Shown here in pieces: positions 1 to 59,071 of a stretch of DNA of 59,071 nucleotides (the first letter of the stretch is position 1; each line of letters starts with the position of its first letter). The stretch is from a virus. Position numbers and translations under genes: made by a program. Below the pieces are notes generated by a model, which worked only from the letters and a program-made list of their open reading frames with translations, was not told where the DNA came from and did no database searches. The stretch is taken from positions 1-59,071 of the IMG/VR virus record IMGVR_UViG_3300021961_000108. One strand, written 5' to 3'.

Positions 1-76
1 TCGCATGGGATCGCCATGCCAACAAAGATTCCACGAACGGTACGCTTGAACTCTTCGACGATTGGAAACTTTTCCA
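1..76 (-). CDS. Hypothetical protein, 3' part outside window
   Basis: Only the first 25 codons are inside the window; the protein begins MEKFPIVEEFKRTVRGIF and is cut by the left edge. An AAGG ribosome site lies about 6 bases before the ATG at 76. The gene follows the stop of the 59-residue gene upstream by 12 bases, so the two are probably co-transcribed. Composition is G+C-rich like the other leftward genes here. No family is recognised and nothing can be said about function. Confidence 0.5.
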
Positions 77-88
77 TATACTACCTTT

Positions 89-268
89 TCAGTTAGTGGC
101 TTCCATTACATCGAACGTGATACACTTGTCAAGATAGATGGAACGATAACCCTGCTCGGCCTTGACCGTCAAGAGCATACGATATCCAAACGTCCTAACC
201 GCGACCACTTCACCGTTCACAATCTCGCCGTTAGCATATTCGGCGAAAACAAAGTCACCAATTTTCAT
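89..268 (-). CDS. Small hypothetical protein (59 aa)
   Basis: A 59-residue protein starting MKIGDFVFAEYANGEIVNGE. The pattern is a short beta-rich fold with alternating hydrophobic residues, like many small phage proteins with an SH3-like or KOW-like barrel, but this is only an impression. The start is supported by a purine-rich GGAAAAGGAAAAG ribosome site just upstream and by a sigma70-like promoter ending 28 bases before the ATG. It is followed by another leftward gene after 12 bases. The overlapping rightward frame is longer but has no ribosome site and unnatural composition. Function unknown. Confidence 0.6.
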   Translation of the reverse strand: MKIGDFVFAEYANGEIVNGEVVAVRTFGYRMLLTVKAEQGYRSIYLDKCITFDVMEATN

Positions 269-295
269 TTTCTTTTCCTTTTCCTTTATATCGAC

Positions 296-323
296 ATCCT
301 ACATTCGAGACTTGAGTTGTCAA
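296..323 (-). promoter_or_regulatory. Leftward sigma70-like promoter, copy 1
   Basis: Read on the minus strand this is TTGACA, a 16-base spacer, then TAGGAT. A pyrimidine tract (CTAATTTTTTTTC) precedes it and the bases before the -10 are AATG, as in the sister copies. It directly serves the 59-residue gene starting at 268. It begins right after the stop codon of the preceding gene, so each small gene carries its own promoter. Confidence 0.7.
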
Positions 324-338
324 GAAAAAAAATTAGGA

Positions 339-479
339 TCAGTATTCCCCGTTATCCTCGACCACTTCCTCACCGACAACCTCGCAGTGTTCCCCACAAT
401 CGGGGCAGATACCGTAGTCGGTTTGGGCGAAGGTCATATCAGCACCACAGCATTCTGACGAAAAGTAGACGTTTACCAT
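339..479 (-). CDS. Small Cys-rich (zinc-ribbon-like) protein, 46 aa
   Basis: A 46-residue acidic protein with a cysteine pattern ECC at 9-11 and CPDCGEHC at 25-32, i.e. two closely spaced Cys pairs of the kind that bind one zinc ion in a rubredoxin or zinc-ribbon knuckle. The C-terminus is strongly acidic (EEVVEDNGEY). The start ATG at 479 follows the purine-rich GGGAGAAAAAG ribosome site. A dedicated promoter lies at 506-532 and the next gene's promoter starts directly after its stop. Such small phage zinc proteins often bind host proteins or nucleic acid, but the target here is unknown. Confidence 0.65.
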   Translation of the reverse strand: MVNVYFSSECCGADMTFAQTDYGICPDCGEHCEVVGEEVVEDNGEY

Positions 480-505
480 TGTCTTTTTCTCCCTTTCTTT
501 CTTCT

Positions 506-532
506 ATCCTACATTAGATATCGACAAGTCAA
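506..532 (-). promoter_or_regulatory. Leftward sigma70-like promoter, copy 2
   Basis: Minus-strand TTGACT, 15-base spacer, TAGGAT, preceded by CTAATTTC and a T-rich tract. This is the first promoter of its cluster. Unlike copies 1, 3 and 4 it has a conserved GCAAATATTGTGCCA element exactly 32 bases upstream of the -35 (565-580). Confidence 0.65.
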
Positions 533-564
533 CAAAAAGAAATTAGGAAACGAAAATTATCTTT

Positions 565-580
565 TGGCACAATATTTGCT
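565..580 (+). promoter_or_regulatory. TGGCAC-N5-TTGCT element (sigma54-like, or upstream element of the leftward promoter)
   Basis: On the plus strand the sequence is TGGCAC AATAT TTGCT, which matches the sigma54 -24/-12 pattern with GG and GC exactly 10 bases apart. A weaker second copy (TGGCAC-N5-TTGAG, 583-598) follows directly. Read on the minus strand it is GCAAATATTGTGCCA, 32 bases upstream of the -35 of promoter copy 2. Rightward it would transcribe only the non-coding stretch to 760. It could be a sigma54 promoter or an activator site; the sequence cannot decide. Confidence 0.4.
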
Positions 581-760
581 CCTGGCACACGTTTTGAGTC
601 GATACTCGTCGTAAGTTATTGCCACACAAGTACTTACGTCAAAATTGCGGCCGCTTTTTCGCTCTAAGTACTTATCTCACAAGGGTTTACGTCGAGCATC
701 GTAGTTTCACGATATTGCCCCCCTTATGGGGGAGGGTACGATCACCCCTCCAATGGTGGG
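581..760. other. Non-coding region with direct repeats, palindromes and GC hairpins
   Basis: No convincing gene. It contains the direct repeat CACAAG-N3-TTACGTC at 625-640 and 678-693 (13 of 16 bases equal), two AAGTACTT palindromes at 628-635 and 666-673, and G/C-rich hairpins around 716-770 (CCCCC-TTAT-GGGGG, and GGTGGG-TCAT-CCCACC over the stop codon of the next leftward gene). It may be a regulatory or small-RNA region between two leftward clusters. Confidence 0.5.
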
Positions 761-961
761 TCATCCCACCTTGTGCATGAATACCCTACTGATGCCACAC
801 GATGATACCGCCCAATCGGGGCAGTCCCAAATCCAATCGGGCAACCCCTTACTTTGTGGGTGAAAATATCCGTCAACATGTAACGTATCGGGATTATTTG
901 GAACCTTTTGAACATTCAAGTTATATGATTCTAACCGGACTATCATTTCCGAAACGCTCAT
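761..961 (-). CDS. Hypothetical protein, 66 aa
   Basis: A 66-residue protein starting MSVSEMIVRLESYNLNVQKV and rich in Trp (DWIWDCPDWAV) with two Cys near the C-terminus. The start at 961 was chosen over an in-frame upstream ATG at 1054 because AAAGGG lies 6 bases before it and because the upstream ATG would overlap the preceding gene. It follows that gene's stop by 10 bases, so the two form an operon. A GGTGGG/CCCACC hairpin overlaps the stop codon. No family is recognised. Confidence 0.6.
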   Translation of the reverse strand: MSVSEMIVRLESYNLNVQKVPNNPDTLHVDGYFHPQSKGLPDWIWDCPDWAVSSCGISRVFMHKVG

Positions 962-971
962 GATATACCCT

Positions 972-1181
972 TTACTTCCTGAGACTCGCACCATTCGCCT
1001 TAGCATACCGATACATAGCCTTTTCGTCAATCGCAAATCGACGCACACCGTCAAGGGTGTCGAAACTCCAATGGTATTCTAATACCCTTGACCGTACCAT
1101 CCATCGACCATCGAAATGACCCGTATCCTTCAAGTCATATTGTAGACTATTCAGTATCTTTTCTAACTGCTTGCGATTCAT
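972..1181 (-). CDS. Hypothetical protein, 69 aa
   Basis: A 69-residue basic protein starting MNRKQLEKILNSLQYDLKDT. The N-terminus is a predicted amphipathic helix, followed by a W-rich strand segment (GRWMVRSRVLEYHWSF) and a second helix (DEKAMYRYAKANG). The start at 1181 is preferred to the in-frame ATG at 1205 because a strong AAGGAAGGAAAG ribosome site lies between them. The ATG at 1205 also abuts the -10 box of the promoter at 1204-1231 and so precedes the transcript start. Function unknown. Confidence 0.6.
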   Translation of the reverse strand: MNRKQLEKILNSLQYDLKDTGHFDGRWMVRSRVLEYHWSFDTLDGVRRFAIDEKAMYRYAKANGASLRK

Positions 1182-1203
1182 TTTCTTTCCTTCCTTTTCC
1201 ATC

Positions 1204-1231
1204 ATCCTACATTACTTATCGTCTTTTGCAA
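1204..1231 (-). promoter_or_regulatory. Leftward sigma70-like promoter, copy 3
   Basis: Minus-strand TTGCAA, 16-base spacer ending AATG, TAGGAT, preceded by CTAATTTCTTTTC. Nearly identical over about 40 bases to copy 4. It drives the pair of genes starting at 1181 and 961. Confidence 0.7.
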
Positions 1232-1248
1232 GAAAAGAAATTAGAAAA

Positions 1249-1443
1249 TCATTCTTCGATCACAATCGGGACAAGGCTAATCTTTTCCCTTTCGGGAAAC
1301 TTTTCAACGGGCAGAAAATCCAACGGATCACGACCATTCGACCACACCGTACCACGATATTCACCGTTGTACCACACTGACCACTTATTCGTCCGAACTT
1401 GACGATGCTTGTAATTACGCTTTGCAACCATTGGCCTTTTCAT
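1249..1443 (-). CDS. Hypothetical protein, 64 aa
   Basis: A 64-residue basic protein starting MKRPMVAKRNYKHRQVRTNK and carrying several W and Y residues in a beta-like pattern (WSVWYNGEYRGTVWSNGRD). The start at 1443 was chosen over the in-frame ATG at 1470, which lies one base after the -10 box and therefore before the transcript start; an AAGGAAG-type ribosome site sits between the two. It has its own promoter (1472-1499). No homolog is recognised. The basic N-terminus and compact beta pattern would suit nucleic-acid binding, but this is a guess. Confidence 0.6.
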   Translation of the reverse strand: MKRPMVAKRNYKHRQVRTNKWSVWYNGEYRGTVWSNGRDPLDFLPVEKFPEREKISLVPIVIEE

Positions 1444-1471
1444 TTTTCTATCCTTTTCTTCCTTTTCCATG

Positions 1472-1499
1472 ATCCTACATTACTTATCGGCAATTGCAA
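1472..1499 (-). promoter_or_regulatory. Leftward sigma70-like promoter, copy 4
   Basis: Minus-strand TTGCAA, 16-base spacer, TAGGAT, preceded by CTAATTTCTTTTC. The CTAATTTC block includes the stop codon of the preceding gene (TGC TAA), so gene end and promoter are fused. Confidence 0.7.
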
Positions 1500-1508
1500 G
1501 AAAAGAAA

Positions 1509-1739
1509 TTAGCAGATTCCAAAATCCTCGACAACATAGCCCATATCGTCGATTCTAATAAATCCACCATCGTCACAGAATCCGAGATCGTTGTCGATTG
1601 CAATTTCGTTGTCATTCGCACGAACAGTGTCGAGCAAATCCATACCGAAAGCAACCCTATCGACGAGCGTAGTGAGGGACGTTTCGTTCAGGAAGTTTAC
1701 CAGTTCACCAACCGTATTCAGCACAATCGTATTCGTCAT
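1509..1739 (-). CDS. Hypothetical acidic protein, 76 aa
   Basis: A 76-residue acidic protein starting MTNTIVLNTVGELVNFLNET with a C-terminal half full of Asp (DNDLGFCDDGGFIRIDDMGY). The start at 1739 is preferred over an in-frame ATG at 1769 that overlaps the -10 box of promoter copy 5. The ribosome site is the AAAGAAAAGGATAG tract. The stop is embedded in promoter copy 4 of the next gene. Small acidic phage proteins are often DNA mimics or host-enzyme inhibitors, but no specific evidence supports that here. Confidence 0.6.
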   Translation of the reverse strand: MTNTIVLNTVGELVNFLNETSLTTLVDRVAFGMDLLDTVRANDNEIAIDNDLGFCDDGGFIRIDDMGYVVEDFGIC

Positions 1740-1767
1740 TTTTCTATCCTTTTCTTTCGTTTCCATC

Positions 1768-1795
1768 ATCCTACAAATATTATCGGCAATTGCAA
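1768..1795 (-). promoter_or_regulatory. Leftward sigma70-like promoter, copy 5
   Basis: Minus-strand TTGCAA, 16-base spacer, TAGGAT, preceded by CTGATTTTTTTCTC. It is the first promoter of the second leftward cluster. As in copy 2, a GCAAAT-N3-TGTGCCA element lies exactly 32 bases upstream of the -35. Confidence 0.7.
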
Positions 1796-1827
1796 GAGAA
1801 AAAAATCAGAGAAAAAAAGATTTGTTG

Positions 1828-1843
1828 TGGCACAGCATTTGCA
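1828..1843 (+). promoter_or_regulatory. TGGCAC-N5-TTGCA element, second copy
   Basis: Plus-strand TGGCAC AGCAT TTGCA with GG and GC 10 bases apart, the same arrangement as at 565-580 and the same 32-base distance to the leftward -35. About 11 bases downstream a CCC-N7-GGG hairpin with six T follows (1854-1872), so a rightward transcript would meet a terminator-like hairpin at its very start. It could be a sigma54-type promoter or an activator site for promoter copy 5. Confidence 0.4.
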
Positions 1844-2034
1844 GAGGCCGTCTCCCACCTATAGGGGGGTTTTTTCATTTTGGGCAGGATAGATAATTTG
1901 GGGAGTCTCGGCCGGGGGTGGTGCAAACACAATCCGTCACTCATAATATAATTGGCCGTATTTCCCCAAGTAATAAGTAAAAGAAAAAAGGGAAGCGTAT
2001 TGCTTCCCCCTTTTCCAGAATCACATTGAGAATA
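1844..2034. other. Non-coding region with an inverted repeat
   Basis: No supported gene. Inverted repeat: TTGGGGA-N5-GGCC at 1898-1913 pairs with GGCC-N5-TCCCCAA at 1954-1969, giving two short stems around a symmetric 5x5 internal loop and a loop of about 40 bases. This is a plausible structured RNA in either orientation. The terminator of the leftward regulator gene closes the region. Confidence 0.4.
1978..2015 (-). terminator. Intrinsic terminator of the leftward HTH gene
   Basis: The stem GGGAAGC/GCTTCCC (1990-1996 with 2002-2008, 5-base loop) is followed on the minus strand by TTTTTTCTTTT. On the plus strand it is followed by CCTTTTCC, so it may also stop rightward transcripts. Confidence 0.75.
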
Positions 2035-2289
2035 TCAACTAGATACTTGGGTTCGTAAATCCAAATTGATTCTGTTTTGTTCAACCATGTTTCGATTCTT
2101 TGGCTTGCGTCCACGATTTTTCTTCAGATCCAACTTGCGTCGTTGACGCCTAATCATTGGAGCAGTAATTCCTGTTGATCCCGAAATTCTAGCTAAATCT
2201 GTTGCTAATTCATCATCGCTTAACAAAACATGGTTATCTTTAATATATTGCAATTCTGATGGTGTCCACTTGTGATAAGATGATCTCAT
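2035..2289 (-). CDS. Small HTH DNA-binding protein (putative regulator)
   Basis: An 84-residue basic protein. Residues 8-50 form a helix-turn-helix-like segment (WTPSELQYIKDN, then DDELATDLARI and a third helix around PMIRRQRRK). A Lys/Arg/Asn-rich tail (KKNRGRKPKNRN) is typical of non-specific DNA contacts. The opening resembles that of the 270-residue protein at 3136. AAGGAG lies 10 bases before the ATG, a TTGCTA-N16-TATAAT promoter precedes it, and a terminator follows. It is transcribed divergently from the late block, a usual place for a switch regulator, so control of the late genes is a reasonable inference but is not shown. Confidence 0.65.
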   Translation of the reverse strand: MRSSYHKWTPSELQYIKDNHVLLSDDELATDLARISGSTGITAPMIRRQRRKLDLKKNRGRKPKNRNMVEQNRINLDLRTQVSS

Positions 2290-2316
2290 AAATGTGTGTC
2301 TCCTTGAAACTAGACT

Positions 2317-2330
2317 AAAGGTGTACTAAC
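2317..2330 (+). promoter_or_regulatory. GGTGTACTAA motif, candidate late promoter
   Basis: AAAGGTGTACTAAC lies about 50 bases before the first rightward gene. The same GGTGTAyWA core recurs before the portal (8281), after the capsid terminator (13633) and before the second baseplate-like gene (33887), always 40-55 bases from a start codon. It could be the element read by the phage sigma factor encoded just downstream. Confidence 0.35.
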
Positions 2331-2338
2331 GTTATTAT

Positions 2339-2366
2339 TATATATCGTTGATCATTTATAGCAAGG
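2339..2366 (-). promoter_or_regulatory. Promoter of the HTH gene
   Basis: Minus-strand TTGCTA, 16-base spacer, TATAAT, about 50 bases before the start at 2289. It lies in the 85-base divergent gap between the leftward regulator and the rightward late block. Confidence 0.5.
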
Positions 2367-2374
2367 GCCGAATT

Positions 2375-2533
2375 ATGACTAAAAAATACCAACTTACCCC
2401 TTCTGTATTACATACAATAGCTAAAGAAGTTGATGTTTCCCACGATCTTACACTACAATCCGACAAAACCATAGCAGAATTACTGGATGAAGAAAAAAAC
2501 AAAGAAGCCGATAATAAAGAAGAAAAAGAATAG
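2375..2533 (+). CDS. Small hypothetical protein (52 aa)
   Basis: A 52-residue protein starting MTKKYQLTPSVLHTIAKEVD and ending in a highly charged Glu/Lys tail. The ATG at 2375 has AAGGG 9 bases upstream and is preferred over an upstream ATG at 2348 with no ribosome site. Its end overlaps the sigma-factor gene by 47 bases in another frame, which suggests translational coupling. First gene of the rightward block. No recognised domain. Confidence 0.55.
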   Translation: MTKKYQLTPSVLHTIAKEVDVSHDLTLQSDKTIAELLDEEKNKEADNKEEKE

Positions 2534-3149
2534 TAACAAATCATCTTTACCAAACAATGTTTCAGAAAGTGATTTTTTAATAGCTATTGATAATGTGGCT
2601 AAAAAACTAGCCCATAAGTTTAAGTTTGGCTATCATAGTTTTGAGGATATGAAACAACAAGCTATTATTTTTGGATTAGAATGTTTAGAAAAATATGATA
2701 GTAATCGTCCCCTAGAAAACTTTTTATGGACCCACGTTCGTAATAGACTTTTCAACTATAAAAGAGACAACTATCAAAGGCCCGATAAACCATGCTTAAA
2801 ATGCCCCGAGAATGACCCATCTTTTTCCTGCTCAAATAATGGCTGCAAAGCTTTTTCTAACAAATCGGACTGTGAACTATACAAACTATGGGAAAAAAGA
2901 AATAATAATAAGAAAAACTTAATGAGCCCCCAAAATATTGATGATATGAGTTTATTTTCAAAAACATCCAGCATATGTACTGATATAGAGAATAAAGAGA
3001 TACTAGATCTAATAGATAAATATATTTCTCCAGCGGACAGATCATTATACATCAAATTTAAACACGGACAAAAAATATCTAGTATAGAACTAAACAAATT
3101 AAAAGAAACAATATTAAATATTATTAAAGACCACCATGACCATTCGTAA
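2487..3149 (+). CDS. Phage RNA polymerase sigma factor (T4 gp55-like, late transcription), with Cys cluster
   Basis: A 220-residue protein. Residues about 36-95 match sigma70 region 2: a core-binding helix (KKLAHKFKFGYHSFEDMKQQ) followed by the -10 recognition segment (LECLEKYDSNRPLENFLWTHVRNRLFNYKRD). This is the arrangement of small late sigma factors such as T4 gp55. After it come C103, C106, C115, C120 and C129 (CLKC...C....C), a possible zinc site not present in housekeeping sigma factors. A Lys-rich N-terminus precedes region 2. The C-terminus could act as a weak region 4 or a clamp-binding tail. The start overlaps the previous gene. Expected role: redirect host RNA polymerase to phage late promoters. 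Confidence 0.8.
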   Translation: MKKKTKKPIIKKKKNSNKSSLPNNVSESDFLIAIDNVAKKLAHKFKFGYHSFEDMKQQAIIFGLECLEKYDSNRPLENFLWTHVRNRLFNYKRDNYQRPDKPCLKCPENDPSFSCSNNGCKAFSNKSDCELYKLWEKRNNNKKNLMSPQNIDDMSLFSKTSSICTDIENKEILDLIDKYISPADRSLYIKFKHGQKISSIELNKLKETILNIIKDHHDHS

Positions 3150-3948
3150 AAAACGCGGACAACTAAGTTTAGATGAAGAAAAATATATTCGAGATAATAT
3201 TGAAACATTATCCATAGAAGATATTGCTAATCATTTAAATCGTAGTCCCGCCCCAATACAAAAATACGCTGAACAAAATTATTTATTTAGCGATCAAGCT
3301 GATACTAACTATTTAAAACTCAAGTTGCATAGCAAACCATTTTGGTCCGAAATTACCAAACAATTTGATAATTCATCAGGAGAATTAGAATACTTTGAAA
3401 ATACATGGGTTAGCCTTATTAAACAATTTAGAGAAGACGTTCTTCCTGCTGAAGAATTACAAATTAAACAATTTATAACTATTGATATTCTTATTAATAG
3501 AAGCATGAAAGAAAGAAAGCGTCATATAGCTGATACTGAAAAACTACAACATGAGGTAGATAAAGAGTATGCTAAAAGCGAAGATGTACGAGATATTCCG
3601 AAACTGGCCAACCTGGAAACGCAACTATCATTCGCCCGTAACAGCATCGCTAATTACACTAATGAATATACCAAGCTGCTTAACGAACAACAAAAAATTA
3701 GTAAAGATCTTAAAGCTACTCGCGAACAAAGAATCAAACGAATAGAAGATGGCAAAAGCTCTTGGACAGGATTAATACGAATGCTTGAAGATGAAGAGAT
3801 AAGAGAAAAACAAGGAAGAGAAATGGAAATATTACGTTTAGCCACAGTTAATCAAAAAAATAAACTTGAAGAATATCACCAATTCTCTAATAATATAGTG
3901 GATAAACCATTTTTAACACCAGATAGCGTGGAGAAAAACAATGACTAA
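3136..3948 (+). CDS. Putative terminase small subunit (HTH plus coiled coil)
   Basis: A 270-residue protein. Residues 10-47 form an HTH (LDEEKYIRDNIETLSIEDIANHL, then PIQKYAEQ); residues about 115-240 are long charged helices typical of a coiled coil. This order, DNA-binding head then oligomerisation helices, is that of many small terminase subunits that recognise the packaging site, and the large terminase is four genes downstream. The start overlaps the sigma-factor gene by 14 bases and the end overlaps the next gene by 8 bases. It could alternatively be a DNA-binding regulator; no sequence-specific terminase motif is visible. Confidence 0.5.
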   Translation: MTIRKKRGQLSLDEEKYIRDNIETLSIEDIANHLNRSPAPIQKYAEQNYLFSDQADTNYLKLKLHSKPFWSEITKQFDNSSGELEYFENTWVSLIKQFREDVLPAEELQIKQFITIDILINRSMKERKRHIADTEKLQHEVDKEYAKSEDVRDIPKLANLETQLSFARNSIANYTNEYTKLLNEQQKISKDLKATREQRIKRIEDGKSSWTGLIRMLEDEEIREKQGREMEILRLATVNQKNKLEEYHQFSNNIVDKPFLTPDSVEKNND

Positions 3949-4978
3949 AATTGCCGTAATAACAGGAGTCTCAGGACAAGATGGTAGTTACTTATCAGAA
4001 TACCTATTAGATTCTCCAGACTATTCTAGTGTGATTGGCCTATATCGCCGCTCATCTAACATCTCATCACTAGCCCGAATAAACCATCTTCTGCATCACC
4101 CCAAATTCATAACAGAAGAATGTGATCTAACAGATCCTCATAGCATAACACACATTATTAAAAAGTATGCTCCTCATGAGTTTTATAATCTAGCAGCTCA
4201 GAGTCATGTTGGAACCAGCTTTAAACAACCCAATTTAACTTTTGATGTTAATACTCTAGGAGTAATTAATATTATAGAAAGTATTCTTCAATATTCTCCT
4301 CATACTCGTTTTTACCAAGCGAGCACCAGCGAAATGTTTGGTCAAGAATTTACCGCAATTGAAAATGCTTCATTAAATATTATTGAAAAATTTCAGGACG
4401 AAAATACTCCTTTTAAACCTCAAAGTCCTTATGGGGCCAGCAAACTAGCATCTCATAATCTGGTGCGCATATATCGTGAAGGATACAATTTTTATGGTTG
4501 TTGCGGCATACTATTTAATCATGAAAGTCCACGACGCGGCGTTAATTTTGTAACTAAAAAAATTACTGATTATATTGGCCAACTAGAAAATGGTTTAACT
4601 AATGATAAGCTACATTTGGGAAATCTTAATAGTTGTCGAGACTGGGGCCATGCTAAAGATTATGTAAGAGCTATGCACATAATGTTACAGCAACAAAGTG
4701 CTGATGATTTTGTTATAGCAACTGGCATTACTCACTCTATTAAAGAATTTTTGCTAGCAGCTTTTAATATGGTAAATAAAAATTACGAAGATTATGTTGT
4801 AGTAGATAGTTCTTTTATTCGTCCGGCAGAAGTTGATTATTTGCGCGGTCGATCAACCAAAGCATACCATTTACTAGGGTGGACTCCTCAAATATCTTTT
4901 GATTCATTAGTAGAAGATATGGTTAACTATGATATTAAATATTATAGCAACAGTAAATTTAAAAAAACAAGTAAATGA
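3941..4978 (+). CDS. gmd: GDP-mannose 4,6-dehydratase
   Basis: 345 residues, full family length. It converts GDP-D-mannose to GDP-4-keto-6-deoxymannose, the precursor of fucose, rhamnose and perosamine units. Visible features: Rossmann NAD(P) loop TGVSGQDGSYL (8-18), the family signature NLAAQSHVG (83-91), catalytic segment STSEMFG (T129, E131), YGASK with Y164 and K168, and RDWGHAKDYV near 233. The stretch between E131 and Y164 is about 11 residues longer than in E. coli Gmd. It sits inside the packaging operon with overlapping ends, so it is expressed with late genes. A partner reductase or epimerase is not in the window. Likely role: altering host or virion glycans. Confidence 0.9.
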   Translation: MTKIAVITGVSGQDGSYLSEYLLDSPDYSSVIGLYRRSSNISSLARINHLLHHPKFITEECDLTDPHSITHIIKKYAPHEFYNLAAQSHVGTSFKQPNLTFDVNTLGVINIIESILQYSPHTRFYQASTSEMFGQEFTAIENASLNIIEKFQDENTPFKPQSPYGASKLASHNLVRIYREGYNFYGCCGILFNHESPRRGVNFVTKKITDYIGQLENGLTNDKLHLGNLNSCRDWGHAKDYVRAMHIMLQQQSADDFVIATGITHSIKEFLLAAFNMVNKNYEDYVVVDSSFIRPAEVDYLRGRSTKAYHLLGWTPQISFDSLVEDMVNYDIKYYSNSKFKKTSK

Positions 4979-5241
4979 GAAATTTTGATTCGCCAGAATA
5001 TAAGTTATGGAGAAAAAAAGTTTATACTAGAGATAGTCACAAATGTCAGTGGCCTAATTGTAATAGCAAAAAAAGACTTAATGCTCATCATATAAAAACT
5101 TGGGCAAACTTTCCAGGATTACGATTTGATACTAACAACGGAATAACACTATGTTATGAACATCACAAAATGATACGAGGAAATGAATCATACTACGAGG
5201 CCGTTTTTCTTAAAATAGTAGCGGATAAAAAAAATGAATGA
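4975..5241 (+). CDS. HNH endonuclease
   Basis: An 88-residue compact HNH protein: C24 and C29 (CQWPNC), then NAHHIKTW with H38 and H39, N54 (TNNGITLC) and C60 with H63/H64 (CYEHH). This gives a zinc-ribbed beta-beta-alpha-metal nuclease site with every key residue present. The start overlaps the gmd stop (ATGA) and the end overlaps the ERCC4 gene by 8 bases. HNH proteins close to terminase genes are common in phages and are needed for packaging cleavage in HK97-type systems. The alternative is a free-standing homing enzyme, which is less likely given the tight operon overlaps. Confidence 0.85.
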   Translation: MRNFDSPEYKLWRKKVYTRDSHKCQWPNCNSKKRLNAHHIKTWANFPGLRFDTNNGITLCYEHHKMIRGNESYYEAVFLKIVADKKNE

Positions 5242-5713
5242 TCCTGAATATACCATAATTATTGATACTAGAGAACAACAACCGTGGACTTTTAAAAATA
5301 GAACCACAGCAGTTAGCAAACTAGATACCGGAGATTATAGTATAGCAGGATTTGAAAATTTAGTTGCTATAGAAAGAAAGAAAAACGTTAGCGAATTAGC
5401 TACTAATATAACAGAGCCGCGTTTTAAAGATGTTATAAGTCGTCTTAGTACTATTAAGTATTCTTTTATACTACTAGAATTTTCTCTTAAAGATGTATTA
5501 ATATATCCCATAGGTTCTAATATTCCCAAACACAAGTGGCCTTATATTAAAATAACATCTAACTTTATTCTTAAAAATATTACAGATTGGCAAATGGAAA
5601 ATAATATCAAAGTATTTTTTTGTGGATCAGCATCTAATGCGGAAAATTTAGCAGGATATTTGTTACGTAAAATATACAACAAAGAAAAAGGAAATCTTAA
5701 TCATGAAACTTGA
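5234..5713 (+). CDS. ERCC4-type (XPF/MUS81-like) nuclease
   Basis: 159 residues. IIIDTREQQPW (D11, E14), LDTGDYSI (D35) and VAIERKKN (E47, R48, K49) match the ERCC4 core, GDx(n)ERK. The canonical Asp after ERKx3 is Ser53 here, followed by Glu54, so the metal site may be slightly changed. There is no helicase domain and no HhH pair, so it is a minimal phage version. Such nucleases cut branched DNA; in a late packaging operon the natural job is removing branches from replicated DNA before packaging, analogous in role to T4 endonuclease VII. It overlaps both neighbours. Confidence 0.8.
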   Translation: MNDPEYTIIIDTREQQPWTFKNRTTAVSKLDTGDYSIAGFENLVAIERKKNVSELATNITEPRFKDVISRLSTIKYSFILLEFSLKDVLIYPIGSNIPKHKWPYIKITSNFILKNITDWQMENNIKVFFCGSASNAENLAGYLLRKIYNKEKGNLNHET

Positions 5714-6266
5714 TAAACCCATAGTTATTCAACCTCCTCCGTATACTAATCAGCAAACTGGTAAAGTTGTTAATCCTGATCCTATAATGCTAGAGGAATT
5801 AAAAATAGTATATATTGATAGTCCGGATCAAAAAAAGCTAGTAGCAAGAATAGACTCATTACCCTATGTGCTACCACTAACCGAATCTGATCAAGAATAT
5901 GATAGCTTGGGCGATTATTCTAGTTCCATTAGAGAAAATTTAGTGAAGACGAAACTAGGATCTGATCCGGCAGCGAAAATAAGATCTTTGTTTCCTCCAA
6001 CGCTAGAAGAGTTTCCTAATGGTCCGGGTACTATACTATCTGGTATTATTAAAAATTTTGGTATTTCTATAACACCAAATTGTAAATGCATGAAACACGC
6101 TATGGAAATGAATAAGAATGGTCCAGAATGGTGCGAACAAAACATAGAAACAATATTAGAATGGATAAAAGAAGAAGCTAATAATCGTAAAATTCCTTTT
6201 GTTAGTTCCTTAGTTCGTATGGCAGTAACACAAGCTATTAATAAAAGCAAAAAACATGTCGTATAA
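5703..6266 (+). CDS. Conserved phage protein with CxC-H motif (paralog A)
   Basis: A 187-residue protein with a close paralog at 33290. Shared features: N-terminal IQPPP(Y/F)T, a LRSLFP-type segment followed by TLEE(F/Y)PNGPGTIL, then C-x-C-x3-HA-x2-MN-x-NG-x2-WCE, and a C-terminal helix pair (WIKEEANNRKIPFVSSL). The two Cys, the His and the later WCE Cys could bind zinc. The function of this family is not known to me; the position between the nuclease and TerL suggests a packaging or head role for this copy. The start overlaps the ERCC4 stop and the end overlaps TerL. Confidence 0.6.
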   Translation: MKLDKPIVIQPPPYTNQQTGKVVNPDPIMLEELKIVYIDSPDQKKLVARIDSLPYVLPLTESDQEYDSLGDYSSSIRENLVKTKLGSDPAAKIRSLFPPTLEEFPNGPGTILSGIIKNFGISITPNCKCMKHAMEMNKNGPEWCEQNIETILEWIKEEANNRKIPFVSSLVRMAVTQAINKSKKHVV

Positions 6267-8280
6267 TTTTGAAGATGCATGGTTAGGTCTTGGCGATTTA
6301 TCTAAGCTATCTATTAGTCAAAATTTAATGATTAATAGGTCCAGAGAAGATATAGAAAATCCCGACAGACATTTGCTTAAGATTATGAGAAATCCATTAT
6401 ATTTGGGATCTACTTGTAAACTATTAATGAATATAGAGTTACATCCTATTCAAATAGCCATATTACAAGAATTTTGGTCTCGTCCATTTCCAATGTTCGT
6501 GGCTAGTCGTGGTTTTGGCAAAAGCTTTATTTTAGCTCTTTATGCTACCTTAAAATGTATCTTTATTCCTGGAACCAAAATAGTTATAGTTGGTTCAGCA
6601 TTTCGTCAAAGCAAAGTAATATTTGAATATATGGAAACTATTTGGAGAAATAGCCCAATACTAAGAAGTATATTCGGAGGTAATGATGATGGCCCACGGC
6701 GTGATGTTGATAGATGTACTATGAGATATGGCGATAGCTGGGCTATTGCTATTCCTATGGGTGATGGTAGTAAAATTAGAGGTTTACGCGCCCATATTAT
6801 TATTGCGGACGAATTCGCATCCATAAGCCCGGATATTTATGAAACAGTTGTTTCTGGCTTCGCAGCAGTAAGCGCTAGTCCTATTCAAAATGTTAAAGAA
6901 CAAGCTAAAAAAGCAGAAATGCAAAAGCAAGGATTATGGAATGATGAATTAGAAGCTCTAGATTATAAGATGAGCAATCAAGCAATAATCGCTGGAACAG
7001 CAGACTATGCGTTTAAGCACTTTGCAAAATACTGGAAAAGATATAAAGCTATCATTAATAGCAAGGGAGATCCTCAAAAATTAAAAGAGGTATTTACAGA
7101 AGAAATTCCAGATAATTTTAATTGGAAAGATTATAGTATTATTCGTATTCCTTATGAGCTTATTCCCAAAGGATTCATGGACGATAAACAAGTAGCACGA
7201 GCAAAAGCCACAATACATACTGGTATATACAATATGGAATATGCCGCTTGCTTTGTTGAGGATAGCGAAGGATTCTTTAGACGCAGTTTGGTTGAAAGCT
7301 GTGTAGTTTCCGAGGATAAAAATATAACAGATTCCCACGGGAAAATTATACTATTTGATGCCACAGTCAAAGGGTCGAGCCATAAGCAGTATATCTATGG
7401 AATTGATCCTGCATCAGAAAATGATAATTTTAGCATAGTGATTTTAGAACTTAATGGAGATCACAATAGAATAGTATATTGTTGGACTACTAATAGAAAT
7501 AATTTTAAAGATCGTCAAAAAACTGGATTAATAAATGACTATGATTTTTATGGATTTTGTGCAAGAAAGATACGTAATCTAATGAAAACATTTCCTTGTG
7601 CTAGAATAGGATTAGATGCTCAAGGAGGAGGTATAGCTATCGAAGAAGCATTACATGATCCAGATAAACTAGAACCAGGAGAAACTTTAATTTGGCCAAC
7701 AATAGACTATAACAAATCTAAAGATACTGATAATCAACAAGGATTACATATTCTAGAATTGGTGCAGTTTGCAAGAGCCGACTGGACGAGCCAAGCTAAT
7801 CATGGTTTGCGTAAAGATATGGAAGATAAATTAACATTATTTCCTAGATTTGATAATTTAACAATAGGATTAACACTAGCGGCTGAGAACAAAGATATTC
7901 TTGAAGCAGACCTTAATCCTATATATGATAGTTTAAGTGAGTGTGTTGTAGAGATAGAAGAACTCAAAAACGAATTAACAACTATAGTAATGACACAAAC
8001 TAGTCAAGGACCAAATGCTCGCGATAGATGGGATACTCCCGAAGTCAAATTGTCTAGTGGTAAAAAGGGCAGATTACGCAAAGACCGCTATAGTGCATTA
8101 CTAATAGCAAATATGCTAGCAAGACAAATGACACGATCATATAAAACTATTGAGTATGATGTTATTGGAGAAAATGCAAAAAATGCTGTTCAACAAAATG
8201 GTCAAATGTACAAAGGACCAGAATGGTTTACGGCCAATGCTAATGATAATGATATATATTTAGGAATTTATAATAATTGA
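6256..8280 (+). CDS. terL: Terminase large subunit (packaging ATPase-nuclease)
   Basis: 674 residues. The ATPase half has a Walker A loop ASRGFGKSF (83-91), an adenine/Q segment ELHPIQ (61-66) and Walker B IIIADEFA (181-188, D185 and E186). The RNase H-like nuclease half has YGIDPASE (D384), RIGLDAQGGG (D454) and a final acidic residue in RKDRYSALLIAN near 610. Both halves are intact and the length is slightly above the family average. It pumps DNA through the portal encoded next and cuts the concatemer. It overlaps the preceding gene by 11 bases. Two short helical insertions (about 205-240) are rich in Lys and Glu. Confidence 0.95.
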   Translation: MSYNFEDAWLGLGDLSKLSISQNLMINRSREDIENPDRHLLKIMRNPLYLGSTCKLLMNIELHPIQIAILQEFWSRPFPMFVASRGFGKSFILALYATLKCIFIPGTKIVIVGSAFRQSKVIFEYMETIWRNSPILRSIFGGNDDGPRRDVDRCTMRYGDSWAIAIPMGDGSKIRGLRAHIIIADEFASISPDIYETVVSGFAAVSASPIQNVKEQAKKAEMQKQGLWNDELEALDYKMSNQAIIAGTADYAFKHFAKYWKRYKAIINSKGDPQKLKEVFTEEIPDNFNWKDYSIIRIPYELIPKGFMDDKQVARAKATIHTGIYNMEYAACFVEDSEGFFRRSLVESCVVSEDKNITDSHGKIILFDATVKGSSHKQYIYGIDPASENDNFSIVILELNGDHNRIVYCWTTNRNNFKDRQKTGLINDYDFYGFCARKIRNLMKTFPCARIGLDAQGGGIAIEEALHDPDKLEPGETLIWPTIDYNKSKDTDNQQGLHILELVQFARADWTSQANHGLRKDMEDKLTLFPRFDNLTIGLTLAAENKDILEADLNPIYDSLSECVVEIEELKNELTTIVMTQTSQGPNARDRWDTPEVKLSSGKKGRLRKDRYSALLIANMLARQMTRSYKTIEYDVIGENAKNAVQQNGQMYKGPEWFTANANDNDIYLGIYNN

Positions 8281-8295
8281 GTGTATAAAATAAAT
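8281..8295 (+). promoter_or_regulatory. GTGTATAAAATAAAT, candidate late promoter before portal
   Basis: It lies in the 54-base gap before the portal gene. It contains the GTGTATAA core shared with 2320, 13633 and 33887, and also resembles the TATAAATA box used by T4 gp55-type sigma factors. Confidence 0.35.
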
Positions 8296-8334
8296 AATCC
8301 AACCACATTTGTACCACAATCTAACTAGGTATTT

Positions 8335-10521
8335 ATGGCTAAAAAATATCCAAAAAGCGAAGCTATTAATTCGGCCGAAACTTCTAATGAACCAGCTTTT
8401 ATAGCTTGGGGTAATGATGATGCTTCTAGAGCAGAAGCAATGAAAGAATCAGCAGGATGTTTGTCTGAATATACAGTTGTTGAAAGGGCAGACGCTACTC
8501 GTCGTTACACCTTAGATTATTCTAATCTAGATAATAATACTTCTGGTCGTCCAGGATTAACCAAATCCGACTACTATTACTTCAGACCGGGTGAAGCTAC
8601 CCCAGTTAGAGTAAAACAAATAATACAAAGAGCCGAAGATATTTATCAAAGAGTAGGTTTGGTAAAAAATGTTATTGATCTTATGGGAGACTTTGCTTCT
8701 CAAGGAGTAAGATTAGTTCATAAGAATAAAAGAATAGAAAGATTCTATAGGAAATGGTTTAAAAAAGTACGAGGCAAAGATCGTAGCGAAAGATTTTTAA
8801 ATAATCTATACAAAACAGGTAACGTTGTTATTAATAGACAAACAGGTAAACTTAATTTAAAAGTTACTAATGAACTATATAAGAGTATAGCAGCTCCTGA
8901 TCTTACCATAAATAGTTTAGAACCTATAGTTGAAAAAAGAGAAATTCCATGGAGATATACTTTTATAGATCCTGTTGTTGTAGATGTTGTAGCAGGACCC
9001 ATATCATCTTTTGTACAGCAAAAATTATTTGAAATATCATTACCATCTCCTATCCGAAAAGCTATTCTTGCACCAAAAACAGATATTGAAAGACAAATTG
9101 TTGCCTCATTACCATTAACTATTATTGAGGCCGCAAAACAAAAAAAGGGATATGCTCTAGATCCTAGTAAAACATTAGTATTTCATTACAAAAAAGACGA
9201 TTGGCAAAGTTGGGCATATCCCATGATATATGCTATTATGGATGATATTACAATATTAGAGAAATTAAAATTAGCTGATATGTCAGCTCTTGACGGCGCT
9301 ATTAGTAATATTCGTATTTTTAAGTTAGGAAGTTTAGAACATAAAATAGCCCCAACCAAAGCTGCTACTGGTAAATTAGCTCAAATTCTTGGTAATAATG
9401 TTGGCGGTGGCACAATGGATCTTGTTTGGGGGCCAGATATAGAATTAGTAGAAAGTAAAACTAGTGTTCATCAATTTTTAGGTGAAGCTAAATATATTCC
9501 GCATCTTAATAGTGTTTATGCAGGATTGGGTATTCCTCCAACACTTACCGGAACTTACGGCGCTGCGGGAACAACTAATAATTTTATTAGCTTAAAAACA
9601 CTTACTCAAAGATTACAATATGGTAGAGATATATTAACAGACTTTTGGGAAGAAGAAATTGCTATAGTACAAAAAGCTATGGGTTTTAGATATCCTGCAA
9701 AAGTAGAATTTGATAAGATGGATCTTAGTAATGAAGATGCAGAAAAGGCTCTATTAATTCAATTAGCTGATCGTAATTTAATTAGTGATGAACTATTACA
9801 AAGTCGTTTTGGATTTGATTCTGATATGGAGAAATCTAGATTAATGAGAGAGTATAAAGATAAGAAGAAGCGTCGCACAGTTCCCAAAGCTGGTCCATGG
9901 CATGATCCACAATTAGAAAATAGCTTAAAGAAAATTGTTTTGCAGGGAGGTTCTGTATCTCCTAGTCAGGTTGGATTAGAATTAGATAAGAAAAAACCTG
10001 GTGAAAAAAATGCTCTAGAGGTTAAACAAGAATTAGTTGTTCCTAAGACCGGTTCGCCCACACCACCAATTTCTAATTCTCCATTATCCGGCCAACCTGG
10101 ACAGGGCCGTCCAAAAAATAGCAAAGATTCAGAACCAAGAAAAACCAAAAGATTTGCTCCTCAAACTGGTGCTAGTTTAAGTATATGGGCAAATAATATT
10201 CAAGATAAAATTAGCAATATTATAAATCCTATTATGTTAGACTTTTATAATAAGAAAAATCTTAGAAGTTTATCTCATGAAGAAAATAAAGAGCTAGAAA
10301 AAATTAAAACCAAGATCTTCTTCTCTCTTGAACCATTTGATGAAGCAACACAAGATCATATTCTAGGTAAACTAAATCAAATAAATGATCAAAAAATTTT
10401 GGCAACAATAGACCAGTATAGTGTATGGTTAAATCAGCTAAAGATGGATCTTAACATAGAACTATCTATAGATAATATCAAACAAGCTAAATCTTCTTTT
10501 TATACTCAAATAAATTCATAA
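8335..10521 (+). CDS. Portal protein
   Basis: 728 residues. Position directly after the large terminase and before the protease-scaffold identifies it as the dodecameric portal through which DNA enters the head. Supporting features are an N-terminal segment RPGEATPVRVKQIIQRAEDI..RVGLVKNVIDLMGD, a clip-like middle region, a long GLGIPPTLTGT..NNFISLKTL stretch typical of the portal stem/wing, and an Arg/Lys-rich Pro-linker tail (about 530-620: KKPGEKN.., PPISNSPLSGQPGQG). The last 100 residues are helical and may be an extra domain. Length is longer than most siphophage portals (about 450-550). Confidence 0.85.
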   Translation: MAKKYPKSEAINSAETSNEPAFIAWGNDDASRAEAMKESAGCLSEYTVVERADATRRYTLDYSNLDNNTSGRPGLTKSDYYYFRPGEATPVRVKQIIQRAEDIYQRVGLVKNVIDLMGDFASQGVRLVHKNKRIERFYRKWFKKVRGKDRSERFLNNLYKTGNVVINRQTGKLNLKVTNELYKSIAAPDLTINSLEPIVEKREIPWRYTFIDPVVVDVVAGPISSFVQQKLFEISLPSPIRKAILAPKTDIERQIVASLPLTIIEAAKQKKGYALDPSKTLVFHYKKDDWQSWAYPMIYAIMDDITILEKLKLADMSALDGAISNIRIFKLGSLEHKIAPTKAATGKLAQILGNNVGGGTMDLVWGPDIELVESKTSVHQFLGEAKYIPHLNSVYAGLGIPPTLTGTYGAAGTTNNFISLKTLTQRLQYGRDILTDFWEEEIAIVQKAMGFRYPAKVEFDKMDLSNEDAEKALLIQLADRNLISDELLQSRFGFDSDMEKSRLMREYKDKKKRRTVPKAGPWHDPQLENSLKKIVLQGGSVSPSQVGLELDKKKPGEKNALEVKQELVVPKTGSPTPPISNSPLSGQPGQGRPKNSKDSEPRKTKRFAPQTGASLSIWANNIQDKISNIINPIMLDFYNKKNLRSLSHEENKELEKIKTKIFFSLEPFDEATQDHILGKLNQINDQKILATIDQYSVWLNQLKMDLNIELSIDNIKQAKSSFYTQINS

Positions 10522-10525
10522 TATT

Positions 10526-12082
10526 ATGCTAATATATCCAGCTGAAATTAATGATGGTCTAGAAGAAGCTATTAAGGCTTCCGCCTCTATATCGTATGCT
10601 TCTGCTGCTCAAAGATCAGAAAAAGATTCTGATAGCTCAAAATGCTTAATAAAAACAGAAGCTGCTATAAAAGATTCAGATTTATATTATGTACAATCTA
10701 TTTTAGTAAGTTCATCATGGAATAAAAATGATGATATATTTGATAAGGCAGAAATTTGGGTTGCTAAAGATTCACCAGAAGATAAACCAACTAATCTTGA
10801 GCATGATGAAAGTGTTATTATCGGCCATATTACTTCTAACTGGCCCATTGATGATAGTGGAAATCTTTTAGATGTAAATACTCCAGCTGATAAATTACCA
10901 GAAAAATATCATATAGTTACTGGATCAGTTATTTATCGTGGATTTACTGATCCTCATCTTAGAGAAAGAGCCGAAAAATTAATATCTGAAATAGAAAATG
11001 GTACAAAATTTGTTAGTATGGAATGCTTTTTTAAAGGTTTTGATTATGGATTATTAAATACTAAAAATGGACAATATACCATATTACCACGCAATCAAAG
11101 TACTGCCCATTTAACAAAATTTTTACGAGCATATGGCGGAGTTGGAGAACACGATAACTATAAAATTGGTAGAGTATTACGTAATATTACTTTTAGCGGC
11201 AAAGGTTTTGTTGATAAACCAGCTAATCCAGATAGTATTATTTTTTCAAAAAGTTGCATTTGTGATAAAAAAAATGATTCTTTCACAGAATTAGGTGTAT
11301 TAACCAATAAGTCAACCTGTATACCGGAGACCAAAGATATGAGTTTAGAAAATACAACAGAAAATATTCAAACAGAAGAATCCCAAGCTACTACTACTGT
11401 AGAAAGTAACATTGTGGAGTCTCCTGTAGCAGAAGTAGTGACTGAAACAGAAGCCGCTATGCCACTAAAGTCAGAAGATGACATGGATAGCAAAAAAGAA
11501 GAAATCATGAAAATGCTTGAAGAAAAGGCTATGAAAATGGCCGAAGAAAAAGCTATGAAAATGATGGAAGAAAAAGCTATGAAAATGACAGAAGAAGTTG
11601 GCTTAATGAAAGCAGAATATGAGGCCAAATATAAGGCTGCTGTTGCAGAACTAGAAACTGTCAAAACAGAACTTACTCAAGCTCAAGAAGCTATTGCGGC
11701 TTACAAAAACAAAGAAGCGGAAATGATGAAAAAAGAGAAAAAGAACAAAAGAATGGCCGCTCTTGTTGAACTTGGTGTAGATAAGGAGTTAGCAAGTACA
11801 ACTGTTGATAAACTAGAACAAGTTGATGATGACACTTTTGAAACATTCAAGGGTTTATTTTCTGTAAGCACTGTTGCTAAAACAGAAGATAGCGAAGTGT
11901 CAGAATCAGTAGCTTCTGATGAAACAACAGTAACACCTGAACTTCTTGATAATATTGAAACAGAAGAATCCGTTGATTTATCCATTGGTTCAGAAAGTGT
12001 TTCTTCATTAGAAACTACTCGCTCCGAACTTCTTGAATTCGTATGTGCTAGACTAGGCAAAAAACTTAATAAGGGAGAATAA
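10526..12082 (+). CDS. Prohead maturation protease fused to scaffold
   Basis: 518 residues in two parts. Residues 1-240 resemble phage prohead serine proteases of the U9/S78 type: an N-terminal strand (YYVQSILVSSSWNKNDDIF), a His in LEHDESVIIGHI and a Ser in KFVSMECFF. These would be the catalytic His and Ser, but the assignment is inferred. Residues about 275-430 are a long charged coiled coil with an EEKAMKM heptad repeated at least three times, the usual scaffold character. The C-terminus is a small folded end. Protease plus scaffold in one chain lets the scaffold be digested after head assembly. It follows the portal by 4 bases. Confidence 0.75.
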   Translation: MLIYPAEINDGLEEAIKASASISYASAAQRSEKDSDSSKCLIKTEAAIKDSDLYYVQSILVSSSWNKNDDIFDKAEIWVAKDSPEDKPTNLEHDESVIIGHITSNWPIDDSGNLLDVNTPADKLPEKYHIVTGSVIYRGFTDPHLRERAEKLISEIENGTKFVSMECFFKGFDYGLLNTKNGQYTILPRNQSTAHLTKFLRAYGGVGEHDNYKIGRVLRNITFSGKGFVDKPANPDSIIFSKSCICDKKNDSFTELGVLTNKSTCIPETKDMSLENTTENIQTEESQATTTVESNIVESPVAEVVTETEAAMPLKSEDDMDSKKEEIMKMLEEKAMKMAEEKAMKMMEEKAMKMTEEVGLMKAEYEAKYKAAVAELETVKTELTQAQEAIAAYKNKEAEMMKKEKKNKRMAALVELGVDKELASTTVDKLEQVDDDTFETFKGLFSVSTVAKTEDSEVSESVASDETTVTPELLDNIETEESVDLSIGSESVSSLETTRSELLEFVCARLGKKLNKGE

Positions 12083-12083
12083 T

Positions 12084-12533
12084 ATGGCTCTTAAACCTGA
12101 TCGAATCGAAGTACTCACTGATGTATCATTCTTCATGAATACAACTGGTGTCCGTGGTGGCGTAGTTTCTACTGTCACTAGCGGCTCAGGCGTAGCAATG
12201 GATGACGCTGCTGCTGTTGTATCTTATGCATCTGCAGCTAGTGGCGCTCTTCCTGTGGGCGTTTTACTTAATGATGTTGTTAATTATGACCTAACTCGTC
12301 AACACATCAACTGGCATAAAGACGAGGTACAAGTTGGTGGCAAGGTTACTCTATTGAGAGTGGGCCAAGTTACAACCAATATGGTTGATGGCACACCAAG
12401 TGCTGGTAGTGGTGCTTATGTTGGTGCCAATGGTCTAATTTCGACCACAAGTACCAATGCTGTGCAAATTGGCTCGTTCTTGAGCAAAGTAGATGCCGAT
12501 GGTTATGCCAAAGTCTCAGTCAATATTCGATAA
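12084..12533 (+). CDS. Capsid decoration / stabilisation protein
   Basis: 149 residues, Gly/Ala/Val/Thr-rich and beta-like (MALKPDRIEVLTDVSFFMNT). Location between the scaffold and the major capsid gene, with a strong AAGGGAG ribosome site, matches head decoration proteins that bind the capsid surface. Composition and codon choice (more C-ending codons) resemble the neighbouring capsid gene, as expected for an abundantly made protein. No specific motif proves the role. Confidence 0.65.
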   Translation: MALKPDRIEVLTDVSFFMNTTGVRGGVVSTVTSGSGVAMDDAAAVVSYASAASGALPVGVLLNDVVNYDLTRQHINWHKDEVQVGGKVTLLRVGQVTTNMVDGTPSAGSGAYVGANGLISTTSTNAVQIGSFLSKVDADGYAKVSVNIR

Positions 12534-12558
12534 TTTTTTAAATAAGGGAGAAACACTT

Positions 12559-13572
12559 ATGTCAGCAGTTAATACAAAAACTTTTAAACCAACACCAGAA
12601 CTTACCGATCTTTTGGTAAAATCTGGTTCTGCCAATAGAGAGGTATCTCTTGCTGCTAATGCAGAATTTGCTAAGGCACTTGAACTACCACTACGTCAAG
12701 GTTTACTTAGTGGAGATATTCTGGATGGTATTTTCGAGCCAATCGCATTGGCCCAAAGTGCTACTCCCGAGTTTCCATTAGACTTTTTAGCTCCAGGCAC
12801 AGAAAAAGACTTTGTTGCCTACACCGTTCCTAATCACGGTTATGTACCAGAGCGTCATGTTGAAGGCGATTATGTCATGGTTCCAACCTATGATATCGGC
12901 GCTAGCATTGACTATCTCTTAAAGTATGCTCGTGATGCTCGCTGGGACGTTGTTGGTCGTGCTATGGAAGTTCTAGAAGGTTCATTCGTTAAGAAGATGA
13001 ATGATGATGGTTGGCACACTGTGCTTGCTGCTGGTGTTGATCGTAACATCGTAGTTTATGACAGTGATGCTACCGCTGGTCTTTTCTCGAAGAGACTAGT
13101 TAGTTTAATGAAAACAGTTATGCGTCGTAATGGTGGTGGTAACAGCGCCAGTAATAATCGTGGCATGTTAACAGACCTTTATGTTTCACCAGAAGCTATG
13201 GAAGATATCCGTAATTGGGGTATTGATCAAGTTGACGAAACAACTCGTCGTGAGATCTATACCGCTGCTGACGGTACTCTAAATCGTGTATTCGGCATCA
13301 ATCTTCACGATCTAGACGAACTTGGTGAAGGCCAAGAGTATCAACTATTCTATAGCAATACTCTTAGTGGTAGTCTTCCAGGTAGTAAGCTAGAAGTTGT
13401 TGTTGGTCTTGATCTTCGCAAGAGAGACAGCTTCATAATGCCAGTTCGTCAAGAAGTTCAAATCTTCGAGGACGATACTCTACATCGTCAGAAGAGAGCT
13501 GGTTTCTATGGTTGGGCTGAACAGGGCTTTGCTGTTCTAGACAATCGTAGAGTATTACTTGGTGCTCTATAA
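12559..13572 (+). CDS. Major capsid protein (HK97 fold)
   Basis: 337 residues. The ATG at 12559 with AAGGGAG is preferred over an upstream in-frame start at 12493 that lies inside the decoration gene. Sequence character is that of HK97-type shells: an N-terminal extended arm (FKPTPELTDLLVKSGS), an E-loop region (TVPNHGYVPERHVEGDYVMVPT), an alpha-helical P-domain spine (YLLKYARDARWDVVGRAMEV) and a C-terminal A-domain (GLDLRKRDSFIMPVRQEVQI...). It has the best codon use of the late block and is followed by a strong terminator, as expected for the most abundant protein. Confidence 0.85.
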   Translation: MSAVNTKTFKPTPELTDLLVKSGSANREVSLAANAEFAKALELPLRQGLLSGDILDGIFEPIALAQSATPEFPLDFLAPGTEKDFVAYTVPNHGYVPERHVEGDYVMVPTYDIGASIDYLLKYARDARWDVVGRAMEVLEGSFVKKMNDDGWHTVLAAGVDRNIVVYDSDATAGLFSKRLVSLMKTVMRRNGGGNSASNNRGMLTDLYVSPEAMEDIRNWGIDQVDETTRREIYTAADGTLNRVFGINLHDLDELGEGQEYQLFYSNTLSGSLPGSKLEVVVGLDLRKRDSFIMPVRQEVQIFEDDTLHRQKRAGFYGWAEQGFAVLDNRRVLLGAL

Positions 13573-13598
13573 TAGCTCATATATAATTTGACTACGAA

Positions 13599-13632
13599 AA
13601 TAGGGCTGGCCTTGTGCCAGCCTTATTTTTTA
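13599..13632 (+). terminator. Intrinsic terminator after the capsid gene
   Basis: The stem AATAGGGCTGGC/GCCAGCCTTATT (one G-U pair, 5-base loop CTTGT) is followed by a run of T. It separates the capsid transcript from the connector and fiber genes. Confidence 0.85.
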
Positions 13633-13647
13633 GGTGTATTATACAAA
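13633..13647 (+). promoter_or_regulatory. GGTGTATTATACAAAT, candidate late promoter
   Basis: Right after the terminator and 40 bases before the next start codon. It shares the GGTGTAyWA core with three other intergenic gaps, consistent with restarting transcription behind the capsid terminator. Confidence 0.4.
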
Positions 13648-13672
13648 TAGCATCCTAGCATAAGGAGAAACT

Positions 13673-14188
13673 ATGGGTTGGCAAGCAGATATTACAAATT
13701 TAGTTAGGGTTCTTATAAATGATTTATCAGAAACACCAACATATAGCGATGATAGAATTGCTCAAACAATAACTGTTGCTGCTAGGTATGTTCAATTTGA
13801 TGTGCAATTAGATCAAGAGTATGTTGTAGATAGCATTAATAATACTATTACTCCGGATCCTACAGTAAATAAAGATGAAATCTTTTTATGCTTAGTAGGT
13901 CTTAGAGCAGCTTGTATTATTGATCAAAGTACTTTTAGAACCAAGGCTCTATTAGATGGGATAAATGCTTCTCTTGGTCCAGCTAAATTAAGTGTTGCTG
14001 GTAATTTAGCCGGATTTAAAGAGATTCTTAATCAAGGTCCGTGCAAACTATACGGAGATCTTTCCGAACATTGGGATGTGCAACAAGCCACAGCGGTTGC
14101 TGCTGTTCTTAGTCCCTTTGTTGGTAACAAATTCGATCCATTTATGCTTATTGCGTACGATAATCATAGACACAAAAATATGTTTTAA
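13673..14188 (+). CDS. Head-tail connector / head completion protein (putative)
   Basis: 171 residues starting MGWQADITNLVRVLINDLSE. The opening (DITNLVRVLINDLSETPTYSDDRIAQTITVAARYVQ) has the pattern of small all-helical head-tail connector subunits that bind the portal underside (gp6/gp15-like), and the gene directly follows the capsid gene as those do. AAGGAG lies 6 bases before the ATG. The middle has short helices (GLRAACIIDQSTF), and the C-terminus is His/Lys-rich. Assignment rests on position and helical pattern, not on a decisive motif. Confidence 0.6.
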   Translation: MGWQADITNLVRVLINDLSETPTYSDDRIAQTITVAARYVQFDVQLDQEYVVDSINNTITPDPTVNKDEIFLCLVGLRAACIIDQSTFRTKALLDGINASLGPAKLSVAGNLAGFKEILNQGPCKLYGDLSEHWDVQQATAVAAVLSPFVGNKFDPFMLIAYDNHRHKNMF

Positions 14189-14200
14189 AGAGGCTTCTCA

Positions 14201-14629
14201 ATGTCAGCAGCCAATTATAATTTTTCCATTGAAAGAGGAACTTCTTTTAGGCTTTCTCTTATTTACAAGGATGCTAACGAAAATCCTATAGATATTACAA
14301 ACTGGTGCGCACGATTAACAATGAAAACAGAATATAATGCTGTTAGTAAAAAAAGTTTGTCATCTACGAAAACTTATTCTACAACTAATTTAGACTATTC
14401 TTTATATAAATTTTATATTGATGGTCCAGAAGGCAAATTGACCCTATTACTTCCATCTGATACAACGAATGATTTTGATTTTGATAGTGCTAAATATGAT
14501 CTAGAACTACAAAGTGACGATACTTTTTATGCTAGTGGGGGTAACTATACAGTTAGATTGCTTTACGGTGTAATTACAATTAAACAAAGATATAGTAGCT
14601 CAGACGTAGCATTGGATTGTCAAGTATGA
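14201..14629 (+). CDS. BppU-like baseplate/fiber-base protein (paralog A)
   Basis: 142 residues. The pattern GTSFRLSLIYKD..PIDITNWCARLTMK ... YDLELQ ... VRLLYGVITIKQ is that of small beta-sandwich proteins related to the N-terminal part of phage baseplate upper proteins, often found just before tail-fiber genes. A clear paralog lies at 33940 in the same position relative to another fiber. The stop overlaps the next gene (ATGA). Expected role: adaptor attaching a fiber to the virion; inferred from family and context. Confidence 0.6.
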   Translation: MSAANYNFSIERGTSFRLSLIYKDANENPIDITNWCARLTMKTEYNAVSKKSLSSTKTYSTTNLDYSLYKFYIDGPEGKLTLLLPSDTTNDFDFDSAKYDLELQSDDTFYASGGNYTVRLLYGVITIKQRYSSSDVALDCQV

Positions 14630-14874
14630 GCGATATTGTAATTGTAGAAACATCTAATGAAACTAATATTATAGCTATCGAAGCTGATGGAGATAATATT
14701 ATTAGTTTGGAAGATCAAACAGTTATTAATATAGAAATTGTAAATACTGAAAAACTATTAGCTAGCGATTTACCTGATAATATTCCATTTACGAAGATCA
14801 AAAAAGATGGTGTTGATGGAGTAGACTATTATTTGGATAACTATTTTTATGAATTGGATTGTGGATCACCCTAA
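14626..14874 (+). CDS. Small fiber-associated protein, 82 aa
   Basis: 82 residues starting MSDIVIVETSNETNIIAIEA. The start at 14626 overlaps the previous stop as ATGA, which argues for coupling. The protein is acidic and beta-like and ends in Gly-Ser-Pro (DCGSP), matching the GGSP ending of the next fiber. Its opening resembles the first 40 residues of the giant fiber at 34375, so it may be an independent version of that adhesin's base segment. No function is established. Confidence 0.5.
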   Translation: MSDIVIVETSNETNIIAIEADGDNIISLEDQTVINIEIVNTEKLLASDLPDNIPFTKIKKDGVDGVDYYLDNYFYELDCGSP

Positions 14875-14896
14875 TTATAACTTATAGAGGTACAAG

Positions 14897-16519
14897 ATGG
14901 CCATCAATAATTTAATTCAATTTAGAAGAGGAACAACTTCTCAATGGAATAATGCATCTGGACTATTAGGTCATGGTATATTATATAATGGTGAGTTAGG
15001 TTTTGATACAACAACAAAAAGATTTAAAATTGGTGATGGATCAACACACTGGGCTAGCGGATTACCATATGCTGCTATAGTTCCCACAGGATTCTTAGGA
15101 ACCAACGGAGTAGGACTAACACTTGGTCCTGATGGATCAACACTAACTATAGAAGTTACAGGAATATATAGTACTCAAGTTAATGATTTTAACAGCGCTG
15201 TTGATGCGAGAATAACCGCCGCTTCTATTAGCGAAGAACAAATACATGATATTCTTGGTAGTGGAAATCATATTACTACTGGATTTTTGCGAAATGGAAA
15301 TGGATTAGAATGGACATACGATGACCCTAATAATACTTTAACTATTGCGGTCACCGGAATCTCTACATCTGTGATTAACGATTTTAATAGTCATACTCAT
15401 GTTTGGTCTAATATTACAGATGCTTCTACCAAAGCTACTCTTGCCGAACTAACATACTTATCTGGAGTAGCGGCCGGAACAGCTAGTGCAGGTAGAGCTG
15501 TTGTATTAGATAGTAGTAAAAATATTGTTGGTATTAATGATTTAACTACTGATGGTAATGTTACTGTTGGTGGAAATCTTAATGTTTTAGGAACAACAAC
15601 TACTGTTAATAGTACTACTGTAAATATTGGTGATAATATTATTCAAGTTAATGTTTCTGGCGCAGAAAGTCTTGGCGGTTTGCAAGTACTAGATCATGAT
15701 AATAGTTTGGCCCATCAAATAGTATGGGATATTAATGATAGTAGATGGGAGTTTATTAGTAATTCTGGATCAACGCCAAATGTTTTTACTTCTGGTAATA
15801 TTAGTGCTAATACATTAACATCAACAGTTAGTAATGGTACAGCACCGTTAACAGTTAGTTCTAGTACTCTTGTTAATAACTTAAATGCTGATCTATTGGA
15901 TGGACAACATGGATCTTATTATAGAAACTTTATTAATTTAAGTGGTTTACCTAGTCCTATTATTACTGGCACATTAACTGGTGATGTTACTGGTACCAGC
16001 AGCGTAACGCTCACAGATTTAACTAATGGCGTTCTTACCATTAATACAACTATTGCTAGTAATAGCGTTGCTCTTGGCACCGATACTACTGGACAATATG
16101 CTAGCACAGTTGGTGTTGCTGGTACAGGATTATCAGCAACATCCCCAAATGCCGATGATGGTACAGCATATACTATAACTAGTAATGCAACTCATGATAA
16201 TGCTACTGGTACAATAGTAGCAAGAGATAGTACTGGCAGTTTCTATGCTGGCACAGTTTATGCTACATTTAATGGTAATGGATCTAGTATTACTAATTTA
16301 AATGCTAGTAATATTAATGCTGGTACAATTGGAGTGGCTTATTTACCAAATAATATTCCTGTTACAAAGTTGGCTAGTAGTGGAATAACATTAGGTAATA
16401 CCACAGTTAACCTTGGACAAACTAGCACGGTTATTGATGGATTAACAAGAATTAGTGGTGTTAGTACTAATAATCCAACTTATTTACACTATGTTGTAAT
16501 TGATGGTGGTTCTCCATAA
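14897..16519 (+). CDS. Tail fiber protein 1 (540 aa)
   Basis: 540 residues. The N-terminus (LIQFRRGTTSQW...LLGHGILYNGELGFDTTTKRFKIGDG) is the RGTxxxW / GDG domain found at the base of many phage fibers and tropism determinants. Then come Gly/Ser/Thr/Asn-rich beta segments with VTGI and NAxxSG spacing, a LNADLLDGQHGSYYRN motif (shared with the giant fiber) and a C-terminus ending GGSP. It has no chaperone domain. AGAGG lies 7 bases before the ATG. It probably trimerises and binds the host surface. It is followed by two larger relatives. Confidence 0.8.
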   Translation: MAINNLIQFRRGTTSQWNNASGLLGHGILYNGELGFDTTTKRFKIGDGSTHWASGLPYAAIVPTGFLGTNGVGLTLGPDGSTLTIEVTGIYSTQVNDFNSAVDARITAASISEEQIHDILGSGNHITTGFLRNGNGLEWTYDDPNNTLTIAVTGISTSVINDFNSHTHVWSNITDASTKATLAELTYLSGVAAGTASAGRAVVLDSSKNIVGINDLTTDGNVTVGGNLNVLGTTTTVNSTTVNIGDNIIQVNVSGAESLGGLQVLDHDNSLAHQIVWDINDSRWEFISNSGSTPNVFTSGNISANTLTSTVSNGTAPLTVSSSTLVNNLNADLLDGQHGSYYRNFINLSGLPSPIITGTLTGDVTGTSSVTLTDLTNGVLTINTTIASNSVALGTDTTGQYASTVGVAGTGLSATSPNADDGTAYTITSNATHDNATGTIVARDSTGSFYAGTVYATFNGNGSSITNLNASNINAGTIGVAYLPNNIPVTKLASSGITLGNTTVNLGQTSTVIDGLTRISGVSTNNPTYLHYVVIDGGSP

Positions 16520-16552
16520 TTTATTATACTGGTAGTTTTTTAAGGATACTTT

Positions 16553-19500
16553 ATGCCAGTAAATGATCTTATACAATTAAGAAAAGGAACAGATGCGGTA
16601 TGGTCCGGCATTAATCCAGTATTATCTAGTGGTGAACCAGGATATGATAGTACCTATAATTTACTAAAAGTTGGAAATGGAACAAGCTCTTGGTTAGATT
16701 TAAATCCTGTTAATCTTAGCGGCACTTATTTTAATAATGCTGTTAGCGGACTTCTTCCAGTCAAAAACATAGTTGCAGGATCAGATATATCGGTTTCTAG
16801 TATTAGTGGTATTTATACCATTAGCAATACTATGACATCTGTTGAAACATCAGCTTCGGTTGTTACAACAGTATTTAATAAAACAGGGGCTAGTATTCCC
16901 AAAATGACTGCTGTTTATATAAATGGTGGTCAGGGTGATCTTCCTACTATACAAAAAGCTCTTGCTACTGCTGATATTAGTAGCGCTGGTACTTATGGAA
17001 TAACTTACGAAGCTATAGATAATATGAGCACAGGCAGAGTTATTGTGCTCGGCGCATTAACAGGATTAAATACTGATCAGTTTAACCCAACTGCTCCTCA
17101 AGGGGATGTTAATGGATCAGTTTTATATTTGAGTCCTACAATATCAGGAGCGTTAACAACAACTAAACCATATGCTCCTTATCATATTGTGGCTATAGGA
17201 ACTATTGTACGAACTCATCAAAACGAAGGAGTTATTGAGGTTAGAGTTCAAAATGGTTATGAGTTGGAAGAGCTTCATAATGTTGCTGTAACCGGGGCGA
17301 CTAATGGACAATTTTTACAGTATAATAGTGTTAGTGGATTGTGGGTTCCTAGCTCTAGTGGAAATTTTATCACATTGCAAGTTAATGGAACCGGTGTTAG
17401 CATTAGTGGTCATTCTCATTTAGCTAGTGATATTACTAATTTTAATGAGGCTGTTGATGACAGGGTTGGTGGCGGTTTAATGATTGAAGGCACTGGTGTT
17501 AATTTAACCTATAATGATACATCAGGCACATTAACTATAGATAATTTACATACTGAAATTAATATATTAAGTCAAGAGCCACAAGGATTTGTTGATAAAA
17601 ATGATAGTTTACTTAGTTTTAATGATAGTACCCGCACATTTACTATACAACCAGCTACATCTGGTGGATTTTATGATGTATATATTAAGGGAATAAAGGT
17701 TTCTAAAACTGGAGTTGAAACAGTTGTTATTAATACTGGAACCGCCTTAAACTATATTCATTTCTCCACCACTGAACCATATCAGTTACAAGCAAAGAAT
17801 ACATTTTTTGATTTTATAGATGATGTTCCAATAGCATATATTCACTGGAATAGTGATATAAACCAGAGTACATTTTTTGGGGAGGAACGCCATGGAATTA
17901 GAATGGATACTACTACTCATAAGTGGATCCATAATACATTCGGTATGCAATATGTTGAAGGATTAAGTATTGGTAATTATACATTACTTGGCAATGGAAG
18001 TTCTAATAGCCATGTGACATTTAATATTTCTGATGGAACTTTATATCAAGAAGATATTATAATAGATGTTATTAATGGCAGCGGAAACCAATCTTTCACC
18101 CAAATACTATCTCCAACTGGATATTTACCAGTTTATTATCATAGTGGAAATACAGGACAATGGGTAAAAGATACAGCCACAGCAATTCCATTAAAATATA
18201 ATGGTACTGGATCGTTATATAATCTATACAATCCTGGCCCGCCACCTAACTGGTCAACTGCAAATGTTGGGAATAATAAATTTTTTGCTATGTGGATTGT
18301 TGCTACTAATGATATTAATGATCCAGTATTTGCAATTATGGGTCAAAGAGTAGACGATAATTTGAGTAATGCAGAAAATAATAATAATTGGAGCGATATT
18401 GATCTAACAAATATTCCTGCTAATGAACTAAAAATATTATATAGATTAATTTTTAAATCAGAGACTTCTTTTACTAATACTCCAAAAGCTAGTTTACAAA
18501 CCGTATTAGATTTACGACTTGCTATAATCACAAATATTGCTGGAGTTACTCAGAATGATCACGGTAGTCTATTCGGATTAGGTGATGATGATCATACTCA
18601 ATATGTGCATATAGATACTGCTAGAACTATAAATGCTACTCATACTTTTCAAAATGGTATTACATTTGATGGTAATGGAACACAATATATAGCGTATATT
18701 CCTAGTGGTGTTAATATTACTGGAGGTAGTGGTAATTTTACTACACTACAAGTTAGTGGCACAGCGGTTCCAACAGGAACTGGCTCAGCCAACTATGTTA
18801 CAAAATGGACTGGAACTAATAGTTTAAATAATAGTATAATTTATGACAATGGAACAAATATTGGTATAGGAACAAGTTCTCCAACTTTTAAATTAGATGT
18901 TGTTGGTAGTGGAGCATTTACTGGAAATGTTTCAGTTAGTGGAAAAATTACTCATCCAGCTCTTACGGGAACAAATGATTTTATTATTTATAGTCAGGGC
19001 GAAGATACATTAATTAGTGCAAAAGCTGGAAATAATGTTCGTATTCGAGCTGGTGGCAATGATTCTAGCTATGAAACTATAATTTCATCTAGTTATATGT
19101 ATATTGGTGGTGATAGAATTAGACTGAATAGTGCCGAAACTATAATTAATGAATTTGGCAGTAATTATGATTTTAGAGTAGAAGGAGATAATGATCAAAA
19201 TCTACTCTTTTTAGATGCTAGTACTGATAGATTTGGAATAGGAACAAGTTCTCCTTCGTATAAACTTGATGTTGTTGGAACAGGAAATTTTAGTCAAAAT
19301 CTTTTGGTGAATGGCACCGGGGTTAGTTTAAGTGGCCATACTCACTCTAGTAGTCAAATAACTGATTTTAATAGTAGCGTGAGTGGATTATTACCAGTTA
19401 AAAATATAATTGCTGGAACAGGCATTAGTATATCTTCTGATAATGGAAATTATACAATAAATAGCACATCATCTGGCGGAGCAGTATCAGCAGAAGATGT

Positions 19501-20428
19501 TATGGATATAATAGGCACAGGAATAGTTGCCGGAACAGGACTTAGTGTTTCTTATAATGATAATGATGGAAACTTAACAATAAATTTATATGCGGTTGCC
19601 ATTACTGGATATGAGATATTAACAACAGCTAAAGATACTTTTACTGTTACTCCAAATTATTTAGTTGGTAATCTACAAGTATATTACAATGGATTTAAAT
19701 TACTGGATGGTGAAGACTATACTGCTACAAATGGAACATCTTTCTTATTAAGTTCTCCAGGAGCTTCTGGAGATGTTGTAGAGTGGGCTGGTTTAGGAGG
19801 TCCCGCACAATATGCTCAACTAAATCATACTCATACCATATCTGACATTACTAATTTTGGTAGTGGAGTTACTGGATTATTACCCACAATAGCTAATAGT
19901 GGAAATAATAGAGTTTTAACAAGTACGGGAAGTAGTACTGGAATTAATGCTGAAAGTAATTTTACGTTTGATGGAACCTCATTATCTCATCATGCTGGTA
20001 ATTTTGCTAATGCTGGAGATGCCCAACATACTATATTAGTTGCTAGACGAACTACTACTGATTCGACAGCAGATGTTGTATTAACATTAGATGGAAATAC
20101 TCCCGGAGCTTCTAATAGACCGACCATACCTGCTCAAAGCGTTTGGACATTTAGCTTAAAATTAAGTGCTTATAATGATACTGATAGTCTTGGAGCATGG
20201 TGGATAATTAGAGGAGGAATACGACGAAATGGAGCAAATGGAACAGCATTAGTAGGCAGTTTGGTTGTGGAAAATGATAGTGAAGGAGCTATGAGTGGAA
20301 CTAGTGCTACTGTTGTGGCTGATGATACTAATGAAGCATTAGAAATTAGAGTAACTGGATTAAGTAGCAAAAATATACGTTGGGTAGGGGTATTAGATAT
20401 TAGTCAAGTTAGTTATGGAACCCCATAA
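16553..20428 (+). CDS. Tail fiber protein 2 (1,291 aa)
   Basis: 1,291 residues. It begins with the same base domain as fiber 1 (LIQLRKGTDAVWSG...GEPGYDSTYNLLKVGNG). Long beta-rich stretches follow, with repeated modules VSGLLPVKNI(V/I)AG (two copies, near 65 and 945) and GIGTSSP(T/S)..KLDVVG (two copies, near 775 and 900), each starting a new beta unit. The middle (about 350-650) contains a distinct domain with FYDVYIKGIKVSKTG and a HWNSDINQSTFFGEERHGIR segment. It ends GTP rather than with an S74 chaperone. The nucleotide block near 19896 is repeated at the start of the next gene. Role: receptor-binding fiber. Confidence 0.75.
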   Translation: MPVNDLIQLRKGTDAVWSGINPVLSSGEPGYDSTYNLLKVGNGTSSWLDLNPVNLSGTYFNNAVSGLLPVKNIVAGSDISVSSISGIYTISNTMTSVETSASVVTTVFNKTGASIPKMTAVYINGGQGDLPTIQKALATADISSAGTYGITYEAIDNMSTGRVIVLGALTGLNTDQFNPTAPQGDVNGSVLYLSPTISGALTTTKPYAPYHIVAIGTIVRTHQNEGVIEVRVQNGYELEELHNVAVTGATNGQFLQYNSVSGLWVPSSSGNFITLQVNGTGVSISGHSHLASDITNFNEAVDDRVGGGLMIEGTGVNLTYNDTSGTLTIDNLHTEINILSQEPQGFVDKNDSLLSFNDSTRTFTIQPATSGGFYDVYIKGIKVSKTGVETVVINTGTALNYIHFSTTEPYQLQAKNTFFDFIDDVPIAYIHWNSDINQSTFFGEERHGIRMDTTTHKWIHNTFGMQYVEGLSIGNYTLLGNGSSNSHVTFNISDGTLYQEDIIIDVINGSGNQSFTQILSPTGYLPVYYHSGNTGQWVKDTATAIPLKYNGTGSLYNLYNPGPPPNWSTANVGNNKFFAMWIVATNDINDPVFAIMGQRVDDNLSNAENNNNWSDIDLTNIPANELKILYRLIFKSETSFTNTPKASLQTVLDLRLAIITNIAGVTQNDHGSLFGLGDDDHTQYVHIDTARTINATHTFQNGITFDGNGTQYIAYIPSGVNITGGSGNFTTLQVSGTAVPTGTGSANYVTKWTGTNSLNNSIIYDNGTNIGIGTSSPTFKLDVVGSGAFTGNVSVSGKITHPALTGTNDFIIYSQGEDTLISAKAGNNVRIRAGGNDSSYETIISSSYMYIGGDRIRLNSAETIINEFGSNYDFRVEGDNDQNLLFLDASTDRFGIGTSSPSYKLDVVGTGNFSQNLLVNGTGVSLSGHTHSSSQITDFNSSVSGLLPVKNIIAGTGISISSDNGNYTINSTSSGGAVSAEDVMDIIGTGIVAGTGLSVSYNDNDGNLTINLYAVAITGYEILTTAKDTFTVTPNYLVGNLQVYYNGFKLLDGEDYTATNGTSFLLSSPGASGDVVEWAGLGGPAQYAQLNHTHTISDITNFGSGVTGLLPTIANSGNNRVLTSTGSSTGINAESNFTFDGTSLSHHAGNFANAGDAQHTILVARRTTTDSTADVVLTLDGNTPGASNRPTIPAQSVWTFSLKLSAYNDTDSLGAWWIIRGGIRRNGANGTALVGSLVVENDSEGAMSGTSATVVADDTNEALEIRVTGLSSKNIRWVGVLDISQVSYGTP

Positions 20429-20439
20429 AAGGTTAAATT

Positions 20440-23400
20440 ATGGCTATTAATTATCATAATCACAACATTAATACTAGCGGAACTATAACATCTCCTAGTG
20501 GAAATTTTACTACTCTTATTGTTAATGGAACTAGCGTTAGTAATTTTAATAGTAGTGTTAGTGGTTTACTACCAACAATAGCTAATAGTGGTGATAATAG
20601 AATACTTACTAGCACTGGAAGCTCTGTTGGAATTAATGCTGAAAGTAATTTAACTTTTGATGGTACTAACCTTAATCTTAATAATCAAACTGCTAGTACA
20701 ATTGCTAGTTTTGATTCTAGTAAAAATTTAGTATCTTTAGCAACTGCTACCTATCCTTCACTTACTGAATTAAGTTATGTTAAAGGCGTTACTAGTGCTA
20801 TTCAAACTCAGATTGACACTAAAGCAGCAACTAGTACCACAATTACTGCTGGCAGTGGATTAGCGGGTGGCGGTAGTTTAGCAGCAAATAGAACGATTGA
20901 TATTGGTCAGGGCGATGGTATAACTGTTAGTGCTGATAGTATAGCTGTTGATAGTACTGTTATACGAACAACTGGCGTTCAAACTATGAGTGGAGCTAAA
21001 ACTTTTAGCACCCAAACAGTTTTCTCCTCTGGAACAGCAGCAGCACCGGGAATTAGTATACTTGGAGATACTGATACTGGATTATGTCAGATTAGTTCTG
21101 TTGGTACAAATTCATTATCAATAAGTACTAGCGGTGTTGAAAGAGTAAGATTTGCTTCTAATGGCGACGTACAAATTAATACTGGTCGCACAATATCTGG
21201 AGGAACTGGTGGAGCGTTATTTGGTAATAATGGAATAAATAATGATTTTATTAGCACTGGTAGAGCAGCAGCGTTATCTGCTGGATGGGCCACACTAAGA
21301 GTTAACCAAGTTGCTGCTTATGTTGGATTAAGATTAGTTGGAGATACTTCTCAAACAGCATCGTATATGGAAGTGGAAAATTCATCTGGAACTAATTTAT
21401 TTACTATTAATAGTGCTGGAAGTGTTGGAATAGGAACTTCCTCTCCTACACAGAGTCTTCAAGTTCATGGATCGTCAGGTGATGATGTTTATCTAAGAAT
21501 ATCAAATATAGATACTACTACTGCTAGTGGTTTATTGATTGGATTAATGGGAACAGAAGATGCTGTTATAAGAGTTGAACCAAATAAAGCATTAACTTTT
21601 GGAACTAATAATACTGAAAGAATGAGAATAACTAGTGCTGGAGACGTTGGAATAGGAACTTCTGATCCTTTGAGAAGATTAACTATCACTGGCGGTGGAT
21701 TTGCTTTTGTTGAAAGCGGAGGGGCCAGTAGATCTATACATTGGGGTAATACTGATAATACTTTTCCGGTCACAATAGGTGGAGTTGCTACTAGTGGAAA
21801 TTGTTATTTGAATTTTAATACTAATACATTTGGAAATGCTGCTACTGAAAGAATGAGAATTGATAGTGCTGGTAGAGTTGGCATAGGTGTAACACCAGCA
21901 ACAGCGGGATCATCAGCACTACAGGTGCGCGGCGATCTTGACATATTTGGCAACGCCTCTGACCGCAGCATCACATACAACGTCGGTGTAGGCGACGACG
22001 GCATCACCGGGTGGTATAGAGGTAAAATTGCATTTATTCCTAGTTCAGCGACTAATAAGATTAGTACTCATATTGCATTCTTTAATAAGGACGGAGATAA
22101 TGGCGGCTCTACACTTACTGAAAGAATGAGAATAACTAGCGATGGTAGTGTTGGAATAGGAACAACTTCTGTTAGTAGTGGTTTTAAAGTAGACATTAGA
22201 GGACGAGTTTTATCATATACTACAGCTAGTGATGGTTTAATAACAGCTCAAGGTCTGCAAACGGAAAGTGCTGGCACTGGCAAGGCAGCTATCCAAATTG
22301 ACGTTAATGGTAAGGGTGGATTTGCTTGGCAGAATGATGCTAGTAGTGGCACAAGATCATTAAAACTAATAGAAAATGCTGGATATGGAGCTAGTGAAAG
22401 TACGCTACTAACTATACAAAGTGGAGGCAATATTGGATTAGGAGCATCACCAGTTAATGACTATAAATTATTTGCTAATGGAGGAATACGAGCAGATTCT
22501 TCTTCCGCATCATTTCCAGCAATATTAACATTAAAATCTTTTACTAATACTGGTTTTGGGGCTGGCTTAGTACCAACTGTTTATTCATATACAACAACCA
22601 ATGGATCTTATTCAATTACTAATTTTGAAGGTAATATATATCATAAAATTGATTCTGGAAGAAGCAATAGCGCTAGCGCTATTTCAATTACTAATAATAA
22701 TTTACGTAATTACGGATTAACTAATGACGCTGGATCATTAGGTGCATTATTTGGAATTTATAATCAATACGGACATTATAATACTTCCGCTGTTTCTCCA
22801 ACAACTACTACTGTTATTGGCATACAAAATATGCTATGGAGAGCTACTGGAACAATAACTAATGCTTTTGATATTTATTGTCAAGATGTTTCCAGTGGGG
22901 CAACAGTAACAAATAGATGGGGTATTTATGTAGAACATACTGGTAAAAACTATTTTGCTGGTAATACTGGTATTGGTGTATCTCCAACGTATCGTTTCGA
23001 AGTAAGAGGAGTAGGAGCTACTAGTTCAACAGTTTCTTTTTATATATCAAATAGTAGCGCAACAGCACTTCTTTATACAAGAGATGATGGAGCAATAAAT
23101 ACAGGAACAGCAGCAGTATCTCCATATAATAACGTAACAGCAACTGCCGCTAATATGGTTGTTAGTAGTGATGGATTTTTATATAGATCAACATCATCAT
23201 TAAGATATAAAACACAAATTAATGATGCCACTCATGGATTAAATGAGGTACTAAAATTAAGAAGTGTCACATTTAAAAGTCAAAATGATGGAAATCAAAT
23301 ATTCGGTGGCTTAATCGCTGAAGAAGTAGATAGTGCTGGTTTAACAGAATTTGTACAATATGACAACGAAAACAGACCAGATGCTATACATTATAGTAAC

Positions 23401-23490
23401 ATGGTTGCTTTATTAATTAAGGCCATACAAGAACAACAGACTCAAATTAATGAACTTAAAAATAGACTATCGGCTTTAGAAGGAGAATAA
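20440..23490 (+). CDS. Tail fiber protein 3 with S74 self-cleaving chaperone
   Basis: 1,016 residues. There is no base domain; the N-terminus starts with repeated beta segments. Five or more GIG-T-S-P type units follow (VGIGTSSP, VGIGTSDP, VGIGVTP, VGIGTTS, TGIGVSP), which in other phages form triple beta-prisms. The C-terminus, about 915-1016, is a peptidase S74 intramolecular chaperone: SSLRYKTQINDATHGLNEV with the Ser/Lys pair, FGGLIAEEVDSAGL, HYSNMVALLIKAIQEQQTQI and a final coiled coil. It should fold the trimer and cut itself off before the Ser. A patch at about 21881-22018 has much higher G+C, suggesting a recombined segment. Confidence 0.85.
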   Translation: MAINYHNHNINTSGTITSPSGNFTTLIVNGTSVSNFNSSVSGLLPTIANSGDNRILTSTGSSVGINAESNLTFDGTNLNLNNQTASTIASFDSSKNLVSLATATYPSLTELSYVKGVTSAIQTQIDTKAATSTTITAGSGLAGGGSLAANRTIDIGQGDGITVSADSIAVDSTVIRTTGVQTMSGAKTFSTQTVFSSGTAAAPGISILGDTDTGLCQISSVGTNSLSISTSGVERVRFASNGDVQINTGRTISGGTGGALFGNNGINNDFISTGRAAALSAGWATLRVNQVAAYVGLRLVGDTSQTASYMEVENSSGTNLFTINSAGSVGIGTSSPTQSLQVHGSSGDDVYLRISNIDTTTASGLLIGLMGTEDAVIRVEPNKALTFGTNNTERMRITSAGDVGIGTSDPLRRLTITGGGFAFVESGGASRSIHWGNTDNTFPVTIGGVATSGNCYLNFNTNTFGNAATERMRIDSAGRVGIGVTPATAGSSALQVRGDLDIFGNASDRSITYNVGVGDDGITGWYRGKIAFIPSSATNKISTHIAFFNKDGDNGGSTLTERMRITSDGSVGIGTTSVSSGFKVDIRGRVLSYTTASDGLITAQGLQTESAGTGKAAIQIDVNGKGGFAWQNDASSGTRSLKLIENAGYGASESTLLTIQSGGNIGLGASPVNDYKLFANGGIRADSSSASFPAILTLKSFTNTGFGAGLVPTVYSYTTTNGSYSITNFEGNIYHKIDSGRSNSASAISITNNNLRNYGLTNDAGSLGALFGIYNQYGHYNTSAVSPTTTTVIGIQNMLWRATGTITNAFDIYCQDVSSGATVTNRWGIYVEHTGKNYFAGNTGIGVSPTYRFEVRGVGATSSTVSFYISNSSATALLYTRDDGAINTGTAAVSPYNNVTATAANMVVSSDGFLYRSTSSLRYKTQINDATHGLNEVLKLRSVTFKSQNDGNQIFGGLIAEEVDSAGLTEFVQYDNENRPDAIHYSNMVALLIKAIQEQQTQINELKNRLSALEGE
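21881..22018 (+). other. G+C-rich patch inside fiber 3
   Basis: Hand count gives 68 G+C in the 120 bases from 21901 to 22020 (about 57%) against roughly a third nearby, with CG-rich codons (GGC GAC GAC GGC ATC ACC). The frame is open through it and a GIG-unit boundary lies at its left side, so it looks like a recently exchanged fiber segment. Confidence 0.5.
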
Positions 23491-23491
23491 A

Positions 23492-23815
23492 ATGCTACCA
23501 CACATAGAACCAGTAGAAATATCTGTAATACCAGCAAAAACATATGATAGATATTGGGTGGAAGAGGTAAATATTTCTGCACCTAATGTTAATGGAGATG
23601 CTGTAGCAAGGGTTAAACTAAGAAAATTTGGAGTATTTGATGGTGTTGCAGAATTTATGCCAAGCGATCCGGGTACTAATATCATTATTGATAATATTTT
23701 AAGTAAGAGTGCCGAAGATAATGACCTTGCAAATATAGTACAATCATTACTATTATATATAAGGAAGGCCGGAATAGAACAGGGGCTAGTTGCTCCTCCA
23801 CCTTCTGAGGTTTAA
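23492..23815 (+). CDS. Conserved fiber-associated protein, 107 aa
   Basis: 107 residues, starting one base after the fiber stop with GGAG upstream. It opens with a beta segment (IEPVEISVIPAKTYDRYWVEEV) and has a C-terminal helical part (NIVQSLLLYIRKAGIEQG), ending in PPPSEV. The pattern resembles small conserved proteins that accompany fiber genes, perhaps a fiber chaperone or adaptor. No specific family assignment is possible. Confidence 0.5.
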   Translation: MLPHIEPVEISVIPAKTYDRYWVEEVNISAPNVNGDAVARVKLRKFGVFDGVAEFMPSDPGTNIIIDNILSKSAEDNDLANIVQSLLLYIRKAGIEQGLVAPPPSEV

Positions 23816-23828
23816 TTAGGAGAAAATC

Positions 23829-23996
23829 ATGGAATTAAATGCTGGTGATATTCAAAATCTAATGGTAATTATTGATCTCGCTACTCAACGAGGCGTTTTT
23901 AAGGCTGGTGATCTTGTTGCTATTGGTCAATTATATGAAAAACTAAATGCTATAAACAAAACTTTATCCGAAAAAGATAAACCTGATATGGGGTGA
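23829..23996 (+). CDS. Small helical protein, 55 aa
   Basis: 55 residues (MELNAGDIQNLMVIIDLATQ), mostly helical with a hydrophobic face. It begins 11 bases after the previous stop with TAGGAG upstream and ends overlapping the GTG/ATG start region of the next gene. It is too short for most gene finders, but spacing, ribosome site and codon use fit a real gene. It resembles small conserved phage proteins of the form D-x-L-x-G-x-x-V-x-Q-L; role unknown. Confidence 0.65.
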   Translation: MELNAGDIQNLMVIIDLATQRGVFKAGDLVAIGQLYEKLNAINKTLSEKDKPDMG

Positions 23997-23998
23997 TT

Positions 23999-26900
23999 AT
24001 GGTAAAGATATTAAATTATGCTAAAAATATTAATAGAAACGTTAATGACAATCTATTAATTAATGGTAATTTTGACATATGGCAAAGAGGTACTCCTTTT
24101 TATGCTGGGGGTTTCACAGCAGATCGTTGGTATTTGGTTTCTAACGGAGCAAATAAAGCATCAAGAATAGCCGGTAATATTGGATTAGATAATGCTACAA
24201 ATCATATACGATTAACAACACTATCTTCAGGATCGTATCCAGTATTATCTCAAGCAGTAGATAGTGATATTACATCGGGATTAAGGGGCAAACCGGCCAT
24301 TTTTAGTTTTTATGCTAAAAAACCCAGCGAAAGCAATTGGACAGGATTAGTATATGGTAAAGTTTATTATAGTACTAATTTTGATTCTTTAGTTAATGGT
24401 AAAACAGAAATCATCGACTCAGCATTTAGTGGAACATTATTAACAGACTCTTGGACACTTTATAGCAAATCTTTTACCGTACCAAATAATGCATCAACAC
24501 TAATGGTTGAGATATCTCCTTCTGGAGCTTTGAATAATACTTCTATAATTGATATAGGACGCGCTAAATTAGAACTTGGGTCTGTTGTTACTAGTTTTAA
24601 ACCAGTAATATGTAATGAAGAATTAACCAGATGCAAAAAGTTTTATCAAAAAGTTGAAGCAAAATTAAAAGCTGGTACAGGAGCTGGAAATAGTACCAAA
24701 AAATTTGGAGTTAGTACTCCTTTGCCAGTTACACCACGGTCTAATACGGCTAAAATTACTGTAGCTCAAAATAGTAATAATTTAATAGAAAGCTTTACAG
24801 CATCTATTAGTAATGATTCTTATCTTAATGTTTTTGCAGAATCTAAGCAACCACATTCTGAATTAAGTTTAGAATTTTATATTGATAGTGAAATTCCATA
24901 TATTACAGTACCAGGAGTTATTAATGGTGCTAGTTTTATTAGAGGTAGTGGGAAAATAGATATTGATTGGAATCCACCAACAAATACTGATACTACTATT
25001 TCTTACACAACATTATATGGATCTAATCCTAGTGATCTTATTAATATACAATCGTTTAGTGATTCTACTGGAACTATTACGGGATTAATTGATAGTAGTC
25101 CTTATTATTTTAAATTGTATTCTACTAATTCTGCTGGAGATTCCCTATTATCAAATTTATTTGAAGTTGCTCCAGCATATACTGTTCCGTCGGGCATTTC
25201 ATCTTTAACTGGTATATGGGGTTTTGACCAAACTATAGTTAATTGGAATCCACCAACAAATAATGGAGGGTCGCCAATAACAGGATACCGTATTGATAGA
25301 TCAATGTACTCTAATTTTCCAGATACTTCTACAACTCCACTTTATAATAGCACTTTTTATTCTCCAGTACCACTAACAACATCTCAAACAACAACTAGTC
25401 AAGGATTATCTTTATACTATAATGGTACAAAATTACAATTTAATATAGCTAAATTTAGTAATGAATTAACATCAACTGGAAATTATTATTTTAGAGTTAC
25501 TCCTATTAACCTAGCCGGAACAGGAACTCCATCATCATTCACATTAGTTAAAACCACACCAAGTGCGCCGATTAACCTCTCATCTTCTGTTGGAGATGCT
25601 TCTGTAACATTATCCTATTTACCTCCTACTGGTAATGGTGGTAATACTATTTCACTAGTTAATTTAGAGCGTAGTACAACAGGAACTTTTACCAGTAATA
25701 CAACATCATCAATTTATGCTGCCAACTATCAGTCAATTACGGTTACGGGATTAACTAATAATACAACATATTATTTTAGAATGAGAGCCTATAACGAATT
25801 AGGTTATGGAACTTATTCATCTGGCATCTTAGCAGTTCCTAACAAACCAGTGACTGTCCCTAATCCACCATCAGGATTTAATGCTGGTTGGGTAGATGAT
25901 GATACCGTTAGTCTATCATGGAATCCACCATCAGATAATGGAGGATCTCCGATCATCAATTATACTATCTATGCTTCTTCGGGTTCGGGGTTCACTAGTA
26001 ATCTTCTCACGCTTACAACCCAAAATAGTATTAGTAGTATAACTTTTGATGTTCCAATAACAGGAAATTATAATACATTCTATTTTAGAGGAAAAGCTAA
26101 TAATAGTGTTGGATCTAGTAATAATAGTTCATCAATATCTCTTAACAAACAAGCTCCCGAATTTATTACTATACATACTTTAAATCCCGGTGATGCAACA
26201 GTAAATGCGGGATGGTTTAAACCAATATCTAAGGGATCAGCAATAACGGGATACAATTTACAATATAGTACAGATTCTACTTTTAATACTAACGTTACTA
26301 ATATTTTTACAACAGGACTCCAATACACTGTAACATCATTAACAAATAATACTCAATATATTTTTAGAGCACGAGCTATTAATAGCGTAGGTACAGGATC
26401 GTTCTCTGTAGCGTTCGCAACAACACCAGTTTCCCCATATTCTGCTCCAACGGCACCTAGTAATACATTAATAACTATATTACAAGTTCCAGCTAGTAAT
26501 AACTTTAATATGTTGCCAGTTAATTTATCTACTCTTAATAATACTTCTGTTAACTATAATACAATGTATGGAGTTTCTATTACAACTCCATTTACTGGTG
26601 GACTTATTTGGGGTGTTAATCCTTATATTAGACAGAGCGATACAAGAACATCAGTCGTTCATGCGGGGGCATTGGGCGCAGCACAAACAGGTACCGCATA
26701 TATTTTTGTTACAGATGGATTATCCCAATATTATCCAGTAACCAGAAATGGTATAACTTCATTATTAGCTGGCTCATTTCCTCTTTCATACGAAATAGTT
26801 GGATCTAATGTTGGTGCAACTTGTAGTAATTTTACATTTGGTACAGCTACTGGGGTTTCTACAAATGGCTATGTGCCGCGGATCTCCTGGAATCCACCAA

Positions 26901-27853
26901 CAAATAACGGCGGATTACCAATAACAGGATACGAAATACAGTATGCTGCTGATAGCTCATTTAGTAGTCAGCTTACTACAGCTTATACATCAGGGAATAT
27001 TAATTATAGAACAAGATGTATTACCCATTCTGGAATTAATTTGTACTCTAGAGTTAGGGCATACAATGCTACTGGAGTTAGTCCTTGGTCATCAACAGCA
27101 TCTTATTTAGGTAAAGGTCTTGGTGCTCCATTACCACCATCTTCTTTTTCTACCCTTGCTCTGGGTACTACTGGAATTAATATCGCTTGGATAGTGCCAC
27201 TTGGACCTGTTGGTAGTGGTTTTGACTCTCCATCTAATATAACATATCGTCTACAATATTGGAATCAAATGGTTGGAGACATAAAATATATCAGTTATAG
27301 TGGAGTAACATCAGCTAATGTTCCGATCTCCGGTGCAGGAACATATACATTGCAATTATTGAGTAAAAATAGTGCTTATTGGAGTAGTACTTATGCATCC
27401 ACAGCACTAACAGTATATCCAACTTATCCTGCTCCAAATTCTTGGACTTTTACAACTAGTACACCTTGTTGCGGTGCTGCTAGTCCTAGTCTTTTAGTTA
27501 ATGCTCTAAGAGATAATACTAATAATGCGGGAAGCACATTTAGTTCATGTGCCGGCGCTAATGGTTTAGCTTATATAACAGCAGATTTTGGATCGATTAG
27601 AAATGTGAGATCTATAAAAATCAGACCTCATTATTCTTATGGAGCGACTTATCTTAATCATACAAAACTAGAATATAGCAATAATGGATCTACTTGGACT
27701 ACTTTAGTTGATTTTGCTACATTTACCTTTACAGCGGTATTTAAAGATTCGACTACAGAAGTTCCAATTAATACTAATATTAATACAAGATACATAAGAC
27801 TAGTATCTGGTAATATTAGTTGTATAGACTTATCGGAATTTAAGTTTAGTTAA
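23999..27853 (+). CDS. Fn3-array receptor-binding protein with C-terminal discoidin domain
   Basis: 1,284 residues; ATG 23999 preferred over GTG 23993. The N-terminus (NLLINGNFDIWQRGT...FTADRWYL..) is a jelly-roll carbohydrate-binding-like domain seen in many phage fibers. Then seven fibronectin-III-like repeats, each starting W-x-P-P/K-P and containing ITGY or INY (near 320, 415, 540, 640, 740, 963 and 1063). The last 150 residues are an F5/8-type (discoidin) fold: SWTFTTSTPCCGAASPSLLV...ADFGSIRNVRSIKIRP...RYIRLVSGNISCIDLSEFKFS. Both ends are sugar-binding folds, the middle is a spacer. Two Fn3 repeats are nearly identical at DNA level. Confidence 0.8.
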   Translation: MVKILNYAKNINRNVNDNLLINGNFDIWQRGTPFYAGGFTADRWYLVSNGANKASRIAGNIGLDNATNHIRLTTLSSGSYPVLSQAVDSDITSGLRGKPAIFSFYAKKPSESNWTGLVYGKVYYSTNFDSLVNGKTEIIDSAFSGTLLTDSWTLYSKSFTVPNNASTLMVEISPSGALNNTSIIDIGRAKLELGSVVTSFKPVICNEELTRCKKFYQKVEAKLKAGTGAGNSTKKFGVSTPLPVTPRSNTAKITVAQNSNNLIESFTASISNDSYLNVFAESKQPHSELSLEFYIDSEIPYITVPGVINGASFIRGSGKIDIDWNPPTNTDTTISYTTLYGSNPSDLINIQSFSDSTGTITGLIDSSPYYFKLYSTNSAGDSLLSNLFEVAPAYTVPSGISSLTGIWGFDQTIVNWNPPTNNGGSPITGYRIDRSMYSNFPDTSTTPLYNSTFYSPVPLTTSQTTTSQGLSLYYNGTKLQFNIAKFSNELTSTGNYYFRVTPINLAGTGTPSSFTLVKTTPSAPINLSSSVGDASVTLSYLPPTGNGGNTISLVNLERSTTGTFTSNTTSSIYAANYQSITVTGLTNNTTYYFRMRAYNELGYGTYSSGILAVPNKPVTVPNPPSGFNAGWVDDDTVSLSWNPPSDNGGSPIINYTIYASSGSGFTSNLLTLTTQNSISSITFDVPITGNYNTFYFRGKANNSVGSSNNSSSISLNKQAPEFITIHTLNPGDATVNAGWFKPISKGSAITGYNLQYSTDSTFNTNVTNIFTTGLQYTVTSLTNNTQYIFRARAINSVGTGSFSVAFATTPVSPYSAPTAPSNTLITILQVPASNNFNMLPVNLSTLNNTSVNYNTMYGVSITTPFTGGLIWGVNPYIRQSDTRTSVVHAGALGAAQTGTAYIFVTDGLSQYYPVTRNGITSLLAGSFPLSYEIVGSNVGATCSNFTFGTATGVSTNGYVPRISWNPPTNNGGLPITGYEIQYAADSSFSSQLTTAYTSGNINYRTRCITHSGINLYSRVRAYNATGVSPWSSTASYLGKGLGAPLPPSSFSTLALGTTGINIAWIVPLGPVGSGFDSPSNITYRLQYWNQMVGDIKYISYSGVTSANVPISGAGTYTLQLLSKNSAYWSSTYASTALTVYPTYPAPNSWTFTTSTPCCGAASPSLLVNALRDNTNNAGSTFSSCAGANGLAYITADFGSIRNVRSIKIRPHYSYGATYLNHTKLEYSNNGSTWTTLVDFATFTFTAVFKDSTTEVPINTNINTRYIRLVSGNISCIDLSEFKFS

Positions 27854-27862
27854 GGATTAGTT

Positions 27863-28744
27863 ATGATATGTGGCTATGCAAACATTTATGACTTATGCTC
27901 TAATAAATATGCTTATGAATATGCTAGTTTTTCTGTTAACAATGGCTATGCTATTCCAAATACTGGATATGATGGATCAGTGTATAGAACTGATCAAAAT
28001 AGTCAACAAAAAGTATTATTAGAATCCTCATCAACTTTAACCATATCTACTTGCGATCTTTCTGATGATGATCCAGACTTAACAGCATGGGAATGTTATC
28101 TATGGTATAAAAACAATAACGGGTTTATATCTGATCCACCGTTATCGCAATACAAAGAACAACAAATTAAGAATATTACTACTCAGTATAATAATGTTTT
28201 GAGTAATGGTATATTAATAACCATTAATAATTTTGCTACTGATATTAGCGCATCTGAAAATGGAGCATACTCTAATACAACAGTTTCTGAAAAAACAAAC
28301 TATACAATTTTATTACCAGCATTAAATGATGATATTATTAATTTTAGTAATATATTATCTTTAGCCACCCTTATGAACGCTAATGATAGTACTGATCCAC
28401 TACCACCATTAGTTGATTACTATAATAATGCTCATTTTTTAAATTACTATAATTTAAGCAATATATTATCTAACTATTTTAATAAGCTAAAAAACTATAA
28501 ACTCATATTGGATAATCTAATTATTACAATTAATAGTTCTTCTACTATAGAAGATGTTCAAAAACAAGTTTTTTATACATCTTTACCAACAATAACATAT
28601 AATAAAGCTAGCAATTTATCAGCTAGTAATGATACTATTGTAAAATTTAGTGTTTTAACTTATGAAACACTTAATCCATTATGTGATCCACCTTGTGATC
28701 CCGATACTCAACAATGCATTGATGGAACATGTTATGATTTGTAA
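27863..28744 (+). CDS. Tandem paralog 1 of a MIC(G/N)Y family, possible DUF4376-like virion protein
   Basis: 293 residues. The first 250 residues form the shared domain: start MICGYANIYDLCSNKYAYEY, then WECYLWYKNN, YKEQQIKNITTQYNNVLSNGI, and a helical end with STIEDVQKQVF. The order (strands, then helix with K-x-x-x-I and G-I-x-I, then HxLSxxxL-type segments) resembles DUF4376 domains in phage tail proteins, which is a suggestion only. The last 20 residues are Cys-rich (CDPPCDPDTQQCIDGTCYDL). Paralogs follow directly. The end overlaps paralog 2 by 11 bases. Confidence 0.6.
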   Translation: MICGYANIYDLCSNKYAYEYASFSVNNGYAIPNTGYDGSVYRTDQNSQQKVLLESSSTLTISTCDLSDDDPDLTAWECYLWYKNNNGFISDPPLSQYKEQQIKNITTQYNNVLSNGILITINNFATDISASENGAYSNTTVSEKTNYTILLPALNDDIINFSNILSLATLMNANDSTDPLPPLVDYYNNAHFLNYYNLSNILSNYFNKLKNYKLILDNLIITINSSSTIEDVQKQVFYTSLPTITYNKASNLSASNDTIVKFSVLTYETLNPLCDPPCDPDTQQCIDGTCYDL

Positions 28745-29894
28745 TTACCAAAATATCTACGATTACTGTCTTAATAAATTTTCATATCAATATGTTACTA
28801 CTCCAGCATCAACTTCTGGTGATATAACTACTAGTGTAATTCGTACAGATAAAGATACTGGGGAAATAATTACAATATCTCCAGATTCTAATTTGTATAT
28901 TTTACCATGTGATAATAATGACATAGTAGAAGTTATGAGCGTTTGGGAATGCTATGAAATTTATGTTAGTAATAATAAGATTGTATCTCAGCCATCACTA
29001 GCAACATTAAATACCATTCAAAAAGAAGATGCTATCAAAAATTATGATAATAATTTACAAGACGGAGTTACTATAAAAATAGATAGTTATAATACAATAA
29101 TCCTAGATGGTAAAATAGAAAATCAGATACACTTAGGAAATGTTATTTGTTTGGCTAATATACTATATAACGAAGATGCTAATAGTGTTATGCCATACAT
29201 TTTGGACATTAATAATATTGCCTACTACTTAAATTATAATACTCTTAAAAATATACTTACTAAGTATTTTCAGATAGTATCCGATCAAAAAAAGGCTAAA
29301 GACGATTTATTAAATCAATTAGAAACTATCAAAACTTCTGATGATATTCTTAATAAGTACTATTGTAATAACAAAGTAAGCAAAAATATAATTAAAGAAA
29401 ATACAGTAATAAATTATTCTACATATAAAGAGGTTTCAGTTTTACCGCCAGATATTTGTGATCCACCATGTAGTCCTTCTAATTGTGAACAATGTATTAA
29501 TGGCGTTTGTATTGAAGTAGGATGTCAATGTTATGCTTGTGGCCAAAACTCAGATTGTACGTATTATGGAGTAACAACATATAAATCTTATGGAGACTAT
29601 CCTAATAGTGGTGGAGTTACTATCAAAGAGCACTTTTGGCCTTATACACAACAGGGCAGTCTGGATGCAATAGCATATGGAGAGAGCATAGGACCCTGTC
29701 CACCAAGCAATGATCCTGGCTATTTAGCAGCATTAGCGAACGGTTGTGCTATATGGGGATCCCCTCCTCTTAAATATGGTTTATGTTGTTCTGTTGATGG
29801 AGAAACTTGTTGTAGGCCATCACAATCAATACTACCTGTTACATGTAATGGAGGGTGTGGAAATAATTGCAGCGAGTATATAGAATCACCATAA
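28734..29894 (+). CDS. Tandem paralog 2 with long Cys-rich tail
   Basis: 386 residues; the ATG at 28734 starts MICNYQNIYDYCLNKFSYQY, aligned with its neighbours, and overlaps the previous stop. Residues 1-235 repeat the shared domain. The C-terminal 140 residues differ: an EGF-like start CDPPCSPSNCEQCINGVC then further Cys pairs (CQCYACGQNSDC, CCSVDGETCC, CNGGCGNNC), over 20 Cys in all, probably disulfide- or metal-stabilised outside the cell. It may be a receptor-binding tip. The CDPPC start is shared with paralog 1. Confidence 0.6.
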   Translation: MICNYQNIYDYCLNKFSYQYVTTPASTSGDITTSVIRTDKDTGEIITISPDSNLYILPCDNNDIVEVMSVWECYEIYVSNNKIVSQPSLATLNTIQKEDAIKNYDNNLQDGVTIKIDSYNTIILDGKIENQIHLGNVICLANILYNEDANSVMPYILDINNIAYYLNYNTLKNILTKYFQIVSDQKKAKDDLLNQLETIKTSDDILNKYYCNNKVSKNIIKENTVINYSTYKEVSVLPPDICDPPCSPSNCEQCINGVCIEVGCQCYACGQNSDCTYYGVTTYKSYGDYPNSGGVTIKEHFWPYTQQGSLDAIAYGESIGPCPPSNDPGYLAALANGCAIWGSPPLKYGLCCSVDGETCCRPSQSILPVTCNGGCGNNCSEYIESP

Positions 29895-29906
29895 TAGAGA
29901 TATAAT

Positions 29907-31025
29907 ATGATATGTAATTATACTAATACCATTGACTTATGTTCTAATAAATACTCTTATTCATTCATTAATGTAATACCTAGCGGTATCACAGTTATAG
30001 CTAATAAATCAGAGACTGCCCCTGTTTTACGTACTGATAAAAGTACACTAGAAACTAAAATTATTTCACCCTCTTCTAATAATCTTATACCCACATGTGA
30101 TATTAATGATAATAATGAAGACACCACAGACTGGGAATGTTATATAATATATCGTTATTTAGCTAGTGGTATTATTAGCGATCCCCCATTACAAACTTTT
30201 AAAGACGCTCAAATTGATCTAATCAACACCTCCTATTCCTCTACACTAGAGGAGGGCATATTAGTCACTATAAATAGCAAAAATATTATTTTAGGATCTT
30301 CTATAAATGATCAAATATCATATAAAAGTATTCTTAGTTATGCCCAGGCTTTATATGATGATGATACTGATGCCTCTATGCCACCCTTTACAGATAAGAG
30401 CGGTCAGATCTATAATCTATCTTATAGTGATCTAATAGTAGTTTTTAAAACCTATTTTGAGAAAGTTATACTATATAAAAACTTAAAAGACACACTAATA
30501 AATCAATGTTCTAACTCATCAACAATCGATGATATACAACAATTAAATTGGTCTAAGATAAAACCAATAACTGGTTCATTAATTGATACTAAGATTGTAA
30601 CAACAGTTGATAAACCTATAGTACAAAGTTGTATAGTAATTGATACTAATAATCCAGAAGCCGAAGACATAGAATGTCAACAAGATAGCGGAACAATATC
30701 TGGAAATGTTGCAGAATGTGCTTCTGTTAGCAATATAGCTACAATTACTAATAATTATTCCTCTCCAGCATTATTAGAAGCTAGCGGTGGTATTAATGAT
30801 GATTTACTAATTAATGGCTCAATATATGAACCAGGACAATATCCATTCTCATGGAGTTCCTATGGAAGTCCATGCGGATCGGACAATACTACAAATGGAT
30901 CTCATTCTTGGTCTTATTCTGTTATTTTAGCACCAGGAGAATCTATTACTTTTGGCTGTAAAGATAATGGTTTTGGTGGTGGATTTTATGGTAATTCATC
31001 ATGGACTTTAAAAACCTGTTTTTAA
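29907..31025 (+). CDS. Tandem paralog 3 with distinct C-terminal domain
   Basis: 372 residues starting MICNYTNTIDLCSNKYSYSF. The shared domain ends near 245 with STIDDIQQLNW. The C-terminal 110 residues are unrelated to those of paralogs 1 and 2: beta-rich, Gly/Ser/Asn-rich, with four Cys (ECQQDSGTISGNVAECASVS ... CGSDN ... FGCKDNGFGGGFYGNSSWTLKTCF), like a small lectin or jelly-roll. The stop overlaps that of the leftward sulfotransferase by 4 bases (TTAA), so the two transcripts converge. Confidence 0.6.
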   Translation: MICNYTNTIDLCSNKYSYSFINVIPSGITVIANKSETAPVLRTDKSTLETKIISPSSNNLIPTCDINDNNEDTTDWECYIIYRYLASGIISDPPLQTFKDAQIDLINTSYSSTLEEGILVTINSKNIILGSSINDQISYKSILSYAQALYDDDTDASMPPFTDKSGQIYNLSYSDLIVVFKTYFEKVILYKNLKDTLINQCSNSSTIDDIQQLNWSKIKPITGSLIDTKIVTTVDKPIVQSCIVIDTNNPEAEDIECQQDSGTISGNVAECASVSNIATITNNYSSPALLEASGGINDDLLINGSIYEPGQYPFSWSSYGSPCGSDNTTNGSHSWSYSVILAPGESITFGCKDNGFGGGFYGNSSWTLKTCF

Positions 31026-31627
31026 ATATTGTAATCCGAGACATAATCTGTATTATAATTAAATCTTAAAATATCTGGTTCCCACCACCATTTTAATTTT
31101 TCAATCATATTTTCTGATAATATTTGATGATAAGGTAATGTTCTTTGATTTATATTAAAAGTATTTAGGTTCATAAGATCTCCTCTTTTATCCAATACGT
31201 CTAATTCTAATAATTGATCCTCTAAAGTTTCTGTTTTGACAACAGTATAATCATAGTTTGCTTTTTCTAGTATTTTACTTTGATTCCATTGATAAAAATA
31301 AAAACAATGATTATTATTTGCTATGATATTTACAAAATCATTAATACTTGGGGCGTCTAGCATTTGAGTTACTCTTTCTTTTGCAAGATGACCCCATAAG
31401 CTCACAAATCTTTGTAAAGGATGTCTTACTACAACTATTACTTTCCACTTAAATGATGCTTGAGGTAATATTATAGAATGATGATCATAATAATTGGGGT
31501 CGTCACCGCTTGGTCCTATACAAAAAACCCCATAGTATGGTGGACGACATAATGTTTCAAATAAAGATGTGCTACCAGTTTTTGGTAGAGTAATAATAGC
31601 AGTTTCTTTACTATATAGTAATATCAT
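31022..31627 (-). CDS. Sulfotransferase
   Basis: 201 residues. LPKTGSTSLFETL (14-26) is the 5'-phosphosulfate loop and VVVRHPLQRFVSLW (65-78; R68, S77) the 3'-phosphate site of PAPS-dependent sulfotransferases; a His pair (DHHS, 48-51) may supply the base. The size is that of short bacterial/phage members. It transfers sulfate from PAPS to a hydroxyl, most often on a sugar or lipid. It is translationally coupled to the HAD gene upstream (ATGA) and is on the minus strand inside a rightward block. Substrate unknown; a glycan of host or virion is the natural guess. Confidence 0.8.
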   Translation of the reverse strand: MILLYSKETAIITLPKTGSTSLFETLCRPPYYGVFCIGPSGDDPNYYDHHSIILPQASFKWKVIVVVRHPLQRFVSLWGHLAKERVTQMLDAPSINDFVNIIANNNHCFYFYQWNQSKILEKANYDYTVVKTETLEDQLLELDVLDKRGDLMNLNTFNINQRTLPYHQILSENMIEKLKWWWEPDILRFNYNTDYVSDYNI

Positions 31628-33225
31628 TTTAGTTTTATATTTTTAACTGGATCCCATAACGAATGAATAACAGTATTAGTATAATTGTCTTCGTTCATTT
31701 TTTTAAGCAAGACTTCTGTAAGATCATCTACTCCATCAATATATGGTATATACACTTTGCTCCTACTAATAACACAATCGGTAACTTTATCAAAAATATT
31801 GCAAATATCTTGGTTATGTTCGCTCTTTTTTCTAACACATTCTCCATTCCAACCCACCATTGGTCCTAATTTTGGAGGAATATTGAATTTTTCTAACATT
31901 GTTCCACTACAACATTTTAGTCCAGCTTTTGATGCTCTTTTATTATGATGAAATTTTGTGTTTTCTATATCTTCTTTATATATTCTATCAAAACATATGT
32001 TTAGATTCTGAATGCCAGTATTTTTACGAATACTATCGCTATGTTCCGATACGAACATAATTTTTTGTTTTACATCCTGTTTTCCAAAAAAACTACCCGA
32101 GCTATATCCTGTACCATGAAGATCCACTATTACCTTATCTCTAGTAATATCTAATACGTAATCTATATATTCCTGACTATATGGATAGTAGTAAGAATTT
32201 CTACAAGACTCTAATACTGGAATGTTTGTGCCAAAAATACTATCGTATATTTTTTTAAAATAGTAACAGTCACGATAGGAAAAAATAATATCTTTAGGTA
32301 TTAAATAACTACTATTAATTAGTAGTGGCGTGTTATAAGAACACTGTTCACTCCATAGTATTTTCTCGTCGAATCTTTTTGTATTAATGGGCTGCTCTAC
32401 CCACTGTGCAAATATTGTATTTTCTTGGTTATTATACTCATTTATAATTGTAATCTTGTTTTCTTCTTTATATATAGTAATAATAATATTATCAAATTTA
32501 TCTCTTAATATGATTTTATTGCCAGTATCGTCTATTTGCTGCAGAAGTGTAATTTCTCCGTTTTGTTCTTTTATCCAATATGTTCCGTAGTAGTAACTTA
32601 TGGATCCATTTTCTAGAAGCACTGTTTGATAAGGAACGAAATAAGGATTATTAAGTCTAATATATTTGATCCAGTATGATAAGTATGGACTATATCTTTC
32701 TATTAACTTTTCATGATTTGTTAAATATGAGCCGCCATAATATATTGCTTTAAGATCATTTTTGCGAACTTGTTTTACATCAGAATGAGCATTATCGCCA
32801 GTATGATATTGTATGCCGTATTGATCTTTCAAAGAATCCCATATCGACCCATCGGCTTTTCTACCATATGTTGAATATACTCTAATATCTTTATTTAATC
32901 CATGGTATCTTAAAATATCTAATATTTGTTCCTCGTTCAAGTACATATCAGAAACAATAATATCTCCATCATTTATCCTATTAAAATTTTCTAAAATGGG
33001 ATAACTATATTCTTTTTCCAGTTGTAGTTCTAATTCTGGATCATGATCGGGCAAATGTTGGTATATACCATCTAAAGTTTTTTGTGAACATATTTTTTCC
33101 GCATACTTTCTTCTTTCAATAAAATTTTCATCCCCAGTAATATCTTGAATTAATCGAAATATAGAAACCGGATAATGATAATATCTAGCAATCAGAGTGT
33201 CGAAACAATCCCACGAATTTATCAT
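31624..33225 (-). CDS. HAD-superfamily hydrolase, two-part
   Basis: 533 residues. The N-terminal part is a HAD fold: INSWDCFDTLIAR with nucleophile D6, then GDIIVSDMYLNEEQILDIL (motif II Ser) and HTGDNAHSDVKQVRKN (motif IV). The family of SFDxFDTLxxR proteins is often found beside glycosyltransferases. Residues about 200-290 are beta-rich; residues 290-520 (IIFSYRDCYYFKKIYDSIFG..., VIVDLHGTGYSSGSFFGK...) may be a second catalytic unit or carbohydrate domain. No ribosome site is seen; a TATAAT sequence lies right before the ATG, so the mRNA may be leaderless. It is paired with the sulfotransferase. Confidence 0.75.
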   Translation of the reverse strand: MINSWDCFDTLIARYYHYPVSIFRLIQDITGDENFIERRKYAEKICSQKTLDGIYQHLPDHDPELELQLEKEYSYPILENFNRINDGDIIVSDMYLNEEQILDILRYHGLNKDIRVYSTYGRKADGSIWDSLKDQYGIQYHTGDNAHSDVKQVRKNDLKAIYYGGSYLTNHEKLIERYSPYLSYWIKYIRLNNPYFVPYQTVLLENGSISYYYGTYWIKEQNGEITLLQQIDDTGNKIILRDKFDNIIITIYKEENKITIINEYNNQENTIFAQWVEQPINTKRFDEKILWSEQCSYNTPLLINSSYLIPKDIIFSYRDCYYFKKIYDSIFGTNIPVLESCRNSYYYPYSQEYIDYVLDITRDKVIVDLHGTGYSSGSFFGKQDVKQKIMFVSEHSDSIRKNTGIQNLNICFDRIYKEDIENTKFHHNKRASKAGLKCCSGTMLEKFNIPPKLGPMVGWNGECVRKKSEHNQDICNIFDKVTDCVISRSKVYIPYIDGVDDLTEVLLKKMNEDNYTNTVIHSLWDPVKNIKLK

Positions 33226-33289
33226 AATTATATTGCAAATGTAATGGTTAAAACTATAATATATTATACCCTTTTAATAGGAGAAAGCA

Positions 33290-33847
33290 ATGAATCTGGC
33301 GCAAGAAATAGCTATACAGCCCCCACCATTTACAGATCATAACAATAAGTTAGTTCAGCCAAATCTCATAAAATTTAAAACCTTAAATGTATCATATATT
33401 GATAATCCATTATCAAAAAGCGTTTATGCTCAAATTCAACATATCCCGAATAGATTATTATTAGTTGATAAAAATGAGTATGATATTTGGGGAGACTATA
33501 CTCAAGAACAAATAGAAAATCGTTTACTAGAAAAATTAGGAGATGATATTGGTAAAACTCTTAGATCATTATTTCCTAAAACACTAGAAGAATATCCTAA
33601 TGGTCCAGGTACTATTTTGGCTAACATGATTTCGTCTTTAGGCATAAAGAGCAACCCCACCTGTTCCTGCAAAAAACATGCAATAGAAATGAATGAAAAT
33701 GGAGTTGAATGGTGTGAAAATAATATGGAAACAATTATTGCATGGTTAGCGGAAGAAAGTAAGAAACGAAAAATTCCTTTTGTAAAATCTTTGGCTACGA
33801 TGGTTGTTAAAAGAGCAATTAGACGTTCAAAACAATTACAATCATAA
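33290..33847 (+). CDS. Conserved phage protein with CxC-H motif (paralog B)
   Basis: 185 residues, paralog of the gene at 5703. Conserved parts: IQPPPFTDH near the start, LRSLFPKTLEEYPNGPGTIL, CSCKKHAIEMNENGVEWCE (C-x-C, H and the later Cys kept), and the C-terminal helix pair ESKKRKIPFVKSLA with a basic end. TAGGAG lies before the ATG. A second copy outside the packaging cluster, next to a second BppU-like gene, suggests that a whole fiber-base module was duplicated. Its stop codon is part of a 16-base perfect palindrome. Confidence 0.6.
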   Translation: MNLAQEIAIQPPPFTDHNNKLVQPNLIKFKTLNVSYIDNPLSKSVYAQIQHIPNRLLLVDKNEYDIWGDYTQEQIENRLLEKLGDDIGKTLRSLFPKTLEEYPNGPGTILANMISSLGIKSNPTCSCKKHAIEMNENGVEWCENNMETIIAWLAEESKKRKIPFVKSLATMVVKRAIRRSKQLQS

Positions 33848-33860
33848 TTTGATCAAATTA
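33845..33860. promoter_or_regulatory. Perfect 16-bp palindrome
   Basis: TAATTTGATCAAATTA, identical on both strands, overlapping the stop codon of the preceding gene and lying in the 92-base gap before the second fiber module. It could be an operator for a dimeric repressor. Confidence 0.4.
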
Positions 33861-33886
33861 TAATACGCTTCACTTTATACAGCAAA

Positions 33887-33900
33887 GGTGTATAACTGTA
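33887..33900 (+). promoter_or_regulatory. GGTGTATAACTGTA, candidate late promoter
   Basis: The fourth copy of the GGTGTAyWA core, 53 bases before the start at 33940, in a gap otherwise empty except for the palindrome upstream. Confidence 0.35.
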
Positions 33901-33939
33901 TTAGTAGATTATGGCTATATTTTCTATTAGGATGCCATT

Positions 33940-34368
33940 ATGCCAGCAGCAGACTATAATTTTACCATTGAAAAGGGTACTAGTTTTTATATATCTTTTG
34001 ATTATAAGGATGATTCTGGTACTTCTATAAATCTTACTAATTGGTGTGCTAGATTACGCTGGTTAGATAGCAATAATACTACAAAAACATATACAACCAA
34101 TACTGTTAATTCAGAATATCAATTTAATATTGATCCTTTAATTGGCCGTATAATTTTGCGTTTTCCAGCAACCACAACGGCTGCTTTTACTTTTTCAACT
34201 GCTAACTACGATTTAGAATTACAAGAGCCAAACGATCTATATGATGGTGGTGGCAAAAAGGTTTTTAGAATATTAAAAGGAACTATAACATTAGTTACAA
34301 GAAATGTTCCCGGAGACGACGCATTTATCTGTAACTATGATCCACAGGACCCATGCAATACATGCTAA
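33940..34368 (+). CDS. BppU-like baseplate/fiber-base protein (paralog B)
   Basis: 142 residues, clearly paralogous to the gene at 14201: (P/S)AA(D/N)YNF(T/S)IE(K/R)GTSF, (Y)KDDSGTSINLTNWCAR, then G(R/K)IILRFP, YDLELQEP and RILKGTITLV. It differs in a C-terminal Cys pair (CNYDPQDPCNTC) that could bind a metal or form a disulfide. As in the first copy, it immediately precedes a fiber gene. Expected role: adaptor at the base of the giant fiber. Confidence 0.6.
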   Translation: MPAADYNFTIEKGTSFYISFDYKDDSGTSINLTNWCARLRWLDSNNTTKTYTTNTVNSEYQFNIDPLIGRIILRFPATTTAAFTFSTANYDLELQEPNDLYDGGGKKVFRILKGTITLVTRNVPGDDAFICNYDPQDPCNTC

Positions 34369-34374
34369 TATCAA

Positions 34375-37300
34375 ATGACTATAATAAATATTTTAGAAGA
34401 CTCTAATAACCCCACAAAATATCTTATAGTTACTAGTCAAGATGGCACTAGTGAAACACTAGTAACAACAAATGTTCTAGTTACTACCAGTTCTAATAAT
34501 AGGGCTGAGCTTATAGAGATTACTAAAATTCCAGGACCAAAAGGAGATAAAGGAGATATTGGTCCGGTTGGTCCAGCGGGACAAAATGGAGTAGTTTTTG
34601 ATATACTACCTATTAATAGTGGTGGTACTAATAACTCATCTTTTATTACGGATAAAGTAATATATTATGATGGGACTAAATTATCTAGTTCAGATCTAGA
34701 TATAAATAGTATTCAAACAAATATTATTAGTAATATTTATTCTGGTACAGGACTATCCAAGGTCCAAAGTGGAGATACTGTTACTCTTAATGCTAATCTT
34801 GGAGATGGATTAACAATTGTTGGCGAAAATCAAATAGGCATAGATACTAATATTGTTATTACAAAAAGTACATTGGATCTATCTGATACAAGTTTTTATC
34901 AAGGTATTTTACCCATAAACTATGGCGGCACCAATAATACTTTTTTTGGATTAAACTCTTTAGTATACTATGATGGAAGTAAATTAGCAACCTATCCCAT
35001 TCCCACCGGACAAATTGTTCATAGTGGTCAAAAAATTAGTGTTGTTGCCGGATCTGGGCTGGTCGGTGGTGGAGATATTACTCTACCAAATGGATCGGTT
35101 GTGATAAAGCTACAAAATTCAGATGATATTATTGTTTTTGATGATCATATAGAATTATCTAATATTATTTCTAGTGGAACTTATACTAAAGTATATGTAA
35201 ATAATAAAGGCAGAGTAATTGGCGGAACTAATCTGACTCTAAGTGATATTATTGCGGCTGTTGGAGGTACTCCATGGACTTCAGCAAATGATGGAGATGG
35301 TTCAGGATTAGATGCTGATTTATTGGATGGACAACAGTCGTCATATTACAGAGACGCTAGTAATATTACTGGAGTATTATCGACCAACCTTTTACCTGAT
35401 ATAGTTACTGCTGGCACAGCTTCTAAGGTACAATTTAATGCAAAGGGACTAATAGTTGATTCTGGAGTTTTACAATATCTAGATATTACAGATGCTTTAG
35501 GATATGTCCCTTTCGATAAAGGTGGTGGACAAATACTAAATGATGTAGAAATATTAGGAAATATTACCGCCGAAAGCGGTTTTTTTACAGATAATAGTAT
35601 AACACTAGGACAACCATATAATACAAATGACATAAGAGGAATACGATTCAGATACAACGATGTTCCTGCAAAATATGCTGTTTTAGCGTACTATCCAGCA
35701 GAAAATATTTTTCGTATATCTTCAGAAAGTCCTGGTACTAGCGGCGTTGTATTAACTCTTGAAAGAGCAGATAGTAAATATGTTGCTGTAACTGGCGAAC
35801 AACAAATTAGTGGTATAAAAACATTTTTAAATAGTATTCAATTATATGCCAGACTAATTGTACGTAATCCCACACCAGAGTTACCTCCATTTGATATAGG
35901 ATCTAACGATAAATTAGTACAATTCTTAAATTCTGATCTTTTAGACGATCAACATGGATGGTACTACAGAAATGCCATTAATTTAACAGGAACTTTGAAT
36001 TCTGATGTTATCATTCCGCATATTCAAAGTCGTGCAACGGTTTCATATTCAAATATTAACTCTCCAGATGATGGTTATTTGGAATACTTCCCAATTTTCC
36101 ATAGACCATCCTCCGGACATCCTATGGTATTAAGATCTAGTTATGTATATCAGACAGGATATAATATCCATATGGATGATGCTAGTTTGTCTATCGGACA
36201 AAATACTTTGGATGATAATATTACAAATTCTTTGGTGATCGGAACATCAAACAGCGGTAGTGCTCTTGCTCAAAATAGTTTAGCAGTTGGGTATGAAAAT
36301 ACTATTTCTGGAACAAATTCTTTAGCATTAAATTATAGAAGCTCTGCGGGTAAAAACAATAGCATAGCACTTGGTAAATACGGAGAAACCTGGGTTGATG
36401 ATCAAATATCAATAGGTGGATTCAAAAATTTCAATGTTGGTCAAGATGGTATCGCTCGTAAAGATTCTCATGGTCAATTATCTTATATACCATTAAAGTA
36501 TCATGGAGAGGCTGCCGGATATGTAAATATTTTAACGTTTACTTTACCAGAAAACAAAACTCTAGAGTATGAAGCAGAGCTGCTGTTCACGAAACAAAAA
36601 AATACTGGCGTAGCATCTTTTCAGATTACACCAGGAATAGTAAAAAATTATGGCTATAGGGATCCGGCCAGGGGTTATGCTGCATATAAAAAAGCTACAA
36701 TGGCAACTCACCATACCATAAAAGAGATATATAATAATTCTCAAGAAAGAACGTATGGATTATCTGTTAACTTAGTAACTGATCATGATGATATTTCAAG
36801 AACAAATAACTTAGAAGTAACAGCAGCTCCTTATCAATATCAAAGTCTTGATATCCAATCTTATGCTAATCCTGTAGTAATTTATCCTAAATCCGATTTT
36901 AGTACAAAGTTAAAAGCCACTAGAGATTCATCTGATCTGGGGTCAACATATAGAAAAAACTTTGTTGTTAAATTAGAACCATACGATAGGTCTCCTTTTA
37001 ATACTGGCGCACCAATAACTCTTGGCAGAAATATTAATCATATAACAGAATGTTTATATTATAGGCCATCAGGATCAAAAAATGGTATTATAAAATTTCC
37101 TAATCATGGATTAAGCAATCAATGTCCGTTTGATTCTTCTATATATATTGGTACAGGTAATATTAAATTATTAGCTAGAACAGATCAAATATTCGATTTT
37201 GGTATGCCCAAAGTTCGTAATACTGGATTATATACAAAGTCATTTTTTAGAGAAAATACTACTGGTAATCTGATTTACAGAACATATATTGATAAAAATA

Positions 37301-40300
37301 TTTATGGAACTATTAGCGGCACAGTATCATTTGACATTTATAAGACAAGTGGAACAACATACGAAGGCAATCTTATTTCTCCAGTCTTACCAACAGGAAC
37401 TACACAATGGAATGATAATTTTCCAGGATCCCATTCCGTTTATGCTACAACTTTATCATTTAATTTTCAAACAACTGGAATAAATTTATCAAATAATAAC
37501 TGGTCTGAATTATATAGTGAAAACAAAGCGCTATCTATTATTAAAAATAATAGTAGTGATTGGAATACATATGGTTTAAGTAATAGTATTAGCGGATATG
37601 TTAATTCCTATCTTGGATTGATAGAGTTTAATTTAAATACTAGTCTCCCTTTATCCGGACCAAATATTTATTTGTATACCAACCCACCATTTCCAGAAGG
37701 AGATGGACAAAATGTATATTTTAATCCGGATTACTATATTGATGATACCAATGCTACCATAAATATTTTACCATATTCTTATATACAATATCTATACGAT
37801 AATTTTTCTTATATAGATCTTAATACTATAGGATTTACTCAAAAACAATTATGTTATATTAATAATAATGATATGATCTTATTATCATATCCAACAACAT
37901 CAAAATATAGAGTAAATTCTAGTGTTACGCCATCCATAGATAATTTATATTTAGAAAAAAATGATACTATATTTATTAATGATACGTTAGATAATATTGC
38001 TAATATTTATATAGATAATAGTGGTCAAAAACATTATACTCTCACAAATTCGTATTCTGCTGGAACAGGATATGTTTATTTAGCAAGTTCAATCTCTGGT
38101 TTGGGTATTTCTTCTAGCAAATCATTCAATAATACAACTGGAACATATACATATAGTAGAAGTTCTAACTCTGATTATAGTACTATTTTACATGCAACTA
38201 CTTATGCTCCATTAACATCAGCCCCGATCATTGGATGTGTTCCTAATGAGCCCCCACACTATAGTCCAACGTGCTTGTATATTGTACCAACAGGACACGA
38301 ATTTATATTTACTCTTAATAGTGGAATTATTCCTAGTGGATCAGACTATGCCGATAATCTTGCATGGACATCATTTAATAGCAACTCTTTGATTGCTACA
38401 TCGTCTGTTATTTTACCACTTGGTCAAGATAGTATTAATTTACCACCTTTATTAATTCCAGAAGCTAGTATATATAGTAGTGGAATTAATGCTGTAAGAT
38501 GTAATGCCTCGATATTTGATTTTCGTTTAGATAATTTAAGATTGTCTAATACATACTACAATATATGGTATAGTGGATATAGTTCAGAAGCTAATACTGG
38601 TACTAATTCTATATATAATAATTTACCTGCTATTTTAGTTAGTGGAGATGTTAATCGATTCTATTTGGCAGTTACTGGAACCGGCGACTGCACTTTTGCT
38701 TATAAGGTATTAACAACTTTAGATAGTAATAATCAAAATTATATATCTAATACTTTTAGATCTCAAATTAATAATACTATCCCTACTATAGATAATATTG
38801 GAAACAAAATTATAAGGTGTTCTGACTGGGGATTATTGTCTAATCCTAATTGGTATGGTTCGGTAGATGTTAGTAATATTTCAGATTTAGATTTTAGTGT
38901 ATCATTACCACTATCATTAAACAATGATTTTATTAAAATTTTATCTACCAATACCTCTTCCACTGGTGTTTCTATTATCGGTTCTGGCACAGGATATCTA
39001 TCACCAGCCGATACTGGATTATGGACATCTTATGGTTTATCAGGGTTAAATAATATTTATGGGGATATTATATTATATCTAAAAGCTAGAGATAATTATA
39101 AGTATACTAATTTTAGTGGAATATTAAGTACTGGAATACCCAGCGATAATACAATCTATAGCAGAGGACTATTAGTTACAGAAATATATCCAGAAATTGT
39201 TTGTAATATATACTCATCAAATGGACAAAATACAGGGGTTTATTCTGTATCATTATCTAATAAGCAGGATTATCATACATTAACAGTTACTTGTCCTAGC
39301 TATCTAGATTATTTTAGAATACTATCATCCAATAAAACTCTAGATATTCATAATAATTTAAATATATCTTTTAATCTATTAGATAACAGTAATAGTGGTA
39401 TTGTATCTGGTATATTTTTACCCAATACTCAAAGAAATAAATATATAGTAAATAAACCATATAGTAAAATGTACAATGTTAGTAATGACACTTTTACTGT
39501 TGCTGTATTAAGTGGATATATGCCATCTGGTCTTCCAAATTCTGGACCAGTTATTCTTAATATTCCAAAAATATATGATCTTTTACATACTAGTCAGATT
39601 CCGTCCTATCATACAGAATCTCGTGGATCTTTTGATTTTAGATCTACCAGTAGTATTCTATCTAATGGATTATATACAATTGAAAGTTTTGATGAATATA
39701 GTATGTATTTATATGATTTTGCTAGAGTATTTGTTACCGGCTCTGACTATGGAACAGGAACTCTACAATACAATAATATTGGTTATAATATTACAGATGA
39801 TAAATTTAGTTTATGGGGTAAAAATTTTGCTGGAGACACTATTCTACATCCTTGGAGAGATGTACCAACATTTATATCCGATATTGCTGGATCGTGCGAA
39901 TCTGGTCGTTTATGTATTAGATTTTCTGGAATACCCAACTATTTTCAACTGAATGATAGTTTTTGGGTTGATGTAATACCTAATATTTATCCTCAATCTA
40001 CTAATTTAGTATATGCTAATGGATATTATGTAACAGGATTAAGTGGAGTCAATGATTCTACAATTTATATAAAGTGTCCTAGTGGAGTTCATTCTGGTAT
40101 AGTTCTTGGTATGAATACTTTTGATGCGTTTAATTATGTTCCGCTTAATTCATATATTACCACTTTTATAAGTGGAGAAGTTATTAGATTGAATAATAAT
40201 AATATTGGAGTACCACCAGTTTTCTACAATAATGTCCATGCTGGAACACTAAATAATCCATACTTATTTAGTTTTAGTAGAGAAACTATTGCTCAAAATA

Positions 40301-43300
40301 CTGAAAGTAATAATTTAAGAGAAGCTTGGAGAAATTTTATATCGGGTAGTTACACAATCTATAAAGATGAGGTTGCTCCAACAGTAGTTAGTATATTAAC
40401 CAGAATTCCACCATTTTATTATGATGCTTCTCATCAATATTATTCTGCTTGGAACACAACTCAAGCAACTAGAGGCGTTAATGTTTGGAGAAATACTGGT
40501 TCGACCGGAATATCAATGATGATTACCGGCACACAAAATATTCAAACAGACAAAAATCCTAATTATGGATATAGATTTGTTAGTACAACACCGTCATTTA
40601 GTTTTGAACCAAGTATAACAGGATACAGCTTATCAGGTAATACCATACATTCTACTCGAAGCGGTAATTTTAGATTTGCTCTTGATGATCTTAATAAGTA
40701 TTTATCTGTTAGCTCTAATAGTGGATTATATAGACCAACAGCTGGTTCTGGAAGATTAAGCTCTACTGTTGTATTTCCAGCAGCTGCTGATTGGACTATT
40801 AATAGCAGTAAAAGTGAAACCGTAAATATAATAGCTACAGATATAGATAATTTTAAATTATTAGGCGTTGATCTTATTAATCATAATAATATACAAACCT
40901 CATTAATTAGTTCTGGTAATTATAATTATATTGCTAGTGGATTAGCTCAAAATAGTGGTATTACTTTACGTTTTGGCTTGTGTGGCGGCGCAGGAGTGGC
41001 TGACCATAGACCAGAAATACAAGTATATGGATTAGAATCTAGTTATTCTTATTCTTCTAAGCACATTTATGGCATTCCTACTGGTAATCAAGGACTACTA
41101 AATTATAGTGAACAAATTAGTCCATATTCAAATATATGGTATATAGATCTATATATTAATGAGTTAAATAATATATCTTCTTTTTCATACTTATTTAAAG
41201 ACATATTATCATCAAGAGTTAGTGGAACAATATTAAATATTAGTGGATTGCCACCAAGTCCTTATATTAACAATTTTACAACTACAACATATTCTAATGG
41301 AACTAATCCATGGGTAGTATCATTTGATATTGAAAATGTTAGTAGTGGAACAAGCATAGGAATAAGCGGAGGCAGTGGAAATAATGTACTAATAATTAGT
41401 AGTGGACTAGCTTATAATACTTATTTATCTAAATGGCAAGCTTATGCTCTTGGTTCTACTCCATCAACTAATACAGTGTATAATACTGTTCCATTGGCTA
41501 TAACTGGTGCAATTACAATTCCATATACAGGAAATATTAAAGTAACTGGTACCAATGCCTCATATGCGCCACGCATTACAAATGTAGTAGATACGGTAAA
41601 ATTTAGAAATACTGGACTTGATCCGATTACATTATATTTTAATTACCAAAAAGAAGTTGGAGAGACTACAAATCCAACTATTCAATTAACAAATTATCCA
41701 ACAGGAGCAACAGTAAATTCCGTAAAGATCAACGACCCCGAACTTTCTGCACTAAATCAAGCGACAAATAAAGAATTATGGAGAATTACTATTAGCAACA
41801 TTGGAGTTACTGGCTATACATTAAATGGTATGGTTTCATTATCTCCATATACAGATAATTTTTCTACTAATATAATATCTTACGATCCATTTGTAATAGA
41901 TGCTGTTCTTGTTCCTGATCCCATAACTTTTGCTGGCCGAAATTGGCAAATTAACATATCTACTCTTGGTGGCGGAGGACCTTCTTATTTACCATATATT
42001 CAATTATTTAATGCTCCATCTATGTATGGTACTGGTACTACGGCGTACGATTACAATGTTGGTGGATGGGACATATCATTAACTGGAAACTTAGATACTT
42101 TGAATAGATATAATATGGTGACAGGACTATATAATATCAATTTATATATTCAAGATATTATTAGTTCAGTTCCAACCACAACCACTATGACATATAAATG
42201 TCCAGCAAATATTTTTGATCTTAGAAAATGGTATGCAGTAAAAGATAAATCATATCCTATAAATCTAGAAATACCTAATTGCTGTCGTTCAGAATACAAC
42301 ACTCTCTCAAACAATTTCACTATAAATCCTGATCTGCCAACTTCGGAAACATTATCATATAAAAAATATAATCCATTTACTAATACATATGAATTACGAT
42401 ATACCGGAGATCCTCCTATCGAAAAGTGGAATACAAGATTAGAGATATCTAATATAGGTAGTGAATATAGTTATGATGATCCAAACTCTAATACTTTTAC
42501 TATTGATGTCAAAGGTTTAGATACAGATGTTATTAGTGTTATTGGTTTATTAAAAATGAAAGAATTAGAGGTTATTAGTACTGATTATCCTCCATTAGAA
42601 ATTATTAATGTTAATCCTGAAGAAGATAAAACTAAAGAGTTAATACAAGGAACAGATTGGACACTTAGTTTTAGTGTTGTAGGAGGACTATCTAACCTTA
42701 ACTATCCTCCAACAATACTATTGAGTGGACTTCCGTCAGTATGTAGTGGTTATTTTCCAGATATTGATCCTGATGGTCCTCCATGCTTATCTAGTTATAG
42801 TTTTAATAATACAACCCTAAGATGGTCATTTAATTTTACTGGATCAAGTAATTGTAACACAGGATTATATAATATCAGCATAAAAGCTTTTGATTCTACT
42901 GGAGAAGATACTGCTTTTACAAATATACTATATACTCCATTGGGTATTCCTGGACCAAAAGTACAGTCAGCATTTCAAACTAATTCATTATTTCCTAACT
43001 GTTTGCCATTTTCTGGAGATATTAAGATTATTTCTCCAGAAAGAGGATTACCATGTCCATATACCACAGGTATTAAAGGATGGGAATTGATAGGATCATT
43101 ACCTAATGGATTAGCACTAGTTTCTAATAATATTGTTGGCTTACATCCTAGTTTATATACTGGCACAGGAACTATCTCCATAACCGGTACAGCAACAGCA
43201 TTTCCAGAAAATAATGTTTTCCCTCCATTTATTATAAGAGCAACAGGATTAAACGATAAGACAGCGCAAGCAACGGTAACTATGAATACCGCAGGAGTTA

Positions 43301-45294
43301 CTCCGATTGATGACAATCCATTATCTTTGACTATTTATTTCCCTTATTCTGGATATATTAGTCCAACATACAAACAAAATGTTAATGATACTCCTCATGT
43401 TAAATCAGAAAGTCAGCATGTTTATAAGCCATATCCAAGTACTGGAGCAATGATTTGTAGAAGTACTTTGTCAGAAAATAATTGTCCAACTTACTATACT
43501 GGCACATATACATTAATGACTCCAACTGGTAGCGGAGTCAATATATCTTTTGGCAGATCACCTATTAGTTCTTCAAACGTATTTGCTGTATTTGATAATA
43601 ATTTAACTAATAATAAAAATGGTATATATCAATTATTCGATATTACAAATCAAGAATTTTTTGATAATATTACACAACAATTATATTATGAATATTATGG
43701 TAAGCTATCTACATTATGCAATCCAGCACCAACTTTATTCTCCGGCTTAACTCCAGAATCGGGCTTTATTAAGCTTATGCCATTTGAAGTAACATCTATG
43801 AATGTCCCAGCCAGTCTGGATCTCGGAGGATTACCAAAAGGAACTATAGGATGTAATACATGTCTTCTTGGAAATGGAGAATTACAACAAAATGAGGGAG
43901 CAACACTTAAATTAATTGGTAAAATGAGACCATCAATGGCTTTTAGTATTACAGGTAATTCTTACCCCCTACAAAATTATGATAGTAATAATTCGTGTTC
44001 TGCTGGTGGATTTGGTTTTAGTATTCCCAATCTTACTTTGGTAAGTGGTGTTGAAACACAATTGTTACCAGGTTTTCCTTCTGGAGAACAAGAAGAAATT
44101 TGCTTTACTAATTGTTATGAAACTGGAGTTGCATATATTAGTGGTGTCGTTGTACCAACACCCATTTTAGAAATTACAGATGCTCCAGTTCCTCCCTACA
44201 TTTATAACGGTCAGTCAAATTCATTTGCATTAAGGTGCTCTTTTGGAGATACCACTGTTAAGAGAAATAGAAAAGAAAACTATAGAGAATTAGAAATCAA
44301 ATATTATATTAAACATTTAAATAGCGGATTATATTGGGATAATACAAACTCATTATTCACAGCAACAAAAACATTTATAAGCAAAAATACAACAGCAGAT
44401 CCTGCTAGTCCACAATCAATAGGATATACGGCTCCAATTATCAGCAGTGGTGCAATATATGAATTATTTATGGAAAGAAAAGCTGATGATTTTCCGACTG
44501 TAAATATTAACTCGTATCCATATATTAGTAATTCTATTTATTGGATTCATAGGGCTAATGATGATTCCACCCCAGCTGTATCTAGCACATATCCTGGATT
44601 CATGCCAATAAATTATGGCAGTGGATTAATTATACAAACAGGAGTTCCGTTCTATATTGCTGCACAAATTCTTGGTGGTAGTGGTTCATATCAACCTTCT
44701 ATATCTGGCTATCTAACATTAGCAAATCAGACAGGTGAAGTATTAGATATTAATGGCTTATCACATAATTTAGCAACAAGTATTAGTGGTTCTAATATAA
44801 CAGATGGCTTATGGAATATTCAAATTACTGGAAATATTACTGGACTATTTAATTCGTATCTTGTTGATTATGATCTTAGAATGGGTATTACAGAAAATAT
44901 ATTGGCCCCATTCCCCAAATCAACCACGAACATTATTCCTGTTACACTGGTTAAGCCGTTAGAACTAACTATTACTAGTGCTGGTGGCACAACATTGTCT
45001 GTAAATATTGGTACACAATGGGTGCTTTCGTTTAATATATCTGGAGGAAATAGACCACCAAGATATCATACTAATACTAGCCAGTGGGCTATTGATAATG
45101 AGCCGATTATAGAAATTAATGGAGATATTTGTAACTATACTATACAAAATAAAATATATAATGTCAATAATAATACTTGGTCATTTACATTGAGATCCAC
45201 AGCAATTATAAATAGCAATACTGTGTTAAACCTAGTTTATATTGATAAATTACAATACTCTATATCTGAAACAATAAACGTTCAAGTGGTATAA
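34375..45294 (+). CDS. Giant adhesin / fiber protein, 3,639 aa
   Basis: 10.9 kb, the largest complete gene here. Order of parts: a short base (1-50), six collagen-like G-x-y triplets (GPKGDKGDIGPVGPAGQNG, about 54-72), two copies of a GGTNN-x(8)-YYDG(T/S)KL module (85-205), DLLDGQ/DDQH..YYR motifs like fiber 1, and a YadA-head-like segment (NSLAVGYENTISGTNSLALNY, about 618-672). Then come about 2,900 residues of Ig-like/beta-sandwich modules separated by Y, N, S, G and T-rich linkers, many starting W-x(5)-SF/SG and containing G-x-Y-x-I/L. There is no signal peptide, membrane anchor or S74 chaperone. The start has no clear ribosome site and lies 6 bases after the previous stop, so it is probably coupled. 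Confidence 0.75.
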   Translation: MTIINILEDSNNPTKYLIVTSQDGTSETLVTTNVLVTTSSNNRAELIEITKIPGPKGDKGDIGPVGPAGQNGVVFDILPINSGGTNNSSFITDKVIYYDGTKLSSSDLDINSIQTNIISNIYSGTGLSKVQSGDTVTLNANLGDGLTIVGENQIGIDTNIVITKSTLDLSDTSFYQGILPINYGGTNNTFFGLNSLVYYDGSKLATYPIPTGQIVHSGQKISVVAGSGLVGGGDITLPNGSVVIKLQNSDDIIVFDDHIELSNIISSGTYTKVYVNNKGRVIGGTNLTLSDIIAAVGGTPWTSANDGDGSGLDADLLDGQQSSYYRDASNITGVLSTNLLPDIVTAGTASKVQFNAKGLIVDSGVLQYLDITDALGYVPFDKGGGQILNDVEILGNITAESGFFTDNSITLGQPYNTNDIRGIRFRYNDVPAKYAVLAYYPAENIFRISSESPGTSGVVLTLERADSKYVAVTGEQQISGIKTFLNSIQLYARLIVRNPTPELPPFDIGSNDKLVQFLNSDLLDDQHGWYYRNAINLTGTLNSDVIIPHIQSRATVSYSNINSPDDGYLEYFPIFHRPSSGHPMVLRSSYVYQTGYNIHMDDASLSIGQNTLDDNITNSLVIGTSNSGSALAQNSLAVGYENTISGTNSLALNYRSSAGKNNSIALGKYGETWVDDQISIGGFKNFNVGQDGIARKDSHGQLSYIPLKYHGEAAGYVNILTFTLPENKTLEYEAELLFTKQKNTGVASFQITPGIVKNYGYRDPARGYAAYKKATMATHHTIKEIYNNSQERTYGLSVNLVTDHDDISRTNNLEVTAAPYQYQSLDIQSYANPVVIYPKSDFSTKLKATRDSSDLGSTYRKNFVVKLEPYDRSPFNTGAPITLGRNINHITECLYYRPSGSKNGIIKFPNHGLSNQCPFDSSIYIGTGNIKLLARTDQIFDFGMPKVRNTGLYTKSFFRENTTGNLIYRTYIDKNIYGTISGTVSFDIYKTSGTTYEGNLISPVLPTGTTQWNDNFPGSHSVYATTLSFNFQTTGINLSNNNWSELYSENKALSIIKNNSSDWNTYGLSNSISGYVNSYLGLIEFNLNTSLPLSGPNIYLYTNPPFPEGDGQNVYFNPDYYIDDTNATINILPYSYIQYLYDNFSYIDLNTIGFTQKQLCYINNNDMILLSYPTTSKYRVNSSVTPSIDNLYLEKNDTIFINDTLDNIANIYIDNSGQKHYTLTNSYSAGTGYVYLASSISGLGISSSKSFNNTTGTYTYSRSSNSDYSTILHATTYAPLTSAPIIGCVPNEPPHYSPTCLYIVPTGHEFIFTLNSGIIPSGSDYADNLAWTSFNSNSLIATSSVILPLGQDSINLPPLLIPEASIYSSGINAVRCNASIFDFRLDNLRLSNTYYNIWYSGYSSEANTGTNSIYNNLPAILVSGDVNRFYLAVTGTGDCTFAYKVLTTLDSNNQNYISNTFRSQINNTIPTIDNIGNKIIRCSDWGLLSNPNWYGSVDVSNISDLDFSVSLPLSLNNDFIKILSTNTSSTGVSIIGSGTGYLSPADTGLWTSYGLSGLNNIYGDIILYLKARDNYKYTNFSGILSTGIPSDNTIYSRGLLVTEIYPEIVCNIYSSNGQNTGVYSVSLSNKQDYHTLTVTCPSYLDYFRILSSNKTLDIHNNLNISFNLLDNSNSGIVSGIFLPNTQRNKYIVNKPYSKMYNVSNDTFTVAVLSGYMPSGLPNSGPVILNIPKIYDLLHTSQIPSYHTESRGSFDFRSTSSILSNGLYTIESFDEYSMYLYDFARVFVTGSDYGTGTLQYNNIGYNITDDKFSLWGKNFAGDTILHPWRDVPTFISDIAGSCESGRLCIRFSGIPNYFQLNDSFWVDVIPNIYPQSTNLVYANGYYVTGLSGVNDSTIYIKCPSGVHSGIVLGMNTFDAFNYVPLNSYITTFISGEVIRLNNNNIGVPPVFYNNVHAGTLNNPYLFSFSRETIAQNTESNNLREAWRNFISGSYTIYKDEVAPTVVSILTRIPPFYYDASHQYYSAWNTTQATRGVNVWRNTGSTGISMMITGTQNIQTDKNPNYGYRFVSTTPSFSFEPSITGYSLSGNTIHSTRSGNFRFALDDLNKYLSVSSNSGLYRPTAGSGRLSSTVVFPAAADWTINSSKSETVNIIATDIDNFKLLGVDLINHNNIQTSLISSGNYNYIASGLAQNSGITLRFGLCGGAGVADHRPEIQVYGLESSYSYSSKHIYGIPTGNQGLLNYSEQISPYSNIWYIDLYINELNNISSFSYLFKDILSSRVSGTILNISGLPPSPYINNFTTTTYSNGTNPWVVSFDIENVSSGTSIGISGGSGNNVLIISSGLAYNTYLSKWQAYALGSTPSTNTVYNTVPLAITGAITIPYTGNIKVTGTNASYAPRITNVVDTVKFRNTGLDPITLYFNYQKEVGETTNPTIQLTNYPTGATVNSVKINDPELSALNQATNKELWRITISNIGVTGYTLNGMVSLSPYTDNFSTNIISYDPFVIDAVLVPDPITFAGRNWQINISTLGGGGPSYLPYIQLFNAPSMYGTGTTAYDYNVGGWDISLTGNLDTLNRYNMVTGLYNINLYIQDIISSVPTTTTMTYKCPANIFDLRKWYAVKDKSYPINLEIPNCCRSEYNTLSNNFTINPDLPTSETLSYKKYNPFTNTYELRYTGDPPIEKWNTRLEISNIGSEYSYDDPNSNTFTIDVKGLDTDVISVIGLLKMKELEVISTDYPPLEIINVNPEEDKTKELIQGTDWTLSFSVVGGLSNLNYPPTILLSGLPSVCSGYFPDIDPDGPPCLSSYSFNNTTLRWSFNFTGSSNCNTGLYNISIKAFDSTGEDTAFTNILYTPLGIPGPKVQSAFQTNSLFPNCLPFSGDIKIISPERGLPCPYTTGIKGWELIGSLPNGLALVSNNIVGLHPSLYTGTGTISITGTATAFPENNVFPPFIIRATGLNDKTAQATVTMNTAGVTPIDDNPLSLTIYFPYSGYISPTYKQNVNDTPHVKSESQHVYKPYPSTGAMICRSTLSENNCPTYYTGTYTLMTPTGSGVNISFGRSPISSSNVFAVFDNNLTNNKNGIYQLFDITNQEFFDNITQQLYYEYYGKLSTLCNPAPTLFSGLTPESGFIKLMPFEVTSMNVPASLDLGGLPKGTIGCNTCLLGNGELQQNEGATLKLIGKMRPSMAFSITGNSYPLQNYDSNNSCSAGGFGFSIPNLTLVSGVETQLLPGFPSGEQEEICFTNCYETGVAYISGVVVPTPILEITDAPVPPYIYNGQSNSFALRCSFGDTTVKRNRKENYRELEIKYYIKHLNSGLYWDNTNSLFTATKTFISKNTTADPASPQSIGYTAPIISSGAIYELFMERKADDFPTVNINSYPYISNSIYWIHRANDDSTPAVSSTYPGFMPINYGSGLIIQTGVPFYIAAQILGGSGSYQPSISGYLTLANQTGEVLDINGLSHNLATSISGSNITDGLWNIQITGNITGLFNSYLVDYDLRMGITENILAPFPKSTTNIIPVTLVKPLELTITSAGGTTLSVNIGTQWVLSFNISGGNRPPRYHTNTSQWAIDNEPIIEINGDICNYTIQNKIYNVNNNTWSFTLRSTAIINSNTVLNLVYIDKLQYSISETINVQVV

Positions 45295-45296
45295 TT

Positions 45297-45959
45297 ATGG
45301 CTACTATTTTACCAATCCAGCAACCAACATACACAGTTAGTGTCGCTTCATACAATCCTAGCGATACCGGAACATTGATGGGCGTTGATGTTACTATTAG
45401 AGACTTATTGGCTACCCAAATATCTATTATAGAAACTACCAGAGGACTACAAGGATATACCGGTCAACAAGGTAGTGGTTTTAGATATTTCAAAAATAGT
45501 TCAAATGTTAATAATTATATAGAAGCTAGTGGTACTTCTGATAGTATATTTATAGCATCATCTGGCAACACTCAATTATCTTTTAATAATACTACAAAAA
45601 CTCTCACAATTGGATCTACTCCATTTGATACAGGTAATGTCCCTCTACCGTTATCCATCGGTGGCACCAATAACAATATTTATGATTTAGATTATTTACT
45701 ATATTATGATGGCAATAAATTAACTAGTTCATCAATTAGCGAAACACTATTGTCTAATCTTGTAACATCTGGAACCACACTTAAAATTGGAGACGGAACT
45801 AATACGCAAATTAATTGCAATATTCTTGATAAATTGAATATAGTTGGATCTACAGGAATACAAATAAATTATGATGATATAACTAATACTGTAACTATTG
45901 GATCAAGCGGAACCAAAAAAACACTATCACCACTAGTAGCATCACTTATTTTCGGATAG
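45297..45959 (+). CDS. Small collagen-like fiber protein, 220 aa
   Basis: 220 residues. A short base, a degenerate collagen-like stretch (GLQGYTGQQGSG), then a GGTNNNIYDLDYLLYYDGNKL module like the two in the giant adhesin, ending in a T-rich beta segment. It begins 2 bases after the giant gene and looks like a miniature version of its N-terminal part, perhaps a second fiber or a remnant of duplication. Confidence 0.6.
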   Translation: MATILPIQQPTYTVSVASYNPSDTGTLMGVDVTIRDLLATQISIIETTRGLQGYTGQQGSGFRYFKNSSNVNNYIEASGTSDSIFIASSGNTQLSFNNTTKTLTIGSTPFDTGNVPLPLSIGGTNNNIYDLDYLLYYDGNKLTSSSISETLLSNLVTSGTTLKIGDGTNTQINCNILDKLNIVGSTGIQINYDDITNTVTIGSSGTKKTLSPLVASLIFG

Positions 45960-45969
45960 GAGAAATAAA

Positions 45970-46329
45970 ATGGCAGACCCTAATATTGTTGATACAACTA
46001 TTGTTAAAGGCAAAACAGCGGTTACCGATAATATACCGTCTACTGGTATTACATTATTAACAAATAGTACTAGTAATTCTGTATATAAAATTGGAACATT
46101 AGTTGTTAGTAATATTGATGGAAGTTCACCATATGATCTTAGCGTTAATTTTGTAAGAAATAGTACGTCGTATAAATTAGTTAGTACAGTAGCTATTCCA
46201 CAAGATTCTAGCTTAGTAGTTATATCACGAGATACTAGTATATATTTACAAGAAAATGATTCTTTAAACTTAGTTGCAAGTACAAGTAATAAATTACAGG
46301 CTGTTTGTAGCTATGAGGAAATTTTATGA
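45970..46329 (+). CDS. Small virion protein, 119 aa
   Basis: 119 residues. The pattern (LTNSTSN..YKIGTLVVSNIDGSSPYDLSV ... IYLQENDSLNLVAST ... CSYEEI) is that of a small beta-sandwich structural protein common in fiber and baseplate clusters. GGAG lies before the ATG, and the stop overlaps the next gene (ATGA). Probably a fiber- or baseplate-associated subunit; no motif gives an exact role. Confidence 0.5.
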   Translation: MADPNIVDTTIVKGKTAVTDNIPSTGITLLTNSTSNSVYKIGTLVVSNIDGSSPYDLSVNFVRNSTSYKLVSTVAIPQDSSLVVISRDTSIYLQENDSLNLVASTSNKLQAVCSYEEIL

Positions 46330-47336
46330 GATATAGTAATGGTGGGTATATAGGTTACGCACCAACTCCTAGCACATCTGGAGAATTAGATGGTATATGG
46401 AGATATACTGATGTTACTAAAAATATTAGGAACAATAATTGGTATGTTAGTACAATACCATCAAATGCTAGAATTTCTCCTTCAAGTGTTACCGAAACCA
46501 CAGGTACTTCTATTACATTAACTTGCTTATTCGATAATGATCTTTCAGGATTCGTAGAAACTTTTCAGTGGCAAACATCATTAAATAATAGTATTTGGAC
46601 AAATATATCTGGACAAAATAATAGTACTCTTGTATTTACGATGGCTTCTGGAGATAATAGTACTTATCGTAGATGTAAAATAGATAGAGGATTTAAAAGT
46701 GTTTTTGCCACATCAGCTGAAATATATGTAGCATTAGATACTATTACTATTAGTGATCAACCAGATAATTTAACACTATATGCTGGAGATACTGGTTCTT
46801 TTACAGTAATAGCTAGTGTTGATAGTGAAGCAACAATAAATTACCAATGGCAAGTTTCTACGAATGGTGGTTCGTCTTGGTCTAACGCTCCAGGATCATC
46901 AACATCAGCATCATATTCTGTTACTCCTCCATATAGTAATAATGGATATTTATATAGATGTTATTTAACAGCAACCGGTGCCGCCCCAGCAACATCAGAT
47001 TCTGCTACACTAACTGTTACTAATAATACTATTACAATAATGTCCCAACCCATGAGTCAAGATTGTACTTATGGTGATCCAACATTTACTGTTAGCGCAA
47101 TGATAGACTATGGGTCTTTGTCGTATGCTTGGTATAAATCAACCTCTAGTGGTGGTACTTTCTCATTGATTACTAGTAGTGATGCTGGGTTTACTGGATA
47201 TAGTACAAGTTCATTAACTGTTGATTGTGAAACTCAAACGTCAAATTGGTATTTAAAGTGTAGAGTATATTGGAGTATTTTAGAAGACTATACAAATGTT
47301 GTTTTATATACTGATAGTGGTGGAGGAGGGTACTAA
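46326..47336 (+). CDS. Protein with three Ig-like domains
   Basis: 336 residues: an N-terminal arm (about 1-55), then three Ig-like domains: about 55-138 (SVTETTGTSITLTCLF..YRRCKI), 139-228 (ISDQPDNLTLYAGDTGSFTVIAS...INYQWQVSTNGGSSWSNAPG...YLYRCYLTATG) and 230-325 (ISQPMSQDCTYGDPTFTVSA..YAWYKSTSSGG...WYLKCRVY). Each has the W in strand C and a Tyr/Cys near strand F. It ends in GGGGY. Phage Ig-like domains usually decorate virions and bind carbohydrate weakly. Confidence 0.75.
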   Translation: MRYSNGGYIGYAPTPSTSGELDGIWRYTDVTKNIRNNNWYVSTIPSNARISPSSVTETTGTSITLTCLFDNDLSGFVETFQWQTSLNNSIWTNISGQNNSTLVFTMASGDNSTYRRCKIDRGFKSVFATSAEIYVALDTITISDQPDNLTLYAGDTGSFTVIASVDSEATINYQWQVSTNGGSSWSNAPGSSTSASYSVTPPYSNNGYLYRCYLTATGAAPATSDSATLTVTNNTITIMSQPMSQDCTYGDPTFTVSAMIDYGSLSYAWYKSTSSGGTFSLITSSDAGFTGYSTSSLTVDCETQTSNWYLKCRVYWSILEDYTNVVLYTDSGGGGY

Positions 47337-47359
47337 TCCTTAAATGGAGATTTATTAAA

Positions 47360-47893
47360 ATGAATATTTTTACAAATGTTATTACAAAAGAACATAAAAC
47401 CTTATTTAAAGATGCTATTGATTCATTAATATCATCAGAAGGATTAGGAACACCTTGTAAATTATCCTATAACAGTAATATTACAACAACATCAGATTGT
47501 ACTAATTGTTTAATTGATCCAATATATAAAAAATCTATGGGCAAATATAATGGAAGTGGACCAAGAAGCTTTCCAGAAGGAGGAGTTTGTCCAGTTTGTA
47601 ACGGAGAAGGTTTTGTAACCATTAATAATAGTGAAACATTGTATATGGCAGTTTTAGTATCTGAAAAAACATGGATAGATATAGGATTAAGTAGCGTTCA
47701 GATTCCTCAAGGCTCTTTACAAACTATTAGTAAAGCTGATACTTTCTTAAAGATTATGAATAGTTACTCTATGACCATTTCTGATCAAAATGGACTAAAT
47801 AATAATTTAGTTTATCAAAGAAATAGTGATCCTACATATGTGGGCTTTGGAAATAATGATTATATCATTACTATGTGGAAAAGACTAATATGA
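47360..47893 (+). CDS. Neck/adaptor-like protein with two Cys pairs
   Basis: 177 residues. C-x-L-x-Y then C-x-x-C (CTNC, near 55-58) and later CPVCNGEGF (82-90) form a DnaJ-type knuckle that probably binds zinc. The proteins after it are tail-completion-like and tail tube, so this is likely a head-tail joining component; the first part is helical. The stop overlaps the next start (ATGA). Function inferred from position. Confidence 0.5.
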   Translation: MNIFTNVITKEHKTLFKDAIDSLISSEGLGTPCKLSYNSNITTTSDCTNCLIDPIYKKSMGKYNGSGPRSFPEGGVCPVCNGEGFVTINNSETLYMAVLVSEKTWIDIGLSSVQIPQGSLQTISKADTFLKIMNSYSMTISDQNGLNNNLVYQRNSDPTYVGFGNNDYIITMWKRLI

Positions 47894-48522
47894 AATATTC
47901 TTTAGATTTAGTAGAATCAGATTCTCAAATTATTGAACTAATACTAAAAAATTTATTACCAATGCTTAATAAAAAATTAGATACTGGTATTACTAAAATT
48001 ATTAGACTTATTAATTTGGGATTAGAAAATTCTATACGTAATCAAAGCGAATATGCTTCGTTGATCAGTCCAAATGGTAAGCTTAGAATAGAATTTGGTA
48101 TTCCTGATACAGGCATTGTTGATAATGTGATTACGTCTGTAATAGATAGTGTTTTTGTACAAAGAAAAAATTTAACAATATCTAATAATAGAATAGTAGG
48201 CGGAGTAATGATAGGCTTTTTACCCAATAATGTTATTCTTAGTGTGGCAGAACAGTTTAGTGTAATTACTGAAAAGGGACAACCATTACCTTGGTTAAAA
48301 TGGCTATTATTTGATGGAACAGCTGCTATTATAAAAGATTATGACATAAAAATAGGACCAAATACTAGATCACGAACAGGTGAGGCTATTATGGTACAAT
48401 CTACTAAATCATGGAGAGTGCCACCAGAATTTGTTGGTACTTATAGTGATAACTGGTTTACTAGAGCTATTGATGCTATTGATGATAGCATAGAAGAAAT
48501 TATTAAAAAATCTTTGGAGTAA
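47890..48522 (+). CDS. Neck / tail completion protein (putative)
   Basis: 210 residues; start at 47890 as ATGA overlap, rather than an upstream start at 47875. Helical N-terminus (LDLVESDSQIIELILKNLLPML), central beta region (GKLRIEFGIPDTGIVDNVITSVI), then GEAIMVQSTKSWRVPPEFVGTYSDNWFTRAI, which resembles a segment of phage neck/tail-completion proteins that contact the portal. It sits between the zinc protein and the tail-tube gene, as such proteins do. Confidence 0.55.
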   Translation: MKYSLDLVESDSQIIELILKNLLPMLNKKLDTGITKIIRLINLGLENSIRNQSEYASLISPNGKLRIEFGIPDTGIVDNVITSVIDSVFVQRKNLTISNNRIVGGVMIGFLPNNVILSVAEQFSVITEKGQPLPWLKWLLFDGTAAIIKDYDIKIGPNTRSRTGEAIMVQSTKSWRVPPEFVGTYSDNWFTRAIDAIDDSIEEIIKKSLE

Positions 48523-48528
48523 TAAAAT

Positions 48529-49455
48529 ATGTCAGACTGTGGATTTAGTAATACATTTGATAAGATAGAAGGCTTTAATGAGTACTCTATTCTCGCGCAA
48601 ACAGAAGAAAATTTAAAAGCCTACCTAGATTGGGGATTTTTAAATATAGGAGGTTTTATCAATTGTACTGGATTAGATTCTAATCTTTATGGAATGCAAG
48701 ATACAAAAGCAGTATATTATGAAACCCCGCAATATGTATCTGGAAGAGCATGGAAAACTTTACACAAACCATGGGTTCATGAGAGTGGAATTAGTTATGG
48801 CGGAAAAAGCCCCACTAAAGTTAGTGGAATTAAAATAAATACAACGTTTTATCCTGCACCAACAGGCAGCGGATCAGTATCATATAAGTTAGATTATATA
48901 AATGGACAAATTATTTTCGATAAACCTATTGCTACAGGATCCAAAGTATATGTAGATTATTCGTATAAAAAATGTCAAATATACAAGGGTAGTTCTTGTA
49001 ATTGGTGGGGCGAATTTAAAAATGCTATATATTCTAATTTACCAAATGAATATTCTATACATACTCCTGCAATTGTTATAGAACCGGTGAATACGGCTAA
49101 TATGATTCCTTATCAGATTGGAGATCGATCATTTTATATTAATCAGGACTTTTTGTTATACATATTTGCAGACTCTGCTGTTGAAAGAAATAATTTAGCC
49201 GATATTATTAGATTACAAAAAGAGAAAACATTTTTCACATATGATATTAATAAAGTAATCAAGAATAATGTGTATATGTTAACGTACAACGGAGAGATTA
49301 ATCCTAGTGGTCTTGGATACCAAAATTTAATAACAAACCCTAGTTATCGTTATAAAGACACTTTCTTGTACAATGTTAATTTGTTGGGCTTAGAAAGCTA
49401 TAGTAAAAAGTTATTTTGGTGTATACTTAGGTTAACCACCCAAACAATACATTAA
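48529..49455 (+). CDS. Tail-associated structural protein, 308 aa
   Basis: 308 residues starting MSDCGFSNTFDKIEGFNEYS. Aromatic-rich beta pattern (YETPQYVSGRAWKTLHKPWVHE; YKLDYINGQIIFDKPI; VYVDYSYKKCQIYKGSSC). It is placed between the neck-like gene and the tail tube, so a tail-terminator or tail-tube-related role is plausible. No known family is firmly recognised. Confidence 0.5.
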   Translation: MSDCGFSNTFDKIEGFNEYSILAQTEENLKAYLDWGFLNIGGFINCTGLDSNLYGMQDTKAVYYETPQYVSGRAWKTLHKPWVHESGISYGGKSPTKVSGIKINTTFYPAPTGSGSVSYKLDYINGQIIFDKPIATGSKVYVDYSYKKCQIYKGSSCNWWGEFKNAIYSNLPNEYSIHTPAIVIEPVNTANMIPYQIGDRSFYINQDFLLYIFADSAVERNNLADIIRLQKEKTFFTYDINKVIKNNVYMLTYNGEINPSGLGYQNLITNPSYRYKDTFLYNVNLLGLESYSKKLFWCILRLTTQTIH

Positions 49456-49468
49456 GAGGGAGATTCTT

Positions 49469-50572
49469 ATGGCTAATTCTAGAATTTACTATGCCGTACA
49501 ATCAGTTAGACTACGTGGTCCATCGGGTACAGAGGTCTCCTCTATTAATACCGGTTGGGACCGTGTACGTGGCTTACAAACAGTAGGTATCACAACCAAC
49601 TTTAATCTTGAGCCAGTTTATCAGATGGGTCAGTTAGAGTTGTATGATAACTACGAAGAAGTACCAGATGTTGAAGTTACTCTTAATAAAGTATTGGATG
49701 GTTTTCCTCTAATTTATGGTATGGCACAAGGTACTGGTTCTTTAAATCAATTAGCTAATAATAGATGCGGAATTCAGCTTGGTATTTTTGCTGATTCTGC
49801 TACTGCTGCTACTGGCACAACATCTCAACTATTAGAAATTGAACCAGCATATGTTTCAACAGCAACATATACTTTTCCAACAGATGGTAACTTTACAGAA
49901 GATGTTACTCTAGTTGCTAATGATAAAGTATGGGCGAGCGCGAGTGGACAAACAGATTTCGGTGCTTATGGAGCTGCCGACACATTCTGGACAACAGATC
50001 CAACAGGATTTGGTATTGCTCGTAGACAACAATTTGATTTAACACGTAGTTTACTACCAAATAGTGGATCAGCTGCTGCTAGTACACTTCGTTATACTAA
50101 TGGTGGTATTGCTCCGGGTTCTAGAATTAGTAGTATTACTATTACTGCGAATCTTAATCGCGAAGAAATTAGAGAATTAGGTCAAAGACGACCATTTATT
50201 CGCTATATCAACTTCCCAGTTGAAATTACATGCGAAGTTGAAGTTACCGCTGCTAGTGGTGACTTGGTTGGTGTTGATAATAGCAATACTGCTTGTGCTA
50301 ATCCTAAAGCACTAGAAAATAAAGCCATTAAAGTTGTACTATGCGATGGAACAACATTTGACCTCGGCAATAAGAATAAGTTAACAACAGTTGGATATCA
50401 AGGTGGCGATACTGGTGGTGGTAATGCTACTGTTACATATAGTTATCAGAACTACAATGACTTTACCTTTGTTCAAGGTACTGGTTATGCTGGTGGTCCA
50501 ATTTCGTCAGCAATTTGGGAAAGTATGGGAGCAGGTCAAGACTTCAACTTTAATGATGGTAGTAATCCATAA
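49469..50572 (+). CDS. Major tail (tube) protein
   Basis: 367 residues starting MANSRIYYAVQSVRLRGPSG. A strong GAGGGAG ribosome site and better codon use than neighbours mark an abundant protein. Beta-rich, with repeated strands (RVRGLQTVGITTNFNLEPVYQMGQLELYDNYEEVPDVEV; ISSITITANLNREEIRELGQ), as in the tube subunits that stack into the tail. It comes just before the assembly-chaperone-like genes and tape measure, the standard siphophage order. About 100 residues longer than lambda gpV-type tubes, so it may carry an extra surface domain. Confidence 0.7.
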   Translation: MANSRIYYAVQSVRLRGPSGTEVSSINTGWDRVRGLQTVGITTNFNLEPVYQMGQLELYDNYEEVPDVEVTLNKVLDGFPLIYGMAQGTGSLNQLANNRCGIQLGIFADSATAATGTTSQLLEIEPAYVSTATYTFPTDGNFTEDVTLVANDKVWASASGQTDFGAYGAADTFWTTDPTGFGIARRQQFDLTRSLLPNSGSAAASTLRYTNGGIAPGSRISSITITANLNREEIRELGQRRPFIRYINFPVEITCEVEVTAASGDLVGVDNSNTACANPKALENKAIKVVLCDGTTFDLGNKNKLTTVGYQGGDTGGGNATVTYSYQNYNDFTFVQGTGYAGGPISSAIWESMGAGQDFNFNDGSNP

Positions 50573-50606
50573 TTATAGTTTAGTAGTATAGGAAAATAAA
50601 TAGAGG

Positions 50607-50666
50607 ATGGATAGTAAAATATTAATTTTATCAATTAGCGGCGTTGGTGCTTCTAGCAATGGTTAG
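50607..50666 (+). CDS. Possible 19-codon leader peptide
   Basis: ATG at 50607 encodes MDSKILILSISGVGASSNG and stops at 50666, overlapping the start of the next gene by 8 bases in a different frame. A TAGGAAAA ribosome site is about 10 bases upstream, while the next gene has no ribosome site of its own, so it may serve translational coupling or a +1 frameshift. Speculative. Confidence 0.3.
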   Translation: MDSKILILSISGVGASSNG

Positions 50667-51693
50667 AAACATCAGCGCCGTTATTGATAGAATAATTAGT
50701 AAAAAAATTTACTTTGTTTATCATGATAATATCTACTACTATAAATATCCTACTTCGGATTTAAAATTACAATCTAGCTTAATATACGAAGAATTTTACG
50801 ACAAAATTAAATATGATAATTTAATACAAGAAGATATTGATTTTTATTTACAAGATTATGATATTGCTGATTTATCTTTGAAGAAATTTTTAGATGATAA
50901 ATATAAGCAATTAGATAATATTAAAGTAGATTTGTATAAAAATTTTTGGAAAACTAAAGAGAGTAAAAATTTAAGAAATAAACTAAAGACTGTTAGGAAA
51001 ACTATACAAGATACTGAAAATCAACTTCACTATCTAGACTCATTAACAACCGAATATTTATGTTCTCAAAGACAAAATGAATTTTTATTTATTAATGGTA
51101 TATTTGATAAAAATCACGAATTAGTATTTGACTATGATCATTTGGAAACTGTTGATGAGCACATATTTAATGGCATGATTGGTACTATTAATAGTAAACT
51201 ATTAAAAGCTACAGATTTTAGACTAGTAGCAAGATCACCAGAATGGCGTTCATTATGGAATATTAAAAATCATAACTTATTTAGTGATCCAATTATAGAA
51301 TGGAGCGAGGAACAAAAGAGCTTAGTTTCATTTTCTCAAATGTATGATAATATTTATCAACATATGGAATGTCCGGATGACAAAATTATAGAAGATGATG
51401 ATGCATTAGATGGTTGGTCTATTTACCAAAATAAGAAAATGGAACAAGAAAAGAAGAAAAGAGGTGTAGATAGTATTGTGGACAAACATAAAGATGCTCA
51501 AGAAATTTTTATGGTAGCATCTGATGCTAAGGAATTTGAACAAATTATGGAATTAAACGATACAGAAGCTCTTAATAGACAAAAAAGTAAATTTGATTTT
51601 GTAAATAAACATGGACAAGCTAGAGAAGATATGTTACCTGATGTTAGATCAGATATAAGACAACAATATGCCGAAATGAATAAAAGGAAATAA
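50659..51693 (+). CDS. Tail assembly chaperone-like protein
   Basis: 344 residues; ATG 50659 preferred over TTG 50644. The sequence is Lys/Asp/Glu-rich and largely helical, with RSPEWRSLWNIKN..LF followed by SEEQKSLVSFSQMYDNIYQHMECP and IEDDDALDGWSIYQNKK, a pattern of phage assembly chaperones made between tail tube and tape measure. They coat the tape measure until tube polymerisation. It overlaps a short leader-like frame at its start and precedes two further small tail genes. Confidence 0.6.
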   Translation: MVRNISAVIDRIISKKIYFVYHDNIYYYKYPTSDLKLQSSLIYEEFYDKIKYDNLIQEDIDFYLQDYDIADLSLKKFLDDKYKQLDNIKVDLYKNFWKTKESKNLRNKLKTVRKTIQDTENQLHYLDSLTTEYLCSQRQNEFLFINGIFDKNHELVFDYDHLETVDEHIFNGMIGTINSKLLKATDFRLVARSPEWRSLWNIKNHNLFSDPIIEWSEEQKSLVSFSQMYDNIYQHMECPDDKIIEDDDALDGWSIYQNKKMEQEKKKRGVDSIVDKHKDAQEIFMVASDAKEFEQIMELNDTEALNRQKSKFDFVNKHGQAREDMLPDVRSDIRQQYAEMNKRK

Positions 51694-51696
51694 AAT

Positions 51697-51999
51697 ATGA
51701 ATCATAATATTATAATGGACTTGTTGGAAAAGAGAATGACCACTATAATGATAGGAGCACTTGCTAGATTCGAAGAAAACTTTGATTATTTGTGGGACAA
51801 AGACAAAGCTAATGCTGATTACTTTTTCTCTTTATGGCAAAAGGCCAGACAAGAAATTTTGGATTACGGGAATAATCAAATAAGATTAGCGGAAAAGGAT
51901 TTGGAAAAGTTACAAATAAATAAACCTACTAAATATAAATATCAATATAGATTTGATATGAGGAGAAATGAAAATGAGCGCAAAGACAAAGACTTTTAA
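51697..51999 (+). CDS. Small tail assembly protein, 100 aa
   Basis: 100 residues, helical (MNHNIIMDLLEKRMTTIMIGALARFEENF), with Lys/Arg-rich ending RKDKDF. It begins 3 bases after the previous stop with AAGGAAA upstream and overlaps the next gene by 26 bases. Proteins with this opening are frequent in tail cassettes directly before the tape measure, but no detailed role is known. Confidence 0.55.
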   Translation: MNHNIIMDLLEKRMTTIMIGALARFEENFDYLWDKDKANADYFFSLWQKARQEILDYGNNQIRLAEKDLEKLQINKPTKYKYQYRFDMRRNENERKDKDF

Positions 52000-52852
52000 G
52001 ACAGAAGTTGATGGAAAAGAAGTTGAATTCTTAGTACGAACACCGTCATTAGCAGAACAACGAGAAGGACAAAAGGTATATAATCAGTCCTTTAGCGATG
52101 CGGTAAAAGCTAAAGCTATCGTTAGGGCGCGCATGGATGACTTGCTAGAAGAACAAGGCTTGTGGGATGCTACAAAACAAAAGAAGCTCACCGATCTGCA
52201 ACAGGTTATATTGGATAACGAAAGAATTCTTGCAAAGGGTGGTATTCCATTAAAAAAGGCTAAAGAATTAGCTTTAGAGATGAAAGAAACTCGTGTTAAG
52301 ATACGAGAGCTTATTGCCGATAAAACATCACTAGATAATCATAGTGCAGAAGGGCAGGCCGATAATGCCCGATTCAACTATCTAGTAAGTGTGTGTTTGG
52401 TGTATAATGAAACTAAACAACCATATTTTAAGAGTTTGGAAGATTATTTATCACGATCAAATGAGCCAGTTTCTATTTTAGCAGCACAGAATTTGGCTAA
52501 TATGCTATATGGTCTTGATAATGATTATGAGAAAAATTTACCAGAAAATAAGTTCTTGAAAAAATTTAAGTTTATTGATGATGGTTTAAGACTAATAGAT
52601 GAAAAAGGACGATTAGTTGATGCGGACGGAAGACTGGTGGATGAGAATGGTAGGTATATTAATGAAGCCGGTGAATTTATTGATAGATACGGTAATAGAG
52701 TAGACGACAAGGGAGATTATATAGTTGATCACCAACCATTCCTTGACGATGATGGAAACCCCATCTCGGAAGAAAAAAATGAAGCCCCACCAGTATCACT
52801 ATCAGAAAGCAAGCCACAAACTGTTGAAGAACAAGTCGAGACCACTGTTTGA
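51974..52852 (+). CDS. Tail protein with 8-residue G-repeats, 292 aa
   Basis: 292 residues. AGGAG 8 bases upstream supports ATG 51974 over 51968. N-terminal half: beta strands then long helices (KTKTFKTEVDGKEVEFLVRT; DLLEEQGLWDATKQKKLTDL). Residues about 195-258 carry repeats of an 8-residue unit, x-(I/L/V/F)-(D/N)-x-x-G-x-x (DEKGRLVDADGRLVDENGRY...), likely a chain of beta-hairpins. It ends in an acidic Pro/Glu tail. It lies directly before the terminator and the tape measure, so it belongs to the tail cassette. Confidence 0.55.
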   Translation: MSAKTKTFKTEVDGKEVEFLVRTPSLAEQREGQKVYNQSFSDAVKAKAIVRARMDDLLEEQGLWDATKQKKLTDLQQVILDNERILAKGGIPLKKAKELALEMKETRVKIRELIADKTSLDNHSAEGQADNARFNYLVSVCLVYNETKQPYFKSLEDYLSRSNEPVSILAAQNLANMLYGLDNDYEKNLPENKFLKKFKFIDDGLRLIDEKGRLVDADGRLVDENGRYINEAGEFIDRYGNRVDDKGDYIVDHQPFLDDDGNPISEEKNEAPPVSLSESKPQTVEEQVETTV

Positions 52853-52887
52853 TTTGATAGTATTATTTATTTGTAATTTTAACTTTG

Positions 52888-52929
52888 TAAGAGATCAGTT
52901 TGTTAATAGCAGCTGGTCTCTTATTTTTT
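52888..52929 (+). terminator. Intrinsic terminator before the tape measure gene
   Basis: The stem TAAGAGATCAG/CTGGTCTCTTA (one G-U pair, 14-base loop) is followed by TTTTTT. It lies 36 bases after the previous stop and directly upstream of the tape measure start, so tape measure expression would be set by read-through. Confidence 0.75.
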
Positions 52930-52940
52930 AGGAAAATACT

Positions 52941-55900
52941 ATGGCAGCATTCAATCTTACTGCACAACTTAATTTGGTTGGACCAACAAATGTTAGACAA
53001 ATTGTTGGAGATATTAGAAAACAATTAGGCACAATAAAGGGTAATATTGATCTTGGTATTGATCCTAAAGCTATAAGAGCTATTGCTCAATTACAAAGTC
53101 AAGCATCTCAAATAAGTTCATCTTTAAATAATGTTTCTAGATCAGCATCAGTAGCTAGTGGCTCTATTAACGACCTTAATAATGCTGCTAGTAAAAATCA
53201 ACTAGGATCAGTTGCTCAATCAGCAGCTAAAGCAGCAAGTGCTGCTAGTGATTTGGGTAAAGAAAGTTCACGATCATCAAAAGATGTTAAAGTTTTAAGT
53301 AACGAATTGGCTGAGTTCGGTAGACAAAGTGGTTTGGCTATTCGTCGTTTTGCCGCGTTTAGTTTAGTATCAGGCGTAATGTATAAGTTGAATAGTGCTA
53401 TTAATCAAGCATTATCACAATATATAGACTTTGATAGAGAATTAGTTAGAGTATCACAAGTTACTGGTAAAAGTGTTGCCGAGTTAGGGAGTTTAGTTAA
53501 TGAAATTAGTTCGTTAGCAACTAGTACCGGTGTTGCTTCAAAAGAATTAATTCAAGTATCAAGTACATTAGCACAGGCTGGTTTAAGTGCTAGAGATGCT
53601 GAGAAAGCATTAAAAGCATTGGCTCTGAGTGCTAATGCTCCATCATTTGATAATTTAAATGATACTGTGGAAGGCAGTATCGCACTCATGAGACAGTTTG
53701 GTATTAGTGCGGATGATCTAGAAAGTGCATTAGGTAGTGTTAATGCTGTGGCAGCTGCATTTGCTGTTGAAGCCAGCGACTTAATTGCTGCTATTCAACG
53801 TACTGGTGGTGTGTTTGCAAGTGCTAGTAGAGGAGTTAGTGAAGGTACTGACGCATTAAATGAATTTATAGCTGTATTTACAAGTGTTCGTGCTACAACT
53901 CGTGAAAGCGCTGAAACTATTGCTACTGGCTTAAGAACAATTTTTACCAGAATTCAGAGAGAATCTACTATTACTGCTCTTAGAGAGTTGGGTGTTGAAT
54001 TGCGCGATGTTGAAGGAAAATTCGTTGGGCCTTATGAGGCTGTTAGAAGACTTAGCGAAGGATTAGGACAATTAGATCCAAGATCTCAAACATTTGCTTC
54101 TATTGTTGAAGAACTTGGTGGTTTCCGACAAATTGGTAAAGTTATTCCTCTTATTCAACAATTTGCTACAGCGGAAGCAGCACTACAAGTTGCTATGAAA
54201 GGTGGAGATTCACTAGCAGAGGCTAATAGACAAGCTCAACAAGCATTAGCCGTACAATTAGCAAAAACTAGAGAAGAATTTGTTGCATTAGTTAGAGATT
54301 TTGCTAATAATACTGCTTTTAGAAGCTTTCTAACAACAACTATTGGTATAACCAAAAGTATACTAAGTTTAGCACGAGCAGGACGATCATTATTTCCACT
54401 ATTAACACTAATGGGAGGATTTAAAGCATTTTCTGCTGTGACTCAGTTTGCTGGCGGCTTTGCTCAAGGAGTAAGACCGTCTGGAGGCAGAGGAGGCGGC
54501 GGAGACGAAGAAGGCATAGATAATAAGGCTCTATCTAGAACTATGGGAAGAAGTGTATCTCGTAGTATTGGTAAGGGTTTGGGAGAAATGTTGAGTGGTT
54601 CAAAAACTGAAAGACAAGCAGAATCATTAGAGCAAATCGTTAGTATATTAAGAAGTAATGCACAAGCTTTTAATACTGATGTTAGTAGTTTATCTCAACC
54701 AATAACATCATTGTCTTCTTTATTAAATGATAATAATTCATTGTTATCTGCTAATACTAGCGGATTAAATAATGTATATGCTGCTTTAGTTAATTTAGAA
54801 GCAGCTATTAGTAGCAAAAGTTTTACTGGTCCAACCACTGCTAGAGGTGGTGGAAGAATACTGGGTTTCTCGAAAGGTGGAACTGTTCCTGGTAGTGGCA
54901 AAGGAGATAAAGTTCCGGCATTATTAGAACCCGGCGAAGTTGTAATGAGCAATAACGCTGTTAATAGATATGGAAGAGGTAATTTGGTAAGAATGAATAA
55001 GTATGCTACAGGTGGCAAGATACAAAAACGACTTAGTGATTTAGATCTTAATTTAAGCAAAGAAGTTTCTGGTATAGATTTAGCACAAACAGATATTAAA
55101 CTTAAAGAAATACAATTATTTCCAAATGATTTTGCTGAAATGCAAAAAACAATTATGGAAACCAAAAAAGAAACAACAAAAATTATAGAAAAATACCCAG
55201 GAAAAGAAACCGAACAATTTACTAAAAAATATAGAGGTGGTCAATGGTTGCTAGGAAAAGCCTTTCAGGAAATTGTTGAAAAAAAATATAATCTTAAAGG
55301 AGTAAGGCCATCTGGATTTGGAACATCCACAGAAAACTTTGATGATATCTTACAGGAACATTTTGCTCCATTGGATTATACAACAGGAGATGCAAAATTT
55401 GTTAAAAATCTAAATAGTATAACAAATGAAGAAATATTAAGTAAAAGATTGAGATATGAGTTTAAAGAGAATAAATTACGTCCAGATCCAAGTACAAAAA
55501 TAGAATCGTTTAATTTACCTGATACATCATTATACTATCCAGCAAAAGGCATTAAAGAAAGATTTGAAAGATATATTCAATCAACAGGAGAGTCTTCTAA
55601 AATTTTAGGAGGATATTTTAATCTTGGTGGATTAGTTCAAAGATTTATGGCCGGAGGAGAAGCTGAAGAAACAACACCTTGGGGAGATACGGCTACTGTA
55701 CCAGAAATTCTAAGACTTTTAACCTTTGATGGAGCTGCTAAGATCGGTAGAGTAGCAAATCCTAGAGAACTACTTAAAAGGAAAAAACCAACAGAAGATG
55801 AAAAAGCTAAGATAAAAGCTATCAGAGATGAAGCAACAAAAACATATAATAGAAGAATAGGAGCGGCCAAAGGAGTACAAACTAGATTAACTGGACAAGG

Positions 55901-58900
55901 ACTAAAATTTGCTGCGGTAGGAATGTTTGGAGATACTTTTCCAGACGAAACATATGATGCTGAAGGAACTAAAGGAACAAGAAAAGTATTGATCACAGCA
56001 GCATTGATGGACAGAGCATTAGCAGAACAACTAGATGCTGATTTTGGAGGTGGTATAGAATCAACAGCCCAACAAGCTGCTGAAAAAGTTATGGTTGGTA
56101 ATATTACTAAAGGGTTATTAGGAGGTAAACAAGCAGAATTTGATTTTGATAGAACATTAGCAGTTGGTGCTGATGATATAGCTAGCTTGAAAGATTTTAG
56201 AGATCCTGCTATTGTTCAAGAAAAATTAAAAAATGCAAGTTTAACAAGATTAGGTAGAGCACTAGTAGATTTAGTTAAAGCTCATCCAGAAATACTTCCT
56301 AATATGAGGATAGTAACAGCACGATCTCAGTCCACAGTACCACTAGTCCAAAGATGGCTAGCAGACAAAGGACTAGGATTGTCTGATTCTCAATTTGTGG
56401 GAGTTGGCGGCGATTCTCAAATAGTTTCCGAAAGCGATATTCCGGCATTAAAAGCTGCTCAATTAAGAGCAGGATCATTATTTGTTGATGATAGCGGCCC
56501 GAATATTAGAGCTGCTGAAGCTAGTGGTAAAAACATAGAAACATATCAGTATGGGGCGCAATTAACTACCCCTAATCCTGTTTTAGAGTCTAGTGTTAAG
56601 GGTATATTTTTTGAAAAAATGATACAAAATCTTGGAGGCCCCGGAGCAATTGCCGGACTAGGATTTGATTATCCCAAAGGTTTAGGACCTGCTGCTAAAT
56701 ATTTTGGTATTGATCCTGATATTCCTACTGATGCTAAAAGAACCATAGTTGGCGCAGGAACTATTAAAGATAATGTTAGAACTTATCTTAAAGCAATGGG
56801 ATATGCTGGTGGTGGAATGATTATGGGCAAAGGAAGAGGAAAGAAAGGGGCAAAGGGAGCCAGAGATGTTATAGAGCCTATTAGTAGTGAAACATATTTA
56901 AAATGGGCTCAGGGCATATATGATGAATATGATAAAGATCCTTCGTTAGTAATGACTACTGATGAACTCGGAATAAGAATGCCCCCAGAAATAGCATTAG
57001 CTAATAAACTATTAACACAACATGCGTTACAAACTGGAGGAGCAGGATTAAGCGTTGGGACAAGATTTGTTACAACACCGGAACAATATATAGACGACGC
57101 ATTAAGACCTTATCTTGTGCCAAATCCTAATAATCCTAATGAATTAGGTTTTTATGAAGATGTTATTGCTAAGTTTGGTAGGGCTAAAGCAGTATCAGCG
57201 GCAGCAACAAAAAAACTTGGTAAAGCAGAAGCATTGAAAGCTGTTGAAGCTAGAATGGAAACGTACACTGGTGCCGAAAATGCAATTACTGAATTTAAAA
57301 AGAGTGGAGTTCTAAATGTTAGTTCATCAATAATGGACTATATAATTAAATCAGTAAATAATCCTGATAATTTACCATTAGATAGTAAAGGTATCAATAG
57401 CATAAAGAAAAAATTAACAAAAAGTAATGTTGATGCTTTTAATGCTTTAGTTGGATCCCAAAAAACTCCTGTTAGTGTACAGGGCCAAAGAACAAAATTA
57501 GGAGAAGTTTTTAATGCTATATTAGAAACTTATGGTAGTGATGTATCTGATTTAGAAGTTGATAATATAACTAGAGCTATGGGAGAAAAATTAAATATTG
57601 GTGGACTAGTACAAAAGTTTGCTTTTGGTGGAAAAGCAGATGGTCCAGGATTTGAAGAAGTTCGAAAACAAATAATGGATAAATATCCAGAGGTTGATTT
57701 TAGAATTAGTAAGCGCAAAAAAGGAAGAGGTTTTGGATATAATTTATTAGGAGCTTTAAAAACAGATGGTGGATTATTAGGATCGAAAGGACTACAATTT
57801 GAACAGCCAAGTAATCTACAAAAACTAATTGAAGTTTCTGATAAAATGGCAACAAGCTTGATAAATCCACAAGAACTAGCGGTTGGTGGATTAGCAGATG
57901 CTACATCAGAAATGGCAAGTTTGATGGGTGGTCTTTATGGTAATAGAAAATCATCAGAAGCAGTCCCGGCTAAAAAACAAAAAGATTTTGGTAGAATAGG
58001 ATTAAATGAAGATGGTAATTTGATTAGTGCTGGTTATTACAAGAATGATCAAAGATCAGGATACGTTCAAGCTTATAAGATGAAAGATAATTTATATTAT
58101 GTAGGATTATCTAAAGCTACTAGTGGTTATGGCCCAAGATTATACGATGTGGTAATGGAAGCTGTTAGTGAAAAAGGGGCTATGTTAACTTCTGATAGAG
58201 GTATGGTTAGCGCAGAAGCTCAAAAGGTATGGCAATATTATTTTAAGAATAGAGGAGATGTTAAGAAAACGCCGTTGGAACCAGAGAACTGGACAAAAAA
58301 TCAATCATTAATTGATCCTAAACTTTATGGACGCAAAGAAACTTGGCCTCCATCAACTGATCCTGCTTGGGTATTACAAAGTGGATATAGTAAAAGTCCA
58401 AGTTTAATTAATGATCCTAATGCAGTTGTTAGAGGAAATAAAAAATCAACAGTATCTTCTGGACAAATGGCTCTGCAGTATTTCCAAAGAGCAAATGGCG
58501 GCAGACTAGGTTTTGCTACTGGTGGAAGTGTTGATGAGAATATAAAAAAGATTTCGGCAATGAGAATGAGGGAGATCGATATTGGAATGAATCTTAGAAG
58601 ACAACTTCCAGCAATGTCTCAAGAAGAATGGCAAAAAGAATGGGAAAAAATAAGATCAGCTCCTGGAGGCTCTCGACAATTAGCAGAGGAATTATTTGGT
58701 TCAGAAGAGGCGGCGAATAGAATCATTACTGAACAAGCTTATGCCAGAGTAAAAAACCCTCATAAGAACGGTGGTTTAATTAACAGATTCGTTGATGGCG
58801 GAACTGTCCCAGCATTAGTTAGTAATGGGGAAGCTTATGTTCCGCCCAAACTAGCTAAAAAGATCGGTTACGGAACTCTTAGCAAGATGAATCAGGCTGA

Positions 58901-59071
58901 TAAGAATGGTATGGGGCGATTTAGTAGTGGTGGAATTAGCGTATTTAAAGGACCCGGTAGCGGGACTAGCGATAGCATACCAACAAGTTTACCAGTTGGT
59001 AGTTTTATACTGAGAGAAAAGGCTACTAAAGCATTAGGCTTAAATAAAGGAGGAATGGTACAAAGATTTGC
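52941..59071 (+). CDS. Tape measure protein with enzyme-like cargo segments (3' end outside window)
   Basis: At least 2,043 residues, open at the right edge; ATG 52941 with GGAAAA upstream. Residues 1-150: helical heptads. About 177-390: PhageMin_Tail/TP901 tape-measure domain (SLATSTGVASKELIQVSSTLAQAGLS...ATGLRTIFTRI). About 640-690: first Gly tag, GGTVPGSGKGD then VPALLEPGEVVM. Then a PD-(D/E)XK-like segment (E777, D801, GDAKF D817/K819), tag GGLVQRFMAGG (896), a HAD-like segment (FDFDRT D1068/D1070, VTAR T1126, VDDSG D1183), a second PD-(D/E)XK-like segment (E1225, D1243, TDAK D1264/K1266), tag GGGMIMG (1290), an unknown helical part, tag GGLVQKFAFGG (1554), an acetyltransferase-like segment (about 1690-1780) and tags at 1853, 1944 and 2037. 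Domain calls beyond the tape-measure part are inference. Confidence 0.75.
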   Translation, partial: MAAFNLTAQLNLVGPTNVRQIVGDIRKQLGTIKGNIDLGIDPKAIRAIAQLQSQASQISSSLNNVSRSASVASGSINDLNNAASKNQLGSVAQSAAKAASAASDLGKESSRSSKDVKVLSNELAEFGRQSGLAIRRFAAFSLVSGVMYKLNSAINQALSQYIDFDRELVRVSQVTGKSVAELGSLVNEISSLATSTGVASKELIQVSSTLAQAGLSARDAEKALKALALSANAPSFDNLNDTVEGSIALMRQFGISADDLESALGSVNAVAAAFAVEASDLIAAIQRTGGVFASASRGVSEGTDALNEFIAVFTSVRATTRESAETIATGLRTIFTRIQRESTITALRELGVELRDVEGKFVGPYEAVRRLSEGLGQLDPRSQTFASIVEELGGFRQIGKVIPLIQQFATAEAALQVAMKGGDSLAEANRQAQQALAVQLAKTREEFVALVRDFANNTAFRSFLTTTIGITKSILSLARAGRSLFPLLTLMGGFKAFSAVTQFAGGFAQGVRPSGGRGGGGDEEGIDNKALSRTMGRSVSRSIGKGLGEMLSGSKTERQAESLEQIVSILRSNAQAFNTDVSSLSQPITSLSSLLNDNNSLLSANTSGLNNVYAALVNLEAAISSKSFTGPTTARGGGRILGFSKGGTVPGSGKGDKVPALLEPGEVVMSNNAVNRYGRGNLVRMNKYATGGKIQKRLSDLDLNLSKEVSGIDLAQTDIKLKEIQLFPNDFAEMQKTIMETKKETTKIIEKYPGKETEQFTKKYRGGQWLLGKAFQEIVEKKYNLKGVRPSGFGTSTENFDDILQEHFAPLDYTTGDAKFVKNLNSITNEEILSKRLRYEFKENKLRPDPSTKIESFNLPDTSLYYPAKGIKERFERYIQSTGESSKILGGYFNLGGLVQRFMAGGEAEETTPWGDTATVPEILRLLTFDGAAKIGRVANPRELLKRKKPTEDEKAKIKAIRDEATKTYNRRIGAAKGVQTRLTGQGLKFAAVGMFGDTFPDETYDAEGTKGTRKVLITAALMDRALAEQLDADFGGGIESTAQQAAEKVMVGNITKGLLGGKQAEFDFDRTLAVGADDIASLKDFRDPAIVQEKLKNASLTRLGRALVDLVKAHPEILPNMRIVTARSQSTVPLVQRWLADKGLGLSDSQFVGVGGDSQIVSESDIPALKAAQLRAGSLFVDDSGPNIRAAEASGKNIETYQYGAQLTTPNPVLESSVKGIFFEKMIQNLGGPGAIAGLGFDYPKGLGPAAKYFGIDPDIPTDAKRTIVGAGTIKDNVRTYLKAMGYAGGGMIMGKGRGKKGAKGARDVIEPISSETYLKWAQGIYDEYDKDPSLVMTTDELGIRMPPEIALANKLLTQHALQTGGAGLSVGTRFVTTPEQYIDDALRPYLVPNPNNPNELGFYEDVIAKFGRAKAVSAAATKKLGKAEALKAVEARMETYTGAENAITEFKKSGVLNVSSSIMDYIIKSVNNPDNLPLDSKGINSIKKKLTKSNVDAFNALVGSQKTPVSVQGQRTKLGEVFNAILETYGSDVSDLEVDNITRAMGEKLNIGGLVQKFAFGGKADGPGFEEVRKQIMDKYPEVDFRISKRKKGRGFGYNLLGALKTDGGLLGSKGLQFEQPSNLQKLIEVSDKMATSLINPQELAVGGLADATSEMASLMGGLYGNRKSSEAVPAKKQKDFGRIGLNEDGNLISAGYYKNDQRSGYVQAYKMKDNLYYVGLSKATSGYGPRLYDVVMEAVSEKGAMLTSDRGMVSAEAQKVWQYYFKNRGDVKKTPLEPENWTKNQSLIDPKLYGRKETWPPSTDPAWVLQSGYSKSPSLINDPNAVVRGNKKSTVSSGQMALQYFQRANGGRLGFATGGSVDENIKKISAMRMREIDIGMNLRRQLPAMSQEEWQKEWEKIRSAPGGSRQLAEELFGSEEAANRIITEQAYARVKNPHKNGGLINRFVDGGTVPALVSNGEAYVPPKLAKKIGYGTLSKMNQADKNGMGRFSSGGISVFKGPGSGTSDSIPTSLPVGSFILREKATKALGLNKGGMVQRF

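Follow-up and report, generated by a model that had tools for sequence, protein, structure and literature searches.

Polyvalent proteins, as described by Iyer et al. in 2017 (PMC5512222), unite unrelated enzyme domains, several to a polypeptide, and are found among virion genes; a zincin-like metallopeptidase is common in them, though not universal. The tape-measure protein analyzed here resembles them in both respects, and the kinds of domain predicted in it and its relatives overlap with theirs, comprising ADP-ribosyltransferase (ART), acetyltransferase, putative nucleases and zincins, and nucleotide enzymes (PMC5512222). What sets the present case apart is that the tape measure serves as the carrier and has a fixed bay and tags that recur; the main text of PMC5512222 never uses the word “tape.” At least two unrelated enzyme domains define a polyvalent protein, and HAD and GNAT folds are both predicted in the single chain studied here, whose gene, coding for a tape measure, is a virion gene. 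Judging by sequence features, we read the layout as the polyvalent-protein strategy built into a tape measure.

The lysin tape measures of mycobacteriophage TM4 and coliphage T5 (pb2) also carry an enzymatic part, which in T5 is cleaved off (PMC1796659, PMC10038345). Those proteins carry a cell-wall hydrolase, whereas the present one carries several exchangeable enzymes of intracellular type, and Pfam and PHROG scans found no peptidoglycan hydrolase, cell-wall hydrolase, or lysin domain in it. In structure, tape measures that bear a lysin come closest (PMC1796659). Among open-licence papers, no report of such enzyme arrays in tape measures was found, and, as far as that literature goes, an exchangeable tape-measure effector magazine with gpH-related borders is undescribed.

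In MuF-type phage polymorphic toxins, a head protein is the carrier, and the toxin forms its C-terminal part. Variable enzyme domains sit on a virion protein in these systems (PMC5576092), as they do here; the tape measure studied here gave no match to a MuF domain. A survey of protein mosaicism notes that tape measures may harbor under-explored domain mosaicism (PMC10684548), with which the findings below are compatible.

The window, that is, the whole stretch of DNA that was analyzed, is a virus record of 59,071 bases. Its last gene codes for the tape measure and lies downstream of terminase and tail-fibre genes. The features of this gene are as follows (residues, aa, are those of the protein).

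52941..59069, + strand: tape-measure ORF, 2,043 aa, without a stop up to the contig end; PHROG tape-measure families, E 1e-15 to 1e-17
52941..54500, + strand: conserved N-terminal tape-measure part, aa 1–520; 54–59% identity to relatives
53502..54119, + strand: PhageMin_Tail domain, aa 188–393; PF10145, E 2.7e-24
54849..55016, + strand: element 1 (tag GGRILGFSKGG plus GGTVPGSGKGDKVPALLEPGEVV...KYATGG), aa 637–692, left bay border; found with the element profile
55029..58760, + strand: cargo bay, aa 697–1940
55083..55610, + strand: module 1, aa 715–890; PD-(D/E)xK-like by motif only (LDYxxGDAKF); 5 homologues
55626..55658, + strand: tag GGLVQRFMAGG, aa 896–906
55692..56024, + strand: helical module ahead of the HAD module, aa 918–1028
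56130..56633, + strand: HAD phosphatase-like module, aa 1064–1231
56601..56789, + strand: module PDK (GxxxE..DFPxGLG..(D/E)xK), aa 1221–1283; nuclease-like by motif only
56808..56828, + strand: degenerate tag GGGMIMG, aa 1290–1296, at the junction of PDK and S3
56877..57590, + strand: module S3, helical, aa 1313–1550
57600..57632, + strand: tag GGLVQKFAFGG, aa 1554–1564
58011..58370, + strand: GNAT acetyltransferase-like module, aa 1691–1810
58497..58526, + strand: tag GGRLGFATGG, aa 1853–1862
58770..58910, + strand: element 2 (tag GGLINRFVDGG plus TVPALVSNGEAYV...MNQ), aa 1944–1990, right bay border; 84–88% identical in relatives with different cargo
58929..59069, + strand: third, weaker element (GPGSGTSDSIPTSLPVGSFIL) with tag GGMVQRF, aa 1997–2043, cut by the contig end

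The PF10145 match and the PHROG families, which cover the N-terminal part of the ORF, identify the protein as a phage tape measure by domain matches, and the initial annotation was right to see an ordinary PhageMin_Tail part in it (that annotation began at position 54865, which is residue 642 of the ORF). The contig end truncates the protein, so that its C-terminal part is absent; relatives reach 4,648–6,196 residues. These relatives were collected in two ways. A scan of IMG/VR with the GNAT segment led to ten contigs, from which the tape measures of that length range were fetched, while scans with a long query and with the HAD segment recovered no relatives. A scan with an alignment of the N-terminal part confirmed 244 related IMG/VR stretches, of which 80 were kept and joined by two short MAG contigs. 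Dereplication left 62 nonredundant tape measures for analysis, the longest having 6,196 residues. The same architecture occurs in dozens of contigs, and an assembly chimera was rejected on this ground. By tblastn, the bay modules had no match in 50,697 records of cultured phages, and no cultured carrier was found.

This tape measure probably contains a built-in array of polyvalent effectors, whose modules would leave the tail before the DNA and act early in the host. A conserved N-terminal tape-measure region is followed by an exchangeable bay bracketed by two copies of a gpH-like element. In the window, the bay holds, in this order, a nuclease-like module, a HAD phosphatase, a second nuclease-like module, a helical module, and GNAT, connected by short GG-x-[VI]-x-[KR]-F-x-x-GG linkers that probably represent the front half of the element. 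The bay would be held in the tail tube as an extended chain and would exit the tube ahead of the DNA; tape measures occupy the tail tube and exit it first, as with gpH of lambda, which is expelled before the DNA (PMC11101478). The small modules could then regain their folds in the host cytoplasm or envelope, perhaps once peptidase-like modules, present in some relatives, have cut them apart, and would act at an early stage on the host's proteins and nucleic acids. Candidate roles are the processing of nucleic-acid ends (HAD and nuclease-like modules), the modification of host proteins (GNAT and ADP-ribosyltransferase), and nucleotide or NAD metabolism. A narrow tube and folded domains are hard to reconcile unless the domains are threaded or unfolded, which we count against delivery. 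The tag itself would most likely be a retained linker or assembly sequence that has turned into a tolerated recombination border; cleavage at the tag is possible. If this reading is right, the tape measure, long regarded as a ruler that carries a lysin at most, would be an exchangeable effector magazine in many environmental phages and would offer a testable route by which enzymes enter the cell ahead of all phage gene expression. It would also be a source of candidate anti-defence enzymes that are still uncharacterized, and its module borders would form a natural set of mutually compatible joints.

The seven Gly-Gly tags lie exactly at the residues given in the initial annotation (646, 896, 1290, 1554, 1853, 1944, and 2037). 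Their spacing had been called regular, yet the intervals are uneven (250, 394, 264, 299, 91, and 93 residues). The pattern GG[LM][VI][QN][RK]F occurs four times in the protein and never in 20,000 shuffles. Tags are present throughout other tape measures: with a strict pattern, 61 related proteins yield 165 tags, as against 0.75 in shuffles, by which chance was rejected, and 454 neighbouring ORFs (162,071 residues) yield none.

The tags at 646 and 1944 open an element of about 50 residues, GG.VPG.G..DKVPALLEPGEVV...AV..YG.GNL..MN..A.GG. The motif VPAL..(P)GE followed by A...G...L..MN, reported after two tags, is indeed present at both sites, and a weaker additional copy is found at 1997. The element also occurs in virion proteins of Kyanoviridae cyanophages, some with tags of the GGGLVQGFQGGG or GGGLVQGFDEGG type, and in 151 cultured-phage records, mostly within annotated tape-measure genes. 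When 165 copies from relatives of the window protein were combined into a profile, it matched residues 732–785 of lambda gpH (FATGGFTGTGGKYEPAGIVHRGEFVFTKEATSRIGVGNLYRLMRGYATGG), which aligns with the bay-border element over its full length (i-E 7.5e-9); none of 2,000 shuffled gpH controls was reported. Among the window protein's Pfam hits there was no curated family for the C-terminal part of the lambda tape measure. Lambda gpH has a single copy near its C terminus, whereas here several copies bracket the cargo and are repeated downstream. Given this distribution, from lambda to cyanophages, the recurring tape-measure motif can be assigned to one homologous element, and the short tag is probably the front half of this gpH-like element, widely common to tape measures. 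The tag is thus not a special mark of cargo, as had been suggested.

The spread of the element could also mean that tags and elements are docking sites for a tail-assembly chaperone of the gpG/gpGT type, which would keep the giant tape measure soluble and coated by tube protein, the enzymes being tolerated passengers. The two genes just ahead of the tape measure (51697–52852) encode candidate tail chaperones. It is known that gpG binds several regions of gpH (PMC5009743), and the element occurs up to eight times per protein among the relatives, in part beyond the bay, as well as in lambda and many other tape measures. We find this explanation somewhat doubtful, as it does not account for the coincidence of module borders and breakpoints with tags described below, unless docking sites are the only tolerated borders. 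Another possibility, advanced tentatively, is a dedicated delivery platform, in which the gpH-derived tag would be an assembly or release signal and effectors plugged into the bay would be injected first and recombined at the tags in an arms race with host defences.

In nearly all proteins, the first element lies at about residues 510–735 and the second at 742–2951, with a variable bay in between. The 56 complete bays span 168–2,255 residues (median, 1,029); even with only eleven modules modelled, 31 different module orders were counted. PDK is the commonest cargo (54 of 62 tape measures), followed by HAD (28), the HExxH module (17), a nucleotidyltransferase/kinase with a HIGH motif (17), GNAT (16), SNase (10), S3 (9, at varying positions), module 1 (6), and a second HE-motif module (5). 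Module order is permuted; PDK precedes HAD three times and follows it 26 times, and the HExxH module stands before the nucleotidyltransferase four times and after it five times. Pfam searches of the uncovered parts revealed ADP-ribosyltransferase in eight bay segments of relatives, the best match (E 3.9e-10) passing the Pfam cut-off, and, in one relative, L064, a match that stayed below the cut-off (E 0.0016) to ART-PolyVal, a family first defined in polyvalent proteins.

The initial annotation took the tags for borders between enzymes, and this largely agrees with the distribution of tags. Only one of 164 core tags lies inside a module, although modules make up 41% of the bays (P 6e-36); the module seeds had been cut with the tags in view, which affects module edges and leaves interiors unaffected. 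Under a looser pattern, 45 of 66 module junctions carry a tag (expected, 4.7), and about a third have no recognizable tag. In the window protein, the tag at 896 separates module 1 from the HAD part, that at 1290 PDK from S3, and that at 1554 S3 from the GNAT part, while the tags at 1853 and 1944 follow GNAT and precede element 2, respectively.

Exchange between phages also occurs at tags. L026, the closest relative found, is 75–83% identical to the window at the DNA level through element 1 and again at element 2; inside the bay there is no DNA match, and its cargo differs. In two phages whose N-terminal parts are 58% identical, a bay block of 92–93% identity begins at a tag. Across pairs, high-identity blocks have 71 ends in all, and 37 of these are no more than 12 residues away from a tag, compared with 3.4 expected and a maximum of 11 in 2,000 random draws; this is an indicative figure, as the pairs are not independent.

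Such breakpoints would also be expected if the tags were mere flexible, Gly-flanked linkers whose conserved DNA makes recombination borders, with neither a binding partner nor cleavage. The low model confidence at tag 896 (AlphaFold pLDDT about 38) and the almost constant distance from a tag to the next module, seen for several modules, fit this idea, but plain linkers would hardly conserve [VI]-x-[KR]-F-x-x-GG across proteins of about 58% identity or share it with lambda gpH, and we rate the idea as rather doubtful.

That the tags are proteolytic sites at which a phage or host peptidase frees the modules appears unlikely. Tape measures of T5 and lambda are cleaved, the cut in T5 separating a domain with a metallopeptidase motif (PMC10038345), and for polyvalent proteins, cutting by zincins of their own has been proposed (PMC5512222). 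Many bays carry a module of the HExxH type, in which the motif is invariant; a search did not confirm a zincin fold. Many other bays lack a peptidase, however, and the window protein, as far as it is sequenced, shows no HExxH peptidase.

As to the modules themselves, segments of the window protein had no significant hit in Pfam, NCBIfam, or PADLOC. A PDB sequence search with HAD and GNAT profiles gave no match either, and structure prediction was therefore used. The HAD core was modelled by AlphaFold with pLDDT up to 96, and the top Foldseek matches were mostly HAD phosphatases, including the T4 Pnkp 3' phosphatase (target TM-score, 0.63), with an E value of only about 1e-3 for a query model that contains several segments. 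The GNAT model has the expected order of strands and helices (pLDDT about 70–88), and its top Foldseek matches were GNAT acetyltransferases (probability up to 1.00, E about 0.02–0.2). These models support HAD and GNAT folds in the window protein, in line with the idea of separate enzyme folds between tags; one continuous helical tape was rejected on the basis of the same models. HAD, GNAT, ADP-ribosyltransferase, and nucleotidyltransferase domains have intracellular substrates or cofactors. With such domains, and with no cell-wall hydrolase found in the window protein, it is quite unlikely that the modules stay out of the cell, with a structural role or a site of action in the virion or on the cell surface, even though there are precedents for cell-wall enzymes in tape measures (PMC1796659, PMC7291167).

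Modules 1 and PDK resemble PD-(D/E)xK nucleases by motif, the lysine of the third motif sometimes being a threonine. Assignment to this class found no support beyond the motif, as there was no PDB, Pfam, or profile match, and homology between the two modules was tested and rejected. Among modules of relatives, SNase matches thermonuclease structures (E 2e-7), and Walker A and HIGH-type motifs, together with weak structural matches, are seen in the nucleotidyltransferase.

Returning to the effector array that we favor, its putative active sites are conserved. In the HAD module, DxDxT, the lysine of motif III, and DD are invariant in all 28 divergent members, and, over the modules compared, catalytic residues are conserved in 15–28 divergent members. 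Among close copies, dN is 0–0.036 and dS 0.1–0.37, with dN/dS mostly between 0 and 0.21, and the low dN relative to dS indicates that the modules are under purifying selection.

The element of approximately 50 residues that brackets the cargo bay of the window's tape measure is shared by cyanophage proteins with varying annotations that adjoin hub genes at three loci (L002, 6678–8978; L003, 3249–6101; and L005, 14065–16389). The tag, a short motif flanked by Gly-Gly, accompanies the element in two of these proteins. At L018, a locus with a related giant tape measure, the second half of that one protein contains a weak EF-hand-like stretch, based on EF-hand matches.

Other features of the window are as follows.
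3941–4978 (+), nucleotide-sugar epimerase gene (PHROG 540, E 1.5e-66)
5703–6266 and 33290–33847 (+), paralogous small-protein pair, far apart in the record
14201–14629 and 33940–34368 (+), paralogous small-protein pair, also far apart
27863–31025 (+), three tandem paralogues with a MICGYANIYDLCSNKY-like start
31022–33225 (−), two opposite-strand genes within the tail region, inspected by eye
34375–45294 (+), tail-fibre-like protein of 3,639 aa, with PHROG matches
51697–51999 and 51968–52852 (+), overlapping small ORFs adjoining the tape measure upstream

The two distant paralogue pairs suggest segment duplication. Two of the three tandem paralogues have Cys-rich C-termini. By eye, one minus-strand gene appears sulfotransferase-like and the other starts with an HAD-like DCFDT motif; a PHROG search returned no match of note for either. 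The same type of search matched the N-terminal 800 aa of the tail-fibre-like protein to tail-fibre PHROGs.

The overlapping ORFs lie where tail-assembly chaperone genes usually sit, and the second carries a run of GRxVD/GxYI-type repeats close to its C-terminus. The epimerase gene is located near the terminase gene.

Follow-up and report, generated by a model that had tools for sequence, protein, structure and literature searches.

The tail tape measure protein (TMP) at the end of a 59,071-base virus contig, the whole of which is here called the window, contains two PD-(D/E)XK nuclease-like domains (segments 1 and 2) and, between them, a predicted HAD phosphatase. The nuclease-like domains are real domains, linked to each other through intermediates, and metal-binding and lysine residues are kept across very divergent phages. 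The enzyme domains were seen only inside TMPs, where the slot that holds segment 1 is common to ADP-ribosyltransferase and SNase domains. We lean towards the view that the TMP of this phage lineage is a polyvalent carrier that delivers nucleic-acid enzymes at injection.

Tape measures are usually seen as rulers; a few phages have ones regarded as cutting the wall or forming membrane pores. If the carrier view is true, the TMP would be an injected multi-enzyme weapon, armed with nucleases, a phosphatase of the end-healing type and other effectors. It would also offer a direct, testable answer to what TMPs of great length are for, whose frames reach about 6,500 codons in these records, as well as a reservoir of small nuclease domains.

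The tape measure protein and its modules

The frame at 52941-59069 was recognized as a TMP from its family matches and its great length: a Pfam search matched PhageMin_Tail (PF10145) at 2.7e-24 over aa 188-393, and the PHROG tape measure families 28, 4211 and 1533 were matched as well. Residues 1-640 share 44-80% identity with ORFs that resemble TMPs in other uncultured phages. The nearest that named phages offered was a set of weak matches to tape measures of the SPbeta group and short matches to the hinge in marine phages, none of them a close relative, and sequence searches of named phages with the whole TMP and with each segment returned no relative of the enzyme modules. The features of the protein are as follows; the list of modules is incomplete because the frame is still open at the contig end.

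52941..59069, + strand: tail tape measure protein (TMP), 2043 aa; 3' end cut at the contig end
54864..55016 (aa 642-692), + strand: first hinge repeat, GGTVPGSGKGDKVPALLEPGE...MNKYATGG, from alignment and a hinge HMM
55236..55583 (aa 766-881), + strand: segment 1, PD-(D/E)XK-like domain in the slot after hinge 1, from its own HMM and hhalign
55266..55397, + strand: predicted active-site span of segment 1, with Q776 (55266), D812 (55374), D817 (55389) and K819 (55395)
55620..55658 (aa 894-906), + strand: spacer motif NLGGLVQRFMAGG, from the sequence; similar spacers occur in relatives
56124..56555 (aa 1062-1205), + strand: HAD phosphatase domain with a DFDRTL motif and a predicted fold like that of the T4 Pnkp 3'-phosphatase
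56586..56801 (aa 1216-1287), + strand: segment 2, PD-(D/E)XK-like domain directly 3' of the HAD domain, with 76 homologous domains
56613..56738, + strand: predicted active-site span of segment 2, with E1225 (56613), D1243 (56667), D1264 (56730) and K1266 (56736)
57948..58490 (about aa 1670-1850), + strand: conserved TMP module, 48-69% identical to L006, L078 and L037
58767..59069 (from aa 1943), + strand: hinge-type repeats near the contig end, from the hinge HMM

The first-hinge motif marks module borders in relatives too. The conserved module at 57948-58490 had no Pfam match; judged by eye only, a motif in it resembles acetyltransferase-like virion domains. Elsewhere in the window, a 3639-aa frame upstream of the tail genes (34375-45294) also had no Pfam match, and the regions 3941-5713 and 31022-33225 hold genes for a GDP-mannose dehydratase and for HNH and ERCC4-type nucleases, close to the terminase, along with a sulfotransferase gene encoded on the other strand.

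Nuclease-like domains on either side of a predicted phosphatase

The bare order E - D - (D)xK was rejected as evidence for a nuclease: the pattern E-x(15-30)-D-x(12-22)-[DE]xK occurs 12 times in residues 641-2043, within the range of shuffled sequences (mean 6.7, range 0-20). Because motif order is uninformative and conservation decides, we collected relatives. Searching with the hinge repeat and the conserved N-terminus brought in a non-redundant set of 88 TMP frames, of which 82 exceed 1000 aa; little or nothing came from scans that used peptide patterns of the segments alone.

An HMM grown from these relatives defined a segment 2 family of 76 domains across the 88 TMPs. The preliminary description had pointed to E1225, D1243 and TDAKR (1263-1267) in segment 2, and these letters are both correctly placed and conserved. 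Position 1225 is E in 72 of the 76 domains and Q in the other four, position 1243 is D in every one, D or E fills position 1264 in 75, and at position 1266 there are 63 K, 11 T, one R and one A. The full E-D-(D/E)-K set is kept by 58 domains, in a family whose members are otherwise only 15-60% identical to the window copy. In a tree of the family, all 11 K-to-T forms make up one clade, which reads DATR or DTTR at this site (L019, L097, L151, L088, L148, L125, L012, L043, L155, L009 and the second copy of L138). These copies are perhaps inactive or mechanistically changed, yet still conserved.

At its deepest split (support 0.95) the same tree divides into copies that are mostly N-terminal and a group that includes the HAD-linked ones. 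Four TMPs (L091, L118, L134 and L138) have two copies each, one on each side of this split, which marks them as old paralogues; L134 and L118 share the order nuclease - HAD - nuclease with the window.

For segment 1, the domain assignment and the letters proposed earlier (E777, D801/D802 and GDAKF at 816-820) held up, but the choice of E777 and D801/D802 as catalytic residues did not. The segment 1 HMM matched L165, L166 and L167 and, independently, L150 (7e-8) and L136 (2e-6). Among the close homologues L165, L166 and L167, residue 777 varies between E, R and Q, residue 801 between D, P and K, and residue 802 between D and E. These three instead keep G772, F775, Q776, D812, D817 and K819, so the conserved candidate set is Q776, D812, D817 and K819. 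The place of Q776 is Q in all close homologues and E in the related L136, L150, L007, L015 and L143; on the sequences compared, Q776 is the residue that stands where the superfamily has E.

The preliminary description had also suggested that the two segments may be paralogous. Compared directly they do not match (hhalign 1%), but both are linked to an intermediate family of nuclease-like domains that occupy slot 1, the region after the first hinge, in other TMPs. With segment 1 and its homologue L167 left out of the family profile, segment 1 matched this family at a probability of 92% with a score of 40.4 (best of 60 shuffles 18.4), and the family in turn matched segment 2 at 90% with a score of 34.0 (best of 60 shuffles 11.8). 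L150 and L136 belong to this broader set, which takes in slot-1 domains such as those of L006, L009, L114, L142 and L133, with the motif E ... (P)[IL]D ... (D/E)xK ... K-x-LR. The comparisons support placing segments 1 and 2 in one PD-(D/E)XK-like superfamily, joined through the intermediate slot-1 family; the duplicates in the four relatives above bear out paralogy within the segment 2 family.

As for known nucleases, searches of Pfam, PHROGs, NCBIfam and PDB profiles returned no named nuclease family for either segment. Two slot-1 families aligned in register with Mrr_cat (PF04471), scoring 20.9 and 21.5 against nulls of at most 12.6 and control families at 8-10. The link is weak, with an hhalign E of about 0.003 per single comparison, and because the slot-1 families had been noticed by eye before the Mrr_cat test, we regard the alignment as supportive, not conclusive. 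Mrr_cat scored 15.2 against segment 2 (null 12.4) and below the null against segment 1. The VRR_NUC and NUDIX yardstick profiles were too sparse in sequences to say much.

These results bear on whether the motifs might be chance occurrences in a repetitive tail protein, with no relation to nucleases. The bare motif is indeed expected several times and named families went unmatched; against this stand the family-wide conservation of residues, the significant HMM links among independent slot-1 domains, and profile comparisons that scored two to three times as high as the best shuffle. We give chance a very low probability, and conservation already largely refutes it.

The AlphaFold model of segment 1, built from 4 sequences, was unusable. 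That of segment 2 runs helix (E1225), strand (D1243), short helix, strand (D1264 and the DxK motif), helix, at a pLDDT of about 45-76, and lacks the first strand of the alpha-beta-beta-beta-alpha core. When a model of the HAD domain plus segment 2 was searched with Foldseek and VIA-align, HAD matches filled the rows, so these searches speak to the HAD fold only.

An incomplete core in the segment 2 model, and one that is very short (about 75 aa), would suit a different explanation, in which the nuclease-like domains are non-enzymes, now or always, whose role in the TMP is that of compact knots that bind DNA or give structure. The Q for E in segment 1 and the T for K in 11 of the 76 segment 2 domains point the same way, and some nuclease-like copies may be inactive at these substitutions. 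That 58 domains of such low overall identity retain all four residues argues against knots as a general explanation, which we think quite improbable.

The segments had been described as flanking a HAD-like segment, and this placement is confirmed: a Pnkp-type HAD domain lies between segment 1 and segment 2. Its AlphaFold model has a pLDDT above 90 over most of its length, and its best structural matches by VIA-align and Foldseek are the phosphatases of T4 and bacterial Pnkp. Against 5uj0, VIA-align gave a Z of 12.8 over 127 residues at 15% identity, and the top seven rows were all Pnkp. Combining a HAD fold in the model with a DxDxT motif in the sequence, the domain is a probable HAD phosphatase of the Pnkp type. 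It has 29 homologues in TMPs, and a HAD domain with DxDxT lies directly before a segment 2 family domain in the window and 27 relatives; many related TMPs do without a HAD domain of this family. PD-(D/E)XK nucleases leave 3'-OH ends, and for that reason such nucleases alone do not explain a partner phosphatase.

Distribution in related phages and the variable slot

At least one nuclease-like domain is present in 79 of the 82 TMPs longer than 1000 aa, and at least two in 23 of them. When 20 whole virus records of 54-244 kb were examined, every member of the segment 2 family lay in a very long frame of TMP type, with one or two members in each record. Two bacterial phyla were also searched (395 and 398 genomes), with no true match to the family outside TMP-bearing contigs; one apparent match outside TMPs was trigger factor. 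The near-universal presence of nuclease-like domains in related TMPs suggests that the enzymes are injected together with the phage DNA.

When the stretch that follows the first hinge was searched against Pfam in 80 TMPs, it gave matches to ADPrib_exo_Tox (5.9e-8), ART-PolyVal (0.0019) and SNase (5.8e-6, from one member of the SNase-like set below). Since ADP-ribosyltransferase and SNase matches share this region, the slot seems to be a place for effectors in general and not for nucleases only. SNase-like DGDT domains were observed after the first hinge at about aa 605-835 in L013, L113, L123, L128, L159 and L094, and ADP-ribosyltransferase domains, placed by motif, in L120 (about aa 717), L087 (about aa 682) and L142 (about aa 901). 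A P-loop GSGKS in a kinase-like context was seen in L113 (about aa 831), L150 (about aa 887) and L100/L119 (about aa 911); in L113, the P-loop and a HAD domain in one TMP possibly form a Pnkp-like pair. Three TMP frames are very long, at 6,199-6,561 codons (G003, G010 and G012, from the records of L101, L142 and L149), and if enzymes are carried, tail length cannot scale simply with TMPs of this size.

The distribution also invites a more domestic reading, in which the HAD domain and segment 2 would be a housekeeping unit and not a weapon, processing or repairing phage DNA ends at entry, circularization or early replication, with only the slot-1 domain as an effector. Nearly every phage of the lineage has segment 2, mostly as a single copy, slot 1 is variable, and the Pnkp-like HAD has the fold of an end-healing enzyme, all of which fit such a unit. 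Yet the HAD family is missing from many of the TMPs, one clade has lost the segment 2 lysine, and nothing ties the HAD domain and segment 2 to phage ends. We consider housekeeping unlikely, and continue with the carrier view.

Proposed role and known systems

In the mechanism that we propose, the TMP would be laid out as a conserved tail-length region, a glycine-rich hinge, a variable enzyme slot and a conserved phosphatase-nuclease pair. In the window, the slot would be filled by segment 1, of PD-(D/E)XK type, and the pair would be the Pnkp-type HAD followed by the distantly related segment 2. The enzyme modules might sit unfolded or compact inside the tail tube. As with other TMPs, they would leave the particle along with the genome, and they would then fold once inside the cell and target nucleic acids at an early stage of infection. 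Their most likely act would be to cut the DNA of the host or of resident elements, with the phosphatase healing or preparing DNA ends; the phage's own DNA would need sparing, by modification or timing.

More tentatively, we may be dealing with a widespread lineage of uncultured phages in which the TMP is a modular delivery vehicle, its exchangeable effector slot and conserved phosphatase-nuclease pair threaded ahead of the genome and acting on the cell's nucleic acids at entry. Just as tentative is what the exchangeable slot would carry in such a vehicle, namely several kinds of nuclease, SNase and ADP-ribosyltransferase.

Enzyme activity built into a tape measure has a precedent in the TMP of mycobacteriophage TM4, which has peptidoglycan hydrolase motifs (cited in PMC13277306); the enzymes of TM4 act on the cell wall, whereas those predicted here would act on nucleic acids. 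Ejection of TMPs into the envelope is known (PMC13277306 and the work it cites). Sle1 and Tme, TMP-related effectors of the contractile injection systems of bacterial particles (PMC13277306), resemble the window TMP as tape-measure-like cargo with an effector end, which in the Sle1 and Tme systems is ejected. They differ in belonging to bacterial injection particles, and PMC13277306 mentions no nuclease. In the open-licence literature searched, a TMP with nuclease-like domains flanking a Pnkp-like phosphatase was absent.

At the level of single domains, the segments share with the PD-(D/E)XK superfamily (Mrr_cat being the nearest family tested) the predicted order helix-E, strand-D, strand-(D/E)xK, with the slot-1 families in register; they differ in being shorter, in having Q for E in segment 1 and in the lack of a family-level match. 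The HAD domain resembles the 3'-phosphatase domain of T4 Pnkp in its predicted fold and DxDxT motif. Unlike T4 Pnkp, it is joined to a nuclease-like domain within a TMP, and no kinase domain was recognized in the window TMP.

The closest described parallel for the whole protein is the polyvalent proteins of phages and conjugative elements, very long multi-enzyme polypeptides thought to be injected with DNA (Iyer et al., 2017; PMC5512222). Related TMPs have the same multi-enzyme architecture, with several disparate enzyme domains (nucleases, ADP-ribosyltransferase) in one long protein, and one relative matches ART-PolyVal itself. As differences, no metallopeptidase domain was recognized in the TMPs scanned, and the words 'tape' and 'TMP' are absent from PMC5512222. 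Here, unlike in polyvalent proteins, the carrier is the tape measure itself and the modules are set off by TMP hinge repeats. By analogy, drawn from domain architecture and residue conservation, the window TMP would work like a polyvalent injected effector.
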